Assembly (NCBI RefSeq): GCF_028288225.1
Contig: NZ_JAQBOC010000007.1
Coordinates: 87,020-151,019 of the forward strand
DNA length: 64,000 nt
Direction: 5' to 3'
Source: Mucilaginibacter sp.
GTDB taxonomy: Bacteria > Bacteroidota > Bacteroidia > Sphingobacteriales > Sphingobacteriaceae
The notes under the pieces: generated by a model
Database searches by the model: none
What the model was told of the DNA's origin: nothing
The model's input: the letters and a program-made list of their open reading frames with translations, nothing else
Translations under genes and position numbers: made by a program
Part shown: in pieces, positions 1 to 64,000 of the stretch
Numbering within the stretch: position 1 is the first letter of the stretch
How the letters are laid out: each line of letters opens with the position of its first letter

Positions 1-1600
1 CTGAAAATGCGGTTTTCTCAACGGAATCTGTCGAATACTCCAATTCTTCCCAAAAGCTGGTGAATTGCTCATCATCATAGCTGGCAAGGATGCCGTATAT
101 GGGCTTAGCGTTTTTATCAAGTGCATTATTGCCGAAGTAAACCACCTGCCTTATGGGAGTATCCGTAACGCTTGGCCCAATGGTGTTGCGTTGGGCAGCA
201 GTAAGCAGCTGTGTTTTTTGCGCAGGCGTAAGCGGTGCACCAATACATTTTTCAACATTACTTACCAGGTCTCCGGCGGCGGCGAATGGTGTTTCCATAA
301 TCACCGGATTTTTACTTTTTTCAATCTCAACCAGGTACTGCTTTGGAAAGCCTTCCGCAGCCAGCGCTTTCAGTACGTCAGTTGTTACTTCGTAGCTAAT
401 GATAGGCGCCGGATAGGCCGGCGGATTGGTGGCATTTGCCATCCACCACGGCGAATCAAAAAACATTCCAACCTTATACGAAGGCTGCAGCACTGCCGAC
501 TCCAGGTACAATTGCACTTTGCGGTGATTAAGCACATCCAGCCCTTTATGATCTCCGTAACGGGTAGCCTGTGCCACAAGGTCTAACGGACCGCGGGGCA
601 TAGCCAGCCATGCTGCCGAGGTGGTTTTTGTGGCTGCTTTTTTATCCGGCTTATCACGTTTTGCAATGCTGTAATGAATTACATTATCAATTTCCAAAAT
701 GGAATGCAGGCGGGTGTTTGGGTGATACTCAAAATTGACGCCTTTATGTTTTGCCAGCTTCACAATGGCATTAAACAGGGCATTGAACATGCTCGAATAG
801 CCGTGCGTAAGCGTTTTGTATTCTGTACCAGGCGTAAACTCGTTATTGGCCTGGAAAGCAACGGCTGAATTCCAGTTGATAACGTTCGAGGTATAGCCAT
901 TGCCATCATTGGTGTAGTTATACCCTTCAGACCCCAGCTGATCAAACATCAGGTTCCAGTAGCCTATATTTTTTAACAGGTCGCCTTTTTGAAAAACAGA
1001 TGATTCCGGCGTATCAGCGGTGATGCGCCCATCCTGGTAAAATTGGCACCATTCGGCACGGGTTTGCGGGCCGGTATGCGCGGTGACAGCCAATTTTTCA
1101 ACTATGTTAAAGCCATTATCGGGCGGCTGACTTGCGCCATCGTTCTTTACGTTATACGGGGCCGGGTTTGTTTTGCTAATATCATTATAATACATGTTTT
1201 TGGTGCGCAAATAATAAAGCGGGTTGGTAGACTCATTAAACGGCACCGAATATTTATCGAGGTCAAGCTCTTTAATAACGGTGGTAACCAGGCGGTGCCC
1301 GCCGCTCATAGCCCCATTATTTCCGTCCCACTCCGAGTAGCGCATGCCGCCCAGCTCCAGGTATGATTTTGTTTTATCGTTTTCATAATGCCAGGTACAA
1401 ACACGGGCACCGGCAGCGCGGGTCCCCTGGTGCTCTTTCGAGAAATCGTACTGGCCCCAGTCATACAGTTCAAGGGTATCGCCCTTGTTAAGCAGCTTTG
1501 ATTGATCCTGTTCAATGTTGGCTTCGCCGTTCAGCAGACGCCAGGCCGTATAAAGCCCGGAGGCACCTGCGCCAAAAATAGAATACGTTTTATTTTTCAT
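1..1600 (-). CDS. FAD-dependent amine/amino-acid oxidase, partial (C-terminus beyond window)
   Basis: Reading the minus strand from an ATG at 1600 gives a frame that runs to the window edge; the stretches I translated had no stop, so the 3' end is outside. The N-terminus has a dinucleotide-binding fold with GAGASG at about residues 10-15. ELGGMRY at about residues 82-88 is the second flavin motif typical of flavin amine oxidases and L-amino acid oxidases. Later stretches (for example YKVGMFFDSPWW) also fit that family. There is no signal peptide, so it is probably cytoplasmic. Known chemistry of the family is FAD-linked oxidation of amines or amino acids; the substrate cannot be read from the sequence. 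Alternative: another FAD-dependent oxidoreductase of the same superfamily. Confidence 0.75.
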   Translation of the reverse strand, partial: MKNKTYSIFGAGASGLYTAWRLLNGEANIEQDQSKLLNKGDTLELYDWGQYDFSKEHQGTRAAGARVCTWHYENDKTKSYLELGGMRYSEWDGNNGAMSGGHRLVTTVIKELDLDKYSVPFNESTNPLYYLRTKNMYYNDISKTNPAPYNVKNDGASQPPDNGFNIVEKLAVTAHTGPQTRAEWCQFYQDGRITADTPESSVFQKGDLLKNIGYWNLMFDQLGSEGYNYTNDGNGYTSNVINWNSAVAFQANNEFTPGTEYKTLTHGYSSMFNALFNAIVKLAKHKGVNFEYHPNTRLHSILEIDNVIHYSIAKRDKPDKKAATKTTSAAWLAMPRGPLDLVAQATRYGDHKGLDVLNHRKVQLYLESAVLQPSYKVGMFFDSPWWMANATNPPAYPAPIISYEVTTDVLKALAAEGFPKQYLVEIEKSKNPVIMETPFAAAGDLVSNVEKCIGAPLTPAQKTQLLTAAQRNTIGPSVTDTPIRQVVYFGNNALDKNAKPIYGILASYDDEQFTSFWEELEYSTDSVEKTAFS

Positions 1601-1696
1601 ATGGATTTAGGTTATGTATGGTTGATTTATTTTTTTATTAGTATATAACTGTTATTCTTTCCTTACCGCTAAGCATCGACCGGGTGAGTCGATCAG

Positions 1697-1933
1697 CCAT
1701 GCATTCGCACCAATGCATTGGCGTCAATATCGCTCGTATATTTTACTCACCCGGTCGACGCGTCACTGGACTTGCCCTCTCTTCGCTGCTGCGCGGAAAG
1801 AGGGTGAAAAAATCAATCCGCCATGCGTTTGCGCCAATGCATTGGCGTTAATATCGCCCGCAGATTTTACTCACCCGGTCGACGCTTCGCTGGACCTGCC
1901 CTCTCTTCGCTGCGCGGAAAGAGGGCGAAAAAG
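1697..1933. repeat. Two tandem imperfect direct repeats, about 115 bp each
   Basis: The gene-free stretch 1601-1987 is largely two direct copies of one unit, 1697-1812 and 1821-1933. Shared blocks include CCAATGCATTGGCGT, TTTTACTCACCCGGTCGACG and a block ending GCGCGGAAAGAGGG. The copies differ at scattered bases and by one 3-bp indel. No convincing start and stop pair is present. It looks like a non-coding intergenic repeat family; its mobility is unknown. Confidence 0.7.
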
Positions 1934-1987
1934 TTCTGTGAGAGCGAAGCTAAATCCTTTCCTTAAGAGAGGATTTAAGTGAGGCGC

Positions 1988-3763
1988 TTACTCCAGCCCC
2001 AGCCTGCGCATTTGTCCCGGCAGGTCCTTTTCGGGGATCACTACCTGCACCAGCGTAGGCTTATTGGTTTTTGTTTTTAATTTTTCAAGCACCGCATCCA
2101 GCTCCTTTACGGTTTTAACGGTGTGGCCTTCTGCGCCGAAAGCTTTGGCAAGGGCCAGGTAATCCCATTTTGGCAGGATATCAAACGCATCAAACTTATG
2201 CTGCGGACCGGGCTCGAACGAACTCATATCGACATAAACCTGCTCAATGGCATACACGCCGTTGCTCATCACAAATATTACAGCATTAAGGTTGTTGCGC
2301 GCCAGGGTTGAAAGCGACTGGCAAACCATCATAAAGCCGCCGTCGCCGGCTACGGTCCAGGCCCGTTTGCCGCTGCCAAGCTGTGCACCTGATGCTGCCC
2401 CGGTTTCGTAGCCGATACACTGCCAGGCGGCCGACGAGATAAAGCTGTTTTGCTTTAACCCGTAAGCATTGGTAGCCACATAAAGCGACGAGCTAACCCC
2501 ATACGTCATCACGATATCCTTCAGCATGTTGTTATCGGTCAAAAATTTCATGGAGTGCTGGAAAAACCGGTTATAGGTAATGGTATCCGGCTTGTCATTC
2601 CAATGCGGATCTGAGTTGGAGAGCCATGGCTCCGGGTATTTAGGCTGCGTGGGCGCTATTGTTGCCAGCGGGTAGCCTTTGGTGGTTTTAAACAAGTGCA
2701 GCAATGCTTCCATAAAATCCTTCATGGTAACATTTTCATAAATAAAGTACCCGGCGCGGATCTGCTTAGTCGTGGCCAGCACCATGTCGGCATACTTGCT
2801 TTCAATAAACACCAGGTAATCGTCGGTAATTATGGTTCCAAGGGTAAGGAAGCAATCGGCGGCGGTAACCAGGTCAGTTACACTCTTAATAGATGCAGCA
2901 TCAGCGTAGGTGCCAATAAATTTGCTGCCTCCTTCATCAAGCACGGTTTTACCCAGGCTGGTGGTAGTATATAAAAAGCCGCTTGCATCTATGAGCTGCT
3001 GCAGCAGATCTGCCAGGCCGTGCCGAAGCACTTCTACCCCGGCAAATATCATCGGATTTTTAGCGGCTGTGAGCTGCGCCCAGGCCTGCGCCACCGCATT
3101 TTCAAGCGCCAGCGGATCACTCTTTATCACCAGCGGCTTTAATGGTTCTTTCGGTGGCTGCGGGCAGGGCTCCCCCCAAACTTCTTTATAACAGGCAATG
3201 TAAACCGGTTTTTTATGGGTGATAGCTGCTATCAGTAAATTATCAATTGCCGCCGCCGCACCAACAGAAGTGCTTAGCGTTATGGCGGCAACAGTTACAT
3301 GCGAATATACTTCCTGGTCGGCCTGCAGGTTGCCGGTTGAGTGGTGGTAAAGCACATCGTACATTTTACCGATCTGCCGGGCATCAGCACCCGGGCAGGC
3401 GCTGATAACCACGACAGGACTCAATTCAACAAGCGCCCCGGCAATAGCATTGAGCGCGCTGAATGTGCTTACTCCATATTGCAGGGAAACAGCCGCGAGG
3501 CCGCGCGTACGCCCGTAAGCATCAGCGGCATAGGCAGCATCAAGTTCGTTAACGGCGCCAATGGCAGTAACACCGTCGAAATATTCAAGGGCCTGCGTAA
3601 AATGTTTAACATAATCGCCGGGGATTTGAAATACTTCGGTAACATTAAGTTGTTTTAGTCGGGTTAAAAGGTAATCGGCAACGGTAAATGGCTGGGCTTG
3701 ATTTTTATTTAAGGCTTTAGCGGTAATTGGACTTTCATGAAACCGCAGATTTTGGTTCGACAT
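1988..3763 (-). CDS. Thiamine-diphosphate 2-keto acid decarboxylase (pyruvate/indolepyruvate decarboxylase family)
   Basis: The 591-residue protein is full length for the family. The N-terminal domain holds PGDY with the catalytic-type Asp at residue 50, NELDAAYAAD with the cofactor-activating Glu at residue 73, and the paired histidines H140-H141 (YHHSTG). The thiamine-diphosphate/Mg motif starts with GDGG at residue 473 and ends about 30 residues later at SNG. Retention of D50, E73 and the His pair points to a non-oxidative 2-keto acid decarboxylase rather than acetolactate synthase. The expected reaction is 2-keto acid to aldehyde plus CO2, perhaps on aromatic or branched substrates; the specificity is inferred only. 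It is cytoplasmic and stands alone. The ATG at 3763 is taken because the family homology begins soon after it. Confidence 0.85.
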   Translation of the reverse strand: MSNQNLRFHESPITAKALNKNQAQPFTVADYLLTRLKQLNVTEVFQIPGDYVKHFTQALEYFDGVTAIGAVNELDAAYAADAYGRTRGLAAVSLQYGVSTFSALNAIAGALVELSPVVVISACPGADARQIGKMYDVLYHHSTGNLQADQEVYSHVTVAAITLSTSVGAAAAIDNLLIAAITHKKPVYIACYKEVWGEPCPQPPKEPLKPLVIKSDPLALENAVAQAWAQLTAAKNPMIFAGVEVLRHGLADLLQQLIDASGFLYTTTSLGKTVLDEGGSKFIGTYADAASIKSVTDLVTAADCFLTLGTIITDDYLVFIESKYADMVLATTKQIRAGYFIYENVTMKDFMEALLHLFKTTKGYPLATIAPTQPKYPEPWLSNSDPHWNDKPDTITYNRFFQHSMKFLTDNNMLKDIVMTYGVSSSLYVATNAYGLKQNSFISSAAWQCIGYETGAASGAQLGSGKRAWTVAGDGGFMMVCQSLSTLARNNLNAVIFVMSNGVYAIEQVYVDMSSFEPGPQHKFDAFDILPKWDYLALAKAFGAEGHTVKTVKELDAVLEKLKTKTNKPTLVQVVIPEKDLPGQMRRLGLE

Positions 3764-3922
3764 AACGATAAGCGTATAGGTTTGACGTAAATATTAGTAT
3801 AAAGCTATAATATTCTTTTCATTTTAAAAAGCGATTTTTTAACTATTATTTTAATGTTAGCTGACAGTTAAATTTTAGGCGGGCGGAAAATGTCATTAAG
3901 TAAAGGCAAAACACAAATGTAA

Positions 3923-4045
3923 TTCTCCCCAAAAGCATTGTAGCCCCACCCAACCCTCCCCGGAAGGGAGGGCTTAGAAAGAGCGAAGCCAAAGTCTCCC
4001 CAACCGGGGGAGATTTAGAGGGGGCTACCAAGCTGTTGGGGAGAA
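3923..4045. repeat. MITE-like element with 25-bp terminal inverted repeats
   Basis: Positions 3923-3947 and 4021-4045 are inverted copies differing at only a few positions (TTCTCCCCAAAAGC on the left against GCTGTTGGGGAGAA on the right). The interior is C/G-run rich (CCCTCCCCGGAAGGGAGGG and CTCCCCAACCGGGGGAG), which is typical of short intergenic repeats in this phylum. A short minus-strand open frame inside it follows the repeat and is unlikely to be coding. No target duplication is obvious. It accounts for most of the gap 3764-4194. Confidence 0.6.
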
Positions 4046-4119
4046 CTATTTTTGTATTTTCAGTTTAACTTCATAATACCGCACACCATCACGTCATGCC
4101 GTCCGAGCTGGTCGGATCG

Positions 4120-4175
4120 GCACCCCACAGGACAGGTAACCCGCTTGTATAGCGTAAACCTGGCATGTGGGGTGC
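4120..4175. repeat. Inverted repeat / hairpin downstream of the 4.2 kb membrane gene
   Basis: Arms 4120-4137 and 4158-4175 (GCACCCCACAGGACAGGT against ACCTGGCATGTGGGGTGC) pair at about 15 of 18 positions around a 20-base loop. It sits just past the stop of the minus-strand membrane protein gene. It could act as a transcript end, although no long U run follows in that direction. Confidence 0.45.
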
Positions 4176-4194
4176 TGAAAAAAGCAGGATATTT

Positions 4195-4842
4195 TTATTT
4201 ACCCCCACCCGTCGGCGGCACCAAATTAGTAGTAGCCGGGCTAACCGGGGCCGAAGTATTCTCCGTGGTCTTCAACCCAACATAGGTGCTGCTGCTGATG
4301 CCCATCAGGATCAGTAATTGCGACGTAATAACGGTGTCGTCCGGCATTTTGCTCTTGCCCGAAACGTAGGCTATGTAGATGGCGCCAATAATAAGCGTCC
4401 AGATCACGCTTTGCAGGCGGTAGATGCTCACGCCCTTCTCGTCGGATATAATATCGATCAAAAACCCTTCCGACGGATAATCCTGCTGCGGGATGCTGGT
4501 ACCCTGGGTATCCTTCTGGCTGTTATCAATCACCTTTGACGCTATCGTAGTGCCCGCGGCAATGCCCAGCAGCGTTAAGTTTACGACAGCCAGCACCGGC
4601 GCCGCATATTCCTGCGGCGATGCATTGAGGTACACATAAATAAACGAGCTGATGATGATCACCGTCCAAAAAGCCAGCTGACTCCGGCCAAGACTAAAAG
4701 CGGCCCGCGGTTTAGTTTTGCCATCCGTTTCGGCCAGCATACCAAAATTGTCATTGTTAAACACTACGTTGCGCAGCATCGACGATTTAATTGCAACTAC
4801 TATTACAATTATTGAAATTACGGCAAGAATTAAGTAATACAT
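4195..4842 (-). CDS. Uncharacterised inner-membrane protein, about 5 helices
   Basis: I place the start at the ATG at 4842 (first residues MYYLILAV), giving 215 residues. The open frame continues 70 codons upstream but that extension is compositionally odd and lies over intergenic sequence. Hydrophobic segments fall at about residues 2-20, 51-68, 76-97, 146-165 and 175-193, with a polar loop at about 100-140 and a Pro/Thr-rich tail ending GGGK. The start is preceded by an A-rich CTAAAACCAAT leader resembling that of the glutathione peroxidase gene at 12434. I do not recognise a named family and assign no function. Confidence 0.65.
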   Translation of the reverse strand: MYYLILAVISIIVIVVAIKSSMLRNVVFNNDNFGMLAETDGKTKPRAAFSLGRSQLAFWTVIIISSFIYVYLNASPQEYAAPVLAVVNLTLLGIAAGTTIASKVIDNSQKDTQGTSIPQQDYPSEGFLIDIISDEKGVSIYRLQSVIWTLIIGAIYIAYVSGKSKMPDDTVITSQLLILMGISSSTYVGLKTTENTSAPVSPATTNLVPPTGGGK

Positions 4843-5242
4843 GATAAATATTGGTTTTAGGTTTAAAATTGATTTTACAGCAAACAAGCATTCCCCCGCC
4901 CTATAACAAAGCCGCCGGAACACATAAAATAAGCACGTGCAAAATAAGGTGAGTACATGCGCGATAAAGTTTAGTATAAAGTTAAAATAAATCTGGTAAA
5001 TAAAAAGGGGGATGGGGAAGAATTTGGGGGGATGGGGAATGATTTGGAACACGGAGCCACTTCTTTTAATTAACCTGAGCCAGAATAAGATTTAATCGAA
5101 AAGTTATAACATATTATTTAAAGAAACACGTATGTTTTGCTTTCAAAATGAAAATTTATTGTAGGCAATTCTACCACTAAAAAATAAATGATTTTTATTT
5201 CTAAAACGAAGAGATATATTTTAATAGTTATATTTGACTAAA

Positions 5243-5393
5243 CAACAAAGGAGCTAATAGCTCCTTAATTGTTAACTTTCTGAAGGCCGATAAACTTGAT
5301 AGACTCTCGGAAACTAATCTGATTGATGACGGTAAAATTCCGTCCGGCTTGACCAGAGAAAAGCCCCGGGGTACCGACCCGTGGGCTTTTTTG
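5243..5393 (+). ncRNA. Candidate structured small RNA with its own promoter and terminator
   Basis: A TATATTTG -7 box at 5229-5236 would start a transcript near 5243. The expected RNA begins with a hairpin AAGGAGCT-AAT-AGCTCCTT (5247-5265), whose stem is extended by AACAA/TTGTT. It continues with a short GACGG/CCGTC stem near 5328-5344, flanked by GGCCG and CGGCT that could close an outer helix. It ends in an intrinsic terminator. No credible open frame is contained. I do not recognise the fold as a known class. No -33 TTG is evident, which weakens the promoter. It could instead be the 5' leader of a lost gene. Confidence 0.4.
5359..5392 (+). terminator. Intrinsic terminator
   Basis: Stem AAAAGCCC...GGGCTTTT with a G/C-rich loop and a T run ending at 5392. 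It closes the candidate small RNA and insulates the A/T-rich island that follows. Confidence 0.75.
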
Positions 5394-5417
5394 TTTCTTA
5401 TTCAAATTTATAAATAA

Positions 5418-5540
5418 TTTACAAAAAGTTTGTATATAACAAACTTTTTAATCGACTTAGTTATTGCAGATCCACCTTATTACAGCTTAGTTGATTTATT
5501 TCGTGGCAGTGGTGGTTTAGCATTAGGTTTTATTATATGA
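5418..5540 (+). pseudogene. Relic joining two DNA methyltransferase motifs
   Basis: One stop-to-stop frame, ending at TGA 5538-5540, reads LVIADPPYY followed at once by SLVDLFRGSGGLALGF. The first piece is the catalytic motif IV (DPPY) of an adenine or N4-cytosine methyltransferase. The second matches motif I at the N-terminus of C5-cytosine methyltransferases (VDLFxGxGG). No ATG precedes it, and the rest of either enzyme is missing. I read it as a deletion scar where two methyltransferase genes were fused and lost. It sits directly left of an intact methyltransferase operon, suggesting turnover of modification systems at this site. Confidence 0.6.
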
Positions 5541-5738
5541 CTTGTCATATCGAAAGGTTGAAGTAACTGGGGCAAACCGCAATCTTAATTTAGAGTTTGC
5601 TTCAATGGTGCATCTTGCGAGAAGGTGGTAAAAAATTATGGACAACAGCGCTTATAGCGAAATAAAATTAACTATTTTCCTTTTTGGGGACATATGTGTA
5701 TTTAATGTTAAAAAAAGTATAATTTGGTGAAAAATTTA
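5541..5738. other. Degenerate A/T-rich stretch before the methyltransferase operon
   Basis: A 24-codon open fragment at 5560-5631 (starting EVTGANRN, ending LARRW) looks like the tail of a lost protein that I cannot identify. At 5718-5726 the sequence TATAATTTG resembles a -7 box only about a dozen bases before the methyltransferase ATG, so the operon mRNA may have a very short leader. Confidence 0.35.
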
Positions 5739-6581
5739 ATGACCAATAATATAAACCTAATACCTTCAAAAAAAATCATCCAAGCTAAACCATTTTTAAG
5801 ATGGGCAGGTGGAAAAACTTGGCTTATTAAACATCTTAATAACGTTAAGACGTTTAAATTCAATAACTACCACGAGCCTTTTCTCGGTGGCGGGGCGACC
5901 TTTTTTTATATTAATCCTTCTGAAACCTCGTATTTATCTGATCTAAATGAGCAATTAATAGATACATATATCGCGATTAGAGACAATGTTAACTTAGTTA
6001 TAAATAAATTAAAGACTTTTGAAAACTCAGAGAAACAATATTATATTATTAGAGACACAGAATTTTTAGAGATTCATGAACGCGCTGCAAAATTTATCTT
6101 TTTGAATCAAACTTCTTTTAATGGTATATATAGAGTCAATCTAAAAGGGGTATATAATGTACCCTATGGCTACAGAAATAAAAATTTCCTGGACGAAGAA
6201 TTGTTAAGACTATCCAGTACATCTTTAAGAAAAACTGAACTTGTTGCATCAGATTTTGATATTGTTAGAAATAACATAAGGGAAGGGGATTTAGTCTTCT
6301 TGGATCCCCCTTATACCGTGTCACATAACGATAATGGATTTATTAAGTATAATGAAAAACTATTTTCACTCGATGATCAATATAGATTAAGTAACCTAAT
6401 TTCCTATATAAAAGAACAAAATGCTTACTATATATTAACTAATGCTGCACATAATAAAGTGAAGGAAATCTTTGAAAAAAATGATAGTCTCCATGAATTA
6501 CCCAGGGCTAGTTTAATTGGTGGCACGAATGCAGTAAGGGGTAGTTTTAATGAATTTGTATTTACCAATCTTGCCATATGA
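5739..6581 (+). CDS. D12-class (Dam-type) DNA N6-adenine methyltransferase
   Basis: Transfers methyl from S-adenosylmethionine to adenine in DNA. The 280-residue protein has FLRWAGGK at residues 19-26, the SAM-binding EPFLGGGA at 46-53, NQTSFNGIYRVN near 123-134 and the catalytic DPPY at 189-192. The order is motif I first, then motif IV, as in the Dam/M.DpnIIA alpha group. Those relatives methylate GATC, but the target here is inferred only. A TTG start 15 bases upstream is possible; ATG 5739 is preferred. Its stop overlaps the next gene by 4 bp (ATGA), so translation is coupled. The gene is much more A/T-rich by eye than the 1-5 kb genes. No GATC-type restriction enzyme gene is adjacent. 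Confidence 0.9.
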   Translation: MTNNINLIPSKKIIQAKPFLRWAGGKTWLIKHLNNVKTFKFNNYHEPFLGGGATFFYINPSETSYLSDLNEQLIDTYIAIRDNVNLVINKLKTFENSEKQYYIIRDTEFLEIHERAAKFIFLNQTSFNGIYRVNLKGVYNVPYGYRNKNFLDEELLRLSSTSLRKTELVASDFDIVRNNIREGDLVFLDPPYTVSHNDNGFIKYNEKLFSLDDQYRLSNLISYIKEQNAYYILTNAAHNKVKEIFEKNDSLHELPRASLIGGTNAVRGSFNEFVFTNLAI

Positions 6582-8878
6582 CGATACAGGAACTTTTTCG
6601 AGATAAATTTAACGAATTGATGGTTCAAGATGGCTCCCTTGCGGCCGAACTTCGGAAAAGACAGGATGAGTATGAAAAAATCTCTATTAACCCGGACCAG
6701 CTAACTAAATACGTTGATTTAAGGTGGGAGGTTGATAAGGAGTATAAAACAAGAATAAGAATCAGAAAACAAAAAAACATAGAAATATCTTTCGAAGATA
6801 ACATTTGGACTCTCTTTGCAAAACTAGGTTTTAGTTTACTTAACAAGGACAGGCGACTATCAATTCCTTACAACGACAATTTCACAGCTGGGCAGCAAGT
6901 TGATGTACTAGCAATTGATGATGAGTCAATTTTAATTGTTGAGTGTCGCTCCTGTCTTGGTGACCCTCAAAAAGGAGATTTTAAAGAGACAATTGGAGAA
7001 ATAGGCGGAAAGAAAGATGGGATAATAAAAAGCCTAAAGCAATTATTTCCAAACTCAAAACATAAAATTAAATTTATACTTGCTACTAAGAATTATTACT
7101 TAACAGAATCCGATTTAGGACTTCTTCAAAAATATGAAATCCTCCATTTCGACGAAGAAACTTTAGAATATTATCAAGACCTATCGAAACATTTAGGGCT
7201 AGCAGCAAGATATCAGTTACTTGGAAATATCTTTTCGGGCCAAATAATTCCAGAAATTGAAAACAAAATCCCAGCAATATTGGGTAAAATGGGAGGACAT
7301 ACATATTATTCTTTTTCTATTGAACCCGAAAGACTATTAAAAATTGCATACGTTTTACATAGAAATAAGGCTAACAAGAAATTAATGCCAACATATCAAA
7401 GACTTATTAAAAAGTCAAGATTGATTTCTATACAACATTTTATTGAAAACAAGGGATTTTTCCCAAATTCCCTTGTGATAAATATAGAAACTGAGAAAAG
7501 CCTTCATTTTGAAAGAGCAAATACCCAAGTAGATTCATCTATTTCAAAAATTGGAATATTGCATCTCCCAAAAACGTACCGATCAGCTTATGTAATTGAT
7601 GGACAACATCGATTATATGGATATGCTAATTCTGAATATAGACAAACTAACACGATTCCCGTTGTTGCTTTTATAAATTTAAATAGAACTGAGCAAGTAC
7701 GGCTTTTTATGCAAATAAATGAAAATCAAAAGGCTGTACCTAAGAATCTGCGCAATACTTTAAATGCGGATCTGCTTTGGAATTCTTCCGATCTTGAAGA
7801 ACGAATAAAAGCGATTAAATTACAAGTGGCTCAAGATTTAGGCGAAGACATAGATAGTCCTTTATATGATAAAATAATAATAGGGGAAAACACAAAGACG
7901 AACCAACGGTGTATTACTATTGACTCAGTAAAAACAGCATTAGATAGAAGTAATTTTTTTGGTGTTATTAATAAAAATACCATAAGAAAAGAAGGCAGCT
8001 TTTTTGTTGGAGACAGTGAAAGCACTTACTGGAAGTTGCTTCCATTTTTAAAGGAAGCCTTCAGATATTTTCAAGAAAACTTAAAAGATGAGTGGAAAAT
8101 AGGAGAAGGGAATGATGGTATCTTAACAATTAATGCAGGAATAATCAGTCTCATAAGGATTTTTAGCGATGTTATTGATCACTTAACAGCAGAAAGAAAA
8201 ATAAATGCAAAAAGTGAAATAACAGAGAAGATCATCGAAGAAAGCAAATTTTATTTCGATCCAATTTTAGCGTTTTATAAAAACCTTACAACTGAAGAAA
8301 GGCTTGATTTGAGGAAAAGTTACGGAGATGCTGGCAGAGCCAAGTATTGGAGAAAGCTTCAACAAGTTATTGCGCAATCAAGACAAGATTTCAATCCTGA
8401 GGGTCTATTAAAATATTGGGAAGACGAAGCAAAACAATATAATGAGGATTCTTTCAAAATGATAAGAGATATTGAAACGTCTTTGAAAGAAAACTTTAAG
8501 GAAAAACTAGAAGACCATTATGGCCCTAACTGGTTTAAAAAGGGAGTTCCGCCACAAGTTCAAGATTCTTCGGTTTTAATGGCAAATCAAAAAAATAGGG
8601 AATTAGAAGATAATGAAAAAGAATATGATCATTGGGATTGTATCAACATTATTGATTATCGCAGGATAGCTGTTTTTGGAAGCAATTGGAAAGATATATT
8701 CGATAAGGTTTATACTAAACCAGGAGAAGAAAAAATCAATGGTGGGAAAGATGAAAAGACGAAATGGATGCAGAAATTAGAGCGGATAAGAAACCAAAAT
8801 TTTCATTCTTACAGTGTAAAAAAAGACGAATTTGAATTTTTATGCGAAATACACGAGTGGCTGTTAGAAAAGGATTAA
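6578..8878 (+). CDS. PD-(D/E)xK-like / DGQHR / HEPN-like fusion protein
   Basis: The 766-residue protein overlaps the methyltransferase stop by 4 bp. Residues about 75-190 look like an Mrr/PD-(D/E)xK fold: QVDVLAIDD with D109, then a strand ending VECRS with E122, where R124 replaces the usual Lys. Residues about 235-500 carry the DGQHR signature (YVIDGQHRLYGY, DGQHR at 341-345), the hallmark of the DndB-like family; DndB itself is known as a regulator of DNA phosphorothioation operons. The C-terminus has RNQNFH at 738-743 within a helical stretch, which fits the Rx4-6H motif of HEPN ribonucleases or Swt1-type HEPN domains (inference). Soluble, no signal peptide. Probably a sensor/effector of the operon rather than a classical restriction enzyme. 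Confidence 0.75.
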   Translation: MTIQELFRDKFNELMVQDGSLAAELRKRQDEYEKISINPDQLTKYVDLRWEVDKEYKTRIRIRKQKNIEISFEDNIWTLFAKLGFSLLNKDRRLSIPYNDNFTAGQQVDVLAIDDESILIVECRSCLGDPQKGDFKETIGEIGGKKDGIIKSLKQLFPNSKHKIKFILATKNYYLTESDLGLLQKYEILHFDEETLEYYQDLSKHLGLAARYQLLGNIFSGQIIPEIENKIPAILGKMGGHTYYSFSIEPERLLKIAYVLHRNKANKKLMPTYQRLIKKSRLISIQHFIENKGFFPNSLVINIETEKSLHFERANTQVDSSISKIGILHLPKTYRSAYVIDGQHRLYGYANSEYRQTNTIPVVAFINLNRTEQVRLFMQINENQKAVPKNLRNTLNADLLWNSSDLEERIKAIKLQVAQDLGEDIDSPLYDKIIIGENTKTNQRCITIDSVKTALDRSNFFGVINKNTIRKEGSFFVGDSESTYWKLLPFLKEAFRYFQENLKDEWKIGEGNDGILTINAGIISLIRIFSDVIDHLTAERKINAKSEITEKIIEESKFYFDPILAFYKNLTTEERLDLRKSYGDAGRAKYWRKLQQVIAQSRQDFNPEGLLKYWEDEAKQYNEDSFKMIRDIETSLKENFKEKLEDHYGPNWFKKGVPPQVQDSSVLMANQKNRELEDNEKEYDHWDCINIIDYRRIAVFGSNWKDIFDKVYTKPGEEKINGGKDEKTKWMQKLERIRNQNFHSYSVKKDEFEFLCEIHEWLLEKD

Positions 8879-9066
8879 TAATGCTTTGTTGGAAAGAAAT
8901 TTAGGGGCTGATGTTTCTATATCCATCCTCAACATCTTCAAATTGGCCTTTTATGAATAGTATTATTTAACAAAGTATACGCAATTTGATTCTTTGTAAA
9001 GCTAAGCAGACTCGCAGAAATAGATATATAAATGGAATTTTGTAAAGATCTTTTAAAAATAAGAAA

Positions 9067-9600
9067 ATGAGTTTCTCTTTAAAAAGCATAAAAATGGATC
9101 CAACTAATAAGCCTCGATTTCAAAAAACTCTAAAGATCTTTTTTTACAATGTTTTGGGCATAATTTTACCTTTCCTCTTATCATTAATTCCAATAATGAT
9201 TCTCAATAAAACAGACATGATATATTCCTTTTTGGATCAAGGTCAATTTTTTTTGTTTAGTGCAGGATTGCTAACTAGTGCTATCTTAATCTTCAGTGAA
9301 AACAGATCAGCAATTAAACTTAATTTTGATAAATTTCTAGATTTTATATCTATTTGGCTCCTAATATTTTGCTCTGCTTTTTTTGCTATTATTTATTGTT
9401 TATCGTTAATTGATTTACCTCCTTGCTATCCTATTGCAAAATGGTTTATTAGATCAACTTCATTAATTCTGTTTATCATTGCTTTAATTTCAATTTATAG
9501 AAGTGTTTACATTGATTCCATTAAAGTAAATGCAAAAGTTGATGTTAAAACAAAAAGCGCTAATGAAATCGAATCACTTATGGGGAAGCTTAATACTTAA
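9067..9600 (+). CDS. Four-helix membrane protein of the methyltransferase/DGQHR island
   Basis: The 177-residue protein has four hydrophobic segments at about residues 25-47, 58-78, 91-113 and 128-148 and a short Lys-rich cytoplasmic-type tail. There is no signal peptide or known domain. It follows the fusion gene by 188 bp and ends 4 bp before the second DGQHR gene, so it probably belongs to the same operon. Small multi-helix proteins in such loci often act as membrane-damaging effectors or anchors; that is analogy only. Base composition is as A/T-rich as its neighbours, so it most likely moved with them. Confidence 0.7.
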   Translation: MSFSLKSIKMDPTNKPRFQKTLKIFFYNVLGIILPFLLSLIPIMILNKTDMIYSFLDQGQFFLFSAGLLTSAILIFSENRSAIKLNFDKFLDFISIWLLIFCSAFFAIIYCLSLIDLPPCYPIAKWFIRSTSLILFIIALISIYRSVYIDSIKVNAKVDVKTKSANEIESLMGKLNT

Positions 9601-9604
9601 AGAA

Positions 9605-10711
9605 ATGCAAGAAATAACATTCAAGTGCTTGAAGTGTAAGCAACCGATAGGTGAATTCTATATTGGTGTAATGAATTATGATGATCTTATAAAAATATCA
9701 TACGCCGATATTAGAAGATTGGAAACGGGCACAGAAATGAGAGAGGTAGAAGTGTATACGGGTATACAAAGAGAGTTAGCTCCTAACCGAGTAAAGGAAA
9801 TCGCAAAGTATGTAAATATGGTTGATTCAACTTTTCCAACAGGGGTTATTTTACACATTGAAGAAAAGGATATAATCTATTCAGAAGAAAACAGCACAAT
9901 GACTTTGCCTTTCAAAGATACCGTTGCTAAGGTTCTAGATGGTCAACATAGAATAGCTGGATTAGAGTTCTTTCCTGAAAGAGGGAGTGAATTTCAAGTT
10001 AATGTTACCATTTTTATTGGAATGGAATTAGAAGATCAAGCCATAGTTTTTGCGACGATAAATAAAACTCAAACAAAGGTTAATAAATCGTTGGTGTCTG
10101 ATTTGTATGATTTTGCGACTAATAGAAGCCCTCAAAAGACAGCTCATAATATTGTAAGAGCATTGAACCAAAAAGAGGGTAGTCCGTTTTATGAAAAAAT
10201 TAAAATCTTAGGTGTTGCAAATGACAAAGAAAAGGAAACGATAACACAAGCTACATTTGCTGAAGGCATTATAAAATATATATCCCGTGATGCGATGGCA
10301 GATAGAGATATTTATAAGCGTGGGAAAACCCCCAATAAATTTACAGACCTTGAATTACTAAGTAGGCCATTAAGAAATATTTTTATTGACGAACAGGATC
10401 ATATAATAGCACAAATATTATGGAATTATTTTGACGCGGTAATGAATAAATGGCCAAATGCATGGAATTTGGTAACGCCGGAAATGATCTTAAATAAATC
10501 AACTGGTTTTCTTGCTCTTATGAAATTTTTCAAGGATGCGTATATCAGTTTTGGAAAAATTGGCCAAGTAGTAACTATAGAAGAATTTTCAAGCATATTC
10601 AATAGAATAAATTTACTTGATAAAGATTTTAATAGGGGAAACTATTTACCGGGAACAGCCGGACAAGCAAAACTTTATAATGAACTCATGCTTGAAAGCG
10701 GCTTAAATTAA
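9605..10711 (+). CDS. DGQHR-domain protein (DndB-like)
   Basis: The start at ATG 9605, 4 bp after the membrane gene, is chosen over an upstream ATG at 9530 that would overlap it. The 368-residue protein opens with CLKCKQP (two Cys two residues apart, no second pair seen), and has KVLDGQHRIAGL with DGQHR at residues 112-116, followed by FATINKTQTKVNKSL, the usual second conserved block of the family. Relatives are DndB and uncharacterised DGQHR proteins found near DNA-modification genes. Two DGQHR proteins in one operon suggest they may form mixed oligomers or act as sensor and regulator. Function is not established. Confidence 0.8.
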   Translation: MQEITFKCLKCKQPIGEFYIGVMNYDDLIKISYADIRRLETGTEMREVEVYTGIQRELAPNRVKEIAKYVNMVDSTFPTGVILHIEEKDIIYSEENSTMTLPFKDTVAKVLDGQHRIAGLEFFPERGSEFQVNVTIFIGMELEDQAIVFATINKTQTKVNKSLVSDLYDFATNRSPQKTAHNIVRALNQKEGSPFYEKIKILGVANDKEKETITQATFAEGIIKYISRDAMADRDIYKRGKTPNKFTDLELLSRPLRNIFIDEQDHIIAQILWNYFDAVMNKWPNAWNLVTPEMILNKSTGFLALMKFFKDAYISFGKIGQVVTIEEFSSIFNRINLLDKDFNRGNYLPGTAGQAKLYNELMLESGLN

Positions 10712-11921
10712 TTGCTATAACATCTTTTATCCACAACTGCCGCAAGGGTCTTCTTGATCCCTTTGCCCAGTAGTAAAAGCCGTCCGATGCCCTTGCTGGC
10801 ATTCTCACCAACAAACACGATAAAGCCCTTTATGTAAAAGCATTTAAAAAGCCCACTACATTCAGGTACATACCACAAGCATCGCGTTTTGTTGGTGGAC
10901 AACACTAACAAAGGCGTAGAAGAATCAAAACAAGCAGTGGCCTGTGCGATTATGAATATTATATTTTGTTTTTAAAGGCATTCATGAGCTCCCTAAGTCG
11001 GTTCCTTCCTCGGGAACGGGAAGGCAGGGGTTTTGCGAACTGTGTTACCCTTGCTATTCAAACCTGACAAGCGTAAAAGCTTGGCGTAGAAACCCCTCCC
11101 TACCCTCCCAAGGGAGGGAATCGCACGGGGCCGGGCTTTTTATAATCTTCCGAACAGTATTGGTAAGAACACCAACAAAGGCATGAAAAAGACCATTCGC
11201 AGCTACCGCACGCAAATCAGCATAGCGGCGATTTATCAGCCGGATAAGATCCTTCACTGCGTTCAGGATAACAAATTTTGGCCAACTCAAAAACCGGAAC
11301 ATGCTGATTATAAATAAATTACCGGCGCATAAACAGAAATATAAATATAATAGCGCTTGACTATCAGCAACTTACAGTTTTTTTGCGCATAAATAAAATT
11401 GCAAAACGCTTGATAATCAGCATGTTTCACTTTGTTCCGCCCCGTTCCGCTGAAAAATGGAACGCTTTGCCGACGTGTACCCGGCTATTCACCACCGCAT
11501 GCCACGCATAGTACAGAGGCCTTTGATGCCCTTGTTGGTGTTGTCACCAACAAGCAGGATGAAGCCGCAAAAAAGCATTGGAGAGTGTTGCACTTAGGGT
11601 ACATACCATAAGCACCATCGTTTGTTGGTGACAACACCACAGGTGTTCGGAAGATTGTAAAAAAGCGAGGGCCTGTGTGATTCCCTCCCTTGGGAGGGCG
11701 CTGGGAGGGGTTTCTACGTCAAGCTTTTACGCTTGATTAGCAGTGGTACCATAGTTCGCGAAACCCCTACCTTCCCTTCCCCAAGGAAGGAATCGCACGA
11801 CCCACTGCCTGTTTTGATTCTTCCGAACACCTCTGGTGACAACACCAACAAAGGCAAACCCCACTAACCAAAAAAAGGCCTCCGGATTCCCGAAAGCCTT
11901 TTCATTTTAAAATTTTCCTGT
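10712..11921. repeat. Gene-free 1.2 kb nest of imperfect direct and inverted repeats
   Basis: No credible gene is present. Direct copies: 10786-10915 and 11525-11640 share GATGCCCTTG, TCACCAACAA, GGTACATACCA and TTTGTTGGTG. Inverted copies: about 10990-11160 and about 11643-11800 are reverse complements over most of their length, sharing TTCGGAAGATT, TGCGATTCCCTCCCTTGGGA and GGGGTTTCTACG. Inside, GCGCATAAA...CGCTTGA(C/T)(T/A)ATCAGCA occurs twice (about 11324 and 11383). A further copy of CACCAACAAAGGC lies near 11840. The pattern suggests repeated insertion of one intergenic palindromic family, right beside the A/T-rich island. Confidence 0.65.
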
Positions 11922-12434
11922 TTACAAATACTTTGTAATATCCGCAGATAACGGTGTAGTTGCTGAGCGGAAACGGTGAATCAGATTACCATTTTCGTCG
12001 ATCAGGAATTTTTCAAAGTTCCATTTAATTTCGCCTGTAAAATCAGGGTTTGGTGCCTCTGTTAAGTATTTAAACAAAGGATCAATGTCATCTCCCTTTA
12101 CGCTAACTTTTTCGCTGAGCGGGAAGGTAACACCATAATTTTTTTCGCAAAATGTTTTGATCTCGGAGTTCGCACCCGGTTCCTGCTGACCAAAATTATT
12201 TGCCGGGAAACCTACAACAACCAGCTTGTCTTTGTACTGGTCGGCCAGTTTCTGTAATTCTTTGTATTGTGGCGTAAATCCGCATTTTGATGCAGTATTC
12301 ACCACCAATACTTTTTTCCCTTTGTATTTGGCAAGTGAAAAAGCTTCGCCGTCGATAGATTTTAGTTTAAAATCATAAACAGATTTTGGGCCGGTAACAA
12401 ACATAAGGGCAAAAATTAAAGCAAGTATTTTCAT
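11922..12434 (-). CDS. Glutathione peroxidase family thiol peroxidase
   Basis: The 170-residue protein has the family signature NTASKCGFTPQY with the peroxidatic Cys at residue 51, FPANNFGQQEPG with Gln84, and KWNFEKFL with Trp138 and Asn139, completing the Cys-Gln-Trp-Asn tetrad. It begins with a hydrophobic stretch (MKILALIFALMF), so it is probably exported to the periplasm or membrane-attached. The family reduces hydrogen and lipid peroxides; bacterial Cys members usually draw electrons from thioredoxin, so the donor need not be glutathione. It is a single gene on the minus strand. The ATG follows an A-rich CTAAAACCAAT leader. Confidence 0.92.
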   Translation of the reverse strand: MKILALIFALMFVTGPKSVYDFKLKSIDGEAFSLAKYKGKKVLVVNTASKCGFTPQYKELQKLADQYKDKLVVVGFPANNFGQQEPGANSEIKTFCEKNYGVTFPLSEKVSVKGDDIDPLFKYLTEAPNPDFTGEIKWNFEKFLIDENGNLIHRFRSATTPLSADITKYL

Positions 12435-12498
12435 GATATTAAAAATTGGTTTTAGTGTAATTAGATATACGGTTGTTTTTAAAGATGCGTTGCCTCGC

Positions 12499-12602
12499 TA
12501 TTTGTCATTTTGAACGCAAAGAAAAATTTTCTATTGTAGATAAGTCTGCGTTCATGCCTTGTCCCGTGTTCGTGTCCGCTCGCTCCCGCTCAGAATGACA
12601 AA
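12499..12602. repeat. Short intergenic palindrome-bounded repeat
   Basis: Bounded by TGTCATTTTGAACG on the left and GCTCAGAATGACA on the right, which are inverted with respect to each other. The inside holds CGTGTCCGCTCGCTCCCGCTC. This is a typical intergenic repeat and no coding frame is apparent. Confidence 0.45.
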
Positions 12603-12617
12603 AGTGATAAGGTAAAA

Positions 12618-13049
12618 TTAACCAATAAAGCTCCTCTTATTCAAATAAAAATCTTCTTTTATTGTCATTTTTTTCCTGGCAGGGGCTGATTTATCGGTGT
12701 AGCCCAGCAAATGCAGTGCGCCGTGGATGATAACGCGGTGTAACTCGTCCGTTTCGGTAGTGCTGAATTTGAGTGCGTTCTCGCGGATGCGGTCGATAGA
12801 AATAAAAATATCGCCAACAATAGTATTAGCGATCTCTGAATTATCAAAAGTTATAATGTCGGTATAAGTATCGTGATCCAGGTACTGCTGGTTTATTTGC
12901 AGCAGGTAATTGTCTGAGCAAAAAACATAGGTAAGCTCTTTTAGCTTAAACCCTTCAGCCTGTATGGTTTCGGTTATCCACTGCCTTACGGCTGTTTTGT
13001 TTTTTAATTTATAGGTAATGTCTTCTTCAAAAAACTGTATGGCAGGCAT
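12618..13049 (-). CDS. ybeY: YbeY endoribonuclease (rRNA maturation factor)
   Basis: A 143-residue protein with the zinc-site block IIHGALHLLGYTDK at residues 107-120. H109 and H113 are two metal ligands; the third position, usually His, is Asp119 here, a substitution I believe is common in this phylum. TDIITFDN at 63-70 is the other family signature. YbeY acts in 16S rRNA 3' processing and ribosome quality control in the cytoplasm. The start shares one base with the stop of the upstream RsbW-like gene, so the two are translationally coupled within the operon running from 16817 to 12618. Confidence 0.92.
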   Translation of the reverse strand: MPAIQFFEEDITYKLKNKTAVRQWITETIQAEGFKLKELTYVFCSDNYLLQINQQYLDHDTYTDIITFDNSEIANTIVGDIFISIDRIRENALKFSTTETDELHRVIIHGALHLLGYTDKSAPARKKMTIKEDFYLNKRSFIG

Positions 13050-13471
13050 TAGATCTTAAAGTGAAGTTCAACTTCGTTCCCTTTGGTATTAAATATGCAC
13101 TGGTCTGCCAGGTGTTTAAGAATAAATACACCCCGGCCGGTCAGGTTTTCCAGGTTTTCGGGAGCTGTTGGGTCGGGCAGGTTATTGTAATCAAAGCCCT
13201 CGCCTTCGTCGGTAATGGTCCATATAATGCGCTTGCCTTCTACATCAGCATTCACAATAACTTTTTTATTTTCGTCAAGCTTGTTGCCGTGAACAATAGC
13301 GTTGTTAGCCGCTTCGCTCAGGCATGTCATCATGTTAGCAAAGGTGTCTTCACTTATATTGTGTTTGTCGGCAATTTCTTCTATCAAAGTTTCCAGCAAA
13401 CTTATGCTTTCTTGTTTTGAAGGAAGCTGCAACGTGTACAGTTTGCTTGCCTGAACATTTGATTGGTCCAT
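13049..13471 (-). CDS. RsbW-like ATP-binding protein (anti-sigma-factor kinase family)
   Basis: A small GHKL ATPase. The N-box is LSEAANNAIVHGN, then TDEGEGFDYNNLP (G1-type) and GRGVFILKHLAD (G2-type). It is about 140 residues, the usual size of stand-alone RsbW/SpoIIAB proteins, which bind or phosphorylate partners controlling a sigma factor. I take the ATG at 13471, which forms TGACATG with the stop of the upstream gene; an ATG at 13495 would overlap that gene by 23 bases. No STAS antagonist or sigma factor gene lies nearby, so its partner is elsewhere. It sits between the DUF4175-type gene and ybeY in one operon. Confidence 0.85.
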   Translation of the reverse strand: MDQSNVQASKLYTLQLPSKQESISLLETLIEEIADKHNISEDTFANMMTCLSEAANNAIVHGNKLDENKKVIVNADVEGKRIIWTITDEGEGFDYNNLPDPTAPENLENLTGRGVFILKHLADQCIFNTKGNEVELHFKI

Positions 13472-13472
13472 G

Positions 13473-16400
13473 TCATTTAACGTTGAGTAGATCAAAGTAT
13501 GATTTTATTTTTAATTTATAATAAAAATTTAGTTCAGGCGGAACGGTCCGTACCTGTTCTGTTTGTTTTTCTTTGGCTTGCTGGTATTCCTGCAAGGCTT
13601 TAATGTATCCCGGAGGAACATCTTTACCCGCTTTGCTTTCGCGCTGCTGATCCTGTTCCCGCTCCTGTTCCGCTTTTTCAGCCTCTAATAAACGAGTCTG
13701 AATTTGCTGCTGCCGCTTAATGGCATCCTCCGTTATTCTCCTGTTTACGAGATCACGCTCAGTTTGTTCCATTTCTTTGGAAATTTTATCCAGATTCCCT
13801 AAACCGCCCGTGCCATCCTTGTTATCCTCGCGGTTTATTTGCTGTAACGCCTCCCTGATCTGTTGTTGCTGACGCGCTAATTTAGCTAATTGTTCGCTTA
13901 TTTTTCCATTATTTCCATTTTGACTTTTCCCCTGGTTTCCCTGCTGTCCCTGTTGCTGCATTTGCTCCCTTGCCTTCTGCATATTTTGGTTTAACTGCTG
14001 CTGCATTTTTGCCAGTTGCGATACCGACTGCTTCTTTCCTTTACCCTTGCCGCTGCCCCCTTTTTTCTGCATGTTCTGCAGCTGGTCAAGCGCTTCGCTT
14101 AGCAGCAGGGCCAGGTTATTCATTGACGTCATGGCAAATTGCTGGTTGCGGGAGGCCTCGGCCGTGCGCCGGTCGCCCAGGTTTTCAAGTGCATCCTCAA
14201 TATGATTATTTATCGAGGTAACCTCCGTGTTAACCGTACTCTGGATCTGCGGGATCCTCCTGCTCAGGGCATACAAGCTGTCCTCGGCGGTTTTGAGGTT
14301 ATCCTTTATGTTTTTTTGGTCCTGCGCCAGTTTAATATAGCCCGGGTCAGATGGGTTGGTGTTCTTCAACGTCTGCATCACTTTTTCCTGTTCGAATGAG
14401 CTATTAACGAGATTTTTTAACAATTCGCGTAATTGCTGCGCATCTACCATATTTGCACTCTCTTCGCCCTCCGCTTCCTTTTGCTGCATCTTATCTGCCA
14501 GCTGCTTCATTTCTTTAGCCGCCTGCTTTTGCGATTGCGATGCTTTTTTCGGGCTGTCCTTTTTCAGCTCGTCGCTGCTTTTTTCCATTTGCTGCTCAAT
14601 GCTTTGCGCTTCCTTCTGCGAGTCCTCAAACGGCTGCTTATGCTCGGCCTGGTCGTTAGTTTTTTTCAGGTCTTCCAGTGATTTTTTAATGTCCTGGAAA
14701 TCATTATTCAATTTTTGCTGATCTTTTTGCAGCTCCTGCTTATCGGCATTGGGTTGCTGCCCCTGATCAGATAGCTTTTGCTGCTGCTCCGAAAGCTTGT
14801 TCAGCTGGTCTACGTTCTGATTCAGCTTTTGTTCAAACTCCAGCTTTTTATAAAGCTCCAGCATGCGGTCAAGTTCTTTTTTTAACGATTTATTGTCCAC
14901 CTGCATTTTCTGCAGCTCATCCCTTGTTCCCTCTTTTTGCTCCTGCTCCATCATTGCCTGCAGGCGCTGCAGCATTTCCTGCATTTTAGGGTCCATCACA
15001 TTGTTAAGCAGCTGCTCCATTTGCTTTTGCTTTTCGGTAAGGTCCTTATCCTGCTGCTGGTTTTCCTGCCGGTTATATAGGTTCTTTTTGTTATCAGCCT
15101 GTACTTCCTTCACCAAATCCTCCAGATCCTTCCTTTTTTGTAAAAGATCGGCTATCTGTTTTTTCTCATCAAACGACAGGGTGTTTTTATTCAGCAGCAT
15201 CTGGTTTAGCTTCTGCGAATCTTTTTCTATCTGCCCGGCTAACTTAATGGCCGATTCCATTTTTTGTTTGATGACCTGCGTGCCGGTATTCAGCTGGTCA
15301 TTCAGCTCTTTTGCATCGGGGATGTTCAGCGTCCGCTCGGTCGACCGCACCCTTTTTGGCCCGTTCACATCGTCGTTATCGGCCACCTCAAAATAATAAG
15401 TTACCTGGTCGCCGGGTTTTATGCCCATGTCTTTCAGGTTCCAGAAATAAAAGAAGTCGGCCTGCGCCTGTGCCAGGTCGGCTTTAACCGGTTTGGTATA
15501 GTTTTTCAGGTTAGCTTTATCGCCTGGCGCGCCAACCGCATAATGAAATGTCAGAGCCGAAAAGCCATGGTCGTCCTGGATGCGGCCGTTAAAATAAAGC
15601 GTTTTCAGGCTCACAGAATCCTGTTTTTCCTGTACCAGGATGGATGGCATTTCGTCCGTAATAACATTAACCCGGTAGCTGGCCGAGTCGCTGTGATTTG
15701 CCTGCGTATTTACAGGGGTAATTTTGTAGGTGCTGTTTTTGACGATCCTTTCCCTGTGTTCAAAAACATCAGGCGCGGTTGATGTTACGGTGCCGCCAGC
15801 GCCATTCATATTAAACAGCAGCGCCGAAGCATTTTGTGTATGCAGGTTCCAGGTAACAACGGTGCCGGCGGGGACGGTAAGGTCACCCGCGTTTTTCAGT
15901 GTTTCATTTTTTTTATGCAGATAGGCCGGGTAGTTCAAAGCAACGTCAAAATGCAGCAGCGCCGGACGCAGGTTCACCTTTATTTCGTACGGGGTCGATG
16001 TAAAACCATTTGCCGTAAGCTTAAACACCGTGTTTTGCTGCAAATTGGTAAACAGGTAATGGAACCTGCTGATGTTTTCCTTATCCAGCTTAAAAGCAGT
16101 GTTGGCAGTTTCCACATAAACATCGGCAGGCAGCTTATCGCCATCAAGTTTCAGGTCGAGCTTCAGATCATCACCCTGCACAACCGACAAGCTTTTATTT
16201 TGAATGATGAAGTTAAACGGGGCAACGGGCCTGAAATATTCATTATGCCTGATAAGCCTTTTGGTGCTTTCCGTTAATATAGATGGCGCCGCAAAAGCAA
16301 TAATGCAGATCACCCCCGCCGGGAACAGCAGCCATTTCAAATATTTACTATTCTCCTTAAGGTTTACTGCTGATGGAAAGCTAACCGGTTTTAAAGTTTC

Positions 16401-16817
16401 TATTTTTTGGTTGATGCTGGCCTCAATAAGCGCCCGGTGCTGCACATCCTCGCCGGCCTGTTTTTTAAGCTGCAGGGTATTCAGCAGCTTATCATGCACA
16501 TCGTTAAAATGTTTGCCGATAATTTCGGCAGCCTGGTCATGCGTTAATGATTTGCCCAGTTTAAGCCATGCCAGCAGCGACGGCACAATCAGCCAGGCTA
16601 TCAGCCCAACATTCAGCACAATAAAAAGATAAAACAGCAGCGTGCGGAAAAGAATGTTAAAATTGCCGAAATATTCGCTCAGGGTAATAACTACATAGGC
16701 CGAGAATAGGCCTGCGCCTAAAAATATCAGTCCCCGCAAAAAATTATTGAAATAGTATTTCCGGATAAAGATGTTGATCTTATCAATTAAGAGCTCATAA
16801 TTATCGGTAGTGTTCAT
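13473..16817 (-). CDS. Large glutamine-rich coiled-coil membrane protein (DUF4175-type)
   Basis: 1114 residues. Hydrophobic helices lie at about 25-48, 60-85 and 162-182, followed by beta-rich domains (about 190-500) and then a very long charged, Gln-rich region (about 515-1090) with many QQQ and Lys/Glu repeats that predicts coiled coil. This matches large Bacteroidota proteins annotated as DUF4175, of unknown role, probably anchored in the inner membrane with a large periplasmic portion. It is the first gene of the operon with the RsbW-like protein and ybeY. Several long open frames on the opposite strand are by-products of its biased composition. Confidence 0.8.
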   Translation of the reverse strand: MNTTDNYELLIDKINIFIRKYYFNNFLRGLIFLGAGLFSAYVVITLSEYFGNFNILFRTLLFYLFIVLNVGLIAWLIVPSLLAWLKLGKSLTHDQAAEIIGKHFNDVHDKLLNTLQLKKQAGEDVQHRALIEASINQKIETLKPVSFPSAVNLKENSKYLKWLLFPAGVICIIAFAAPSILTESTKRLIRHNEYFRPVAPFNFIIQNKSLSVVQGDDLKLDLKLDGDKLPADVYVETANTAFKLDKENISRFHYLFTNLQQNTVFKLTANGFTSTPYEIKVNLRPALLHFDVALNYPAYLHKKNETLKNAGDLTVPAGTVVTWNLHTQNASALLFNMNGAGGTVTSTAPDVFEHRERIVKNSTYKITPVNTQANHSDSASYRVNVITDEMPSILVQEKQDSVSLKTLYFNGRIQDDHGFSALTFHYAVGAPGDKANLKNYTKPVKADLAQAQADFFYFWNLKDMGIKPGDQVTYYFEVADNDDVNGPKRVRSTERTLNIPDAKELNDQLNTGTQVIKQKMESAIKLAGQIEKDSQKLNQMLLNKNTLSFDEKKQIADLLQKRKDLEDLVKEVQADNKKNLYNRQENQQQDKDLTEKQKQMEQLLNNVMDPKMQEMLQRLQAMMEQEQKEGTRDELQKMQVDNKSLKKELDRMLELYKKLEFEQKLNQNVDQLNKLSEQQQKLSDQGQQPNADKQELQKDQQKLNNDFQDIKKSLEDLKKTNDQAEHKQPFEDSQKEAQSIEQQMEKSSDELKKDSPKKASQSQKQAAKEMKQLADKMQQKEAEGEESANMVDAQQLRELLKNLVNSSFEQEKVMQTLKNTNPSDPGYIKLAQDQKNIKDNLKTAEDSLYALSRRIPQIQSTVNTEVTSINNHIEDALENLGDRRTAEASRNQQFAMTSMNNLALLLSEALDQLQNMQKKGGSGKGKGKKQSVSQLAKMQQQLNQNMQKAREQMQQQGQQGNQGKSQNGNNGKISEQLAKLARQQQQIREALQQINREDNKDGTGGLGNLDKISKEMEQTERDLVNRRITEDAIKRQQQIQTRLLEAEKAEQEREQDQQRESKAGKDVPPGYIKALQEYQQAKEKQTEQVRTVPPELNFYYKLKIKSYFDLLNVK

Positions 16818-17017
16818 GTTGCAGCGCAGGATATTTCAAGGTATTAAACGAAAATACGCTATTTATCATATCAGCGGTAAAATAAACTAAGATTTTTCAC
16901 AAGTTGATTGTTTTTCATAGGCGTTCAAGGAGGGCTGCGCCGTTTTTTGGATTTATCAGATTTTAGATTTTTTTGCGTTGTGCAAGAATTGCTATGATGC
17001 CCGGCGTTCTTTTTTTG

Positions 17018-17051
17018 AACCATGATTAAAGGATTTAGGGATGAACATGAT
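17018..17051 (+). repeat. 34-bp direct repeat, copy 1
   Basis: Begins AACCATGATTAAAGGATT and ends GAACATGAT. It is identical over 34 bases to 19696-19729. The copies flank the transglutaminase gene on both sides in the same orientation. The rest of the gap 16818-17127 shows nothing else that I can support. Confidence 0.8.
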
Positions 17052-17127
17052 GCCGGACGCAAATGTTCAAGCGCATTATGGTCCCCCGTTTTTTAAATTC
17101 ACAATCTTTTTTTACTTTCATCTCCAA

Positions 17128-19665
17128 ATGCAAAAACCCCTTATCCCCGTAATTAATTTCCTGTTTGGCCTTTTTATAGTTGCTTTTACCTGCGGCAATG
17201 CACAGGCTAACACACCAGTTATTCATAAAACCCCTAAACCTGCATGGATCTCCGCATGTAAACCTTATGATAAAAGGCCATCAGAACGGAACATCCGCAA
17301 TGGCGCTTATGGCGAACTTGTTGAAGAACAGATTAATGTAGAAGAAAAAGCAGTTTATAATCATGTTATTACAGCCATAGTTTCCGAATCGGGCGTTCAA
17401 AGCAATTCCGAGGTTTCTGTAAGCTTCGATCCTTCTTTTGAAAGGTTGGACTTTCATGAATTAACGGTATGGCGCAATAATAAGCCGCAAAACCGCTTAA
17501 TTTTAACGGCATTTAAAATGCTGCCCGAAGAAAACGAACTTGATAAATTTATTTACAACGGAACATATTCAGCAAAATATATCCTGCCGGATATCCGCAA
17601 GGGCGACAGGATTGAATACTCATACACCATTACAGGAAGAAACCCGATTTTTGATAAATTTACCCGGAGCATTTATTTCCAGGGATCTGATCTGATTGTG
17701 CATCAATATACAACGCTGTTGTTCGCTGCCGGAAGGAGCATCAATATTAAACCATATAACCTGTTGTCGCAACCCAAGGTGTCGGTTACCGGCGGGCTCA
17801 AACGCTATGAGTGGGAAGATTTCCAGGTGCCCGGCATCTCCACAAATAAATTCCAGCCAAAATGGGTTAATCAATATGCGCATGCACAGGTAAGCGAATA
17901 CAACAATTGGGAACAGATAATTGACTGGGGACTAAAAATAAACCCGATACAAACCTCATTTGCCGGCGAGTTGGCAGATAGCGTAACCAACCTTAAAAAG
18001 CAATACGGAAAAGATAAGGAAAAATATTTCAGGGCTGCGGTAATGCTGGTGCAGGATGAGGTTAGATATATGGGCATTGAAACCGGCCCGTATTCGCACA
18101 AAGCCAATAGGCCTGATAAAGTATTTAAACAACGCTATGGTGATTGTAAAGACAAGTCTCTTTTGCTGGCATCTATCCTGAATGCAGGCGGAATTGAGGC
18201 ACACATGGCATTGCTGAACACTGATTTGCTTGATAAAATTGACGATTTTATTCCTTCCCCATCAATATTTGACCATGCTGTTGTTGTTGCAACAGTGAAT
18301 AATAAGCAAGTATGGGTTGATGCTACTATGTCAAACCAAAGGGGAAAAGGAACCGATCTTTATTTTCCGCCATATCTTAAAGGGCTGGTTTTAAAAGCAG
18401 GCGGCGATAACCTAACGGATATTAAGCAATCAAAAACCGGCAGGGCAAGCATTGTTGAAAAATATGATATTAAGGATGAGTTTGCCCCGGTTAAATTCAT
18501 TGTTACTTCAACCTATTCACTGGATAGGGCTGATGATGTAAGGGATGAAATTGCGACAACAGGGATAGCTCAACTGGAAAAAAGCTACCTGGAATATTAT
18601 TCAAAAACATATAACAAAATTGAAGCGGCAGATTCGATCATAATAAAAGATGACCAATCAAAAAATGAGCTTACTACCATTGAAAGTTATAAGATAACCA
18701 ATTTCTTTAAACGCGATTCTGTTAAGGGGAAATACACAGCTGATTTTTACGCAGATGATATATACAGGCAATTGCCCGATGTAAATGGCCAGGTAAAAAC
18801 GCCGGTATCCGTTACCTATCCATATAATATGGATTATACAATTAAGGTAAACTTGCACAATGGGTGGGATATAGAGAATGAGCACAATGAGATAACCCGG
18901 AATGCCTATAAATTTATTAGCGACAAAACAGTTTCAGGAAATGAGCTGGCCTTGCGCTACCAGTTTACTTACTTTAAAAATTATATCCCATTAAACGAAT
19001 TAACTGCGTTTAAAAAAGATGTTAAAGATTTGGAAGGCGATAAGCTTTCGTACCGTTTTTATTACATCCCCGACATTAAAAAAGTGCCGTTCCGGCTAAA
19101 CTACTTAATGTTGATAATTACTTTAATAGTAACGTGTGCTTTTGCTTACGCCGGGTTAAAGATCTTTAAGAGGGAAACAACAAACCGGCAATATTTCATT
19201 TCAACAGGCCCTGCTTTAGGTGGCTGGCTTATCTGGCTGATGATCGTGTTAATATCGACCTCTTTAGGCATTATAAAAATTTTATTAGATGACGGCTTTT
19301 ACACACTTAGCCAATGGGATTTGATCACTACAGGTATAGCCGGTAAAATGCACAAGGCTTTCCTGGTATTTGACGTAACAGGGTACATATCCATGGTATG
19401 CTTTTCTACGTTTTGCGTGATGTTGATGTTTAAGAAGAGGGATATTACCCCGCATTACATAAAAATGTATTATGCATTTGTTATTGCGTTTCTTTTTTTA
19501 GACTATTTCTTTAACGCATTTGTTCAGAATGATTTTTCAAATTATAGGGTCGCGCAAATTATAAAAGCGATAGTTGTTGCCGTCGTTTGGACATATTATT
19601 TAAACGTATCCACCCGCGTAAAACAAACATTTGTGGTGCCGTACAAGGCCGGGGAAGTTGTCTGA
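17128..19665 (+). CDS. Secreted DUF3857 / transglutaminase-like membrane protein
   Basis: I place the start at 17128 (MQKPLIP), which begins a clear signal peptide ending near GNAQA; an in-frame ATG 87 bases upstream falls in the flanking repeat and is unlikely. The protein is 845 residues. The first 300 residues match the DUF3857 arrangement. The transglutaminase core follows, with YGDCKDKS (Cys340), a His in FDHAVVV and an Asp in WVDAT, so the Cys-His-Asp triad is intact. The C-terminus has four or five membrane helices from about residue 655. In this phylum such proteins are periplasmic and membrane-attached; the substrate is unknown. It is monocistronic. Confidence 0.85.
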   Translation: MQKPLIPVINFLFGLFIVAFTCGNAQANTPVIHKTPKPAWISACKPYDKRPSERNIRNGAYGELVEEQINVEEKAVYNHVITAIVSESGVQSNSEVSVSFDPSFERLDFHELTVWRNNKPQNRLILTAFKMLPEENELDKFIYNGTYSAKYILPDIRKGDRIEYSYTITGRNPIFDKFTRSIYFQGSDLIVHQYTTLLFAAGRSINIKPYNLLSQPKVSVTGGLKRYEWEDFQVPGISTNKFQPKWVNQYAHAQVSEYNNWEQIIDWGLKINPIQTSFAGELADSVTNLKKQYGKDKEKYFRAAVMLVQDEVRYMGIETGPYSHKANRPDKVFKQRYGDCKDKSLLLASILNAGGIEAHMALLNTDLLDKIDDFIPSPSIFDHAVVVATVNNKQVWVDATMSNQRGKGTDLYFPPYLKGLVLKAGGDNLTDIKQSKTGRASIVEKYDIKDEFAPVKFIVTSTYSLDRADDVRDEIATTGIAQLEKSYLEYYSKTYNKIEAADSIIIKDDQSKNELTTIESYKITNFFKRDSVKGKYTADFYADDIYRQLPDVNGQVKTPVSVTYPYNMDYTIKVNLHNGWDIENEHNEITRNAYKFISDKTVSGNELALRYQFTYFKNYIPLNELTAFKKDVKDLEGDKLSYRFYYIPDIKKVPFRLNYLMLIITLIVTCAFAYAGLKIFKRETTNRQYFISTGPALGGWLIWLMIVLISTSLGIIKILLDDGFYTLSQWDLITTGIAGKMHKAFLVFDVTGYISMVCFSTFCVMLMFKKRDITPHYIKMYYAFVIAFLFLDYFFNAFVQNDFSNYRVAQIIKAIVVAVVWTYYLNVSTRVKQTFVVPYKAGEVV

Positions 19666-19695
19666 GCCAGGATGTCTGTCACACCAAACTTTTTT

Positions 19696-19729
19696 AACCA
19701 TGATTAAAGGATTTAGGGATGAACATGAT
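19696..19729 (+). repeat. 34-bp direct repeat, copy 2
   Basis: Identical to 17018-17051, 30 bases after the transglutaminase stop. It could be a dispersed intergenic element or the scar of a recombination or insertion event that brought in the gene. Confidence 0.8.
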
Positions 19730-19847
19730 CAAAGCATCAGGAAATCTTCCATCAGGCTAATCACGGTTCAAAACTCCCATTAGCCCCTTGCAGTAAATAT
19801 TTACGCCGATATGATAATTCCCCGTTCCGTTAAATAACTATTGCCTG

Positions 19848-19882
19848 TATATTTGTAAGGCAAACTTATAAGTTTACCTTAC
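19848..19882 (+). promoter_or_regulatory. marR-type promoter (-7 box) overlapping a 28-bp palindromic operator
   Basis: TATATTTG at 19848-19855 is a good -7 box. Immediately after it, 19855-19882 is a near-perfect palindrome (GTAAGGCAAACTTATAAG then TTTACCTTAC) with one mismatched pair. It ends 7 bases before the MarR-family ATG. The location over the transcription start suggests autorepression. Confidence 0.75.
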
Positions 19883-19889
19883 TATTTAA

Positions 19890-20327
19890 ATGGACGATAA
19901 TAAAGACATTCAATTTGCTTCCGACCTGCGAAATGTAATAACCAGGCTGATAAAGAAGCTCCGGAAGCAATCGCCAACCGGGTCACAGCTTTCACTAACC
20001 GAAAGGTCGACCATGGCTTTACTTGATCAAAATAAAAAAATGCTGCCCAGCGAACTGGCCGCTGCAGAGATGATCACCAATCAATCCATGTCGCAGGTAT
20101 TGAACCATTTGTTTGAGCTTGGCTACATTATCCGCACAGCATCAACCACAGATAAAAGAAAAGTAAACATCTCCCTGTCTGAGCTTGGTGAAAGCACCCT
20201 GCTGCAGTTTCGGCATGAGCGCAACGAATGGCTGGCAAATGCAATAGCAATTGCCTGTACGCCTGAAGAAAAGAAGGTGCTTCAACAAGCGATAGGTGCT
20301 TTAAGTAAGGTGATTGATTTGAAGTGA
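19890..20327 (+). CDS. MarR-family transcriptional regulator
   Basis: A 145-residue winged-helix protein. The recognition region reads MLPSELAAAEMITNQSMSQV (about residues 51-70), followed by the wing TASTTDKRKVNISL, where the D-(K/R)-R motif is the MarR hallmark. It likely binds the 28-bp palindrome directly upstream and represses itself and perhaps the MFS exporter gene 220 bases downstream on the same strand. The ligand is unknown; small aromatic compounds are usual for the family. Confidence 0.88.
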   Translation: MDDNKDIQFASDLRNVITRLIKKLRKQSPTGSQLSLTERSTMALLDQNKKMLPSELAAAEMITNQSMSQVLNHLFELGYIIRTASTTDKRKVNISLSELGESTLLQFRHERNEWLANAIAIACTPEEKKVLQQAIGALSKVIDLK

Positions 20328-20352
20328 GCTTGGTCTGAAAGACCAGTCCACG

Positions 20353-20502
20353 CGTCATTGCGAGGAACGAAGCAAACTCTGCACTTGCAAATCATGAACC
20401 GGAAAGCCATGTGGCAATCAAACAGCCGGCAGATCCAGGTCACCAGGTAATTTATCCTTCGTGATTGTCCTTCGCAGAGTTGCTTCGTTCCTCGCAATGA
20501 CG
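20353..20502. repeat. Inverted repeat pair between marR and MFS genes
   Basis: Arms 20353-20382 and 20474-20502 (beginning CGTCATTGCGAGGAACGAAG; the other arm ends CCTCGCAATGACG) are reverse complements apart from one extra base. The 91-base interior has no gene. This is a widespread type of intergenic palindromic element and here it separates the regulator from the exporter. Confidence 0.7.
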
Positions 20503-20549
20503 GGTTTAGAATAAGTAAAGTGCAGCGAAGCAGAAAAAAGATTTAATTA

Positions 20550-21830
20550 ATGACAACAGAAACTATAAAAACATTCAGAACATTTAAAGCTTTTAAAAGC
20601 CGTAATTACAGGTTATACTTTGTGGGCCAATCAGTTTCGCTGATTGGTACCTGGATGCAGAAGACCGCGGTTAGCTGGGTAATTTACGCGCTAACACATT
20701 CAACCCTAATGCTGGGGGTAACACTGTTTGCCAGCCTTTTCCCTTCATTTTTATTTTCATTGATCGGCGGTGTTGTGTCTGACAGGTATGACCGTTACCG
20801 GGTATTGCTCACCACGCAGGTAGCATCATTGATCCAGGCTGCGCTGCTGGCAATTTTAATATTGTTAAAACATTACCAGGTTTGGGAAATTATAAGCCTG
20901 AGTGTATTATTAGGGATCATTAATGCCTTTGATGTGCCTGCCAGGCAATCGCTGGTTTATGAAATGATCGAGGATAAAAAGGATCTGCCAAATGCGCTGG
21001 CGTTAAATTCATCCATGGTAAACCTGTCGCGCATTGTTGGGCCGGCAATTGCCGGGATAGTTTTAGAAAGCCTGGGCGATGGTGTTTGTTTTTTATTAAA
21101 TGCTCTGAGTTTTATTGCGGTTATAGCATCGCTGATGATGATGAAGCTGCCCAAATACATTAGAAGAGAACATCCTAAAAACGTATTCGGCGAGCTTAAA
21201 GAAGGTATGGCCTATATAAAACGTACACCATCAATTGCCTTTGTATTGGTTATGCTGGCCCTCATTAGTTTAATGGTGCTGCCCTTCAGCACCCTGATCC
21301 CTTATTATGCAAAAGACGTTTTTAACGGAACGGCATCCACTTTTGGCGTTATTGATAGCTTTATAGGGCTTGGCGCATTCTTAGGGGCAATATTTTTGGC
21401 ATCGCAAAAAGCCGGGGCTAACTTAAAAAAGATCCTGTTTATAAATACCATGGTATTTGGCGCCGGGCTTATTTTATTCTCGCACGAGCATAGCTATCCG
21501 CTGGCGCTGGCTTTTGTGACGGTAGCCGGTTTTGGCATGATGTCGCAAATTACCGTGAGTAACACACTGATCCAAACCACGGTAGCACCGCACATGCGCG
21601 GCCGGGTGATCAGCTATTATGCCATGGCCTTTTTCGGGATGCAGCCATTGGGCGGCCTACTGGTCGGGATCGTCTCAAAATGGATTGGAGCGGCAGACAC
21701 ACTGATGCTTGAAGGCATTGCAGCATTGCTGATAGGTTTACTGCACTGGCGCTACTTACGCCGCGAAAAACTAAAACATGAACAGGGCCTGGTTTTGAAG
21801 GTAGAAGAGCCGTCTATGCAAGCGGTTTGA
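20550..21830 (+). CDS. MFS exporter (EntS-like subfamily)
   Basis: 426 residues with about 12 hydrophobic helices. Family markers include FRNYRLYFVGQS-like text near the start (SRNYRLYFVGQSVSLIGTW), GGVVSDRYDRYRVL in the first cytoplasmic loop (motif A) and DVPARQSLVYEM, as in the MFS_3 group with enterobactin exporter EntS and related drug exporters. It probably exports a small molecule across the inner membrane by proton antiport; the substrate is unknown. It follows the MarR gene, a common regulator-exporter pairing. The ATG at 20550 gives an N-terminus typical of the group. Confidence 0.88.
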   Translation: MTTETIKTFRTFKAFKSRNYRLYFVGQSVSLIGTWMQKTAVSWVIYALTHSTLMLGVTLFASLFPSFLFSLIGGVVSDRYDRYRVLLTTQVASLIQAALLAILILLKHYQVWEIISLSVLLGIINAFDVPARQSLVYEMIEDKKDLPNALALNSSMVNLSRIVGPAIAGIVLESLGDGVCFLLNALSFIAVIASLMMMKLPKYIRREHPKNVFGELKEGMAYIKRTPSIAFVLVMLALISLMVLPFSTLIPYYAKDVFNGTASTFGVIDSFIGLGAFLGAIFLASQKAGANLKKILFINTMVFGAGLILFSHEHSYPLALAFVTVAGFGMMSQITVSNTLIQTTVAPHMRGRVISYYAMAFFGMQPLGGLLVGIVSKWIGAADTLMLEGIAALLIGLLHWRYLRREKLKHEQGLVLKVEEPSMQAV

Positions 21831-21858
21831 TAAAATCACCCAAACTTTTTTTCTGATT

Positions 21859-22251
21859 TTAGTTACCGGCCGGCGGATGTATAGTACTATCACTCATGTC
21901 TATCTTTAACTGTGAAGACTGGGTAACATATATGGCAGATTTGCCATTATAATCAACAATTTTACCGGTTACGCAAACGTTGCGGCCTTTAAAATCGGTC
22001 TCGGGATGCCATTTAAATTTCGGGTTTTCGGGCCCTTTAACCAATACGGTTAAATACTGACCGGTTTCGCTGCCAAGGTATAATAGTGTAGTGTTTGAAC
22101 CACTAACCACTTCGGTATTGTAAACCTTATCGCAGATCATTATTGTTTCACCGGCATGTTTTGCCGCATCCTTAGCGGCAATTTTTTTTTGTGCCGAACA
22201 GCTAAATGCCAGCAGCATCATAAATACGGGGGTTAAAACTAATGATCTCAT
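21859..22251 (-). CDS. Small secreted (lipo)protein, possibly OB-fold
   Basis: 130 residues. The N-terminus is a signal peptide ending LLAFSCSAQ, where the Cys may be lipidated. The mature part is predicted beta-rich, with a GKIVDYNGKSAIYV strand pair that resembles small OB-fold proteins (inference). It is 28 bases from, and convergent with, the MFS gene stop. No named family recognised. Confidence 0.7.
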   Translation of the reverse strand: MRSLVLTPVFMMLLAFSCSAQKKIAAKDAAKHAGETIMICDKVYNTEVVSGSNTTLLYLGSETGQYLTVLVKGPENPKFKWHPETDFKGRNVCVTGKIVDYNGKSAIYVTQSSQLKIDMSDSTIHPPAGN

Positions 22252-22417
22252 TAAATAAAGTTAGTGAATTAAAGGCATATGTATAAACGCTGATAATTAA
22301 AAAGAATTGTAATAACACCCATCTTATTGCGGTCAGCAAAATAGTAAATTGCAATTTTCTCCGCTTCCGCTTTCAGCCGGGCGGGTAAATCTTCATGCCT
22401 GGCGTTTTCCTTTTTCC

Positions 22418-23824
22418 TTACATCACCACATTCACCTTAAGTTGCCCGTCCGACAGGGTTCTGATGATTAGCTTTTCGGCAGTTGGATAAATAGCCTCTA
22501 TATCCAGATTCTTTATGGTTACTACTGAGCGGGTATTATTACCAAGATCGCGGCTCAGCTCTTTTTGCAGCCTGGTTTTACTGTCGGCAATAAATTGTGT
22601 GAAATTGTAGGTGGCCCTTTGGCGGATCATATCGGTTATTTTACCGTTGAACATCCATTTGGCAACTTTAAGCATCCAGGCTTTTGTTTGCAGGTCAAAA
22701 CTCAGGTCAGGAAAAGACAGCTTATGAGTAACCGCATTATAATTTGGTGTGCCAACCAGGTAAATTGTACCCGTGCTGGTTCCTTTAAAATCAACCTGCA
22801 TAACAATTTGTTTACCAATGCCATAAATCTTGGTTTTATCAACAATAAATTCATTGCCTGCAACCTTTGAGCCCTGGCCAGCCACTTGCTGGTTTACTAT
22901 ATTGGTGAGATGATCGTAATTCTCCAGCAAGTCCAGATAAACATTAAAGCCGTTTGCAGGCTTATAAGCTGTTAAATTTGGTAATGGCTTTGGCAGCGGC
23001 GGAGCGCTTACCGTGGTTACAACCGGTTTTGCAGACAAGCCCACCGAAAATGTAAGTAACGAACCATTTAAATTAAAACTGCTTAACCGTACCGACTGCG
23101 GATTGATGGACACATAACCCACATCGCCTACTTTGGTTTCGGTGGTAAGGTTTTTCCATATTTCCGCAATCATCGGTTTAATATCATAAGCCGCAATTTT
23201 AGCATCAACCTGCTTTCCAAGGTCGTTTAACGGGCCGCTTATATACTGAATCAGCCTGTCGGTAACGTCAATGTTTCCCAAAAACACGTTGCAGCGGTCA
23301 ATCGGTTTGGGGGCAGGATATAAAATGGTTTTAGATTGTAAATGATAATCGGGCATAACATTTATAACCGATCTATATGATATTTCCATCCTCCTTGGCG
23401 GCTCATTACCCACACCGCATTGTGCAGCTACAGTTGGTACTATACATTGTTGCCCCTGGCCAAAAACAACGGCACATTTTGCACAATAGGATGCTGTGAA
23501 ACCATAGCTGCCGGTAAACTTTAAGTTAACGGTATTATTACTCCCCGTGATTGTGAAAGGTGTGCGGGTGAAAGTATAAGCATAGCTTAACCCCTCGCAC
23601 GCCTGTTTGTTTCCTGAATATTTATGTGATACCGAATTTTCGGCCTGGGTAAAATAGCTTTTCAAATCAACTGTAACAGGCACCTCAACATTGGAGACCG
23701 GCTGAATGAGTTTTGGAATGTCAACTTCAGTTTTGGCCGGGGCAAGGGGCTTAAGTGTACCGCAAGAGGTAAGTACTAACAGCAGTATTAATACCGCAAA
23801 AAATTGGTTTGGTTTAAGTTTCAT
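22418..23824 (-). CDS. DUF4403-family lipoprotein
   Basis: The start at ATG 23824 gives MKLKPNQFF..., a signal peptide with lipobox LTSC (Cys about 20); an ATG 33 bases upstream would place a cytoplasmic extension before the signal. The mature protein is about 450 residues, beta-rich, with NVEVPVTVDL near the start and repeated YP/PF strand motifs typical of DUF4403, a lipid-binding-like family of Bacteroidota. An unusual Cys-rich insert (YCAKCAV...QC...QCG, about residues 108-135) is noted. It is probably anchored in the outer membrane facing the periplasm. Role unknown. Confidence 0.8.
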   Translation of the reverse strand: MKLKPNQFFAVLILLLVLTSCGTLKPLAPAKTEVDIPKLIQPVSNVEVPVTVDLKSYFTQAENSVSHKYSGNKQACEGLSYAYTFTRTPFTITGSNNTVNLKFTGSYGFTASYCAKCAVVFGQGQQCIVPTVAAQCGVGNEPPRRMEISYRSVINVMPDYHLQSKTILYPAPKPIDRCNVFLGNIDVTDRLIQYISGPLNDLGKQVDAKIAAYDIKPMIAEIWKNLTTETKVGDVGYVSINPQSVRLSSFNLNGSLLTFSVGLSAKPVVTTVSAPPLPKPLPNLTAYKPANGFNVYLDLLENYDHLTNIVNQQVAGQGSKVAGNEFIVDKTKIYGIGKQIVMQVDFKGTSTGTIYLVGTPNYNAVTHKLSFPDLSFDLQTKAWMLKVAKWMFNGKITDMIRQRATYNFTQFIADSKTRLQKELSRDLGNNTRSVVTIKNLDIEAIYPTAEKLIIRTLSDGQLKVNVVM

Positions 23825-24076
23825 TATTAGGGGTAAAATTAGCCCTCGCTTCGCCAATGTCGCGTGGATTTGGCTGTAAAAATAATAAAGCTTTACGTTT
23901 CCCGGTCAGAATATATTTGGTTTTGTTAAGATAAAAATCAGGTTAGCACATTAATCTGAAACCAACAACAGCTCCAGGCATTTTTCAAGCCATGAAAAGG
24001 CAACATTCGTCAGCGCAAGGCAATGCGCTGTGTTATGTATTTACCGCAAACCGCGCTAATCTCAAACCGTATCCGT

Positions 24077-24113
24077 AAAAAAAAGCCGCCATATGTTTTA
24101 CACATATGGCGGC
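24077..24113 (-). terminator. Intrinsic terminator of the small basic protein gene
   Basis: Stem GCCGCCATATG/CATATGGCGGC with a 7-base loop; read on the minus strand it is followed by eight T residues. It lies 20 bases beyond the stop of the 24.1 kb gene. Confidence 0.85.
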
Positions 24114-24134
24114 CCTCTATCAAAAACAGATGGT

Positions 24135-24320
24135 TTATTTCTGTTTTACAACCGTAGAATCTTTTTTCTTGGTGGTTGTGTCTTTTTTCATTGGTCTGTT
24201 TTTCTTTTTCTTAGTGGTATCAGTTTGCATGGTTGATTTAACTGTGCTTACTGTAGCGTGTGCATACACACTTCCGAATGAGATTGCTGCTAAAGCAATC
24301 ATGCTAATTAGTTTTTTCAT
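24135..24320 (-). CDS. Small secreted Lys/Thr-rich protein
   Basis: 61 residues from ATG 24320. A signal peptide (MKKLISMIALAAISFGSVYA) is followed by about 40 residues made almost only of Lys, Thr, Asp, Ser and Val (runs such as KKKK and TTTKKKD). It is followed by a strong terminator, which supports its being a real transcript. It is probably exported, disordered and strongly basic. Function unknown. Confidence 0.65.
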   Translation of the reverse strand: MKKLISMIALAAISFGSVYAHATVSTVKSTMQTDTTKKKKNRPMKKDTTTKKKDSTVVKQK

Positions 24321-24878
24321 GGGTTTTTTCAATTTTGTTATAAAAGGTATATATATATTGATGCCATAAAGTTAATTTCTTATTAACTACTTAATAATCA
24401 ATTGTTTATATAACATTACACTACAATCAATGTGTGGACTTTCTCCACAAACTGACGAACATTTCAACAATTGTTTGAAATGGAAAATCTGGTAAAAAAC
24501 CAAAATAGCGCCGGAGGGCCCGCATATCTTCTTTAAAAATCAGGAAGACCTCATTTATAGTTAATTCTTTAAGCCGTTTCAAACAGATCAATCCCGGCAT
24601 GGTAGCCGGGCTAAAGACATAAAACCAGCATATAAAAAACATTAAATCCAAAATACAGGTCGGTTTTAAAGAAAATAAAATAAATAAAAAGAAAACTATA
24701 TTGTACCCCAACAAAAAAATCATAAATTTACTAATACAACATTAGAATGTATTTTTTAAATACCGCAGACTACTGTTAACCTTATCATCCGCTTATACAA
24801 TGGTGTTTGTGTTAAACACGTTTTGTTTCTCTTAAAACGATGATAAAGCGTTTTGTTGCCTGCTTTGGAACCTAAACA
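24321..24878. other. Intergenic, mostly featureless
   Basis: An open frame on the minus strand (24427-24723, 98 codons) is hydrophobic at its N-terminus but has no recognisable domain, ribosome site or context, so I do not call it. A short hairpin GTGTTTGTGTTAAACAC at about 24803-24819 lies upstream of the histidine kinase gene. I see nothing else. Confidence 0.5.
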
Positions 24879-26687
24879 ATGCACAAATACAATATGATGA
24901 AAAAGAAACGTTTCTTGTTTAACCGGCTATCTATACAACAGCGCCTCCCCGTTTTAATCTGCATTTTATTATTGTTTGCAATTGTAATATATGGCCTTGC
25001 AAACTATTATAGTTTAAAGAAGGCCGCTTTAATAATTGGCAAAGAGCACCTTACGTCACTTACCAGCCAAATGAATGGATCGCTTGGGCGATCGGCCCAA
25101 ACTCTTAAAAAAATCGAAAACAGCACTGCTGCTCAAACTTCTGTGATCCAATACCTTAAATCTGGCGGAAAGGAATTTCGTCCGGAAGCATCAGATGCGC
25201 TTGATAAGATAGCCAGGGATACTACCTGGGTTTCATTAGAATTAATAAATGCACAATTCCAGCCCGTTCTCCGCTCCGGCAAATCCACTATTAATATCCC
25301 CGGTAATATAAAAGACATTGTATCTTCCTTGCATGTTGGCACTGATTCTGCAAAAGTTGGAAAAATTTACAAAATAAAAAACGGCGTTTATTTCCCAATT
25401 ATAGCTGCTGTGAGTGACAAAAAGCGAGTAATTGGCTATATAATTACCTGGAAATCGCTGTTAGTTACCCCGAAAGCTGTGGAAGAGTTTTCGCAGGTTG
25501 TAGGCATAGGGGCTGATTTTTATGTGGGCAATACCGATGGAAGCCTCTGGACAAATTTAATTAGGCCCCTGCCCGGAGTGCCTTTTAAAATTAACCGCAT
25601 AAATGAAATAATAAGCTACGCGGGCTCAAATGGCGATGCAATGATTGTAAGCCCGCAATTAATACCCAATACCCCATGGGTGATTGCAATTGCATTTTCA
25701 GAAAGAAATATACTAAAGGGAATAACAACTTTTGTTAACTGGATAATTGTTATTGGTGTAGTGCTGATGGGCATTGGCATTTTTGCAGCATGGGTAATGA
25801 GCGGAAACATTATAAGGCCGCTTAAGGAACTTACAGAGGCAGCAACCGCCATTACACAGGGGAACTACACTGCTTCTGTTTCTATGGATTTTAATCAGAA
25901 TGATGAAATAGGAAAACTGGCAGGTGCTTTTAACAGTATGACCGCGCAAATTTATCAAATGCACAATGACCTTGAAAATAAAGTTATAGAGCGCACTTCA
26001 CAGCTGGAAAATGTTAATAAAGAGCTTGAAGCTTTTTCATACTCCGTTTCGCATGATCTAAGGACCCCTCTTCGTGCCATCAACGGGTACTCAATAATGT
26101 TTAAGGAAGATTATGGAGATGTACTGGATGCCGAAGGGAACAGGATCCTTCAAAATATTATTCTAAATGCCAAAATGATGGGTAAGCTGATTGATGACCT
26201 GCTATCTTTTTCGCGTTTGGGTAAAAAAGATTTGACACTAACCACCATTAATATGCAACAGATGGCCGAAAGTGTAGTGAATGATTTGCTGCAGCATGAG
26301 CCTGAGGATAAATATCGTATTATAATTACTTCATTGCCACCGGTTGAAACGGATGCTGTTATGATAAAACAGGTGTTTTTAAATTTAATAAGCAACGCCA
26401 TAAAGTATTCCGCAAAAAAGGATACCCCGGAAATAGAAATAGGGTTTAAAGATGAAGAAACCCAAATTACCTATTATATAAAGGATAATGGTGCAGGCTT
26501 TGATATGGCTTATGCAAATAAATTATTTGGCGTTTTTCAGCGCCTTCATTCGCAGGAAGAGTTTGAGGGTACCGGTGTCGGCCTTGCGCTGGTTAAGCGG
26601 ATAATAGATAAACATAAAGGAGAGATTTGGGCGGAAGGCGAAGAACGTAATGGCGCAACATTTTATTTTAGCTTACCTAAAAAATAA
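24879..26687 (+). CDS. Membrane sensor histidine kinase (periplasmic sensor, HAMP, HisKA, HATPase)
   Basis: 602 residues. A membrane helix at about 25-47, a periplasmic sensor domain to about 280 with a dCache-like layout, a second helix at about 284-309, HAMP (RPLKELTEAATAITQGNY), then HisKA with YSVSHDLRTPLRA (phospho-acceptor His392) and a HATPase domain with NLISNAIKYS (N box), DNGAGFDM and GTGVGLALVKRI. All catalytic boxes are intact. ATGs at 24894 and 24897 are alternative starts. It is followed 3 bases later by a single-domain response regulator, its likely partner, so the two form a coupled pair. Confidence 0.9.
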   Translation: MHKYNMMKKKRFLFNRLSIQQRLPVLICILLLFAIVIYGLANYYSLKKAALIIGKEHLTSLTSQMNGSLGRSAQTLKKIENSTAAQTSVIQYLKSGGKEFRPEASDALDKIARDTTWVSLELINAQFQPVLRSGKSTINIPGNIKDIVSSLHVGTDSAKVGKIYKIKNGVYFPIIAAVSDKKRVIGYIITWKSLLVTPKAVEEFSQVVGIGADFYVGNTDGSLWTNLIRPLPGVPFKINRINEIISYAGSNGDAMIVSPQLIPNTPWVIAIAFSERNILKGITTFVNWIIVIGVVLMGIGIFAAWVMSGNIIRPLKELTEAATAITQGNYTASVSMDFNQNDEIGKLAGAFNSMTAQIYQMHNDLENKVIERTSQLENVNKELEAFSYSVSHDLRTPLRAINGYSIMFKEDYGDVLDAEGNRILQNIILNAKMMGKLIDDLLSFSRLGKKDLTLTTINMQQMAESVVNDLLQHEPEDKYRIIITSLPPVETDAVMIKQVFLNLISNAIKYSAKKDTPEIEIGFKDEETQITYYIKDNGAGFDMAYANKLFGVFQRLHSQEEFEGTGVGLALVKRIIDKHKGEIWAEGEERNGATFYFSLPKK

Positions 26688-26690
26688 ATT

Positions 26691-27128
26691 ATGAATGATC
26701 AGCCAATTGAGATCCTGCTTGTTGAAGACAACATTCACGATGCTGAAATGACTATCCGGGCATTAAGAAAAGTAAACCTGGCAAACAAGCTTATCCATGT
26801 AAAGGATGGCGCCGAAGCACTTGATTTTATTTTTGCAAAAGGAGATTTTTCTGACAGAAAGATAGAAAATAAGCCCAGGGTTATTTTGCTGGATATTAAG
26901 ATGCCCAAAGTAGACGGGATTGAAGTTTTACGGCAAATAAAATCGAATGAAACAACGCGTACGATTCCGGTGGTAATTATGACGTCCTCAAAAGAAGAAC
27001 AGAACCTTATTACAAGCTACAACCTTGGCGTGAATAGTTACGTAGTAAAGCCGGTTGAATTTGAGGGGTTCGCAAAAGCTGTATCTGAGCTTGGGTTTTA
27101 CTGGCTCATTACCAACCAGGTTACCTGA
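26691..27128 (+). CDS. Single-domain response regulator (Rcp1/CheY-like)
   Basis: 145 residues; a receiver domain with VEDN at 11-14, phospho-acceptor Asp68 in [11 protein letters not shown], the Thr/Ser in VIMTSSKEE and Lys in [10 protein letters not shown]. The long insert before the Asp ([16 protein letters not shown]) is typical of Rcp1-type regulators paired with phytochrome-like or sensor kinases. No output domain. It lies 3 bases after the kinase gene and 13 bases before the hybrid kinase gene, suggesting a phosphorelay. Confidence 0.9.
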
Positions 27129-27141
27129 TAAATTTACTTAC

Positions 27142-28668
27142 ATGAGCCACAGGTTAAAAATATTACATATTGAGGATGTTCCAAGTGATGCTGAACTGAT
27201 TGAAAGAACATTAAAACAAGCAGGCATGGTGTTTGACATGCTGGTTATTGATACCAGGGCTGAATACATCCACGCACTGGCTGAATTTCACCCGGATGTT
27301 ATCCTTTCTGATCATTCTTTGCCCACGTTCAACTCGCTTGAGGCATTAAGAATCCTAAAACAAACCGGGGCAGATATTCCGTTCATTCTTATAACTTCTA
27401 CAATTTCAGAAGAGTTTGCCGTAAATGTAATGAAAGAGGGCGCGTCTGATTATATCTTAAAAGACCGGCTTCAGCGTTTGCCCACTGCAATCAACAATTC
27501 ATTCGACAAACACAGATCAACAGCCGACAAACAAGTTTACCTGGACAAAATAGTTGCCAGCGAGGCTTTGTTTACCAAAGCGGAATTAATTGCTGAATTT
27601 GGCACATGGCGAATTGACCTGGCTAATAATATTACCAATTGGTCGGCAGGCACTTTTTTGCTGCTGGGGTATAAACAGGAAGAAGTTGAACCTTCTTATG
27701 ACAATTTTTTAAGAAATATCCACCCTGACGATAAAAAGGAAGTTGAAATATGCTTTAGAAATGCCCTTAGTACGGCGCATTCAACAGAAGCGGAGTGCCG
27801 GGTAATAAACAAAGATGGTACCATTATGTACATGCGCACTCAGTTTGAGTTTGAATTGAATGCGAAGGGAGAAGCGGCATATATTAACGGATTTAACCAG
27901 GATATAACCCGTTCAAAGCTTGCGCAATTAGAGATCCAAACAAACATTGAAGAGCTGAACAAGATCACTATTGACCTGGTAAAGCGCAATAATGACCTTG
28001 AACAATTTACTTATATCGTTTCGCATAACTTAAGAGCCCCTGTGGCCAATATTATTGGGCTTTCAAATATGCTGAATAGCCCTGATGAGGGTTTTGAAGA
28101 AGAACAGGAAATTAAATCGGCGCTTGCTACCTCTGTTGGTATATTAGACCAGACCGTAATAGACTTAAACCACATCTTACAAATAACTACCCAAATAAAT
28201 GAGAAGAACGAAGCGGTGTCATTCCAACACCTGGTTGAGGATATAATAGAGGGGCTGGATGGTGTGATCCAAAAAGGAAACGTTACCATAACTTTTGATT
28301 TTGCAGCAGCCAATAACATGGTCACTATAAAAAGCTGTATGTACAGCATATTTTATAACCTGATCATAAACAGTATTAAATTTAACCGGCCCGGTGTTGA
28401 CCCTGTAATTTCTATCTCAACCTGCTGCACCGGCAATGAATTAGAGATCAGGTTTAAAGATAACGGCAAGGGAATTACAGAAAAAGATCTTAAAAGCGTT
28501 TTTGGATTGTATAAGCGGTTTGATACCAGTGTGGAGGGCAAGGGCATGGGCCTGTTTATGGTTAAAATGCAGATAGAAAATCTGGGCGGAAAAGTAAGCG
28601 TACAAAGCGAGCTTGGCTCCGGAACAACTTTTATAATAGAATTTCCTGGTTTCAGATGTGCAGATTAA
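27142..28668 (+). CDS. REC-PAS-histidine kinase hybrid protein
   Basis: The start is ATG 27142; an in-frame ATG at 27055 would overlap the preceding gene by 74 bases. 508 residues, soluble. An N-terminal receiver domain (Asp57 in ILSDHSLPT, KDRLQRLP near its end), a PAS domain at about 150-265 with a PAC-type ending (YINGFNQDITRSKLAQ), and a C-terminal kinase with YIVSHNLRAPVAN (His295), NLIINSIKFN, DNGKGI and GKGMGLFMVKMQ. It may receive phosphate on the receiver and pass signals in the same cytoplasmic relay as the two upstream genes. Confidence 0.9.
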   Translation: MSHRLKILHIEDVPSDAELIERTLKQAGMVFDMLVIDTRAEYIHALAEFHPDVILSDHSLPTFNSLEALRILKQTGADIPFILITSTISEEFAVNVMKEGASDYILKDRLQRLPTAINNSFDKHRSTADKQVYLDKIVASEALFTKAELIAEFGTWRIDLANNITNWSAGTFLLLGYKQEEVEPSYDNFLRNIHPDDKKEVEICFRNALSTAHSTEAECRVINKDGTIMYMRTQFEFELNAKGEAAYINGFNQDITRSKLAQLEIQTNIEELNKITIDLVKRNNDLEQFTYIVSHNLRAPVANIIGLSNMLNSPDEGFEEEQEIKSALATSVGILDQTVIDLNHILQITTQINEKNEAVSFQHLVEDIIEGLDGVIQKGNVTITFDFAAANNMVTIKSCMYSIFYNLIINSIKFNRPGVDPVISISTCCTGNELEIRFKDNGKGITEKDLKSVFGLYKRFDTSVEGKGMGLFMVKMQIENLGGKVSVQSELGSGTTFIIEFPGFRCAD

Positions 28669-28713
28669 TCGCTTGCAGATGGCTTTATTCCTTTAAGACA
28701 CAATTTATAATAT

Positions 28714-29310
28714 ATGAGCAGCAGCCTCAATAAAAAGCTCTTTACGTTCACAAGCATAGTTGACGAAACATACGTGGAGCAAATGACCCCAAAACAGTTT
28801 GAGCTAACCGTGCATGACTATATGGAAGAAATAGGAAATGGGCTGCCTGATTTTAAAATAACCCATAATGCCCAGCTGGTTGGCAGTGATGGCATTTACC
28901 AGATTGATGTGCTGGCAAGCTATACCGCATTGGGGGTGAAAATGGTAGTGCTTATTGAATGTAAACATTATACCAAAGCGGTTAGCCGCGAGAAGGTGCA
29001 GCTGCTATATGATAAACTGCGATCGACCGGGGCACATAAAGGCATCCTGTTTTCGACCGCCGGTTTCCAGGATGGCGCTATTGAATACGCGCTTAGGCAT
29101 AAAATAGCCCTTGTACGGATGCTTACCGACAGGTTTGAAAACATTACCAATTCACTTGAAAAACCAAAAAAGCGCGACTTTTTTATATTACCCAAGCCTC
29201 CAAAATTTATAGCGGAGTGTTATTGCGATGAGCAGCTTAATTATATTAAGCTGGGGAAGATCGGGGGGCTTGTAAAGTATTTAACCGGGGAAATAAGCGA
29301 AAATAATTAA
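28714..29310 (+). CDS. Mrr-like PD-(D/E)xK nuclease-domain protein
   Basis: 198 residues. The core has YQIDVLA (Asp65), a strand ending VLIECKHY (Glu82, Lys84) and the downstream block KGILFSTAGFQDGAIEYA, matching the Mrr catalytic domain pattern with all catalytic residues intact. Mrr proteins cut modified DNA, but many short homologues are uncharacterised. It is 45 bases after the hybrid kinase and on the same strand, so it may be cotranscribed. No methyltransferase adjoins it. A stray member of a repair or defence function is equally possible. Confidence 0.8.
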   Translation: MSSSLNKKLFTFTSIVDETYVEQMTPKQFELTVHDYMEEIGNGLPDFKITHNAQLVGSDGIYQIDVLASYTALGVKMVVLIECKHYTKAVSREKVQLLYDKLRSTGAHKGILFSTAGFQDGAIEYALRHKIALVRMLTDRFENITNSLEKPKKRDFFILPKPPKFIAECYCDEQLNYIKLGKIGGLVKYLTGEISENN

Positions 29311-29336
29311 CAAACTAATAAGTAAATTATCCCCTG

Positions 29337-29453
29337 ATGAAAACTATAATATTTCTATACAATATGAAAGCCATTATTAGTTATATTTTTTTAGGGATAT
29401 TATTTAGTGTTTTAATTGTGCCGGCAGTTATTGGGTATGAACAAATTAAATGA
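29337..29453 (+). CDS. Possible small membrane peptide (38 residues)
   Basis: A short frame ATG 29337 to TGA 29451-29453 encodes one hydrophobic helix (core IISYIFLGILFSVLIVPAVI) with a charged C-terminus. It lies 26 bases after the Mrr-like gene and just before a strong terminator, so it would be on the same mRNA. No family known; coding status uncertain. Confidence 0.35.
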   Translation: MKTIIFLYNMKAIISYIFLGILFSVLIVPAVIGYEQIK

Positions 29454-29465
29454 GAAACAAACCAC

Positions 29466-29514
29466 AAATACATTAAAAAGGGCTTGCGAAAAGTGAGCCC
29501 TTTTTAATGTATTT
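29466..29514. terminator. Bidirectional intrinsic terminator with a 19-bp stem
   Basis: AAATACATTAAAAAGGGCT (29466-29484) pairs with AGCCCTTTTTAATGTATTT (29496-29514), giving a perfect 19-bp stem with A and T runs on either side. It serves the convergent genes ending at 29453 and 29521. Confidence 0.9.
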
Positions 29515-29520
29515 AACAAT

Positions 29521-30189
29521 TTATTGGTTACCCAGTCGGGTTGTAAAATCTGAAATCACATTTTGGTATTTTCTTAACACGCGGTCCCAGTCGTGAAATA
29601 ACTCATCCGCTTTTACACTTGTTAATGCAGAACCTGAATATTCGCTTACTAATTTGACTTTGTAAGTTAGCGGATCACTTTTAGCCAGTTTAATTATTAA
29701 TCTTGTCCTGATAGTATTTTGCATAAAGGTTTGAATACTCCATGCTGTCCTTAAATAAGATGTTTCCTTATCAGCCACCTCTATAGCATCAAAATAGTCA
29801 GTCACAATTTGATTCACACGTTTCCAAACATCAGTTGGGTCTTGTTTTTTGTTAACTTCAATTGAGAAATCAATGTTTGCCTGGTCTGTTTTAATAGATG
29901 CCTCTTCCGCATCATCTTTTTTCATGTCAAAAAATTGTTTCCTGGGAGGATCTGCCATTCCTTTTTTATTACAAAAGGTTTGCTCATACTTTAAGAAGCC
30001 GGATTTTTGAACTTTAACATCAACACAAGAGTTTTTTGGGACTTTGATTTTTAAATTTCCTGTGCCTAAAGGTTGTCCATCAACAATAATTTTAGCATCA
30101 GGTTCTGAAGCAGAGATTTCTACACTTTGTGCTTTAATTGCAAATGGTGCAATTAAAAGTAAACTGAATAGTAAAAGTTTAACGTTCAT
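29521..30189 (-). CDS. Secreted protein with a PEGA-like domain
   Basis: 222 residues. A signal peptide ends near IKAQS. Residues about 23-72 look like a PEGA fold (SEPDAKIIVDGQPLGTGN, then KVQKSGFLKYEQ), including two Cys that could form a disulfide. The C-terminal 120 residues are mixed alpha/beta with no recognised family. Probably periplasmic or outer-membrane associated. Monocistronic. Confidence 0.65.
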   Translation of the reverse strand: MNVKLLLFSLLLIAPFAIKAQSVEISASEPDAKIIVDGQPLGTGNLKIKVPKNSCVDVKVQKSGFLKYEQTFCNKKGMADPPRKQFFDMKKDDAEEASIKTDQANIDFSIEVNKKQDPTDVWKRVNQIVTDYFDAIEVADKETSYLRTAWSIQTFMQNTIRTRLIIKLAKSDPLTYKVKLVSEYSGSALTSVKADELFHDWDRVLRKYQNVISDFTTRLGNQ

Positions 30190-30636
30190 ATAACGGTTGG
30201 GTTTAAATTAATTAAGTATTAAATATATATGTAAATTCTCATAATAATATTATTTATTATATTCATAACGATATTTTTAAGAGGATGCAGTTTTAAATCT
30301 TCGCGCGCTATTAAGAAAACCACAACAAACTTTATTTAATCCTGCGTAAAGACGCTCATTATTTTCGTCTGTAGCGTCACAAAGTCGTTGGTTTGTATTT
30401 TGTGGGAAACGCAGTGCGAAAGTCCGCCTATAGGTGTAAGACTCATTTACAGGTTAACACCGTAATAAAATACCGATCAAACAAGCAATAAATCTTCTGA
30501 GCTGCCCGAAATAATTTGTGAAGGAGAGTAAATGTTAATAATTGTAACAGAAATGTTGCACAATACAACTTATTTGTTAACTTAGTATCTTCATACGGCA
30601 AGCTTCCTGCTTGCCTATTGTGATAAGGTTTAGGTT
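30190..30636. other. Intergenic stretch, no gene seen
   Basis: No open frame of note. The far end holds a small hairpin GGCAAGCTTCCTGCTTGCC (30598-30616). A weak promoter-like TTG...TATCTTC lies at 30556-30592, but its spacing of 27 is too long to trust. Confidence 0.4.
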
Positions 30637-30676
30637 AAGGCATCCAAACAGCGAGTGTGAGGATGCCTTTATTTTT
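30637..30676 (+). terminator. Intrinsic terminator with no plus-strand gene before it
   Basis: Stem AAGGCATCC/GGATGCCTT, then TATTTTTTAA. There is no plus-strand gene between 29453 and this point, so it may end a short unannotated RNA that includes the hairpin at 30598-30616. Confidence 0.7.
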
Positions 30677-30755
30677 TAATGGTTAATTTAAAATAGCAAT
30701 ACACTGCACTTGCTTAAAAACTGTATAGTGAGATCGAAAATTAACCGGCAAAAAT

Positions 30756-30763
30756 TATATTTG
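30756..30763 (+). promoter_or_regulatory. -7 box for tRNA-Pro
   Basis: TATATTTG lies 20 bases before the tRNA 5' end and matches the phylum consensus TAnnTTTG. A clear TTG element is not seen upstream. Confidence 0.55.
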
Positions 30764-30783
30764 CAGTTGAAAGTAAAAACTTT

Positions 30784-30857
30784 CGGGATGTAGCGTAGCC
30801 AGGTATCGCGCCAGCATGGGGTGCTGGAGGTCGGAAGTTCGAATCTTCTCATCCCGA
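30784..30857 (+). tRNA. tRNA-Pro (anticodon GGG)
   Basis: Acceptor strands CGGGATG and CATCCCG pair fully, with A as discriminator. The anticodon stem CCAGC/GCTGG closes a 7-base loop ATGGGGT with U33, anticodon GGG and G37, as expected for proline. The T arm GGAAG-TTCGAAT-CTTCT is intact apart from a terminal G-U. It is followed by a terminator at 30867-30902. Confidence 0.9.
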
Positions 30858-30866
30858 CGGAGAAGT

Positions 30867-30902
30867 CAAAAGCCTTTAGCCGAAAGTCCGAAGGCTTTTT
30901 TT
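30867..30902 (+). terminator. Intrinsic terminator after tRNA-Pro
   Basis: AAAAGCCTT ... AAGGCTTTTTTT forms a stem with a T run; it closes the tRNA-Pro transcript. Confidence 0.8.
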
Positions 30903-30905
30903 GTG

Positions 30906-30962
30906 GCATCACGTCCCGATAGGATCGGGAAGGTCGGAAGGTCGAATCTTCTCATCCCGACG
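30906..30962 (+). repeat. Partial copy 1 of the tRNA-Pro 3' end
   Basis: A small hairpin CCCGATAGGATCGGG is followed by GGTCGGAAGGTCGAATCTT and CTCATCCCGACG, nearly identical to the T arm and acceptor 3' strand of the tRNA-Pro gene about 100 bases upstream. The D and anticodon arms are absent. Its own terminator copy follows but is split by the insertion sequence. Confidence 0.8.
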
Positions 30963-30991
30963 AAGAAAATCTCAAAGCCTTTAGTCGTAAG

Positions 30992-32675
30992 GTGGCCGTT
31001 GCGCAACTAAGGCGAGGTTTTCAAATAGCCCGATCGAATAATGTTCGATTGGGCTATTTTTTTACATAAGTATTTGATATTTAGTACTTTGTTTTGTATA
31101 TTAAGGGCATGCAAGGCAAAAAGGATTACCAGGAAAAGCTCTTTATCCGGTTTCAGCTTTCGGATTATATTCCGGCTGATAATTTCTACAGACGTTTGAA
31201 AGGTATACTCGATCTCAACTTTGTTTATGATGGGACTGCCAAGTATTACGGCACAGAGGGACAAAAGAGCATTGATCCGGTTGTGTTTTTCAAACTGATG
31301 CTGGTCGGTTATTTAGAGAACCTGAATAGTGACCGGCGCATTGTTGCCACATCCCGTATGCGTATGGATATCCTCTATTTTATAGGATATGATCTGGATG
31401 AAGAGCTTCCCTGGCATTCAACCCTGAGCCGTACGCGTCAACTTTACGGAGAAGAAGAGTTTACAGCGATTTTTAAACAAGTTCTGAAAAAGTGTATTGA
31501 CAAAGGTTTGGTAACTGGAAAAAGACAGGCTATCGATAGTGTATTTGTCAAAGCAAATGCAGCTATGTCAAGTTTGGTCGAACGGGAGATTATGGATGAT
31601 GTAGCAACTTATGGCAAGCAACTGGATGATCATAATGATGAAACCGCTGCCCAGGATACAACAGCTGAAAACACTACGCCTAAGCCGAGAAAGAACGCTA
31701 AGATCGATAAGAAAGCAAACAGTAAGCGTTACAGCCCATCAGATCCCGATGCCCGCCTGTCGGTAAAAGCCGGAAAAACAACGAGGCTGAACTATTCCGC
31801 TCACGTGAGCGTAGATACACAAAATCATGTTATTACGCATATTCAGGCCTGCCATGCAGATAAAGGCGATGCGCCATCTCTTCCTGAAATCCTCGCCCAT
31901 GTCGTAAGCAACCTAAAAGATAATGGCATAGGGATAGAAGAAGTGCTTGCAGACACCGGTTATAGTGGTGAAGCGGCGCTCCTGTTTTTAGCTGATAATA
32001 ACATTAAAGGGTACATACCCAATAAAGCAGGATGCAGAAGCAGGGAGAGCCGGGAAGGTTTTAATTATGACAAGCAGCATGACCGGTATATTTGCCCTGA
32101 AGGCAAATACCTTACTTTTCATAATTTCAAAAAAGCAGCGAACGCAAACACACATAAAATTTACCGGACCAGTGTTAAAGATTGCAGGGACTGCCCTTTT
32201 AAAGATACCTGTGTTAACCTACAGGGGTTTAAAGTATTCAAAGATTCGGTAGCCAAAGACCTTTATATAGCAATGCACGAACGCATGCAAACCGGGCCGG
32301 GTAAAAGAGCCAGAAAATTACGACAAAGTACAGTAGAACCTGTATTGGGTACGTTGGTCAATTTTACAGGGATGGGGCAGGTAAACACAAAGGGGATCGG
32401 GCTAGCAAACAAATGTATGATTATGGCCGCCGTCGCCTATAATCTGAAAAAACTCGTTAACGGCATACCAACAAAACTTAGAAAGAGAATAAGAAAGCTC
32501 CCAGGGAACGGTTCTGACGGCCTTAAGAATACATTATTGCCTTGGATCACCAAGATAGAGACCCCGATAAGATCTTTCAAAATCAGGCGTAAAAGCAAAT
32601 GGCTGAATAACCATTTGCTTTGCAAATTGAATTATTCAGCCATTTAAATTAAAACATTCGTTGTGCAACGGCCAC
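30992..32675 (+). mobile_element. IS1182-family insertion sequence
   Basis: Terminal inverted repeats GTGGCCGTTGCGCAAC (30992-31007) and GTTGTGCAACGGCCAC (32660-32675) match at 15 of 16 positions and enclose one transposase gene. A hairpin (31023-31059, AAATAGCCCGATCGAA paired with TTCGATTGGGCTATTT) just inside the left end would block read-through into the transposase. The element interrupts the loop of what was a second tRNA-tail terminator stem (AGCCTTTAG on the left; GGAGGCTTTTT on the right), in keeping with members of the family that target stem-loops. No clear target duplication. It appears intact. Confidence 0.88.
31109..32647 (+). CDS. IS1182-family transposase
   Basis: 512 residues from ATG 31109 (an upstream TTG in frame is less likely). 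It has the N-terminal block IDPVVFFKLMLVGYLENL, the DDE core with AIDSVFVKANA and EVLADTGYSGEAALLF, a Cys cluster (CPEGKYL ... CRDCPFKDTC) and the C-terminal RQSTVEPVLGTLVNFTGMG with the catalytic Glu. The frame is intact from start to stop, so the element may be active. Confidence 0.93.
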   Translation: MQGKKDYQEKLFIRFQLSDYIPADNFYRRLKGILDLNFVYDGTAKYYGTEGQKSIDPVVFFKLMLVGYLENLNSDRRIVATSRMRMDILYFIGYDLDEELPWHSTLSRTRQLYGEEEFTAIFKQVLKKCIDKGLVTGKRQAIDSVFVKANAAMSSLVEREIMDDVATYGKQLDDHNDETAAQDTTAENTTPKPRKNAKIDKKANSKRYSPSDPDARLSVKAGKTTRLNYSAHVSVDTQNHVITHIQACHADKGDAPSLPEILAHVVSNLKDNGIGIEEVLADTGYSGEAALLFLADNNIKGYIPNKAGCRSRESREGFNYDKQHDRYICPEGKYLTFHNFKKAANANTHKIYRTSVKDCRDCPFKDTCVNLQGFKVFKDSVAKDLYIAMHERMQTGPGKRARKLRQSTVEPVLGTLVNFTGMGQVNTKGIGLANKCMIMAAVAYNLKKLVNGIPTKLRKRIRKLPGNGSDGLKNTLLPWITKIETPIRSFKIRRKSKWLNNHLLCKLNYSAI

Positions 32676-32700
32676 TGAAAATCTGGAGGCTTTTTAATGT

Positions 32701-32757
32701 AGCATCGCCTCCCGATAGGATCGGGAAGGTCGGAAGGTCGAATCTTCGCATCCCAAC
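32701..32757 (+). repeat. Partial copy 2 of the tRNA-Pro 3' end
   Basis: AGCATCGCC then CCCGATAGGATCGGG and AAGGTCGGAAGGTCG, followed by AATCTTCGCATCCCAAC: the same unit as 30906-30962 with a few changes in the acceptor strand. With the tRNA this makes three tandem 3' ends before the IS split the second spacer. Confidence 0.8.
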
Positions 32758-33332
32758 TTGAAAATCAATAATTTACAAAGTAAAAAGGTAAGCCCTTTTT
32801 TATTGGGTCTAACATTTTCTATCTGTTTTAATATGTTTTTTTAATATTGAAAAAAATTGCATTGCGTTATTTTAAAATATTTCGGCACTCGTTATAAAAA
32901 CTCCCCGGCTTCCTTGAGAGGATAAAGTATTTATCGACACGGAATAATTTATTTTCATTGCGTTAAACATGGCCAACTTGGATTGGTCAGCAATTTTGTA
33001 TGACCTATTTTAAATTCAGAAATATTCCGGTGGTGATGCCCATAAATCGGATTTCTGCCGTCCAAAAAGCCCTTGGCCTCTCCGGGCCTGATCACCGAAA
33101 CAATCGATGGTAAAGAATGGCAATGGAGCGTCATTTAGTATGAGTATTATGATGCCACCGCTTATTTAAAGAAATATGGCATTAGTTTAATTTTTAAACA
33201 TTATTGGATGCGCCATATTTTATATCTATTTTGTAAGGTGTTATTTAACAATTAAATAAAACGAAAACTTTATAAAAAAACAAGCAATTCGGTATGGTAT
33301 TCCGGTTTGCTTTATCACTTAAACCTATCACC
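32758..33332. other. Degraded coding remnants upstream of the protease gene
   Basis: A short plus frame (ATG 33000, MTYFKFRNIPVVMPINRISA, ending about 33112) looks like the N-terminus of a lost gene. In another frame from about 33090, TETIDGKEWQWSVI meets a stop and continues YEYYDATAYLKKYG. Both look like decayed protein ends; I cannot name the families. No intact gene is present. Confidence 0.4.
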
Positions 33333-35783
33333 ATGTTTAACAACGAAGCATTGGACGTCGTCATTGGCATCGTCCTCGTTTACCTCCTGTACAGTATGCT
33401 GATCACCATTATGGGTGAATACGTTTCTACGAAACTCGGCCTGCGCGCCCGGCTCCTGCGTGTCGCTATCGAAAGAATGCTTAATGACGGTTATTATCGT
33501 CAGCTTAAAACGCCCCGGCAGCATCGGATCCAGTTTTGGTTAGTGAAACGATTTATGTTTGAACCCGATGGCTTTAAGTCGAGTTTTGCCGGACGCTTTT
33601 ATGAATTTCCCGCGATCAAGTTTCTGAGCCGGATCGAAACCGAAAACAAGAAACGTTTTGACCTGACTAAGCCCTCCTATTTTAGCGCCGCCTATTTTGC
33701 GGATACCTTGATTGATATCCTGAAAGAAAAAAGCAGCGGCAAGACGAATGTCCAACGCATTGCTTATACATTACATTATAACACACAGCACATTCAGCCT
33801 CAGACCTTAAAGATCATTCGTAACCATTTTACCAATGCGCAAGAGGACCTGTCCAAATTTAAAGCCAATTTGGTGCAATGGTTTGACGAGACGATGGACC
33901 GCTGTAATGGCTGGTATAAAAGAAAATTACAGTTCGTCCTCTTTTACTTGGGCTTAGTCGTAGCGATTGCCTTTAACATCGACAGCATTCACATTGCGCG
34001 TATTCTTTCGCGCGACAAAGAAGCACGTCAGCAACTAGTGGACATGGGTGTTCGCTTAGCCAAGGATACGGCCACGTATAAAGATTTTACCGGGCGTGCA
34101 AGTGATACGCTCCGAGGGAAGGCCATTCTAGACAAGGGTTTTGACCATGTGACCAAGGATATCCAGGCCGCTAATTTGATATTAGGCTTAGGCTGGCACT
34201 ATGCACCGCCATTGGTGAATACCACGGTGGTCTGGAGCAAGCCTGATATCGCTCATTTGCCGCTACTCAAATCCTATGCAAAACTAAGCGAGCTCCAGGC
34301 CAGCCTAAAAAAACGGCTCACAGAGCGGCAGGTAACCTTGCAACATCAACTCGGTCAAGCGGCTATTTACCGTTTAGATGTATTGGTGTTCAAAAATCAG
34401 CTACAACAAGCCACTCCCGCCAAGCTGTTAGAAGCCTATAGCCAAAAAGTCGCCGATACCGTCAAATTAACAGGGCAAATACTCACCGGGCGTGCTGCCT
34501 TGCGTGCCGATTCGTTAAACTGGCGTGAAAACGCCAGGCAAATGCTGGCCATGTCTCAGCCGCTGTTGAAAGCACCTTTGATACGCCTGAGCGATGTCAA
34601 ATTTAAAAAGGCAGCCACCTATGAACTTATCGGGCAGCGCAAAAGTGATTTTTGGGAAGTACTGGGCTACCTTTTGCGCGGTTTCTTTAGCCATTTACCC
34701 GGCTTACTGATCACGGCGCTGGCTCTATCCTTAGGCGCGCCATTCTGGTTCGATCTATTGAATAAGCTGGTCTCTATCCGTGCTGCAGGCGTTAAACCCG
34801 AGGAAAAGAAAATCGTTCCGACAACGGAACAACCGGGTGTCAACCCGCTACCGATCCCCGCACCAGTTCCGGCCACTGACACTGATGAAGCAGGTGCGGC
34901 ACTTGATGCACTCACCGGGCAATTGGTGGGCGAGCAAGGCATCATAGGCTTGGGCCTGAAGTTACAGCCTCCCGGCATTTTGGTCATGGTGACCAGCCAA
35001 CAGGTTATCACCTACCTGACCAACAAATACGGCAATACCTGGCCGCTGTCCCCAACAGCCACGTTGCCGTTGACCTTTGCAGTGGAGGGTCTCAATTTTC
35101 TGCACGCCGGGACTTGTGGCGGACAAATCAGTAATGCCGCTCTGATGTCGAACAGCGGCACACTTGGCGCCTTCCTCAGAAAAACCGGCTCAAATGACGA
35201 TTACTTTATTTCCTGCTGGCATGTGCTCAAGGATAACTATCGATATAAGGACCCGGCGGTGAACTTAGATATTGTGGCCTTCAATAATAACGTACCGGGA
35301 ACATCGCCGATCGGCACCATTGTCGACGGTTGTTTGACCGACAAATTGGATGTGGGCATTGCCCGTTGTACCGCAGCTGCGCCTAAACCAGCAAATACCC
35401 AAGGAACTTTTAGCGTAAAGAAGCAACACCGCGCGGTTACCGCCTACGATGGCTTGGTGAGTACGCCCGTGCAGATCCAGGGGATGGCCAGTCAACTGGT
35501 GGACGCTACCATCTTTCAGTATAAACTGAACATAACTATTCCCTATGACGACGGACACGATTATATGCTCTATGATGTTTTCAGCCTTATTCAGACCGAT
35601 GATCAGGGTAATATCTCTGCTCCGACCACCAAAGGGGATTCAGGCGCCCTGGTTCTGGAAGCCGGTACAGGTGTCCCGCTGGGTATGATCTTCGGCGGTA
35701 ATCAAAATTACTCCTACGCGATCAAATTCAGCAATATATTCGATACCGATCAACCCTACCACGGTTATTATTTTAATATCTAA
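33333..35783 (+). CDS. Membrane-anchored protein with a C-terminal trypsin-like serine protease domain
   Basis: Starts at ATG 33333 (816 residues) or ATG 33294 (829; numbering here uses 829). Hydrophobic helices at about 22-41, 213-230 and 468-490. The last is followed by GAPFWFDLLNKLV, a motif I associate with a family of uncharacterised membrane proteins. A Pro-rich linker (about 505-535) leads to the protease: His643 in SCWHVLKD, Asp686 in LDVGIARC, Ser783 in TKGDSGALVL, so the triad is complete. Positive charges after helix 1 suggest the protease lies in the cytoplasm (inference). It is 11 bases from the next gene and visibly richer in G+C than its surroundings. Function unknown; a conflict or signalling role is a guess. 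Confidence 0.8.
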   Translation: MFNNEALDVVIGIVLVYLLYSMLITIMGEYVSTKLGLRARLLRVAIERMLNDGYYRQLKTPRQHRIQFWLVKRFMFEPDGFKSSFAGRFYEFPAIKFLSRIETENKKRFDLTKPSYFSAAYFADTLIDILKEKSSGKTNVQRIAYTLHYNTQHIQPQTLKIIRNHFTNAQEDLSKFKANLVQWFDETMDRCNGWYKRKLQFVLFYLGLVVAIAFNIDSIHIARILSRDKEARQQLVDMGVRLAKDTATYKDFTGRASDTLRGKAILDKGFDHVTKDIQAANLILGLGWHYAPPLVNTTVVWSKPDIAHLPLLKSYAKLSELQASLKKRLTERQVTLQHQLGQAAIYRLDVLVFKNQLQQATPAKLLEAYSQKVADTVKLTGQILTGRAALRADSLNWRENARQMLAMSQPLLKAPLIRLSDVKFKKAATYELIGQRKSDFWEVLGYLLRGFFSHLPGLLITALALSLGAPFWFDLLNKLVSIRAAGVKPEEKKIVPTTEQPGVNPLPIPAPVPATDTDEAGAALDALTGQLVGEQGIIGLGLKLQPPGILVMVTSQQVITYLTNKYGNTWPLSPTATLPLTFAVEGLNFLHAGTCGGQISNAALMSNSGTLGAFLRKTGSNDDYFISCWHVLKDNYRYKDPAVNLDIVAFNNNVPGTSPIGTIVDGCLTDKLDVGIARCTAAAPKPANTQGTFSVKKQHRAVTAYDGLVSTPVQIQGMASQLVDATIFQYKLNITIPYDDGHDYMLYDVFSLIQTDDQGNISAPTTKGDSGALVLEAGTGVPLGMIFGGNQNYSYAIKFSNIFDTDQPYHGYYFNI

Positions 35784-35794
35784 ACCCCAAATAA

Positions 35795-38407
35795 ATGAAA
35801 AAGATCCTTACTCTACTCAGCTTTGTGCTCCTGCTGCTGCTCTCGGCCGGTATGGCGCAGGCGCAAATCATTTACCTGAATGTGAACGCCTCTGGTGAAA
35901 CCTCCATTTGGCTGGATAAAACAAGCTTATATAAGGACAATATTAACCAGCTGCCCATTAAGGGCACGAATGGCTTTAAGATCAAGCTGACCAATTTGTC
36001 GGGTAGTGTTGCCGAGGTTGTTATTAAAGGCCGCGATGATCTGTTACCTCGCGGTACTACCCTGACGCCCTTATCGATCGCAGACTTTGGACCAGTGCTT
36101 ACCTCCATGAATACGCTGACCACGGATGAAAAACTTTACCTATTTGTCAACAGCCATAGCTATAACCTGAAGCAGCCTTTTTCGATCATTTTTGGGCTAA
36201 AGAACCAGCCTGCAACTACCTTTACGGCCAACTTTATTCCAGTTGACGCGACGGGGACACCTGCTGATGTGGCGGCGGCACCGGCGGCTCAACCCCTGGT
36301 GTCAAATCCGAACCCTGCTGGCGCCAACAACGGAGCAACGGCCAAAAAAAACGAAGTATATCATCCGGGAAGCGCCGTTTATGACGCTTTAAAACTCAAC
36401 GACCCCACCTTAACGCAACAACAACTGTTAGCTATTATCGGGTATTATTACCCTGGTCAAACGATACAAACGCCCGCCAATGCGGTGAGCGCTGTTGTCA
36501 ATAATCCATTTTTAAAACCGCTGATCACACAAGCCTTTGCTAATAAAGCGATTAAGCCCGACGAGAATGTGGCCCAGTCGGCCAGTGCGGTGAGTTCAGC
36601 GCTGTCTCTATCCTCTATCGGCGGTCTGGATGTAACCAATTTGGCCGATGGTCTCGCGAAGTTCTTAGTGAAAAGGGCCAAGGAGGAGTTAAGTGCTGCC
36701 TTCTTTGTGAAACTGAAAAAGGCGATCAATGATCAACCGGATCTAAAAACACTTTTCCCCAAAACCACCGATTTACTCAACTCGATCGATGACCAGGTAT
36801 ATAACTACCAGCAATACCTTCAAAATTTAAGGGAAGCCTTCAAAAATGACATCGAGGCGCTGGATAACAACCTCCCGGGCATCATTCGTAATCATGCCAC
36901 TTATTTCGCGGCCCAGCATACGCTTGCCGCCGGTATTACCGGTGGTTGCTATGTCGTGAGCGGCCTGCGTAAACAAGTGCATCCGGGGGATATCTTGGCA
37001 AACTATCCGCTCAGTTCCCTCGATAAAGAGCCCGAAGCTTGGGAAGGCTCGATACAAACCTTGCAGTTATTGAGCAGTGCCTTGCGCGATACGTCGTCGG
37101 CTGATGCCAAATACTGGGTCAATATCAAGTATATGCGTCAGCTGGTTGCAGACAAAAAAAACGTGCAGCTTTTCCTTGGCTTGATTTACGAGCAAGCCAA
37201 GACGAATTATAACAGCATTTCTTATGGTGGGGGTAAAAGCTTAGTTTCCTTGCTGAATGACTTCGGTACAAACCACCTGACCGATGCCGCGAAGTTTGAT
37301 GTGTATAAGGCTTATCTGCTGCAGTTCGCTGAAAAGACTGATGCGCTCAACAAGATGATCCAGGACTATCAAAAGCCCGCGAATGATTCCTTGGCGGTGG
37401 AACAATACAAGAAATATTTCGATGGCGCCAAGGATCTGTTGGTATATGCTTTGAAAGTAACGGATCTCCCGGATGTAGCTACTCTGTTACCAGCAACCAC
37501 CGCACTCAAGACGGACCTGCCACGTTACCTGACGCTGCTAGGTTCGGTGTCCGATTTGGCGGTAGACATCAATCGCAAGAATTACTCTTCCGCGATCAAT
37601 CAATTATTGGTGATCTACAATGCGATCTACACTAAACCATTAACCGCTGACCTGGCTGTGGCGAGAACAGCGCTAGGCACCCAAACCGTGGTCAAGGCCG
37701 CCGACATTACACTTCAAAATAGAGGAACCTTCACTGTGGAACAAGTATCTTATGCGGAGGCCGTTCGCGACATGAATGAAGCGAAATCACATCAGGCAAA
37801 TTTGGTGAGGTATGGCGCCTTTATGGCCGCGATCGCCACAGCCAAAACCAGCGACCAGGTGGAGCAAGCCCTGGAGTCTTTTGTCTTACCGGCCGGGTCC
37901 TCCAGTATCAAACGCGAAAGCCCGTTCAATGTGTCGCTGAATGCTTATACCGGATTGTTCCTGGGTTATGAGCAGATCCAGGACGTTCCATCTTCCTTCC
38001 ATGTCAACAGTTGGGGATTGACCGCGCCGGTGGGCGTAGCGATCAGCCTTGGCGAGCATCAATTTTTCCCGCCCTTTAAAAACGGACATTCGTCCACGTC
38101 ACTATTTATCTCGCTGATCGATGTGGGTGCTGTGGCAGCCTATCGCTTTAAGGATAACCAAACCGCGCAGGTACCTAAAATTGAGCTCAAGAACATCTTT
38201 TCACCAGGTGTCTTCTTGTCGCTCGGTATACCTAAAACACCCTTATCGCTGAACTTTGGCGTACAATCCGGGCCGAATCTGCGCGAGATCAACAATGAGA
38301 ATACCGTGCAACCGGCAGATGATGCCAGTAATAAATTATACTGGCGATTCAGCGCTTCGCTCGTTGTCGACATTCCATTACTTAACTTCTATACGAAGTC
38401 CAAATAG
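35795..38407 (+). CDS. Large secreted protein paired with the membrane protease
   Basis: 870 residues with a clean signal peptide (MKKILTLLSFVLLLLLSAGM..., cut near AQA-Q). The mature protein has a beta-rich N-terminal domain (to about 150), a low-complexity Pro/Ala segment (about 155-190), a long helical middle (about 190-700) and a C-terminal part rich in alternating hydrophobic residues ending DIPLLNFYTKSK, suggestive of outer-membrane association. No known domain recognised. Gap to the protease gene is 11 bases and a strong terminator follows, so the two make one operon. It shares the protease gene's richer G+C and codon choice, hence probably common transfer. Confidence 0.75.
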   Translation: MKKILTLLSFVLLLLLSAGMAQAQIIYLNVNASGETSIWLDKTSLYKDNINQLPIKGTNGFKIKLTNLSGSVAEVVIKGRDDLLPRGTTLTPLSIADFGPVLTSMNTLTTDEKLYLFVNSHSYNLKQPFSIIFGLKNQPATTFTANFIPVDATGTPADVAAAPAAQPLVSNPNPAGANNGATAKKNEVYHPGSAVYDALKLNDPTLTQQQLLAIIGYYYPGQTIQTPANAVSAVVNNPFLKPLITQAFANKAIKPDENVAQSASAVSSALSLSSIGGLDVTNLADGLAKFLVKRAKEELSAAFFVKLKKAINDQPDLKTLFPKTTDLLNSIDDQVYNYQQYLQNLREAFKNDIEALDNNLPGIIRNHATYFAAQHTLAAGITGGCYVVSGLRKQVHPGDILANYPLSSLDKEPEAWEGSIQTLQLLSSALRDTSSADAKYWVNIKYMRQLVADKKNVQLFLGLIYEQAKTNYNSISYGGGKSLVSLLNDFGTNHLTDAAKFDVYKAYLLQFAEKTDALNKMIQDYQKPANDSLAVEQYKKYFDGAKDLLVYALKVTDLPDVATLLPATTALKTDLPRYLTLLGSVSDLAVDINRKNYSSAINQLLVIYNAIYTKPLTADLAVARTALGTQTVVKAADITLQNRGTFTVEQVSYAEAVRDMNEAKSHQANLVRYGAFMAAIATAKTSDQVEQALESFVLPAGSSSIKRESPFNVSLNAYTGLFLGYEQIQDVPSSFHVNSWGLTAPVGVAISLGEHQFFPPFKNGHSSTSLFISLIDVGAVAAYRFKDNQTAQVPKIELKNIFSPGVFLSLGIPKTPLSLNFGVQSGPNLREINNENTVQPADDASNKLYWRFSASLVVDIPLLNFYTKSK

Positions 38408-38425
38408 GCGCTGAAAAAGCCCTCA

Positions 38426-38470
38426 AACAACAGAGGAATGCGCGAATCGTGCATTCCTCTGTTGTTGTTT
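38426..38470 (+). terminator. Intrinsic terminator of the protease operon
   Basis: AACAACAGAGGAATGC pairs with GCATTCCTCTGTTGTT (16-bp perfect stem), followed by GTTT. Confidence 0.85.
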
Positions 38471-38487
38471 AATACATCATGTCACGA

Positions 38488-38568
38488 TCAAGGCGCCTGA
38501 TCATGTACCAGGCTCGCTAGCTTCCACTGTCCATCTTCTTTGATCATTTGCATAACGCCAATTTCCCC
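38488..38568 (-). pseudogene. C-terminal fragment of a SnoaL/NTF2-like protein
   Basis: Read on the minus strand, 26 codons before a TGA give GEIGVMQMIKEDGQWKLASL then VHDQAP. This is the typical last strand pair of NTF2-like/SnoaL proteins. Two codons upstream the frame is closed by a stop, so only the tail remains. It marks the right edge of the G+C-rich island. Confidence 0.45.
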
Positions 38569-38694
38569 GGAATATCAAATAAGTGATCCAAGTGTCACAC
38601 ACATTTAGTGTCAAATGACATTTTTTATGCTGTTTTTTCTTCTCAATTTTGATATGTTATTTCGATGGACGAATGACCTGGAAAATTAAAGGAA

Positions 38695-39429
38695 ATGAAA
38701 AAATTAGAAAATAAAGTAGCTGTTATTACGGGCGCTACCAGCGGTATGGCCCTTGCCACCGCAAAATTATTTGTTGAAGAAGGCGCATATGTATTTATCA
38801 CAGGTCGCCGGCAGGAACAATTGGATGCGGCAGTGAAGGAAATAGGCCGGAATATCACCGGAGTTAGGGCTGATTCAGCCAACCTTGCGGACCTTGACCA
38901 TTTGTATGAAGTGGTAAAGGCTGAAAAAGGCCGGATAGATATTCTTTATGCCAGTTCGGGCGTAGGCGATTTTGGTATTCCTATTGGAACAGTTACAGAA
39001 GAAGTTTATGCCAAAACTTTTGACGTAAATGTTAAAGGAACATTGTTTACCGTACAAAAGGCGCTGCCTTTGTTAACTGACAGCGCTTCGGTGATTATGA
39101 CCGGCTCAATTGCATCTGTAAAAGGATTTGAAGGCATGGGCGTTTATAATGCCAGTAAAGCCGCTATCCGCTCATTTGCCAGGACCTGGACAGTTGAGCT
39201 CAAAGCACGAAAAATAAGAATTAATGTGCTTAGTCCGGGTACAATTGATACCGGCATTTTTGTTGGGGTGCCCCAGGAGGTTAAAGATTCATTTGCCACA
39301 ATAATACCAATGGGCCGGATAGGCAGCTCTGAAGAGATTGCCAAAGTGGCGCTTTTCTTAGCCTCAGATGATTCCAGCTTTGTTACGGGGATTGAATTGT
39401 TTGTTGATGGTGGCGCAGCCCAGATCTAA
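38695..39429 (+). CDS. SDR-family oxidoreductase
   Basis: 244 residues; classical short-chain dehydrogenase. The cofactor motif TGATSGMALA at 14-23, GRRQEQ at 38-43 (Arg after the second strand favours NADP(H)), DVNVKGT, the catalytic Ser in MTGSIAS, and YNASKAA with Tyr and Lys. The usual NNAG is replaced by ASSGVGD (about 88-94), a minor oddity seen in some subfamilies. Substrate unknown. Monocistronic. Confidence 0.88.
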   Translation: MKKLENKVAVITGATSGMALATAKLFVEEGAYVFITGRRQEQLDAAVKEIGRNITGVRADSANLADLDHLYEVVKAEKGRIDILYASSGVGDFGIPIGTVTEEVYAKTFDVNVKGTLFTVQKALPLLTDSASVIMTGSIASVKGFEGMGVYNASKAAIRSFARTWTVELKARKIRINVLSPGTIDTGIFVGVPQEVKDSFATIIPMGRIGSSEEIAKVALFLASDDSSFVTGIELFVDGGAAQI

Positions 39430-39476
39430 ATCATAGGATAATAATTAAGGTTTTTTAAGCAGAAATTGAACCCGGA

Positions 39477-39959
39477 TTATTCAGAAGCTAAAGGATAGCC
39501 TTTTGCAATCCAGTTTGTTTTTAAATTGGTTGATAAATTAAGCAGTTTTACATTGGTAAAACCTAGTTTTTTTAGTTCAGTAAAGGCCGGCCTGAGATTG
39601 GGGCATTTAGCAAAAGGGCAGCATCCGCAATAAATTACCATTTCTGTGTTTTTTGGTATGGCAGCTACAGCATTTTTTTACTTTTCCAGGTTTCCTGCGT
39701 CGTTTACAGCCCCGATGTGTTTAGCGCCTTTAATATCTTCTACCGCGCCAATATTAAAGATAACAGGTGTTTTTATTTCTCCTGCTTTAATATCTGCAGC
39801 CAATTGGGATGGTTCCAGCAACTGCCCATCACTCCACGGGTTACTTACCCCCAGCGCAGGCATAGCAACCGGAGAAGTTTGCGCCTGTGTATTAGGTGCA
39901 GTTAGTATTACAAACAGTAAGCACAAAAACATTATCAATGAGATTTTTTTCATATTCAA
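39477..39959 (-). pseudogene. Secreted rhodanese-like protein interrupted by an in-frame stop
   Basis: From ATG 39959 the frame has a signal peptide (MKKISLIMFLCLLFVILTAP) and reads to GNLEK at residue 93, then TAA (39678-39680). The same frame continues beyond it with AVAAIPKNTEMVIYCGCCPF and KCPNLRPAFTELKKLGF to a final TAA at 39477-39479. The second part contains the rhodanese active-site loop with Cys, and the total (160 codons) suits one rhodanese domain. One base change would make the gene whole, so this is a recent nonsense mutation or a sequencing error. The stop is TAA, so selenocysteine is excluded despite the nearby selD. Confidence 0.75.
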
Positions 39960-40004
39960 AATAAATATCAGGACCTTTAATTCTTCAAAGATGATGAATT
40001 ATCC

Positions 40005-40628
40005 ATGAAAAAAAATAAAAAGGCTCATTGGGAAAAAGTATATAAAACTAAAAAATCTGAACAGGTTAGCTGGACTCAGTCCATCCCTCAAACATCCCTT
40101 GATTTTATCCATGGCTTTAATTTATCGAAAACGGATAAGATCATTGATATTGGGGGCGGAGACAGTAAATTGGTAGATTACCTGTTGCAGGAAGGGTTCA
40201 CAAATATTAGCGTGCTGGACATATCGGAGGCCGCTTTACTAAAAGTAAAAGACCGGCTTGGCGAAAAAAGCAAAACGGTGACCTGGATTGTTTCTGATAT
40301 TGCCGATTTTCAGCCGGAAGAACATTATGATCTATGGCATGACCGGGCTACTTTTCATTTCCTAACGGAAGGGGAACAGATTGAAAAGTATTTAGCTACA
40401 GCGGGCAGGGTTATTAATAATTACCTGGTAATTGGCACTTTTTCAGAAAACGGACCTCAAAAATGTAGTGGTTTGCCTGTTAAACAATATTCAGAAATAC
40501 AGTTGCAAAAGCAGTTAAAAAAGCATTTTTCAAAAATAAGATGCATTAATGAAGATCATTTGACCCCGTTCCAAACGACTCAAAATTTTTTGTTTTGCAG
40601 CTTCAAAAGGCAACAAGCTAACAATTAA
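40005..40628 (+). CDS. Class I SAM-dependent methyltransferase
   Basis: 207 residues. The SAM-binding motif I is IIDIGGGDSKLVDYLL (about 46-61), then VLDISEAAL (acidic residue at the end of strand 2) and WIVSDIADF. The motif WHDRATFHFL near 118-127 is typical of a type-12 methyltransferase subgroup that handles small molecules or metalloids such as thiopurines or chalcogens. Given the selenium genes next door, a chalcogen substrate is possible, but that is inference. Convergent with selD at a 5-base gap. Confidence 0.82.
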   Translation: MKKNKKAHWEKVYKTKKSEQVSWTQSIPQTSLDFIHGFNLSKTDKIIDIGGGDSKLVDYLLQEGFTNISVLDISEAALLKVKDRLGEKSKTVTWIVSDIADFQPEEHYDLWHDRATFHFLTEGEQIEKYLATAGRVINNYLVIGTFSENGPQKCSGLPVKQYSEIQLQKQLKKHFSKIRCINEDHLTPFQTTQNFLFCSFKRQQANN

Positions 40629-40633
40629 AAGAG

Positions 40634-41674
40634 TTAGACAACAGTGATCAATGGCCCGTCATCCTGCGGCTTTAGCCAGCCAAATGAGTTAAAACCCAGC
40701 TGTAGCTCCCGCAATACCTGCTCAAATACTTCACAGCTTTCTTCACTTACCGCTACCAGCAAACCGCCGCTGGTTTGCGGATCGGCCAATATGTATCGTT
40801 GCTCATCAGTTAATACGCTAACTTTATGACCATAGCTGGCCCAATTGCGCTGTGTACCACCCGGGAAACATTTTTGAGAAAGATAGCCTGGTAATGAGGC
40901 AATAACCGGAACTTTTGCAAACTCGATAACTGCTGATAATCCGCTGCCTTCGCACATTTCAGAAAGATGGCCCAGCAAACCAAAACCGGTTACATCCGTC
41001 ATCGCTTTAACGCCCTCCATTTGGCCAAACAACTCCCCGGGTTTATTCAGTGTGGTCATGCTTTGCAAAGCAATAGCGGCATCTTGAGGCAATAATACAC
41101 CCCGCTTTTGGGCTGTAGACAAGATCCCTACGCCCAGCGCCTTGGTAAGGTATAAGCGGCATCCGGTTGTTGCTGTTGAGTTTTGTTTAAGATGCGGAAT
41201 ATTTACCAGTCCATTCACAGCTAAACCAAATACAGGCTCGGGACAATCAATGCTGTGGCCTCCTGCCAGAGTAATACCTGCTTCGGCACAAATAGCCCTG
41301 GCACCCGCTAATACTTTTTGGGCGGCTTCAGGCGGAAGTTTTTCTACCGGCCAGCCTAATATTGCAATGGCGAGCACAGGCTTGCCACCCATAGCGTACA
41401 CATCACTAATAGCATTGGCGGATGCAATACGTCCGAAATCATATGCATCATCCACAATCGGCATAAAGAAATCAGTTGTAGAGATCAGCGCGGTGCCGTT
41501 GCCCAAATCAAGAACTGCGGCATCATCCCGTTTATCATTACCAACCAATAGCCTTGCATCCGGTTGATTTATTATTGAACTATGCAGAATTTTATCAAGT
41601 ATAGCCGGGCTTATTTTGCAGCCGCAGCCTGCACCGTGAGAATATTGGGTAAGTTTAATTGTTGTGGTATCCAT
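40634..41674 (-). CDS. selD: Selenide, water dikinase
   Basis: 346 residues. The N-terminus reads [14 protein letters not shown] with Cys17, Cys19 and Lys20 at the positions of the E. coli enzyme, so it is the Cys (not Sec) form. The Gly-rich GGHSID loop and [12 protein letters not shown] are also conserved. It makes selenophosphate from selenide and ATP. Its ATG shares one base with the stop of mnmH, so the two are coupled and selenium is used for tRNA 2-selenouridine. No selA/selB-type genes are in this window. Confidence 0.97.
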
Positions 41675-42729
41675 TAATTTGGTGTGATACTCTGTTCACT
41701 TACAGTAACATGAGTTATGAAATTTAAAATTTTTCCAACATTGCTTTCAAGGTTTGTGCTTTCAAGCTCCACTGAAAAGACCTGTTCGGTATTACGCTTA
41801 AGCAAACCGGCACGATAAGTTTTATCATAGTAAACCAGCACCAACCGGATAAAATCGACCATTTGGTTCGCCCTGATGGCTTCAATTGCGTATTTGGTTT
41901 GTTCCGGTCCAAGGCGCTTGCGGATCCGCCCGGTGCATTCCACCAAAAAATCCTTATCCAATGCACCATATTCCTGTACAAGTGCATTTATCCGTTGCTC
42001 CCGGTCAACTTTCAGGTCAATTAAAACGGCATCCCGCATCTGGTGCCAGAAGGGGTTGGGAATAGAGCGTTTGCCAATGGTTAAACTTTCGTCTTCCACC
42101 CAAATCTTCCGCCCTTTATCCATGTGCCTTAACTGGTCTGCAAAATTGTTTTCAAACTGTTCCTGTGTAGGTTGTACCAATTTATTCATAGACCCATAGG
42201 ATGAACCCTGGTGTCGGGCCAGGTCTTCAAGGTCTATCACCTGCTGGCCGGTAGTTTTAAGCTGGTGCAGGATCCTGGTTTTGCCCGAGCCGGTCATGCC
42301 GCCCAAGATCCAAAGGTTATATTTTTGTTCAAATTGTTCAAGTACCCACCTGCGGTAGTTTTTATATCCGCCCTGGATGATAAATACCTCAAAGCCGTAC
42401 AGGTCAAGCGCCCATGCCATTGCCCCGCTGCGCATCCCGCCACGCCAGCAGTGAACCGCAATTTTTTTATCCGGGGCTATTTCAAGCGCCCGTTTTATAA
42501 ACCCTGACCACTTTGAGCCGGTAAGGTCAAATCCCAGCAAGATCGCTTCCTCACGACCTACCTGTTTATAGGTTGTGCCTACTTTAACCCGTTCTTCATT
42601 TGTGAATAATGGAATATTAAAAGCGCCCGGAATATGGCCCTGCTCAAATTCGGCTGGCGTGCGCACATCGATTAAAGCGACTGGTGTGCTTAACTTCAAA
42701 AAATCATTTATCGTAATATGCCGGGTCAT
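41674..42729 (-). CDS. mnmH: tRNA 2-selenouridine synthase
   Basis: ATG 42729 gives 351 residues; an ATG 36 bases upstream adds a short non-homologous extension. An N-terminal rhodanese domain with active-site Cys94 in [11 protein letters not shown], then a P-loop domain with GGMTGSGKT at about 143-151. It replaces sulfur by selenium in the wobble 2-thiouridine of Lys, Glu and Gln tRNAs, going through a geranylated intermediate, and uses selenophosphate from SelD. It is the first gene of the mnmH-selD pair. Confidence 0.95.
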
Positions 42730-42865
42730 CTGCTTTGAATGGGGCAAAGATAAGCGACATTTCAAATAACCCGTTATTTTACAATTTAAACATGATGTAT
42801 AAAATGAACAAGATTATTATATAGCTTTATGTAGTAATTCAATTGAAGTTCTTCATATCCCAAAT

Positions 42866-43528
42866 ATGAAATTTTTAAAATTCATACAATTATTTCTGCT
42901 TTGCGTTACAGCTATCATGGCAGCGCTGTGCTACAACAATATTTTAAGCCTCAAACCAGATAATTTGTTTGTTTTTTTTGGAGCCGTGGGTGGTATTTGT
43001 GCCGTTTTACTTGAAATATATTCCAGGCAAACAAAAAAATTCTCAGTGGCACACGTTCTTGCTGTTGGGTATGTCGAAAATTTTCTTGAACCTGTAATGA
43101 TCCAAATCATTGAACAAAAGAATGAGGGTGATCCTCCGCCTAAATTCTTTATTTTTATCCCCTTTGAAATTTCAAAATTAGATGAAAATTCTATCGTTTT
43201 GCTAAAGGATTCATTAAATAATGATGGTTATAAAAGCGCAAGCGTTAACGTTCAAATTCCCAAACAAAGAACCAGGAACATACTTTTAGTAACTAATTCC
43301 ACAAACGGAGATAGTTTTTATTTTGATATTCCTACCACGCTGTCATCTTTGTCTGCTTTAATTGAATATACATTTGAGAAAAAGAAAAACACATCGCCTA
43401 AAGGCTTGAAGGATGATATTTTTAGGAAATATATGGATTATTTCAAAGGGGAATTAATTGAAATTTTGAAAGATAAGGGTCTATATAGCTATGTTACGCT
43501 TGTTAAGTCGGTTAATGAGATTAAATGA
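42866..43528 (+). CDS. Transmembrane STING homologue (orphan)
   Basis: 220 residues. Two hydrophobic helices at 5-24 and 33-52, then a soluble domain at about 57-216. FSVAHVLAVGYVENFLEP at 59-76 aligns with the first helix of the human STING ligand domain (FNVAHGLAWSYYIGYL). FFIFIPFE (94-101) matches the next strand (LYILLPLD). FDIPTTLSSL (153-162) matches the EYATPLQTL lid region with the ligand-contact Thr/Pro, and the C-terminus YFKGELIEIL...YVTLVKS fits the last helix-strand. Prokaryotic STING senses cyclic dinucleotides made by a partner CD-NTase in CBASS defence, and TM-STING forms are known. No CD-NTase is adjacent. Assigned from motif alignment by eye. Confidence 0.72.
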   Translation: MKFLKFIQLFLLCVTAIMAALCYNNILSLKPDNLFVFFGAVGGICAVLLEIYSRQTKKFSVAHVLAVGYVENFLEPVMIQIIEQKNEGDPPPKFFIFIPFEISKLDENSIVLLKDSLNNDGYKSASVNVQIPKQRTRNILLVTNSTNGDSFYFDIPTTLSSLSALIEYTFEKKKNTSPKGLKDDIFRKYMDYFKGELIEILKDKGLYSYVTLVKSVNEIK

Positions 43529-43642
43529 TTTTAATGGGCCAATAATACACCGATTAAATTTTAAATGAACTATAGACACAGGACATCAGGGAAAAATATC
43601 CACATCCACCCGGGCAAATTTAATAGTTTTGTTAATCGGATT

Positions 43643-44506
43643 TTACGAAAATTCTTTTCGGTAGGCATATGGAGTTTTTCCGGTAACTGTTTTAAATTGC
43701 CTGTTAAAATAAGACAAATTATCAAAGCCGCATTCGAAACAAACTTTGGAAATACTCATATCTTCCTCTGCCAATAAATGAATAGCATGGGTCACGCGTA
43801 CATGGTTCACAAACTGCGATAATGTCTTATTGGTCCGACGTTTAAAATATCGGCAGAAAGCGGATTTATTCATAAATGCAAGTGACGCAGCTTTTTGACT
43901 GGTGATCCGTTCTTTGAAATTTTCCAATACATATTTATATACCTCATCTAATTTGTTTGCTTTTTTTTTAGTGATTATAGAATTTTCAAATATGTCGGTG
44001 CTGATGGTGGTAGTTTCCTCTTTTTTTAATGAAGCAACTGTTTCTAATATCCGTAGTAAATTTATCAAACCCTTCAAACCCGAGGTTTTCGGGGCATCAA
44101 TCATTAGTCTTTTTAACTGGATACCTGGGTTTGTAATTTTTATTCCCAAATGAGCAGTTTTTAGTAATGTTTTTACTAACAAAAATTCCGGTTGAAGGTA
44201 AAAGTCACCTCCTAAAAAATCGTCGTCAAACTGAATCACGATAGAATGAGCAAGTTCTCCTGATTTTATGAAAGATTTATCATTTATAAAATAATGAGGA
44301 AAACCTATCCCAAATAAGTATAAATCGCCCCCTGTAAAATTCAATAGGCTATCACCACCATAAAACTTACCATGTCCTTTAACAATATAGGTAAATTCAT
44401 AACCCTGATGGAAGTGAAACGGCGCGGCGAACTGAGTTGTAATCTCTTCTTTGACGATATAACTTGAATTTTCGGATTTAGTAAGTTCCCGTAAGATCTT
44501 TTTCAT
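43643..44506 (-). CDS. AraC-family regulator with cupin sensor
   Basis: ATG 44506 gives 287 residues; the frame's 48-codon upstream extension runs over the divergent promoter region and is rejected. An N-terminal cupin-like domain (PFHFHQGYEFTYIVKGHG) is followed by two helix-turn-helix motifs at the C-terminus (SQKAASLAFMNKSAFCRYFK and SISKVCFECGFDNLSYFNRQ). It is divergent from the epimerase / PQQ dehydrogenase genes that start 129 bases away and likely controls them in response to a sugar. Confidence 0.9.
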   Translation of the reverse strand: MKKILRELTKSENSSYIVKEEITTQFAAPFHFHQGYEFTYIVKGHGKFYGGDSLLNFTGGDLYLFGIGFPHYFINDKSFIKSGELAHSIVIQFDDDFLGGDFYLQPEFLLVKTLLKTAHLGIKITNPGIQLKRLMIDAPKTSGLKGLINLLRILETVASLKKEETTTISTDIFENSIITKKKANKLDEVYKYVLENFKERITSQKAASLAFMNKSAFCRYFKRRTNKTLSQFVNHVRVTHAIHLLAEEDMSISKVCFECGFDNLSYFNRQFKTVTGKTPYAYRKEFS

Positions 44507-44634
44507 TCTTTTTTTAAAAAATACCCTGGTGTAAATGTAAATATTGTATCGGAAATAGCAAATGGTGTGTTTTTTTGAATTTAAGCCACCTGTTATATTT
44601 GAATAAGTTATTATTCTAAGTAAAAAACCTAATA

Positions 44635-45549
44635 ATGAAGAGTTTATCACTACTGATTTTATCGTATTTTCTTTTTATTAACCATTCGGACAATGCAAAT
44701 CACAAGAACCGGCCGAAAATTAATGTCTGTACTTCTAATACAAATAGCTCCTTTTTTAAGATAAAAAAGAAAAGTAAAGAGGTGGAACAGCACTGGAAAC
44801 TGGGCGTCGCTTTATATGCCTTTCATACTTTTTCCTTTCCTAAACAATTAGATCTCGCTGATAGTGCGGGTGTTAAATATGTTGAAGGATTTTCGTTCGC
44901 TGATGCAGGCCCAGAGCTAAAGGATTCAATGATTATGCAGCTTTCGGCAGCCGGCATTGAAAAGATTAAAGAACACCTTAATAGCAAAAAGGTCAGGATG
45001 ACTTCCATCTATCTGACAGGAGGGAATAATAAAACAGAATGGGAAAAGCAATTCAAGCTGGCAAAGCAGCTAAATGTAGAATATGTGACGGCAGAACCAG
45101 CTATTAAAATGTGGGACATGGTTGATAGTCTCGCAGGTGTTTATAAATTGAAAGTGGCTATTCATAACCACTGGAAGGGGGTTAGTAACTACTGGAGCCC
45201 TGATTCCGTATTGGCTGCTCTAAAAGGCCATCACAATTTTGGCGCTTGCCCGGACCTGGGACATTGGCCGAAAAGTGGTATTGACCCGGTTGAGGGCCTG
45301 AAAAAACTGCAGGGCCATATCATTGGAATTCATCTCAAAGACATTGCAGCTTTTAATGATCCAGCACTTAAGGATGTTCCGATTGGTAAAGGTGTTGTCG
45401 ATTTTTCGGGTGTATTCAGAGAATTAAAACGACAAAACTATAAAGGTTATTTCATGATAGAACGTGATGCGGAGGAAAAGCCCAGTAATCTTTCATCAAT
45501 TATCTACGAAATAAAATATTTCAATGATAAGGTAAAATCAATAAATTAA
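44635..45549 (+). CDS. Secreted sugar phosphate isomerase/epimerase-like TIM-barrel protein
   Basis: 304 residues. A hydrophobic signal-like N-terminus, then the AP-endonuclease-2/xylose isomerase-like barrel from about residue 54. Likely metal-site residues sit in EGFSF, TAEPA, AIHNHW, GACPDLGHW and GIHLKDI. It is a paralogue of the 48.0 kb protein (shared DSLAGVYK/H, DSVLA, GKGxxDFxG). Exported location is odd for the family, but common among Bacteroidota homologues tied to oxidised sugars (inference). Probably under the divergent AraC regulator. Confidence 0.82.
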   Translation: MKSLSLLILSYFLFINHSDNANHKNRPKINVCTSNTNSSFFKIKKKSKEVEQHWKLGVALYAFHTFSFPKQLDLADSAGVKYVEGFSFADAGPELKDSMIMQLSAAGIEKIKEHLNSKKVRMTSIYLTGGNNKTEWEKQFKLAKQLNVEYVTAEPAIKMWDMVDSLAGVYKLKVAIHNHWKGVSNYWSPDSVLAALKGHHNFGACPDLGHWPKSGIDPVEGLKKLQGHIIGIHLKDIAAFNDPALKDVPIGKGVVDFSGVFRELKRQNYKGYFMIERDAEEKPSNLSSIIYEIKYFNDKVKSIN

Positions 45550-45771
45550 GATTAGGCCTGCCCTTTAATATTAACATTCCGTTTACTTTTTATATCAGTG
45601 TAAAAAACCGGAAAACATCATTTAAATGCTTTCCAATTTTGAATTATGGAAAAATAGTGATTGGTTCGGACGTGGGTTTCATTTTAATTCGCATTTAATA
45701 GATCAATCGCTAAAAAACTAATGCCTCTCTGAAGAAAATGATAGGTGTTATTGATAATAATTTATATCAAA

Positions 45772-47940
45772 ATGGTAATTAAAAGAACCAAATTATTGTT
45801 AGCGGGAATTGTTTCAACTGCAATTTTAACTTCAGCAATGTATCTCGCGCAACGGGAGTATGCTGACTGGAAGATTTATGGTGGCAACGGCAACAATAAC
45901 AAATATTCGGATCTTAAACAGGTCGACACAACGAACGTTAATCAGCTAAAGGTCGCCTGGGTGTACCATTCCGAAAACGAGGACCGATCTAAATATGGCC
46001 CGATGGAAAGTAACCCGATCATCGTGAATAATACTTTGTTTGGTGTGTCTCCGCGTCTCAAGCTTTTCGCCATTGATGCTGCTACCGGCAAAGAAAAATG
46101 GCATTTCGATCCTGCCGATACCGGTGGCAATAAAACATGGGCCAGAAAGAGTATCAATATGAACAGGGGTGTAGCCTACTGGGCAGATGGAGATGACAGG
46201 CGGATAATTTATACAGTTGGTCCAATTGCGTTCGCTGTAAATGCAGAAACAGGTAAACTTATTCCCAGTTTCGGAGTAAACGGTGGCGTGGATCTGAGGA
46301 TGGGGCTTGGCAGAGACCCAAAGGGTGTGTCCATTTCGCCGACTTCGCCAGTGATTATCTACAAAAACCTGTTCATCACCAGTGGTTTGGTAAGTGAAAC
46401 AACGCCCGGGCATATCCGCGGCTTTGATGTAAGAACAGGAAAGCAAAAGTGGATCTTTCACACCATTCCATACCCGGGAGAAGCTGGATATTCGACCTGG
46501 GATGATAAAACTGCATACAAGCGAATGGGATCAACCAATGCCTGGGCAGGATTTAGCCTTGATAGTAAAAGAGGACTCATATTTGCCGGGGTAGGTAGCC
46601 CTACAAATGACTTTTATGGCGGAGATCGTTGGGGAAAAGGCTTATTTGGAAACTGTCTGCTGGCGCTGGACGCAGCCACAGGAAAACTGAAATGGCATTT
46701 TCAAACAGTGCATCATGATGTATGGGATATGGATATATCCAGCACACCGGTTCTTGTCACTATTCCGAGGAACGGAAAGCAAATCGATGCCGTTGTGCAA
46801 ACGACCAAATCCGGTTTTGTTTTTGTTTTTGATCGCGCAACCGGGAAACCTCTTTTTCCAATAATAGAGAGACCTGTCCCGACAAATAACGCAGCGTTAG
46901 GGGAGAAATTAAATGCGACGCAACCGTTTCCTGTTTTACCTAAACCTTTTGTAAGACAGATCATGACCGAAAAGGATTTGAACTCGGTAGTTGGTGATTC
47001 CTCTTACCAGGATGTAAAAAGGCGTTTTAAAACTTACCGGTCGCAGGGGATTTTTACGCCGCCAACAGAAAAAGGAACTATCATTTTACCCGGATATGAC
47101 GGCGGGGGTGAGTGGGGCGGTCCGGCTGTTGATCCGGAAACAAACATACTTTATGTAAATGCAAATGAAATGGCCTGGGTATTAAACCTGGTCAAAGAAA
47201 AGTCGGATAATAAAAAATCGATGTCCAATCTCCAGGCAGGTGTGGTGCTGTACCACAAAAATTGTATGGGATGTCATGGGCCGGAACGTTTGGGTTCCGG
47301 AGATTATCCATCATTGATGGGTGTGGAGAAGAAATATAGATTTGCCCAATTCAGCGAACTGTTATCTACCGGGCGAAGGATGATGCCCGGATTTGCTCAG
47401 CTAAGTAAAGCTGAAAAAACGGCTATTGGCTCATTTGTTTTGAATTTGAAATCCGAACAGGAGAAACTCTATACAGGAACTGCGATCAAAAATAATAATA
47501 AATCACGGCCTTCATATAGCTTTACCGGCTACAACAAATTCCTTACTAAAGAAGGTTATCCTGCCCTTAGCCCGCCCTGGGGTACCATCAGTGCAATTGA
47601 TCTTAACACCGGAAAATATCAATGGCAGGTACCATTCGGAGAGTTTGAAGAATTGAAGAAGAAAGGAGTCCCTGCCACCGGGCGTGAGAATTATGGTGGT
47701 CCAGTGGTAACAGCCGGTGGGTTGATCTTCATCGGTGCATCGGCTGATGGCAAGTTTAGGGCGATAAATAAGAAAACCGGGAAAACTGTATGGGAAACAG
47801 AACTTCCTGCGCCCGGAGTTGCTACGCCAGCTGTTTATGAAGTTGATGGTAAACAGTATATTGTAATTGCCTGCGGCGGGTCAAAATGGGGTGGCAAATC
47901 AAGTGATGCATATGTTGCCTTTACCTTGCCTGATAAATGA
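45772..47940 (+). CDS. PQQ-dependent dehydrogenase with cytochrome c domain
   Basis: ATG 45772 (722 residues) is chosen over an upstream ATG at 45745. A signal anchor at about 8-24, then a quinoprotein propeller with repeated tryptophan-docking motifs (DAATGKEKWHFD, DVRTGKQKWIF, DAATGKLKWHFQ, DLNTGKYQWQV). A cytochrome c domain is inserted late: CMGCH at 498-502 with a likely axial Met in MMPGF, before the last propeller repeats. It resembles bacterial glucose/polyol dehydrogenases that oxidise sugars in the periplasm and pass electrons through the heme. It lies between two paralogous exported epimerases, which suggests a shared sugar pathway. Confidence 0.9.
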   Translation: MVIKRTKLLLAGIVSTAILTSAMYLAQREYADWKIYGGNGNNNKYSDLKQVDTTNVNQLKVAWVYHSENEDRSKYGPMESNPIIVNNTLFGVSPRLKLFAIDAATGKEKWHFDPADTGGNKTWARKSINMNRGVAYWADGDDRRIIYTVGPIAFAVNAETGKLIPSFGVNGGVDLRMGLGRDPKGVSISPTSPVIIYKNLFITSGLVSETTPGHIRGFDVRTGKQKWIFHTIPYPGEAGYSTWDDKTAYKRMGSTNAWAGFSLDSKRGLIFAGVGSPTNDFYGGDRWGKGLFGNCLLALDAATGKLKWHFQTVHHDVWDMDISSTPVLVTIPRNGKQIDAVVQTTKSGFVFVFDRATGKPLFPIIERPVPTNNAALGEKLNATQPFPVLPKPFVRQIMTEKDLNSVVGDSSYQDVKRRFKTYRSQGIFTPPTEKGTIILPGYDGGGEWGGPAVDPETNILYVNANEMAWVLNLVKEKSDNKKSMSNLQAGVVLYHKNCMGCHGPERLGSGDYPSLMGVEKKYRFAQFSELLSTGRRMMPGFAQLSKAEKTAIGSFVLNLKSEQEKLYTGTAIKNNNKSRPSYSFTGYNKFLTKEGYPALSPPWGTISAIDLNTGKYQWQVPFGEFEELKKKGVPATGRENYGGPVVTAGGLIFIGASADGKFRAINKKTGKTVWETELPAPGVATPAVYEVDGKQYIVIACGGSKWGGKSSDAYVAFTLPDK

Positions 47941-48036
47941 ATAAATTCAATAAACAAGGATATCAAATAAGCTGTTGCGTACCTCTGTGATTGGACGGGT
48001 AATGGCTGTTTTAACTATAATTATTAAATCAAATTC

Positions 48037-48885
48037 ATGAAAAGAAATATCAAATTCATTCCATTTTTAGTTTTGTTTGCAGCAGCTATAATGGCTTTCA
48101 GGTTTCAACCGGTTACTGCGGATAAACCAGGCAATCCATTTTCATCTGCCGGTTTTAAAATGGGCGTTGCATTATATTCATTTAACCACCATTCATTTAA
48201 AAAGTCGCTGGATATGGCAGACAGTTGTGGTGTAAAATATATCGAGGGGTTTTCTTTTCACAAATTGGGTGAGGGTTTTGGAGATATTACCATGGATGGC
48301 CTGGATAAAAAGAGCGTCGCTTTAATGAAGACAATGCTTCATGAAAAACGCCTGGTAATGGCGTCTATGTATGCAGGCGGATCTGATAACAGGGAAGGCT
48401 GGAAAAAATATTTTGAGCTTGCCCATGAACTCAATCTGCAATACCTGGTGTGCGAGCCAGGTAGAAGACAATGGGACATGATTGATAGCCTGGCGGGAGT
48501 TTATCATATAAAAATAGCCATCCATGATCATATAAAACCAAGCCCCTACTGGCATCCGGATTCTGTGCTGGCCATTGCTAAAGGACATCCGAATATTGGT
48601 GCCTGCGCAGATATAGGACATTGGACAAACAGCGGACTTGATCCGGTTAAGTGTCTTAAGATTTTAGAAGGCCACATTATAGGCATGCACCTAAAAGACG
48701 TTGATCAGGCACATAACGACGTAATTCCCGGCAAAGGAATTATTGATTTTGCTGGTATAGTAAAGGAATTAAAACGTCAGCGTTTCAATGGTATAATAGA
48801 AGTGGAGTGTGAACACAATATGGATAATAATTTGAAGGATGTGAAAGCTGCGGTTGATTACGCCAACCAGCTAGCCGCTAAATAA
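48037..48885 (+). CDS. Secreted sugar phosphate isomerase/epimerase-like TIM-barrel protein
   Basis: 282 residues; a signal peptide at about 5-22 (FIPFLVLFAAAIMAF), then the barrel with EGFSF, CEPGR, AIHDHI, GACADIGHW and GMHLKDV, and EVECEH near the C-terminus. Paralogue of the 44.6 kb protein with the same metal-site order. It follows the PQQ dehydrogenase gene by 96 bases on the same strand, probably in the same operon. Confidence 0.85.
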   Translation: MKRNIKFIPFLVLFAAAIMAFRFQPVTADKPGNPFSSAGFKMGVALYSFNHHSFKKSLDMADSCGVKYIEGFSFHKLGEGFGDITMDGLDKKSVALMKTMLHEKRLVMASMYAGGSDNREGWKKYFELAHELNLQYLVCEPGRRQWDMIDSLAGVYHIKIAIHDHIKPSPYWHPDSVLAIAKGHPNIGACADIGHWTNSGLDPVKCLKILEGHIIGMHLKDVDQAHNDVIPGKGIIDFAGIVKELKRQRFNGIIEVECEHNMDNNLKDVKAAVDYANQLAAK

Positions 48886-48951
48886 ATATTTTTAAAGTTT
48901 TTTTGACAGGTCGTCCGATAACTATCATAAATCTTCTAAAAAGCCTTCATC

Positions 48952-49009
48952 GGGTACAATTCAAATTCATCCTGCTGGCCGCCCAGCAGGATGAATTTGA
49001 ATTGCACCC
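48952..49009. repeat. Long near-perfect hairpin after the epimerase operon
   Basis: 48957-48978 (CAATTCAAATTCATCCTGCTGG) and 48983-49004 are perfect inverted copies around a 4-base loop. The stem can extend about 5 more pairs with mismatches. No T run follows, so it may be a processing or stop hairpin, or a cruciform. It is the only notable item in 48886-49157. Confidence 0.75.
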
Positions 49010-49157
49010 CCTTGATTTATTGGAACAGATTTCCATAAATTAACCCGTTTTACCGGTTTTATTTTTGGATTAATCCTTTTTGCCGCATGGGTTTCCGGAA
49101 AGCAACAAAAAAACCGTATGCCCAACATGCGTTGAACATACGGTAAATCAAATTGTA

Positions 49158-49182
49158 CGCAGAGCAGGATTCGAATCGCCCT
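49158..49182 (-). repeat. Fragment of a tRNA 3' end
   Basis: Read on the minus strand: GGGCGATTCGAATCCTGCTC then TGCG, which looks like a T arm and 3' acceptor strand of another tRNA with no 5' half. It begins about 11 bases after the tRNA-Gln 3' end, echoing the tRNA-Pro case. Confidence 0.5.
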
Positions 49183-49192
49183 TTAAATTTTG

Positions 49193-49263
49193 TTCCCTTA
49201 CATGGACTCGAACCACGATTGTCTGAACCAGAATCAGAAGTGCTACCATTACACCATAAGGGA
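49193..49263 (-). tRNA. tRNA-Gln (anticodon CTG)
   Basis: Minus strand. Acceptor TCCCTTA pairs with TAAGGGA, discriminator A. The anticodon stem TCTGA/TCAGA closes loop TTCTGGT with anticodon CTG. D loop AATGGTAGCA and T loop TTCGAGT are standard. A TATATTTG -7 box (49301-49308, minus strand) lies about 38 bases upstream. Confidence 0.92.
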
Positions 49264-49329
49264 ATTTAAATAACTGACGGGCAGGTATGGCCCAACGGTG
49301 CAAATATATAAATAATGCTATTTATTTGA

Positions 49330-49752
49330 TTACTGCCGGGATCCGATTTTTAAATAAGCGGTCTTTAACAGTTTCAATGCGTAATCAGCATCACCAAAAT
49401 TCCTGATATAAAAGCTGATCCAGCCGGAATTTCTAAAGGTATGATGATCCGATACTCTGCCTTCTGAAAGGTATTGCTCTTTTATTTTAAGGCTAAGTAG
49501 CATGTCCAGCAGTCCATTACTATGGATATGCCCCATTTCTTTCCCTTTATAATTAAACTGGGTGCCGCCATACTTGTGAAGAATTTTAGTTGTTCCGGGC
49601 CATGTTAAAACTTCGGCTTCGATATCGTCCAGGCACCGCGGAACCAACGAAGAGCTTACCAATGCCCATAACCTAAGCTGTGCGTCAAACAGGTGAGGCA
49701 ACAATGGTACAACTTTTAAAAAGCCCAAATATTTTATGATAAACGGAAACAC
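49330..49752 (-). CDS. DUF5519 (luciferase-like domain) protein
   Basis: 140 residues, no signal peptide. The block GKEMGHIHSNGLLDMLLS (His at GHIH, then G and D) and SDHHTFRNSGWISFYI match the short luciferase-domain family (DUF5519), whose biochemical role is unknown. It follows the SRPBCC gene with a 1-base gap, in one operon probably controlled by the GbsR-type regulator upstream. Confidence 0.6.
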   Translation of the reverse strand: MFPFIIKYLGFLKVVPLLPHLFDAQLRLWALVSSSLVPRCLDDIEAEVLTWPGTTKILHKYGGTQFNYKGKEMGHIHSNGLLDMLLSLKIKEQYLSEGRVSDHHTFRNSGWISFYIRNFGDADYALKLLKTAYLKIGSRQ

Positions 49753-49753
49753 G

Positions 49754-50662
49754 TCAGTTATTTTCGCTGAGTTCTTTTATGTGTTCCATTACCCTTAAGT
49801 GTACATTACGGGTTATGCTTTCGGCCCAGATATCATAATACCAGGTTGGGAAAACATAGAGTTTGTACCAGCTGTTGCCAACAAGGGTTGTGGTACCATT
49901 GCCATTATCTTTTAATAAAAACTGTCCGCGGATAATATCAATATGATTCATAATTTCGGGATCACGGGGCTGGTGGGTAACATCAAATGTAAGGTTTACG
50001 CCCGGCTCATAGGTAGCTATCCTTTCATCAAACACATAACCATTGCTAAAGATGCATTTACGGCCCGCACCTTTATAATAGCCCGTTACCGTTGATTCAA
50101 TGGGGCTTGGCATCCCGATGCGAAACAGCCAGTAGGTATCAGATTGTTTTATTCTTTTAAATGCAACCACATTTTTCCATACTTTATCCGGCGTAGCATT
50201 TACAATAATAGTATCTGATACCATATTTTCATAATGATGTGTTGAAAGCGAATCGGTAATAAAGACAAATAATAGTAGGACTATGATACTTGCGTTTAAT
50301 TTTTGATTGTTCTTTTCAAACATTGTTCGACCCATAAAAGCGCCGAGAATAAGAAACCCGAAAATAAGCGGCGATACAATAAGGAGGCAAATAACCCCTT
50401 CGCTTAAAAACAGAAAGCTGAAAAGGATCGCCAGGAAGGTATTGTAAATAGAGTAGAGGGATAGCTTTCTTCCTGGAAGCTCCAGATCTTTCCAGAACCA
50501 GGCGCTTATTATTCCCATTAAAATTGGAACAATTATAAACTCCGAAAAAATCAAAATACCCGAACTTGTTAATGCGGTATATTTAGTGGTACCGATTGTT
50601 GCTATCGCGAAAATATTGGGAACCAGGAAACCTTTTAGTTTAGGAGTAAGAATTTTGTTCAT
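49754..50662 (-). CDS. Membrane protein with C-terminal SRPBCC (START-like) domain
   Basis: 302 residues. Four to five hydrophobic helices in the first 140 residues, followed by a SRPBCC/polyketide-cyclase-like domain from about 150 (IIVNATPDKVWKNVVAF, which is the typical first strand-helix; GNGTTTLVGNSWYKLYVFP near the end). It probably binds a lipid or hydrophobic ligand at the membrane. In one operon with the downstream DUF5519 gene and close to the GbsR-type gene. Confidence 0.75.
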   Translation of the reverse strand: MNKILTPKLKGFLVPNIFAIATIGTTKYTALTSSGILIFSEFIIVPILMGIISAWFWKDLELPGRKLSLYSIYNTFLAILFSFLFLSEGVICLLIVSPLIFGFLILGAFMGRTMFEKNNQKLNASIIVLLLFVFITDSLSTHHYENMVSDTIIVNATPDKVWKNVVAFKRIKQSDTYWLFRIGMPSPIESTVTGYYKGAGRKCIFSNGYVFDERIATYEPGVNLTFDVTHQPRDPEIMNHIDIIRGQFLLKDNGNGTTTLVGNSWYKLYVFPTWYYDIWAESITRNVHLRVMEHIKELSENN

Positions 50663-50739
50663 TGCTTTAGTTTAAGGTATATTATAATTATCAAAATTGA
50701 ATTTTCAGTAATTATTGAAATAAATTAGCACAAAAAAAT

Positions 50740-51246
50740 CTACTTAAAGATCTTTAAAATTGAACCCCAAAACCAGCTTTCGTCGGCTTTAAGCATGGTT
50801 TCCAATGTTTTGTCAACATTTTTTGCCAGCTTGTTTATATCCGTTACCGATTTATTGAAGGTTTTATATGCAGGGTCCTTAACATCCCCCTTTATTTTTG
50901 ACAGCTCATCCAGGATCTTAATTACCGGGTCGAGCTCCCTTTTTCGGCGCTCTTTGGCAACCTGTCGGGCAATGGTCCAGGTATCTTTTTCGGCAAAAAA
51001 GTATTCCTTGCGTTCGCCGGGTCTATGCTGTTTCTCAACTAATCCCCATCCTATAAGGTCGCGCAGGGTCATGTTGGCATTACCGCGCGAAATACTGAGC
51101 GATTCCATGATCTCTTCGGTAGTTAAGGCATCGGGAGTGATCAGCAACAGGGCATGTACCTGGGCCATAGTACGGTTTATACCCCATTCAGAACCTAGCT
51201 TTCCCCACGCCTCAATAAACTTTTGCTTTGCTTCAGGTAATTCCAT
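50740..51246 (-). CDS. GbsR/MarR-family regulator
   Basis: ATG 51246 (168 residues), MELPEAKQKF, is the usual start of the family; an upstream ATG at 51345 would run through the promoter. The HTH is LTTEEIMESLSISRGNANMT and the wing follows at RPGERKEYFF. GbsR relatives respond to small solutes such as choline or osmotic cues. A -7 box directly at the start codon suggests a leaderless mRNA, with the palindrome at 51270-51294 as its operator. It probably controls the membrane genes that follow. Confidence 0.85.
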   Translation of the reverse strand: MELPEAKQKFIEAWGKLGSEWGINRTMAQVHALLLITPDALTTEEIMESLSISRGNANMTLRDLIGWGLVEKQHRPGERKEYFFAEKDTWTIARQVAKERRKRELDPVIKILDELSKIKGDVKDPAYKTFNKSVTDINKLAKNVDKTLETMLKADESWFWGSILKIFK

Positions 51247-51249
51247 ATA

Positions 51250-51294
51250 CAAATATACTAATGTTACGGAACTTTCAAAATATTGTGAAAGTTT
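51250..51294 (-). promoter_or_regulatory. gbsR-type promoter with overlapping 25-bp palindromic operator
   Basis: On the minus strand TATATTTG (51250-51257) lies 18 bases after a TTG inside the palindrome AACTTTCAAAATATTGTGAA-AGTTT (51270-51294). The palindrome therefore covers the -33 element, a good layout for autorepression. Confidence 0.7.
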
Positions 51295-51364
51295 ATTTTT
51301 CCTCTTTTTGTAACGTTTCCCGGTTTCAGCCGTCAATAAGAACAAAATCGTTACTAACGCAGGC

Positions 51365-51394
51365 TTTGCCTGTTAATGATTTTTTTTACATTTG
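51365..51394 (+). promoter_or_regulatory. Promoter of the Tat-exported epimerase gene
   Basis: TTTG (51365-51368), an 18-base spacer, then TACATTTG (51387-51394): a near-ideal Bacteroidota promoter 50 bases before the ATG at 51445. Confidence 0.7.
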
Positions 51395-51444
51395 ATTACC
51401 AATTATAAACAACCAATTATTCCTTCCTATTAAGTTTAATCAGC

Positions 51445-52380
51445 ATGAAAAAACAAAACGTTTCCAGGCGGCAGTTTATTGGCACCGGGATCCTTGCCGC
51501 AGCAGGTATGGCCCTTGCCTCGAAAGCCTCGTTTGCAAGTTCAATTTTTGAAGATGGCAAACCCAATTCAATGATCAATGGTGTGCAGATAGGGGTTATT
51601 ACCTACTCATTCAGAAGCATGCCCGGCAGTGCCGAACAATTATTACAATACTGCAAAGATTGCAACATTAACGCGATTGAAATGATGGGTGATGCCGCCG
51701 AAGCATATGCCGGTGCACCAAAGTGGGACCACAGTGCAGATTCTGCAGCTAAAATTGCCGACTGGCGCATGAATGCCCCAATGGATAAATTTATTGAGCT
51801 GCGCAAAATGTATAATGATGCGGGCGTGAAGATATATGCCTGGAAGCCAAATGCATTGGGTGCAAAAAATACGGATGCCGAAATTAACTATGCCTTTAAC
51901 GCCGGCAAAGCACTTGGCTGTAACCATGTTACCGTTGAGCTGCCAGAGGATGATGAGCTAACTCAACGCCTGGGCGATAAAGCCGCCGAGCACAAAATGT
52001 ATGTCGGCTATCATGCCCACACCCAAGCAACGCCTACCTTATGGGATACTGCATTAAGGCAGTCGGATTACAACGCTATTAACCTGGATATTGGGCATTA
52101 CGTGGCTGGCACCAGCAGCAGCCCTGTTGATTTTATCCTTAAAAATAGCGACAGGATTGTAAGCATGCATATTAAAGACCGCAAGTTTCATGATGGCGCT
52201 AATATGCCATGGGGACAGGGCGATACCCCGATTAAAGAAGTACTGGCATTAATGAAAAAGAAAAAATACAAATTTCCGGCAACAATAGAGCTTGAGTATA
52301 AAATACCTGAAGGCTCCGATGCTGTTAAGGAAGTTATAAAATGCCGTGCATATGCGCAAAATGCATTGAGCATCGCTTAA
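51445..52380 (+). CDS. Tat-exported sugar phosphate isomerase/epimerase
   Basis: 311 residues. A twin-arginine signal (VSRRQFIGTG followed by a hydrophobic Ala/Met stretch) indicates folded export. The TIM barrel has likely metal ligands in VTVELPED, YHAHTQ, LDIGHY and MHIKDR, and IELEY near the end. It is a more distant relative of the two proteins at 44.6 and 48.0 kb. Monocistronic with its own promoter. The substrate is unknown; homologues are often tied to inositol- or keto-sugar catabolism. Confidence 0.88.
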   Translation: MKKQNVSRRQFIGTGILAAAGMALASKASFASSIFEDGKPNSMINGVQIGVITYSFRSMPGSAEQLLQYCKDCNINAIEMMGDAAEAYAGAPKWDHSADSAAKIADWRMNAPMDKFIELRKMYNDAGVKIYAWKPNALGAKNTDAEINYAFNAGKALGCNHVTVELPEDDELTQRLGDKAAEHKMYVGYHAHTQATPTLWDTALRQSDYNAINLDIGHYVAGTSSSPVDFILKNSDRIVSMHIKDRKFHDGANMPWGQGDTPIKEVLALMKKKKYKFPATIELEYKIPEGSDAVKEVIKCRAYAQNALSIA

Positions 52381-52449
52381 AAATTGACTTCATGCCGGCA
52401 GGTTTAGATTTGACAGCTTTTTAAAGGTTGTCAAATCTCACCCGTATAG

Positions 52450-52483
52450 TTGCTTTTTATGCCAAACGCATTTATTATATTTG
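52450..52483 (+). promoter_or_regulatory. Promoter of the GlxA-type regulator gene
   Basis: TTG (52450-52452), a 23-base spacer, TATATTTG (52476-52483); 17 bases before the ATG. Confidence 0.65.
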
Positions 52484-52500
52484 AGTTACTTTTATAAGCC

Positions 52501-53511
52501 ATGAAAGAAATTGCGATATTAATACATGAAGATGCCGTGTTTTCCACGGTTTCGGGGGCAATGGATATGCTGATACATACCAACCGTCTTTTTCATGAAT
52601 CGGGCAAACCGCTTCCTTTTAAAATAATGCTGGTTGGTGAAAAGGCAGAAAACCAATTTTTGCGGAACCCCGAGCCTTACGTTGGTTATAGCTCAATTAC
52701 TGATCTGAAAAACCCCGGACTTATTATCGTCCCCGCATTTTATGGCGACCGCGGCGTTATCCCGCAAAAGCATCAAACGCTTATTAACTGGGTGACCGAC
52801 ATGAATAAAAAGGGGACTGAAGTGGCCAGTTTATGTTCGGGCAGTTATTTTTTGGCCGAAGCCGGTTTGCTGAACGGACGGTCATGTACCTCGCATTGGT
52901 TTGATAAGGAAGACATTATGAGCAGGTACCCCGATGTGAATTTTTTATCAGATATGGTAATAACTGATGACAGGGGCATTTATACCAGCGGCGGGGCATT
53001 CTCATCCTTAAACCTGGTACTGTATCTTATCGACAAATTTTGCGGTAGGGAAGTTGGGATCTGGGCAAGTAAAATGTTCAGCCTTGATATGGACCGCACC
53101 AGCCAATCGCATTTCGCGGTGTTTAAAGGGCAGCACCAGCATAATGATGATGACATATTGAAGGCCCAGCACTACATTGAACAAAACCACCACCAACAGC
53201 TAAACATTGATGAAATTGCTGATCATACCAATATGAGCAAGCGCAATTTTATAAGGCGCTTTAAAAAAGCCACGCAAAACACCCCTTTTGAATACTTGCA
53301 AAGGGTTAAAATTGAGTCGGCAAAAAAGGCGCTGGAAAAGGGTGCACAAAATATTAATTTATTGATGTATGACGCCGGCTACAACGATATAAAAACCTTT
53401 CGCGAAGTGTTTAAGAAGATTACCGGCCTTACCCCGCAGGACTACCGGAAAAAATATAGCAGGGATATACCAGCGCTGGACGGAGTAGACATTTACCATT
53501 CCGTAAATTAA
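52501..53511 (+). CDS. GlxA-family regulator (DJ-1/PfpI domain plus AraC helix-turn-helix)
   Basis: 336 residues. The first 190 residues form a DJ-1/PfpI-like class I amidotransferase fold with the nucleophile elbow SLCSGSYFLAEAGLLNGRSC and TSHW after it. The C-terminal part has AraC HTH motifs (LNIDEIADHTNMSKRNFIRR and INLLMYDAGYNDIKTFREVF, ending TPQDYRKKY). These proteins regulate genes in response to metabolites; the target is unknown. Monocistronic. Confidence 0.9.
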   Translation: MKEIAILIHEDAVFSTVSGAMDMLIHTNRLFHESGKPLPFKIMLVGEKAENQFLRNPEPYVGYSSITDLKNPGLIIVPAFYGDRGVIPQKHQTLINWVTDMNKKGTEVASLCSGSYFLAEAGLLNGRSCTSHWFDKEDIMSRYPDVNFLSDMVITDDRGIYTSGGAFSSLNLVLYLIDKFCGREVGIWASKMFSLDMDRTSQSHFAVFKGQHQHNDDDILKAQHYIEQNHHQQLNIDEIADHTNMSKRNFIRRFKKATQNTPFEYLQRVKIESAKKALEKGAQNINLLMYDAGYNDIKTFREVFKKITGLTPQDYRKKYSRDIPALDGVDIYHSVN

Positions 53512-53589
53512 AAAAGAAGAGCTCCTGATGGGCAGGAACTCATTCTAACCAATTATAAACCTAAATTATGATGAGAGAGATACAGGGGA

Positions 53590-53662
53590 CGGGATCGAAC
53601 CATCAAGTGCTGCCGACCAGCTCCCCGTGTTGTATTGGATAGATCCTATCATCTGCTCCGGG
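53590..53662 (-). other. tRNA-like relic lacking an anticodon arm
   Basis: Minus strand: a D-arm-like GGAGCTGGTCGGCAGC is followed almost directly by a perfect T arm (GATGG-TTCGATC-CCGTC) with no anticodon arm between, and no matching acceptor. Either a decayed tRNA or a chance fold. Confidence 0.3.
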
Positions 53663-53761
53663 ACAAATATAGAAAAATAAATTAATTACTACAAGTTCTA
53701 TAGATTTAATATAATATTATTCCATTTGCTTTTTATAGTTACTGAGCGTGATTCAATTATA

Positions 53762-54775
53762 CTAATTAACATTATTACTGAATTCGGTATCACTTGTATT
53801 TTCAAAAATTTCATGTAGTTTTTGTTGCAGCAATTTTTTATTTGGCAGAAAGGTTTGGTATTCTGCAACCATTGCGGATGAAAGATTTCTGCTTAATGCA
53901 TATTCTACTACTTCATTGTCTTTATTTTTGCAGAGTAATATACCAATAGATGGATTTTCGCGTTTCTTTTTTACATCACGGTCTAAAGCTTCAAGGTAAA
54001 AGTTTAACTGTCCTAAATGTTCAGGTTTAAATTTCGTTGTTTTCAACTCAAAAGCGATTAAGCACTGTAAGCTACGATGGTAGAATAACAGATCAATCAT
54101 AAAATCACTATTGCCAACCTGTATCCTATATTCTTCACTCATAAATAAAAAATCCTTACCTAACTCCAATATAAAGCTCTTCATTTGGGCAACCAATGCC
54201 TTTTGTAATTGACTTTCGTTATGTAATTCGGGTAAATTTAAAAATTCAAAAACATAGCTATCCTTAAAGGTATTTGAAATATCAGGCTCAAATTCTCTCA
54301 TCACTGCCGGGAGTTTTTCATTGCCGATCATTATTCTTTCGAATACTCCACTATCAATTTGCCTCTCCAACTCTCTTGAACTATATTTTTCTTTGGCACA
54401 TATCCGCAGATAGAATTCCTTTTCTTCAATCGATTTAGCCCGGCTTAAAATAGTAAGATTATTAGTCCAACTGATTTCTCTCAGCAGTGCCGAGAGTTCT
54501 TGATGATTTTTATATGTATCGTAGAACTGCTTCATCCGCCACAAGTTTTTGTCTGAAAATCCTTTGATTTCAGGTTCAGTTTGTTCAATGAAAAACGCAA
54601 GCTTTTTAACAATCGATTTGCCCCATTTTTCTGTTTCTATTCTTTTACTTATATACTCTCCAACTTGCCAGTACAAATCTATAAGCGCTACATTTATCAC
54701 TTTAAAAGCCGCAAGCCTGGATTGTTTAATAAGACTAATAACCTCTGAAAATCGTTTTTCTAAAGCCATATACAA
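53762..54775 (-). CDS. YhcG-type PD-(D/E)xK nuclease-domain protein (DUF1016)
   Basis: 337 residues. An N-terminal helical DUF1016 domain (YWQVGEYISKR, WRMKQFYDTYKN) and a C-terminal nuclease domain with FMIDLLFYHR (Asp228) and AFELKTTKFKPEHLGQLNFY (Glu243, Lys245), matching the YhcG family. Members occur near restriction-modification and other mobile genes; the exact role is unclear. Start ATG 54775 or 54769. It stands alone next to an APC permease. An opposite-strand frame at 54549-54785 is a shadow. Confidence 0.85.
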   Translation of the reverse strand: MYMALEKRFSEVISLIKQSRLAAFKVINVALIDLYWQVGEYISKRIETEKWGKSIVKKLAFFIEQTEPEIKGFSDKNLWRMKQFYDTYKNHQELSALLREISWTNNLTILSRAKSIEEKEFYLRICAKEKYSSRELERQIDSGVFERIMIGNEKLPAVMREFEPDISNTFKDSYVFEFLNLPELHNESQLQKALVAQMKSFILELGKDFLFMSEEYRIQVGNSDFMIDLLFYHRSLQCLIAFELKTTKFKPEHLGQLNFYLEALDRDVKKKRENPSIGILLCKNKDNEVVEYALSRNLSSAMVAEYQTFLPNKKLLQQKLHEIFENTSDTEFSNNVN

Positions 54776-54865
54776 TAGTACGTAAAAATTAAATCAACCT
54801 GATAAAGCCTTGAAATCATATAATTAGAGAAACCCACTACGTACTGAGGCATGAACTTTTTGCGC

Positions 54866-56209
54866 CTATCCAGAGATTAACGATTGCCCATTTTTATGAT
54901 GCGGCTTTTTCCATACAATTAAACGCCATACCAATTCGGCGCTTGAGAGGGCGGTAATGGCAAAAACTGCTGCCCAAACTGCATGCTCCTGCGATGAAAA
55001 GGCCCCTGCCAGGGCAACAAAATAAATGGTTACCGGCAGCATGATCATTAAACAAAGACCGGGTACGCCCAACGGTATTTTAAAAGGCCTGTTAGCATCG
55101 GGATCTGCGATCCGGAGTTTGATCAGGGTGATATATTCAAGCGAAAGACCCGCACCATAAACTGTAACATCAATAATCAGCAGGTCGGCAAAGGGCCATA
55201 ATATCATCAGGCTAACAATCAGCGAACAAACAATGATAGATATATACGGTGTTTGAAACCGGGAATGCAGCCGGTTTAAACCTTTGGGTAAAAGGTCATC
55301 ATCGGCCATAACTTTTGGCACACGGGATACCGAAAGCAGCACAGCCGCATAGATCCCCAGGCTGCTGGCCATGCCACCGAATGCAATTAAACCGCCAAGC
55401 CATTTGCCGCTTATAATTTCGGCAACGGCCGGGAAGCCCTTGTCCTCCAATATGCTATTATTTATTCCTGTTTGCTGTGCAACAAGGATCACTAAAAAAT
55501 AAAGTACAATTACCAGCGCAAATGCCGAAAATACAGATACCAGGTATGATCTTACCGGCTTTTCAACTTCCCCGGCGTAAGTGGTTACATTATCCCAGCC
55601 AAGGCAGTTCCACATTACGGTGTATAAAGCCATCCCCAGCGACGAAAATGGAATCCCTTTTAATGAGGGTGAAGGAATGCTGATGCTGCCTGCGTGATGA
55701 ACAAAAAAAAGTGTAAACAATATAATAAACGGAGCAAGCACAATAGCACCCAAAAACAGCGCGGTTTTGCCTACAGGCACAATCCCCAATATATTTAACC
55801 CGGCCGACGCCCACACAACGCATAAACATATCGGGATGCGGTACCCAGCCAATACCGGGAAAAAATAAGATGCATAAAGCACAAATAAGCCGGGGTAAAT
55901 TGCAAGGTCAACAAAGGTATAAAGCCAGGTCCACCAACCCTCAAAAAAACCCCAGCGGTTCCCTAAAGCATGCTTTACCCATTTGTAATAGCCGCCGGTG
56001 ACAGGCATCATGCTATTAAGCTCAAGTACGGTAAAAATTGCGGGCACATCCCACATTAAAGGGGTTACTAATAATAACAGCAGGGCGCCATGCTCGCCGG
56101 CATACGTTATTAAAGGCTCCAGTCCGTAGGGACCGCCGGATACTGTAAAGAAAATTACAGCGGTAAGCTGTACTATCCTGATCTTTCTTAGGGGTAAAGT
56201 TGCTGGCAT
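54866..56209 (-). CDS. APC-superfamily amino acid/polyamine permease
   Basis: 447 residues with about 12 helices. Helix 1 carries FFTVSGGPYGLEPLITYAG (unwound substrate-site motif), then ELNSMMPVTGGYYKWVKHALGNRWGFFEGW, typical of the APC family near the yeast/plant polyamine and amino-acid transporters. Inner membrane; moves amino acids or polyamines with protons. The substrate cannot be told. Monocistronic. Confidence 0.88.
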   Translation of the reverse strand: MPATLPLRKIRIVQLTAVIFFTVSGGPYGLEPLITYAGEHGALLLLLVTPLMWDVPAIFTVLELNSMMPVTGGYYKWVKHALGNRWGFFEGWWTWLYTFVDLAIYPGLFVLYASYFFPVLAGYRIPICLCVVWASAGLNILGIVPVGKTALFLGAIVLAPFIILFTLFFVHHAGSISIPSPSLKGIPFSSLGMALYTVMWNCLGWDNVTTYAGEVEKPVRSYLVSVFSAFALVIVLYFLVILVAQQTGINNSILEDKGFPAVAEIISGKWLGGLIAFGGMASSLGIYAAVLLSVSRVPKVMADDDLLPKGLNRLHSRFQTPYISIIVCSLIVSLMILWPFADLLIIDVTVYGAGLSLEYITLIKLRIADPDANRPFKIPLGVPGLCLMIMLPVTIYFVALAGAFSSQEHAVWAAVFAITALSSAELVWRLIVWKKPHHKNGQSLISG

Positions 56210-56417
56210 GGGCTATAAAAATATTATTATGCTTTTAAATGTTCAATTAGTTTAAACTTTTTATTTAAAAATGATTAAGTCTCAAATGGTTAATGTGCCC
56301 TGGCAAGCTGCTTTCTCAATGTCATATTAAAAAAGAATTAACTAAATATTACCCTTTTTGCCAGCCGGAAAAAGCCAAAACCTAATGCTTAGTTTTAATC
56401 TTTATAAGGCCATCGTA

Positions 56418-57464
56418 ATGAGGAAAAAGATCTTATTTATCACTGGTTCCATCAATCAAACAACACAGATGCACCAGATCTCGAAGCATCTGGAAGATTA
56501 TGATTGCTGGTTTAGTCAGCTATTTCCTAATTCGGCTTTTTTAAAAGCTATCGTAAAATATACGCCGCTGGCCGATGGAACTGTATTGAAAGGACAGTTC
56601 AGGGCAAAGTCTGAAAATTACCTGCAGCTGCATGGTTTGCAGATTGATTATGGAGGCAATAAAAACAAGTACGACCTGGTGGTTTATTGTACCGATATGG
56701 TTATAGCTGATAAATTTAAGCAAACAAAAACCATTTGGGTGCAGGAGGGAATGATTGATAAACGCACCTTTTTAACCGGCATGGTAAAAGCCCTTGGCTT
56801 ACCCCCATATTTTACCGGCGATACCTCGTTAAATGGGTCTACCAATATTTGCGATATTTATTGTGCTGCCTCCAAAGGCTACAAAAAATACTTTGCAAAA
56901 AACGGCACCGGCGCCGGGAAATTAATTGTTACCGGCATCCCCAATTATGATAACCACCTGCAGTTTTTAGAAAACGATTTCCCTTTTCGGGATTATGTAA
57001 TGGTGGCAACTTCTGATATGCGCGAAACTTATAAATTCGAAAACAGGATTGCTTTTATAAAACATGCGGTAAAAATAGCTGCCGGCAGGAAAATGCTTTT
57101 TAAGCTGCATCCCAATGAGAAGCTTGACCGTGCCGAAGCAGAGATCCGTAAATATGCGCCTGCCGGAACAATGGTATACCATAGCGGGAACACTAACCAC
57201 ATGATAGCAAACTGCAGCGAGCTGATAACGCAATATTCAACTGTTGTGTACACAGGCATTGCCCTTGGCAAAAAGGTGCATTCTTATTTTAATGTAGATG
57301 AATTAATACGTTTGGCGCCTATCCAAAACGGTGGGATCTCTGCAAAAAATATTGCGCAGGTATGCAGCAGCTATGTAGAATTTGAGGGTAAAAAAGAAAA
57401 TTTCCTGGCAGAATTTAGATTACAGCCTGAATATGTTAAGGATCTTGAAGTACAATGCGCCTGA
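56418..57464 (+). CDS. Putative glycosyltransferase-like protein of the surface-sugar cluster
   Basis: ATG 56418 gives 348 residues (MRKKILFITG); an ATG 60 bases upstream is possible. The Rossmann-like start (KKILFITGSINQTTQMHQIS), a central FTGIPNYDN-like block (VTGIPNYDNHLQFL) and a C-terminal FKLHPNEK ... NCSELITQYSTVVYTGIALGKKVHSYF resemble the GT-B fold of CDP-glycerol/poly-sugar transferases and capsule-type proteins. Family not certain. It is the first gene of the cluster, 24 bases before the SpsF-like gene. Confidence 0.6.
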   Translation: MRKKILFITGSINQTTQMHQISKHLEDYDCWFSQLFPNSAFLKAIVKYTPLADGTVLKGQFRAKSENYLQLHGLQIDYGGNKNKYDLVVYCTDMVIADKFKQTKTIWVQEGMIDKRTFLTGMVKALGLPPYFTGDTSLNGSTNICDIYCAASKGYKKYFAKNGTGAGKLIVTGIPNYDNHLQFLENDFPFRDYVMVATSDMRETYKFENRIAFIKHAVKIAAGRKMLFKLHPNEKLDRAEAEIRKYAPAGTMVYHSGNTNHMIANCSELITQYSTVVYTGIALGKKVHSYFNVDELIRLAPIQNGGISAKNIAQVCSSYVEFEGKKENFLAEFRLQPEYVKDLEVQCA

Positions 57465-57488
57465 TAACCAATTATAAAGGAATTGACA

Positions 57489-58298
57489 ATGGCAGATAAA
57501 ACTGTAATAGTAATACAAGCCAGGATTTCATCAAGCCGCCTGCCCGGAAAGGTGATGCTACCCATTTTAGGTAAAAGCCTTTTATACCGGATGGTTGAGC
57601 GTTTGAAAATGATCCGTCATAAAGTGCAGTTAATAGTTGCTGCATCCGGCGAAGCAGCGGACGATGTGATAGAAAGTGAATCCTTAAAAATGGGCGTGGC
57701 CTGTTACCGCGGGAGTTTGAATAATTTACTTGATCGCCATTATCGGGCAGCTACACTTTTTAATGCTGATCACGTAGTTAAGATCCCATCAGATTGTCCG
57801 CTCATTGATCCGAATATTATTGATGATGTGCTTGAGCTTTATTTTACCAATCCCGGTAAATATGATTACGTGAGCAATTTGCACCCGGCAACATTTCCGG
57901 ATGGGAACGATGTGGAAATAATGACTATTGAGTGTCTTGAAAAAACATGGAAGGAAGCCCAAAGGCCTTTGGAGCTTGAACACACAACACCTTATATATG
58001 GGAAAATCCCGAAAAGTTCAGCATGGGCAATTTGCTTTGGAACACGGGTAAAGATCTCTCCATGTCGCACCGTTTTACTATTGATTATGAAGCCGATTAC
58101 CAATTTATAAAACGGGTTTATGAAGAATTATATCCCGTAAATCCGCGTTTTTCCTGCCGGGATATTTTAAACCTGCTTGCCGAAAAGCCGGAGCTCTATA
58201 ACATTAATGCACAATATGCCGGTGTAAACTGGTACCGTAATCACCTGGGTGAACTAACGACAATTTCACCGGGACAAACCAAACTAACCATTAGCTAA
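57489..58298 (+). CDS. SpsF-like cytidylyltransferase-family protein
   Basis: 269 residues from ATG 57489. The N-terminus (VIVIQARISSSRLPGKVMLPILGKSLLYRMVERLK) is the nucleotidyltransferase signature of the SpsF/CMP-KDO-synthetase-like group, with R-x-x-S-S-R-L-P-G-K for the nucleotide. HVVKIPSDCPLIDP carries the metal-site Asp. It probably activates an acidic sugar with CMP. Second gene of the sugar operon, 21 bases before the transketolase. Confidence 0.85.
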   Translation: MADKTVIVIQARISSSRLPGKVMLPILGKSLLYRMVERLKMIRHKVQLIVAASGEAADDVIESESLKMGVACYRGSLNNLLDRHYRAATLFNADHVVKIPSDCPLIDPNIIDDVLELYFTNPGKYDYVSNLHPATFPDGNDVEIMTIECLEKTWKEAQRPLELEHTTPYIWENPEKFSMGNLLWNTGKDLSMSHRFTIDYEADYQFIKRVYEELYPVNPRFSCRDILNLLAEKPELYNINAQYAGVNWYRNHLGELTTISPGQTKLTIS

Positions 58299-58319
58299 CA
58301 AGAGTTTAAAAATATATTA

Positions 58320-59183
58320 ATGCAAAGTGTAGCCATACCAATTAACCAGCTTGAGGTCACTGCTTTAAAAGTGAGGGAGCATATTATAAAAATGTCAACA
58401 GATGGCGGATGTTTTGTGGGCGCTTCATTATCAGCGGCAGACCTGATTGTTTACCTGTATTCCGAATTCCTAAACATCAATAAAAATAACCTTGATGATC
58501 CCAACCGCGATTACCTGTTCCTGTCGAAAGGCCATGATGTGCCGGCCTTGTACGGAACATTTGCGGAGCTTGGCTTATTGGATCCAGATCGTTTAAAAAA
58601 TCATTTATCAGTAACAGATAATATTTACTGGCACCCTAATACCAAAATTCCCGGCATCGAATTTCATTCCGGTTCATTGGGTCATTTGCCTTCTGTAGCA
58701 ATTGGTGTGGCAATGGATCTGAAAATAAAAGGCAGCACAAACAAAGTGGTTTGTATTATGGGCGATGGTGAGCTAAATGAAGGCACCTGCTGGGAAGCTG
58801 TGCTGGTAGCGAATGCTTATAAGCTTGACAATTTGATCTTCGTGGTTGACCGTAACCAGTTCCAGGCCAATATGGCCACCGAAGACCTGATCCCGCTTGA
58901 GCCGTTACATGATAAGTTTACCGCATTTGGTGCCGCGGTTAAAAGAATAAACGGGCATGATTTCGATGCGCTGCATGAGGCATTTTCGGCTTATCCGTTT
59001 CAACCAGGCAAGCTTAATGTAGTAATTGCCGACACCATTCGCGGTAAAGGGTTGCCAAGTATTGAACGCCGTGCCGACAGGTGGTTTTGCAATTTTAATG
59101 CAATGGAAGTGGATAGCCTGCTTAAGGAACTGCACGGCGAACACTTAACACAATTAACATCAGAAACTTTAGTGGTAAGGTAA
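58320..59183 (+). CDS. Transketolase, N-terminal (thiamine-diphosphate-binding) subunit
   Basis: 287 residues. The cofactor motif is MGDGELNEGTCWEA...N (about 146-175), with LSKGHDVPALYG, HPNTKIPGIEFHSGSLGHLP and VVDRNQFQAN also conserved. This is the N-terminal half of a split transketolase; the C-terminal half is the next gene 1 base later. It transfers two-carbon ketol units between sugars. Confidence 0.93.
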   Translation: MQSVAIPINQLEVTALKVREHIIKMSTDGGCFVGASLSAADLIVYLYSEFLNINKNNLDDPNRDYLFLSKGHDVPALYGTFAELGLLDPDRLKNHLSVTDNIYWHPNTKIPGIEFHSGSLGHLPSVAIGVAMDLKIKGSTNKVVCIMGDGELNEGTCWEAVLVANAYKLDNLIFVVDRNQFQANMATEDLIPLEPLHDKFTAFGAAVKRINGHDFDALHEAFSAYPFQPGKLNVVIADTIRGKGLPSIERRADRWFCNFNAMEVDSLLKELHGEHLTQLTSETLVVR

Positions 59184-59184
59184 T

Positions 59185-60123
59185 ATGACTTACGAGGAAT
59201 TATTAACAGAGATAGCTTTATCAGACGACCGCTTTATTGTGATGACGGCAGAGAATCGTGCATTGGTAAGGAATATTCCCGCCAAATTGGGGGGCCGTTT
59301 TATTGATACCGGGATAACTGAGCAAACCATGATAAGCGCGGCAGCGGGCCTCGCCCTGCGTGGCCGGATCCCTGTGGTACATGCGCTGGCCTCGTTTTTA
59401 TCAATGCGGGCATTTGAATTTATCCGTACCGATACAGGCATTCCCAATCTCCCGGTTAAGCTAAGCAGCTTTATTCCCGGCTTTTTATCAGATGGTAACG
59501 GCCCTACCCACCAGGCGCTCGAAGATATTTCCCTGATGCGCGGCATCCCAAATATGACCGTTTTTGCCCCGGCAGATGAGGACGACCTGGTAAAAATGCT
59601 ACCGCAGATCTGGGACCACCCTAGTCCCTCGTACGTACGGATCAATACCCGAAAAACAGATTATGTCCATACTTCTTTTGAGTGGGGAAATGCAGAAATA
59701 ATTTCAACCGGCGACGATGTGACCATTTTAACCTATGGACTACTGTTTGAGCAGGCGCTTATAGCGGTTGAAATGCTTAAAAATGAAGGGCTGTCCGTTG
59801 GCCTTGTTAACCTGCGCAGCCTTAAACCGGTAGATGAACGTGTAATACTGGAGGTTACCCGAAACAGCAGCTTAACCGTAACACTGGAAGATCATTTCCT
59901 TACCGGCGGTTTATACAGCATAGTTGCTGAAGTATTGCTTAAACACGGACTTACAGCCAATATCCTACCATTTGCCTTAAATGAAAGATGGTTTAAGCCG
60001 TCATTACTTCCTAATGTTTTGGAATATGAGGGTTTTACAGGTAAACAGGTAGCCGAAAAAATATTAGGATACAAAACCTTTTACAAGCAGCCGGAGATTG
60101 CTGTCCCTCAATTTGCTGAATAA
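59185..60123 (+). CDS. Transketolase, C-terminal (pyrimidine/transketolase) subunit
   Basis: 312 residues, ATG 59185. GITEQTMISAAAGLALRGRIPV (the Glu that activates the cofactor), NGPTHQALEDISLMRGIPNM and TLEDHFLTGGL match the C-terminal half of transketolase and 1-deoxyxylulose synthase. With the preceding gene it makes a complete split enzyme. Unlike glycolytic transketolase it lies in a surface-sugar operon, so it probably serves a specialised sugar. Confidence 0.93.
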   Translation: MTYEELLTEIALSDDRFIVMTAENRALVRNIPAKLGGRFIDTGITEQTMISAAAGLALRGRIPVVHALASFLSMRAFEFIRTDTGIPNLPVKLSSFIPGFLSDGNGPTHQALEDISLMRGIPNMTVFAPADEDDLVKMLPQIWDHPSPSYVRINTRKTDYVHTSFEWGNAEIISTGDDVTILTYGLLFEQALIAVEMLKNEGLSVGLVNLRSLKPVDERVILEVTRNSSLTVTLEDHFLTGGLYSIVAEVLLKHGLTANILPFALNERWFKPSLLPNVLEYEGFTGKQVAEKILGYKTFYKQPEIAVPQFAE

Positions 60124-60149
60124 TTGAATAATAAAGAAATAAGAATATC

Positions 60150-61487
60150 ATGCCAAATTCGATAAAATTTAACCCCGATTACCCGGAAATAACCAAATCA
60201 AACGGTTTGTATGAACGCGCATTAAAAGTTCAGAAACCGGTTACCCAAACACTGGCAAAAGGTCCCGGCCAATTTACCAATGGCGTTGCCCCTAAATATA
60301 TCCAAAGAGGACAAGGCTCGCACGTTTGGGATGCTGACGGTAACGAATACATTGATTTTAACTCGGCTATTGGCCCGATATCTTTAGGCTATGCTTATCC
60401 TGCTGTTGATGAAGCTATAAAAAAACAATTAAGCGATGGGATCACATTCTCGCTAATGCACCCGCTTGAGGTTGAGCTATCTGAACTGATCCAACAGGTT
60501 ATTCCCAATGCCGAAGCCGTAAAGATCTCCAAAACCGGGGCCGATGTTTGCTCGGCGGCTATCCGGGTGGCGCGTGCTTTTACGCGCCGCGACAAAGTGT
60601 TTTGCTGCGGATATCATGGTTGGCATGATTGGTATATTGGGATCACCAGCCGCAATGCCGGCGTCCCCGAGCCTATCCAGAACATGACCTATACTTTTCA
60701 GTATAACGATATTGATGCCATAAAAGCAGCCCTCGATGAAACCGTTGCTGCCCTGATACTGGAACCATTTATTTTTGAGGCGCCAAAACCTGGTTTTCTG
60801 AAAGAATTGGCTGAAGTATGCAAAGCCAACGGTACCCTGCTGATCTTTGATGAAATGTGGACAGGCTTCCGCATAGCAATAGGCGGAGCACAGGAATATT
60901 TTGATGTTAAGGCCGACCTGGCTGTTTACTCAAAAGCCTGTGCAAACGGGATGCCTATAGCCCTGCTAACCGGCAGGGCCGATGTGATGGAGCTTTTTAA
61001 TTTGGAAGTGTTTAGTTATACAACTTTTGGCGGCGAGGCATTATCGCTGGCGGCTTGCATCGCTACTATAAATGAGCTGCGCGATAAAAATGTACCTCAA
61101 TACCTGGATGAAAAAGGCGCGTTGATGAAGGACGGCTACAACAAAATAGCTATTGAAACAGGGATGGATCTTTACACCCGGTGTATCGGTTACAACTGCC
61201 GCTCAATGATAACGTTTACCCCGGAAGCCGGCCACGGACTTGAAGTTAAAACCCTGATGCAGCAGGAAATGATAAAACGGGGTGTGCTGTGGGCCGGCTT
61301 TCACAACATGTGTTACAACCATAGCGATGAAGATATAGCTTATACCCTTTCGGCTTACCGCGATGTAATGCCAATTATGAAGGCAGCAATACTTAGCGGA
61401 AACATCAAACAATATTTAAAAGGGGATGTAATTGACGCCGTTTTTCGCAAAATAGACAATTACAATATAAAACCTAAAACAGTATAG
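60150..61487 (+). CDS. Class III aminotransferase (glutamate-1-semialdehyde aminomutase-like)
   Basis: 445 residues. VWDADGNEYIDFNSAIGPISLGY (N-terminal), GADVCSAAIRVARAFTRRDKVF with the GYHGWHDWY block, FDEMWTGFR (Asp234 of the PLP site) and the PLP-lysine K262 in YSKACANGMPIALLTG. It is a PLP enzyme of the GSA-AM subfamily often found in polysaccharide clusters, where it acts as a sugar aminotransferase. 26 bases after the transketolase gene. Confidence 0.9.
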   Translation: MPNSIKFNPDYPEITKSNGLYERALKVQKPVTQTLAKGPGQFTNGVAPKYIQRGQGSHVWDADGNEYIDFNSAIGPISLGYAYPAVDEAIKKQLSDGITFSLMHPLEVELSELIQQVIPNAEAVKISKTGADVCSAAIRVARAFTRRDKVFCCGYHGWHDWYIGITSRNAGVPEPIQNMTYTFQYNDIDAIKAALDETVAALILEPFIFEAPKPGFLKELAEVCKANGTLLIFDEMWTGFRIAIGGAQEYFDVKADLAVYSKACANGMPIALLTGRADVMELFNLEVFSYTTFGGEALSLAACIATINELRDKNVPQYLDEKGALMKDGYNKIAIETGMDLYTRCIGYNCRSMITFTPEAGHGLEVKTLMQQEMIKRGVLWAGFHNMCYNHSDEDIAYTLSAYRDVMPIMKAAILSGNIKQYLKGDVIDAVFRKIDNYNIKPKTV

Positions 61488-61525
61488 TCAAAACTTATAA
61501 TAACGATCAAAGACACTAATGACCA

Positions 61526-62338
61526 ATGACTAATGACCAATTGTTTTCACTCGAAAATAAAACTGCGATTGTTACCGGGGCATTGGGCCTGCTGGGCAAA
61601 AAACATTGCGAAGCACTGGCCAACGCAGGTGCTAACGTGGTAGTAGCAGACCTGGATGAAGGCGGTGCTGAAAATTTTGCTGAAAGTCTTGGTGAGCAGC
61701 ATGGCGGCTTAAGGGTTGATGTTACCAGCGAAAGATCATTAAAGATAGCCCGCGACCAGATCTTAACGCGTTACGGATCGATTGACATATTGGTAAACAA
61801 TGCTGCCATAAATGATATGTTCGAAAACCCCGGGATGGCAAAAGAGCTTTCTGCCTTTGAAAACTATCCGTTGGATGCGTTTAAAAAATCACTGGATGTA
61901 AATATTACGGGCGTTTTCCTGGCATCGCAGGTTTTTGGAAGCGTAATGGCTGAACGGGGGAGTGGCAGCATCATCAACATTGCCTCAACCTACGGAATAG
62001 TAGGGCCGGACCAATCCATTTACCGTAATGAATGCGGTGAACAAACTTTTTATAAATCGCCGGTCTACCCGGTTACCAAGGGCGCTGTTGTAAACTTTAC
62101 AAGGTTTTTAGCCGCCTATTGGGGTAATAAGGGCGTAAGAGTTAATACGCTTTCGCCGGGCGGGGTAGAGAATGCCCAAAACGAATTTTTCATTCAAAAT
62201 TATTCTGCTAAAACTTTATTAGGACGCATGGCCAGTCCCGCCGACTACCAGGGTGCATTGGTTTTTTTGGCCAGTGAGGCATCAGCCTATATGACGGGCG
62301 CAAACCTTGTGGTTGATGGCGGATGGACAGCAATTTAA
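61526..62338 (+). CDS. SDR-family dehydrogenase of the sugar operon
   Basis: 270 residues. TGALGLLGKKH (cofactor loop), VADLDEGG (Asp after strand 2, favouring NAD), NNAAIND, NIASTYGIVGP (Ser) and YPVTKGA (Tyr, Lys). GADQSIYRNECGEQTF-like insert (near 165-180) is longer than usual. It likely reduces or oxidises the sugar chain made by the neighbouring genes. Overlapping start-like ATGs at 61519 and 61533 are out of frame. Confidence 0.88.
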   Translation: MTNDQLFSLENKTAIVTGALGLLGKKHCEALANAGANVVVADLDEGGAENFAESLGEQHGGLRVDVTSERSLKIARDQILTRYGSIDILVNNAAINDMFENPGMAKELSAFENYPLDAFKKSLDVNITGVFLASQVFGSVMAERGSGSIINIASTYGIVGPDQSIYRNECGEQTFYKSPVYPVTKGAVVNFTRFLAAYWGNKGVRVNTLSPGGVENAQNEFFIQNYSAKTLLGRMASPADYQGALVFLASEASAYMTGANLVVDGGWTAI

Positions 62339-62359
62339 AATATTAAACTTAAAACATTG

Positions 62360-63793
62360 ATGAATATGTTAAACGAAAAACTTTCACGCATCAAACTGCT
62401 CCTTACAGATTGTGACGGTGTATTAACCGATGGCGGTGTTTATTATGGCGAAGCCGGGGAAGAATTTAAAAAGTTCGATATTCGCGACGGTATGGGCGTT
62501 GAACGCCTGCGTAACTTTGCCGGGGTAACAACCGGTATTATTACCGGAGAGCTCTCGCCATCATTAATTAAACGTGCCGAAAAATTAAAAATCACAGAGC
62601 TTCACCTTGGTGTTAAAGATAAGCCTGTCGTATTTAAAGAGATCTTAAACCGGCTTAATCTGCAGCCTGAAGAAGTGGCTTATATAGGTGATGACACCAA
62701 TGATCTGGAAGTGATGAAACTTGCAGGCTTAACCGCTTGCCCGGCTGATGCTATCTCATTTATAAAAGACATTGCCGGCATAGTGTGTGAAGCTAAAGGC
62801 GGACAAGGCTGTTTCAGAGAATTTGCCGAACTGATCATCGCATCGCATCAAAAAGTAAAAACTGCATCGGCAGCAAATCACATTATTGCTTTAAATACGG
62901 GTAAAAAAATTGGTTTAGGCGAGCCCTGTTATATAATTGCTGAGATTGGTATAAACCATAATGGGTCATTGGAGATTGCCAAGCAATTAATTGACGAAGC
63001 CGTTGCTGCTAAGGCCAGCGCTGTTAAATTTCAAAAAAGAACGCCTGAAATTTGTGTGCCCAAAGATCAATGGGATATTATGCGCGATACGCCTTGGGGA
63101 AGAATTTCTTACATCGATTACAAACGCAAAACTGAATTTGGCATAGCAGAATATGCAACCATTGATCAATATTGTAAAAAGCAGGGGATAGACTGGTTTG
63201 TATCTACCTGGGATGTTGAAGCGGTAGATTTTATGGAACGGTTTGATACGCCTTTGTATAAGCTGGCGTCGGCTTCATTAACGGATTTTCCGTTGATAAA
63301 CAGGATCCTGTTAACCGGCAAACCATTAATGCTGTCGACAGGAATGTCGACCAATAAAGAAATTGAGGATGCTGTTAACCTGGTAAATGCATTTGATGAA
63401 AATTATCCTTTGCTAATTGCACATTCAACATCAGCATATCCCTGCAGGCCCGAAGAGTTAAATCTTAAAATGATCCATACACTTGGTGAAAAATATCCGG
63501 GATTACCAATTGGATACTCAGGCCATGAAACCGGACTGGCTACTACGGTTGCGGCAGTATCATTAGGTGCAACATTTGTTGAGCGCCATTTTACGCTTGA
63601 CCGTGCCATGTGGGGATCAGATCATGCAGCGTCTGTTGAGCCGCAAGGTTTTCAACGCATGGTACGCGATATCCATGATGTAGAAACGGCAATGGGCGAT
63701 GGCGTTAAAAAGGTTTATGAATCTGAATTGGGCCCGCTGAAGCGGTTAAGGGTAAATATCGGGGATGAGTATAAGGATAAATCGTTGGCGTGA
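62360..63793 (+). CDS. HAD phosphatase - NeuB sialic-acid-synthase-type fusion
   Basis: 477 residues from ATG 62360 (a TTG at 62357 is possible). Residues about 10-160 are a KdsC-type HAD phosphatase: LLLTDCDGVLTDGG (Asp17, Asp19) and YIGDDTNDLEVM. Residues about 175-470 are a NeuB-type synthase: CYIIAEIGINHNGSLEIAK, VKFQKRTPE, LSTGMS, HSTSAYP and IGYSGHE. The SAF/antifreeze-like C-terminal domain of typical NeuB is missing: the protein ends soon after LGPLKRLRVN. NeuB condenses phosphoenolpyruvate with an amino sugar, and the HAD domain could remove the product's phosphate. Last gene of the operon in the window. Confidence 0.9.
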   Translation: MNMLNEKLSRIKLLLTDCDGVLTDGGVYYGEAGEEFKKFDIRDGMGVERLRNFAGVTTGIITGELSPSLIKRAEKLKITELHLGVKDKPVVFKEILNRLNLQPEEVAYIGDDTNDLEVMKLAGLTACPADAISFIKDIAGIVCEAKGGQGCFREFAELIIASHQKVKTASAANHIIALNTGKKIGLGEPCYIIAEIGINHNGSLEIAKQLIDEAVAAKASAVKFQKRTPEICVPKDQWDIMRDTPWGRISYIDYKRKTEFGIAEYATIDQYCKKQGIDWFVSTWDVEAVDFMERFDTPLYKLASASLTDFPLINRILLTGKPLMLSTGMSTNKEIEDAVNLVNAFDENYPLLIAHSTSAYPCRPEELNLKMIHTLGEKYPGLPIGYSGHETGLATTVAAVSLGATFVERHFTLDRAMWGSDHAASVEPQGFQRMVRDIHDVETAMGDGVKKVYESELGPLKRLRVNIGDEYKDKSLA

Positions 63794-64000
63794 ATTGTAT
63801 TATAGCGATGGTGTTTAAACAAGATGCGTTCGGACCATTTGCTACGCAGGGCGTTGCCCTGCGCTGACATATAAGACCCTTTCCTTTGTATTACCAAAGA
63901 TAGTTTTTATTAAATATTGTTATTGTTGGAAATGGGGGGTCTGGGGGGTGTTAAAAACTAAAAACTTTGTGGAAAACGTTAACATAAAAGGCAGGGTGAA
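63794..64000. other. Intergenic end of window
   Basis: Holds a perfect small palindrome CGCAGGGCGTTGCCCTGCG (63846-63864) of the same motif family as GCGCAAGGCAATGCGC near 24013. No gene start is visible before the window ends. Confidence 0.5.

Follow-up and report, generated by a model that had tools for sequence, protein, structure and literature searches.

An adenine methyltransferase-fusion unit and a membrane-DGQHR pair in Mucilaginibacter sp.: two separable modules of a candidate methylation-gated defence system

The window analysed here, which is the whole stretch of 64,000 nt of Mucilaginibacter sp. DNA, contains a cluster of four plus-strand genes (Table 1). The initial annotation had presented them as one candidate undescribed defence operon, and all four open reading frames are confirmed at its coordinates. 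The spacing also stands: genes 1 and 2 overlap by 4 bp, genes 2 and 3 are separated by 188 bp, and genes 3 and 4 by 4 bp. The A/T bias described for the cluster is real as well, since the GC content of the block is 0.317 versus 0.425 in the remaining window, none of the 584 windows of that size being poorer in GC. With regard to start codons, gene 1 has an alternative in-frame TTG 15 bases 5' of its ATG, and a further in-frame ATG of gene 4 is located at 9530, inside gene 3, from which both genes would overlap.

Table 1. Features of the four-gene cluster (positions within the window).
Feature	Position	Strand	Description
A/T-rich block	5080..10716	.	GC 0.317; missing from closest congener found (G636)
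Gene 1	5739..6581	+	D12-class (Dam/DpnM-type) N6-adenine DNA methyltransferase; ATG start; DPPY motif present
Gene 2	6578..8878	+	766-aa fusion: PD-(D/E)xK fold, ParB/Srx DGQHR domain and HEPN domain
PD-(D/E)xK nuclease-fold domain	6629..7243	+	Gene 2 residues 18-222; D109 and E122 kept, R124 for K
ParB/Srx-fold DGQHR domain	7283..7732	+	Gene 2 residues 236-385; DGQHR codons 7598-7612
Swt1-like HEPN domain	8387..8875	+	Gene 2 residues 604-766; R-x4-H R738-H743 at 8789-8806
Gene 3	9067..9600	+	177-aa membrane protein, four hydropathy TM segments
Gene 4	9605..10711	+	Single-domain DGQHR protein, 368 aa from ATG 9605; DGQHR at 9938-9952

The repeat nest reported on the right of the cluster is found at 10780-11880. 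As for the methyltransferase relic reported on the left, a C5-MTase-like reading does exist (DLFRGSGGLALGF, which we take to be a C5 motif), short, degraded and with stops around it. No Rfam family was found at the gathering threshold in 3700-12000. The closest congener among the 61 genomes searched is G636, whose flanking TPP enzyme is 92% identical. Both flanks (window positions 1-3856 and 11812-16871) align to this genome at 82-88%, and the stretch between them does not align except for short repeat matches at 3910-4138; in place of the block, G636 carries about 4.4 kb of different DNA. In four more congeners the left flank alone aligns within the stretches compared, one of which stops at a contig edge. 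The A/T-rich cluster was probably acquired horizontally. Seven proteins of this stretch were scanned with Pfam, and four with PADLOC and NCBIfam; as had been stated, these included neither a standard restriction enzyme nor a core gene of Dnd, BREX or Dpd, and the seven scanned with Pfam gave no match to adjacent DndC/DndD sulfur-insertion genes either.

Gene 1 matches Pfam MethyltransfD12 (E 1.6e-41) and the TIGR00571 dam model (195 bits, cut-off 114.85). Its closest solved relative is DpnM (2dpm, E 2.1e-45), followed by other DNA adenine methylases at about 1e-20, and it provides the DNA methyltransferase gene that belongs to a Type II restriction-modification system. The sites of the DpnII/MboI and BglII/BstYI restriction-modification systems have a GATC core. 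The mark produced by gene 1 is likely to be N6-methyladenine at GATC, a target suggested by the closeness to DpnM and by the DpnII-type neighbours in the loci of relatives. The locus thus resembles both systems in having a DpnM-like methyltransferase, and in that DpnII or BglII/BstYI enzymes are encoded beside the genes of its relatives, whereas the window operon is devoid of such a restriction enzyme. PD-lambda-5, described as a compacted RM+Abi system (PMC9519451), has a B protein distantly similar to gene 1 (35 bits). This system needs A and B proteins together, but gene 2 matches no PADLOC PD-lambda-5 model.

The domains that the initial annotation had assigned (D12 methyltransferase, DGQHR in genes 2 and 4, HEPN-like) are all recovered. 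The Pfam DndB/DGQHR family is matched in both gene 2 and gene 4, and gene 2 scores 160.6 bits against the TIGR03187 DGQHR model (cut-off 58.85). The PD-(D/E)xK and ParB/Srx assignments of gene 2 are supported at the fold level, and that of HEPN by motif, family model and fold jointly: the score against Pfam HEPN_Swt1 is 22.5 bits, under the Pfam cut-off of 27.5, and the structural similarity found is modest for a domain made of helices (best Foldseek E 2.0). Foldseek alone gave nothing at E < 0.001 for either model, the whole-protein structure model has a pTM of 0.46, and a sequence search with the fusion profile retrieved no solved structure at E ≤ 1. The R-x4-6-H motif within an all-helical HEPN-fold domain, by which the HEPN superfamily is recognised, is found in gene 2. 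The same protein combines the fold and the DGQHR motif characteristic of ParB/Srx members, among which gene 4 is placed by sequence models only.

The fusion family is large, with 4145 relatives at E ≤ 0.001 among 7997 candidates scored. Active sites were surveyed in 205 distinct fusion sequences (220 before duplicate removal), and the D, Q, H and R of the DGQHR motif are invariant in 205/205. Five of the 205 rows had gaps and were dropped; the other 200 were scored for the catalytic triad of the nuclease (D, E or Q, K), which is intact in 153, and for the R/H pair of HEPN, which is intact in 164. Both sites are kept in 126 fusions, HEPN only in 38, the nuclease only in 27 and neither in nine. 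The idea that one effector is always kept was rejected, since the two losses are independent across the 200 fusions (Fisher p 0.83) and nine lack both sites; therefore, it is not claimed that one effector must be retained. Given that these four DGQHR residues are invariant and the nuclease and HEPN sites are variable, the putative reader is constant and the effectors vary.

In the window fusion arginine 124 occupies the position of the catalytic lysine, which is K in 173/205 relatives and R in 12/205, and the R-x4-H motif of its HEPN domain is intact. The nuclease of this copy is predicted to be impaired (K124R). The PD-(D/E)xK nuclease effector proposed at the outset is upheld as a fold, but without its catalytic lysine in this copy. 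Related to this, the group P0001-P0005, made up of the window protein and the four relatives nearest to it, includes four proteins whose triad is changed, each differently, and one, P0003, in which it is intact; this pattern fits repeated nuclease inactivation.

The neighbourhood of the fusion was surveyed in the best 80 of 160 genome loci encoding a relative, most neighbour methyltransferases being assigned by phmmer to gene 1 or to the methyltransferase of L034. Four loci run into a contig edge, which leaves 76 assessable, and a D12 methyltransferase lies at most four genes from the fusion in 74 of them; the co-occurrence proposed as a check is borne out for this pair of genes. The methyltransferase is directly upstream on the same strand in 65/80 loci, frequently with overlap. 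In four loci the order is methyltransferase, DpnII-family restriction enzyme and fusion, PF04556 being confirmed for this enzyme in both loci scanned (E about 1e-95); its position between the two genes suggests a GATC target and a role of the fusion as an additional arm. Two further loci have a divergent methyltransferase with a weak score, and three a D12 methyltransferase within four genes, one of them a fragment at a contig end. The two loci devoid of a D12 gene within four genes are L050, with an MT-A70 methyltransferase directly upstream, and L061, with no methyltransferase. The distances among methyltransferases correlate with those among fusions (Mantel r 0.35, 0/2000 permutations as high) in 63 of the 65 pairs, two being excluded as too short.

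This association could be expected from an ordinary Type II-like restriction-modification system, in which the fusion would be the restriction enzyme, HEPN a passive or structural tail, and genes 3 and 4 unrelated cargo. The PD-(D/E)xK fold is indeed nearest to restriction and nicking enzymes among the matches listed, and the intact triad of most relatives and the methyltransferase directly upstream agree with it. Nevertheless, such a system is unlikely here: gene 2, despite its fold, lacks the intact catalytic residues of a cognate restriction endonuclease, 47/200 relatives are without an intact triad and loci such as L032, L046 and L048 nonetheless keep the methyltransferase, a DpnII-family enzyme is already present in four loci, and the HEPN R/H pair is retained in 38 of the copies with a dead nuclease.

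All nine doubly dead fusions have DrmB-like and NERD-helicase genes just upstream of the methyltransferase, a pair with no match in any other locus compared. The DrmB-like gene (one scanned) matches PADLOC DrmB at 4e-44, and the NERD-helicase gene PADLOC RTasNERD-Hel at 1.5e-46 and Pfam NERD at 6e-10. These genes are a possible effector replacement; the nine loci may share one lineage, and therefore count as one suggestive replacement event. Relatives also occur on plasmids and viral contigs. Two plasmid relatives of the fusion, from Novosphingobium and Rhizobium (L122, L123), lie beside another DGQHR gene, a radical-SAM gene and an ATP-binding gene, with no methyltransferase within the stretch shown; the DGQHR domain is therefore not always tied to m6A.

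Gene 3 matches no family in Pfam, PADLOC or NCBIfam, and used as a query it recovers only two other proteins. Gene 4, on the other hand, scores 214.5 bits against TIGR03187 (cut-off 58.85) and belongs to a family of 2439 relatives out of 4480 scored, its residues D112, G113, Q114, H115 and R116 being invariant in the 18 sequences aligned. A small membrane gene with several TM segments is directly upstream of gene 4 relatives in all 33 rows at 70 bits or more (32 distinct; L001 is the window's own copy), mostly at a spacing from a 4-base overlap to 11 bases apart. The membrane gene is found in 4/16 of the weaker relatives at 30-70 bits and in 0/5 below 30 bits. As background, 68 of the 2020 distinct open reading frames of the same loci, those of the module itself included, encode 130-230 aa with at least two TM segments.

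The presence of an upstream membrane gene, predicted and fixed beforehand, came true at seven of eight new places above 80 bits, and in all ten viral contigs, which were added after the prediction had been fixed. Taken together, the later rows show the pairing in 17/18; the sole miss is L200, whose gene carries an internal stop. Nine weaker rows of the same run have the membrane gene in two. A gene 4 match was found in 49 plasmid records, four of which were examined as gene 4 matches. Of the 32 membrane proteins, profile iteration united 17 at E < 1e-3, plus a few outsiders, so that they need not all be homologous, and Pfam gave one sub-threshold match and three null results for the four membrane proteins scanned (window, L124, L125 and L162). 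Gene 3 is a genuine partner of gene 4 and not of the fusion; the initial annotation was right in taking the membrane protein as a partner within the cluster, but assigned it to the whole operon.

The pair is encoded beside several modification systems. It accompanies a D12 methyltransferase in L124, L125, L162 and Roseateles L143, where scans or annotation of neighbouring genes revealed no nuclease, and a D12 methyltransferase plus an annotated BglII/BstYI restriction enzyme in the Acinetobacter plasmid L142; in L144 it lies near BglII/BstYI and MT-A70 genes. By annotation, L145 carries the pair beside Dnd genes. Proteins similar to DndD or to Dnd restriction helicases, under the curated cut-offs, are near the pair in L165, L166 and L168, DndH in L129, and DndG plus DndH in L130 and, on the opposite strand, L169. 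A D12 methyltransferase adjoins the pair in nine of the ten viral contigs, the tenth being cut by the contig end. In four of them (L210, L211, L213 and L214) the membrane protein is preceded by a gene that resembles, by eye, one for a CI-type repressor, so that the cassette would sit in a prophage lysogeny region. The minimal form consisting of methyltransferase, membrane protein and DGQHR protein, for which no neighbouring nuclease was recognised, is found in Bacteroidota, Pseudomonadota and viral contigs.

A single conserved four-gene operon, as originally proposed, was rejected: a pair similar to genes 3 and 4 follows the fusion on the same strand in at least 3/80 loci (L010, L026 and L032), a count which is a lower bound because some loci end soon after the fusion, and in most copies it is not seen downstream, an outcome of the kind that the initial annotation had itself named as refuting. 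Mutator-transposase pieces separate the fusion from the pair in L010, and the pair of L014 is on the opposite strand from the fusion. The four genes are therefore two separable modules, methyltransferase-fusion and membrane-DGQHR. The three fusions with a same-strand pair and a readable triad (window, L010 and L032) are all nuclease-dead, two of them being close relatives, L026 is unreadable at the triad, and L014 has it intact; the association of the pair with nuclease-dead fusions is weak.

A precedent is provided by DndI and SspE, whose ParB-like domain has NTPase activity, recognises the self mark and controls a nickase (PMC11662687). The ParB-like domain of DndI carries DGQQR, its ATPase is stimulated by phosphorothioated self DNA, and ATP lets the protein discriminate between marked and unmarked DNA; with R87A in DGQQR the ATPase activity is lost and defence is weakened, and DndI is harmful to cells without the mark (PMC11662687). 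In the GmrSD paper, the DGQQR of GmrS is related both to the DGQHR domain and to the sulfiredoxin signature (PMC4619093). The present locus shares with DndI/SspE a nuclease-linked ParB-family domain that accompanies a DNA-modification system (PMC11662687), and differs from them in having DGQHR (PF14072/TIGR03187) instead of DUF262, PD-(D/E)xK plus HEPN instead of HNH, an adenine methyltransferase instead of phosphorothioation, and an additional membrane arm.

Part of this architecture is already in print. The 2013 HEPN survey lists a Swt1-like HEPN plus ParB fusion (Saro_3948) as "mostly active" and proposes HEPN domains as backup effectors for R-M systems (PMC3710099). Gene 2 has the same HEPN and ParB domain pair, whereas in the available parts of the survey no N-terminal PD-(D/E)xK, fixed Dam partner or membrane-DGQHR module is mentioned for HEPN plus ParB (PMC3710099). 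Consequently, the word undescribed, applied at first to the whole cluster, has to be limited to the Dam pairing, the membrane-DGQHR module and the effector turnover. The membrane-DGQHR pair and the methyltransferase-fusion unit have no description among the matches listed in the open-licence literature. The 2024 Dnd reappraisal uses "membrane" and "transmembrane" once each, neither about a DGQHR partner (PMC10853773).

Genes 2 and 4 share the DGQHR domain superfamily with DndB, DGQHR_dnd_1 (TIGR04172) and DpdB, and membrane-DGQHR pairs also occur beside Dnd genes, but wherever they match both proteins remain under the equivalog cut-offs: 87 and 66 versus 300 for DpdB, 83 and 192 versus 450 for DGQHR_dnd_1, and 17.7 versus 328 for gene 4 with DndB, which gene 2 does not match. 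DndB has been reported as an ATP-dependent negative regulator of transcription (PMC10853773). By extension, the DGQHR proteins could regulate the expression or activity of the methyltransferase, with the membrane protein tethering or silencing gene 4. The sub-threshold score of gene 4 against DGQHR_dnd_1 and the presence of the pair beside several modification systems agree with such regulators. Yet this explanation is quite unlikely, as it accounts neither for the fused nuclease and HEPN domains nor for a membrane partner kept so constantly (33/33 and 17/18 rows).

By analogy with DndI/SspE, a methylation-gated defence is considered probable, if by a modest degree. The DGQHR domains would read the methylation mark of the host itself, possibly with the use of NTP, and keep the effectors inactive; unmarked invader DNA would then release them, which could serve against phages. 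Two arms are proposed on the same analogy. In the first, the HEPN ribonuclease would be under the control of the fusion's DGQHR domain, as would the PD-(D/E)xK DNA nuclease in those relatives whose active site is intact; as the window nuclease is predicted to be impaired, the main output of this arm would probably be RNA cleavage. In the second, gene 4 would gate gene 3, probably allowing it to permeabilise the membrane.

The strongest observation contrary to mark-gating comes from Pedobacter jejuensis (L010), which has lost the N-terminal half of the methyltransferase but retains both an intact HEPN motif and the membrane-DGQHR pair. If the mark were essential to restraint this cell should suffer, unless another methyltransferase helps. 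L061, the two plasmid relatives of Novosphingobium and Rhizobium and the reported regulatory role of DndB also count against mark-gating. The same genome bears on a selfish addiction module, in which loss of the methyltransferase would lead the fusion or the membrane pair to kill the cell, which would stabilise the mobile element, phage defence being a side effect. Relatives on plasmids and viral contigs and the absence of the A/T-rich block from the closest congener found would suit such a module, but P. jejuensis keeps potential killers despite a truncated methyltransferase, and addiction is regarded as distinctly improbable.

The methyltransferase-fusion unit and the membrane-DGQHR pair constitute a real, widespread and modular system, whose greatest novelty lies in the membrane-DGQHR pair. 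A broader and rather doubtful extension of methylation-gated defence is that DGQHR proteins may be general readers of DNA modification with plug-in effectors (nuclease/HEPN fusions, NERD-helicase/DrmB partners and the membrane effector), and that the minimal methyltransferase, membrane and DGQHR form may turn a missing methylation mark into membrane damage. The classical view of restriction-modification is to mark self and cut the rest. If this reading is true, the same mark would in addition control RNA cleavage and damage to the membrane by way of a single conserved reader domain with effectors swapped in evolution, and the recurrence of DGQHR/DndB proteins next to unrelated DNA-modification systems would be accounted for. 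It would also give a testable role to the large families of gene 4 and of the fusion, which are mostly named after their motif in the databases.

The left edge of the operon adjoins a degraded stretch that reads DPPY, followed by DLFRGSGGLALGF and then by stops, and it is C5-methyltransferase-like, a label given by a C5 motif. On the right, a dense repeat nest lies between the operon and the glutathione peroxidase gene, and no Rfam family was matched at this nest when positions 3700-12000 of the window were scanned at the gathering threshold.

Features at the operon edges and in related loci (L-numbers, coordinates within each locus)
Feature	Location	Remarks
Degraded C5-methyltransferase-like stretch	window 5455-5545	adjoins operon on left
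Dense repeat nest, inverted and direct	window 10780-11880	arms ≤78 nt
Truncated methyltransferase	L010 1221-1628	Pedobacter jejuensis
Mutator-family transposase pieces	L010 4037-5265	separate fusion from membrane-DGQHR pair; Pedobacter jejuensis
AIPR-domain gene	L015 12574-14325	downstream of methyltransferase-fusion unit; Pfam E 4e-43
PIN-domain (PIN_8) gene	L032 14353-15654	immediately 3' of membrane-DGQHR pair

Fusion relatives are also found on two alphaproteobacterial plasmids (L122, L123), adjoining DGQHR, radical-SAM and ATP-binding genes, with no methyltransferase in the displayed stretch around them. In nine further loci (L043, L062, L066, L068, L071, L072, L074, L075 and L079), a fusion that has lost both the nuclease triad and the HEPN R/H motif belongs to a four-gene set together with DrmB-like, NERD-helicase and D12 methyltransferase genes, and this set is possibly a further defence system.
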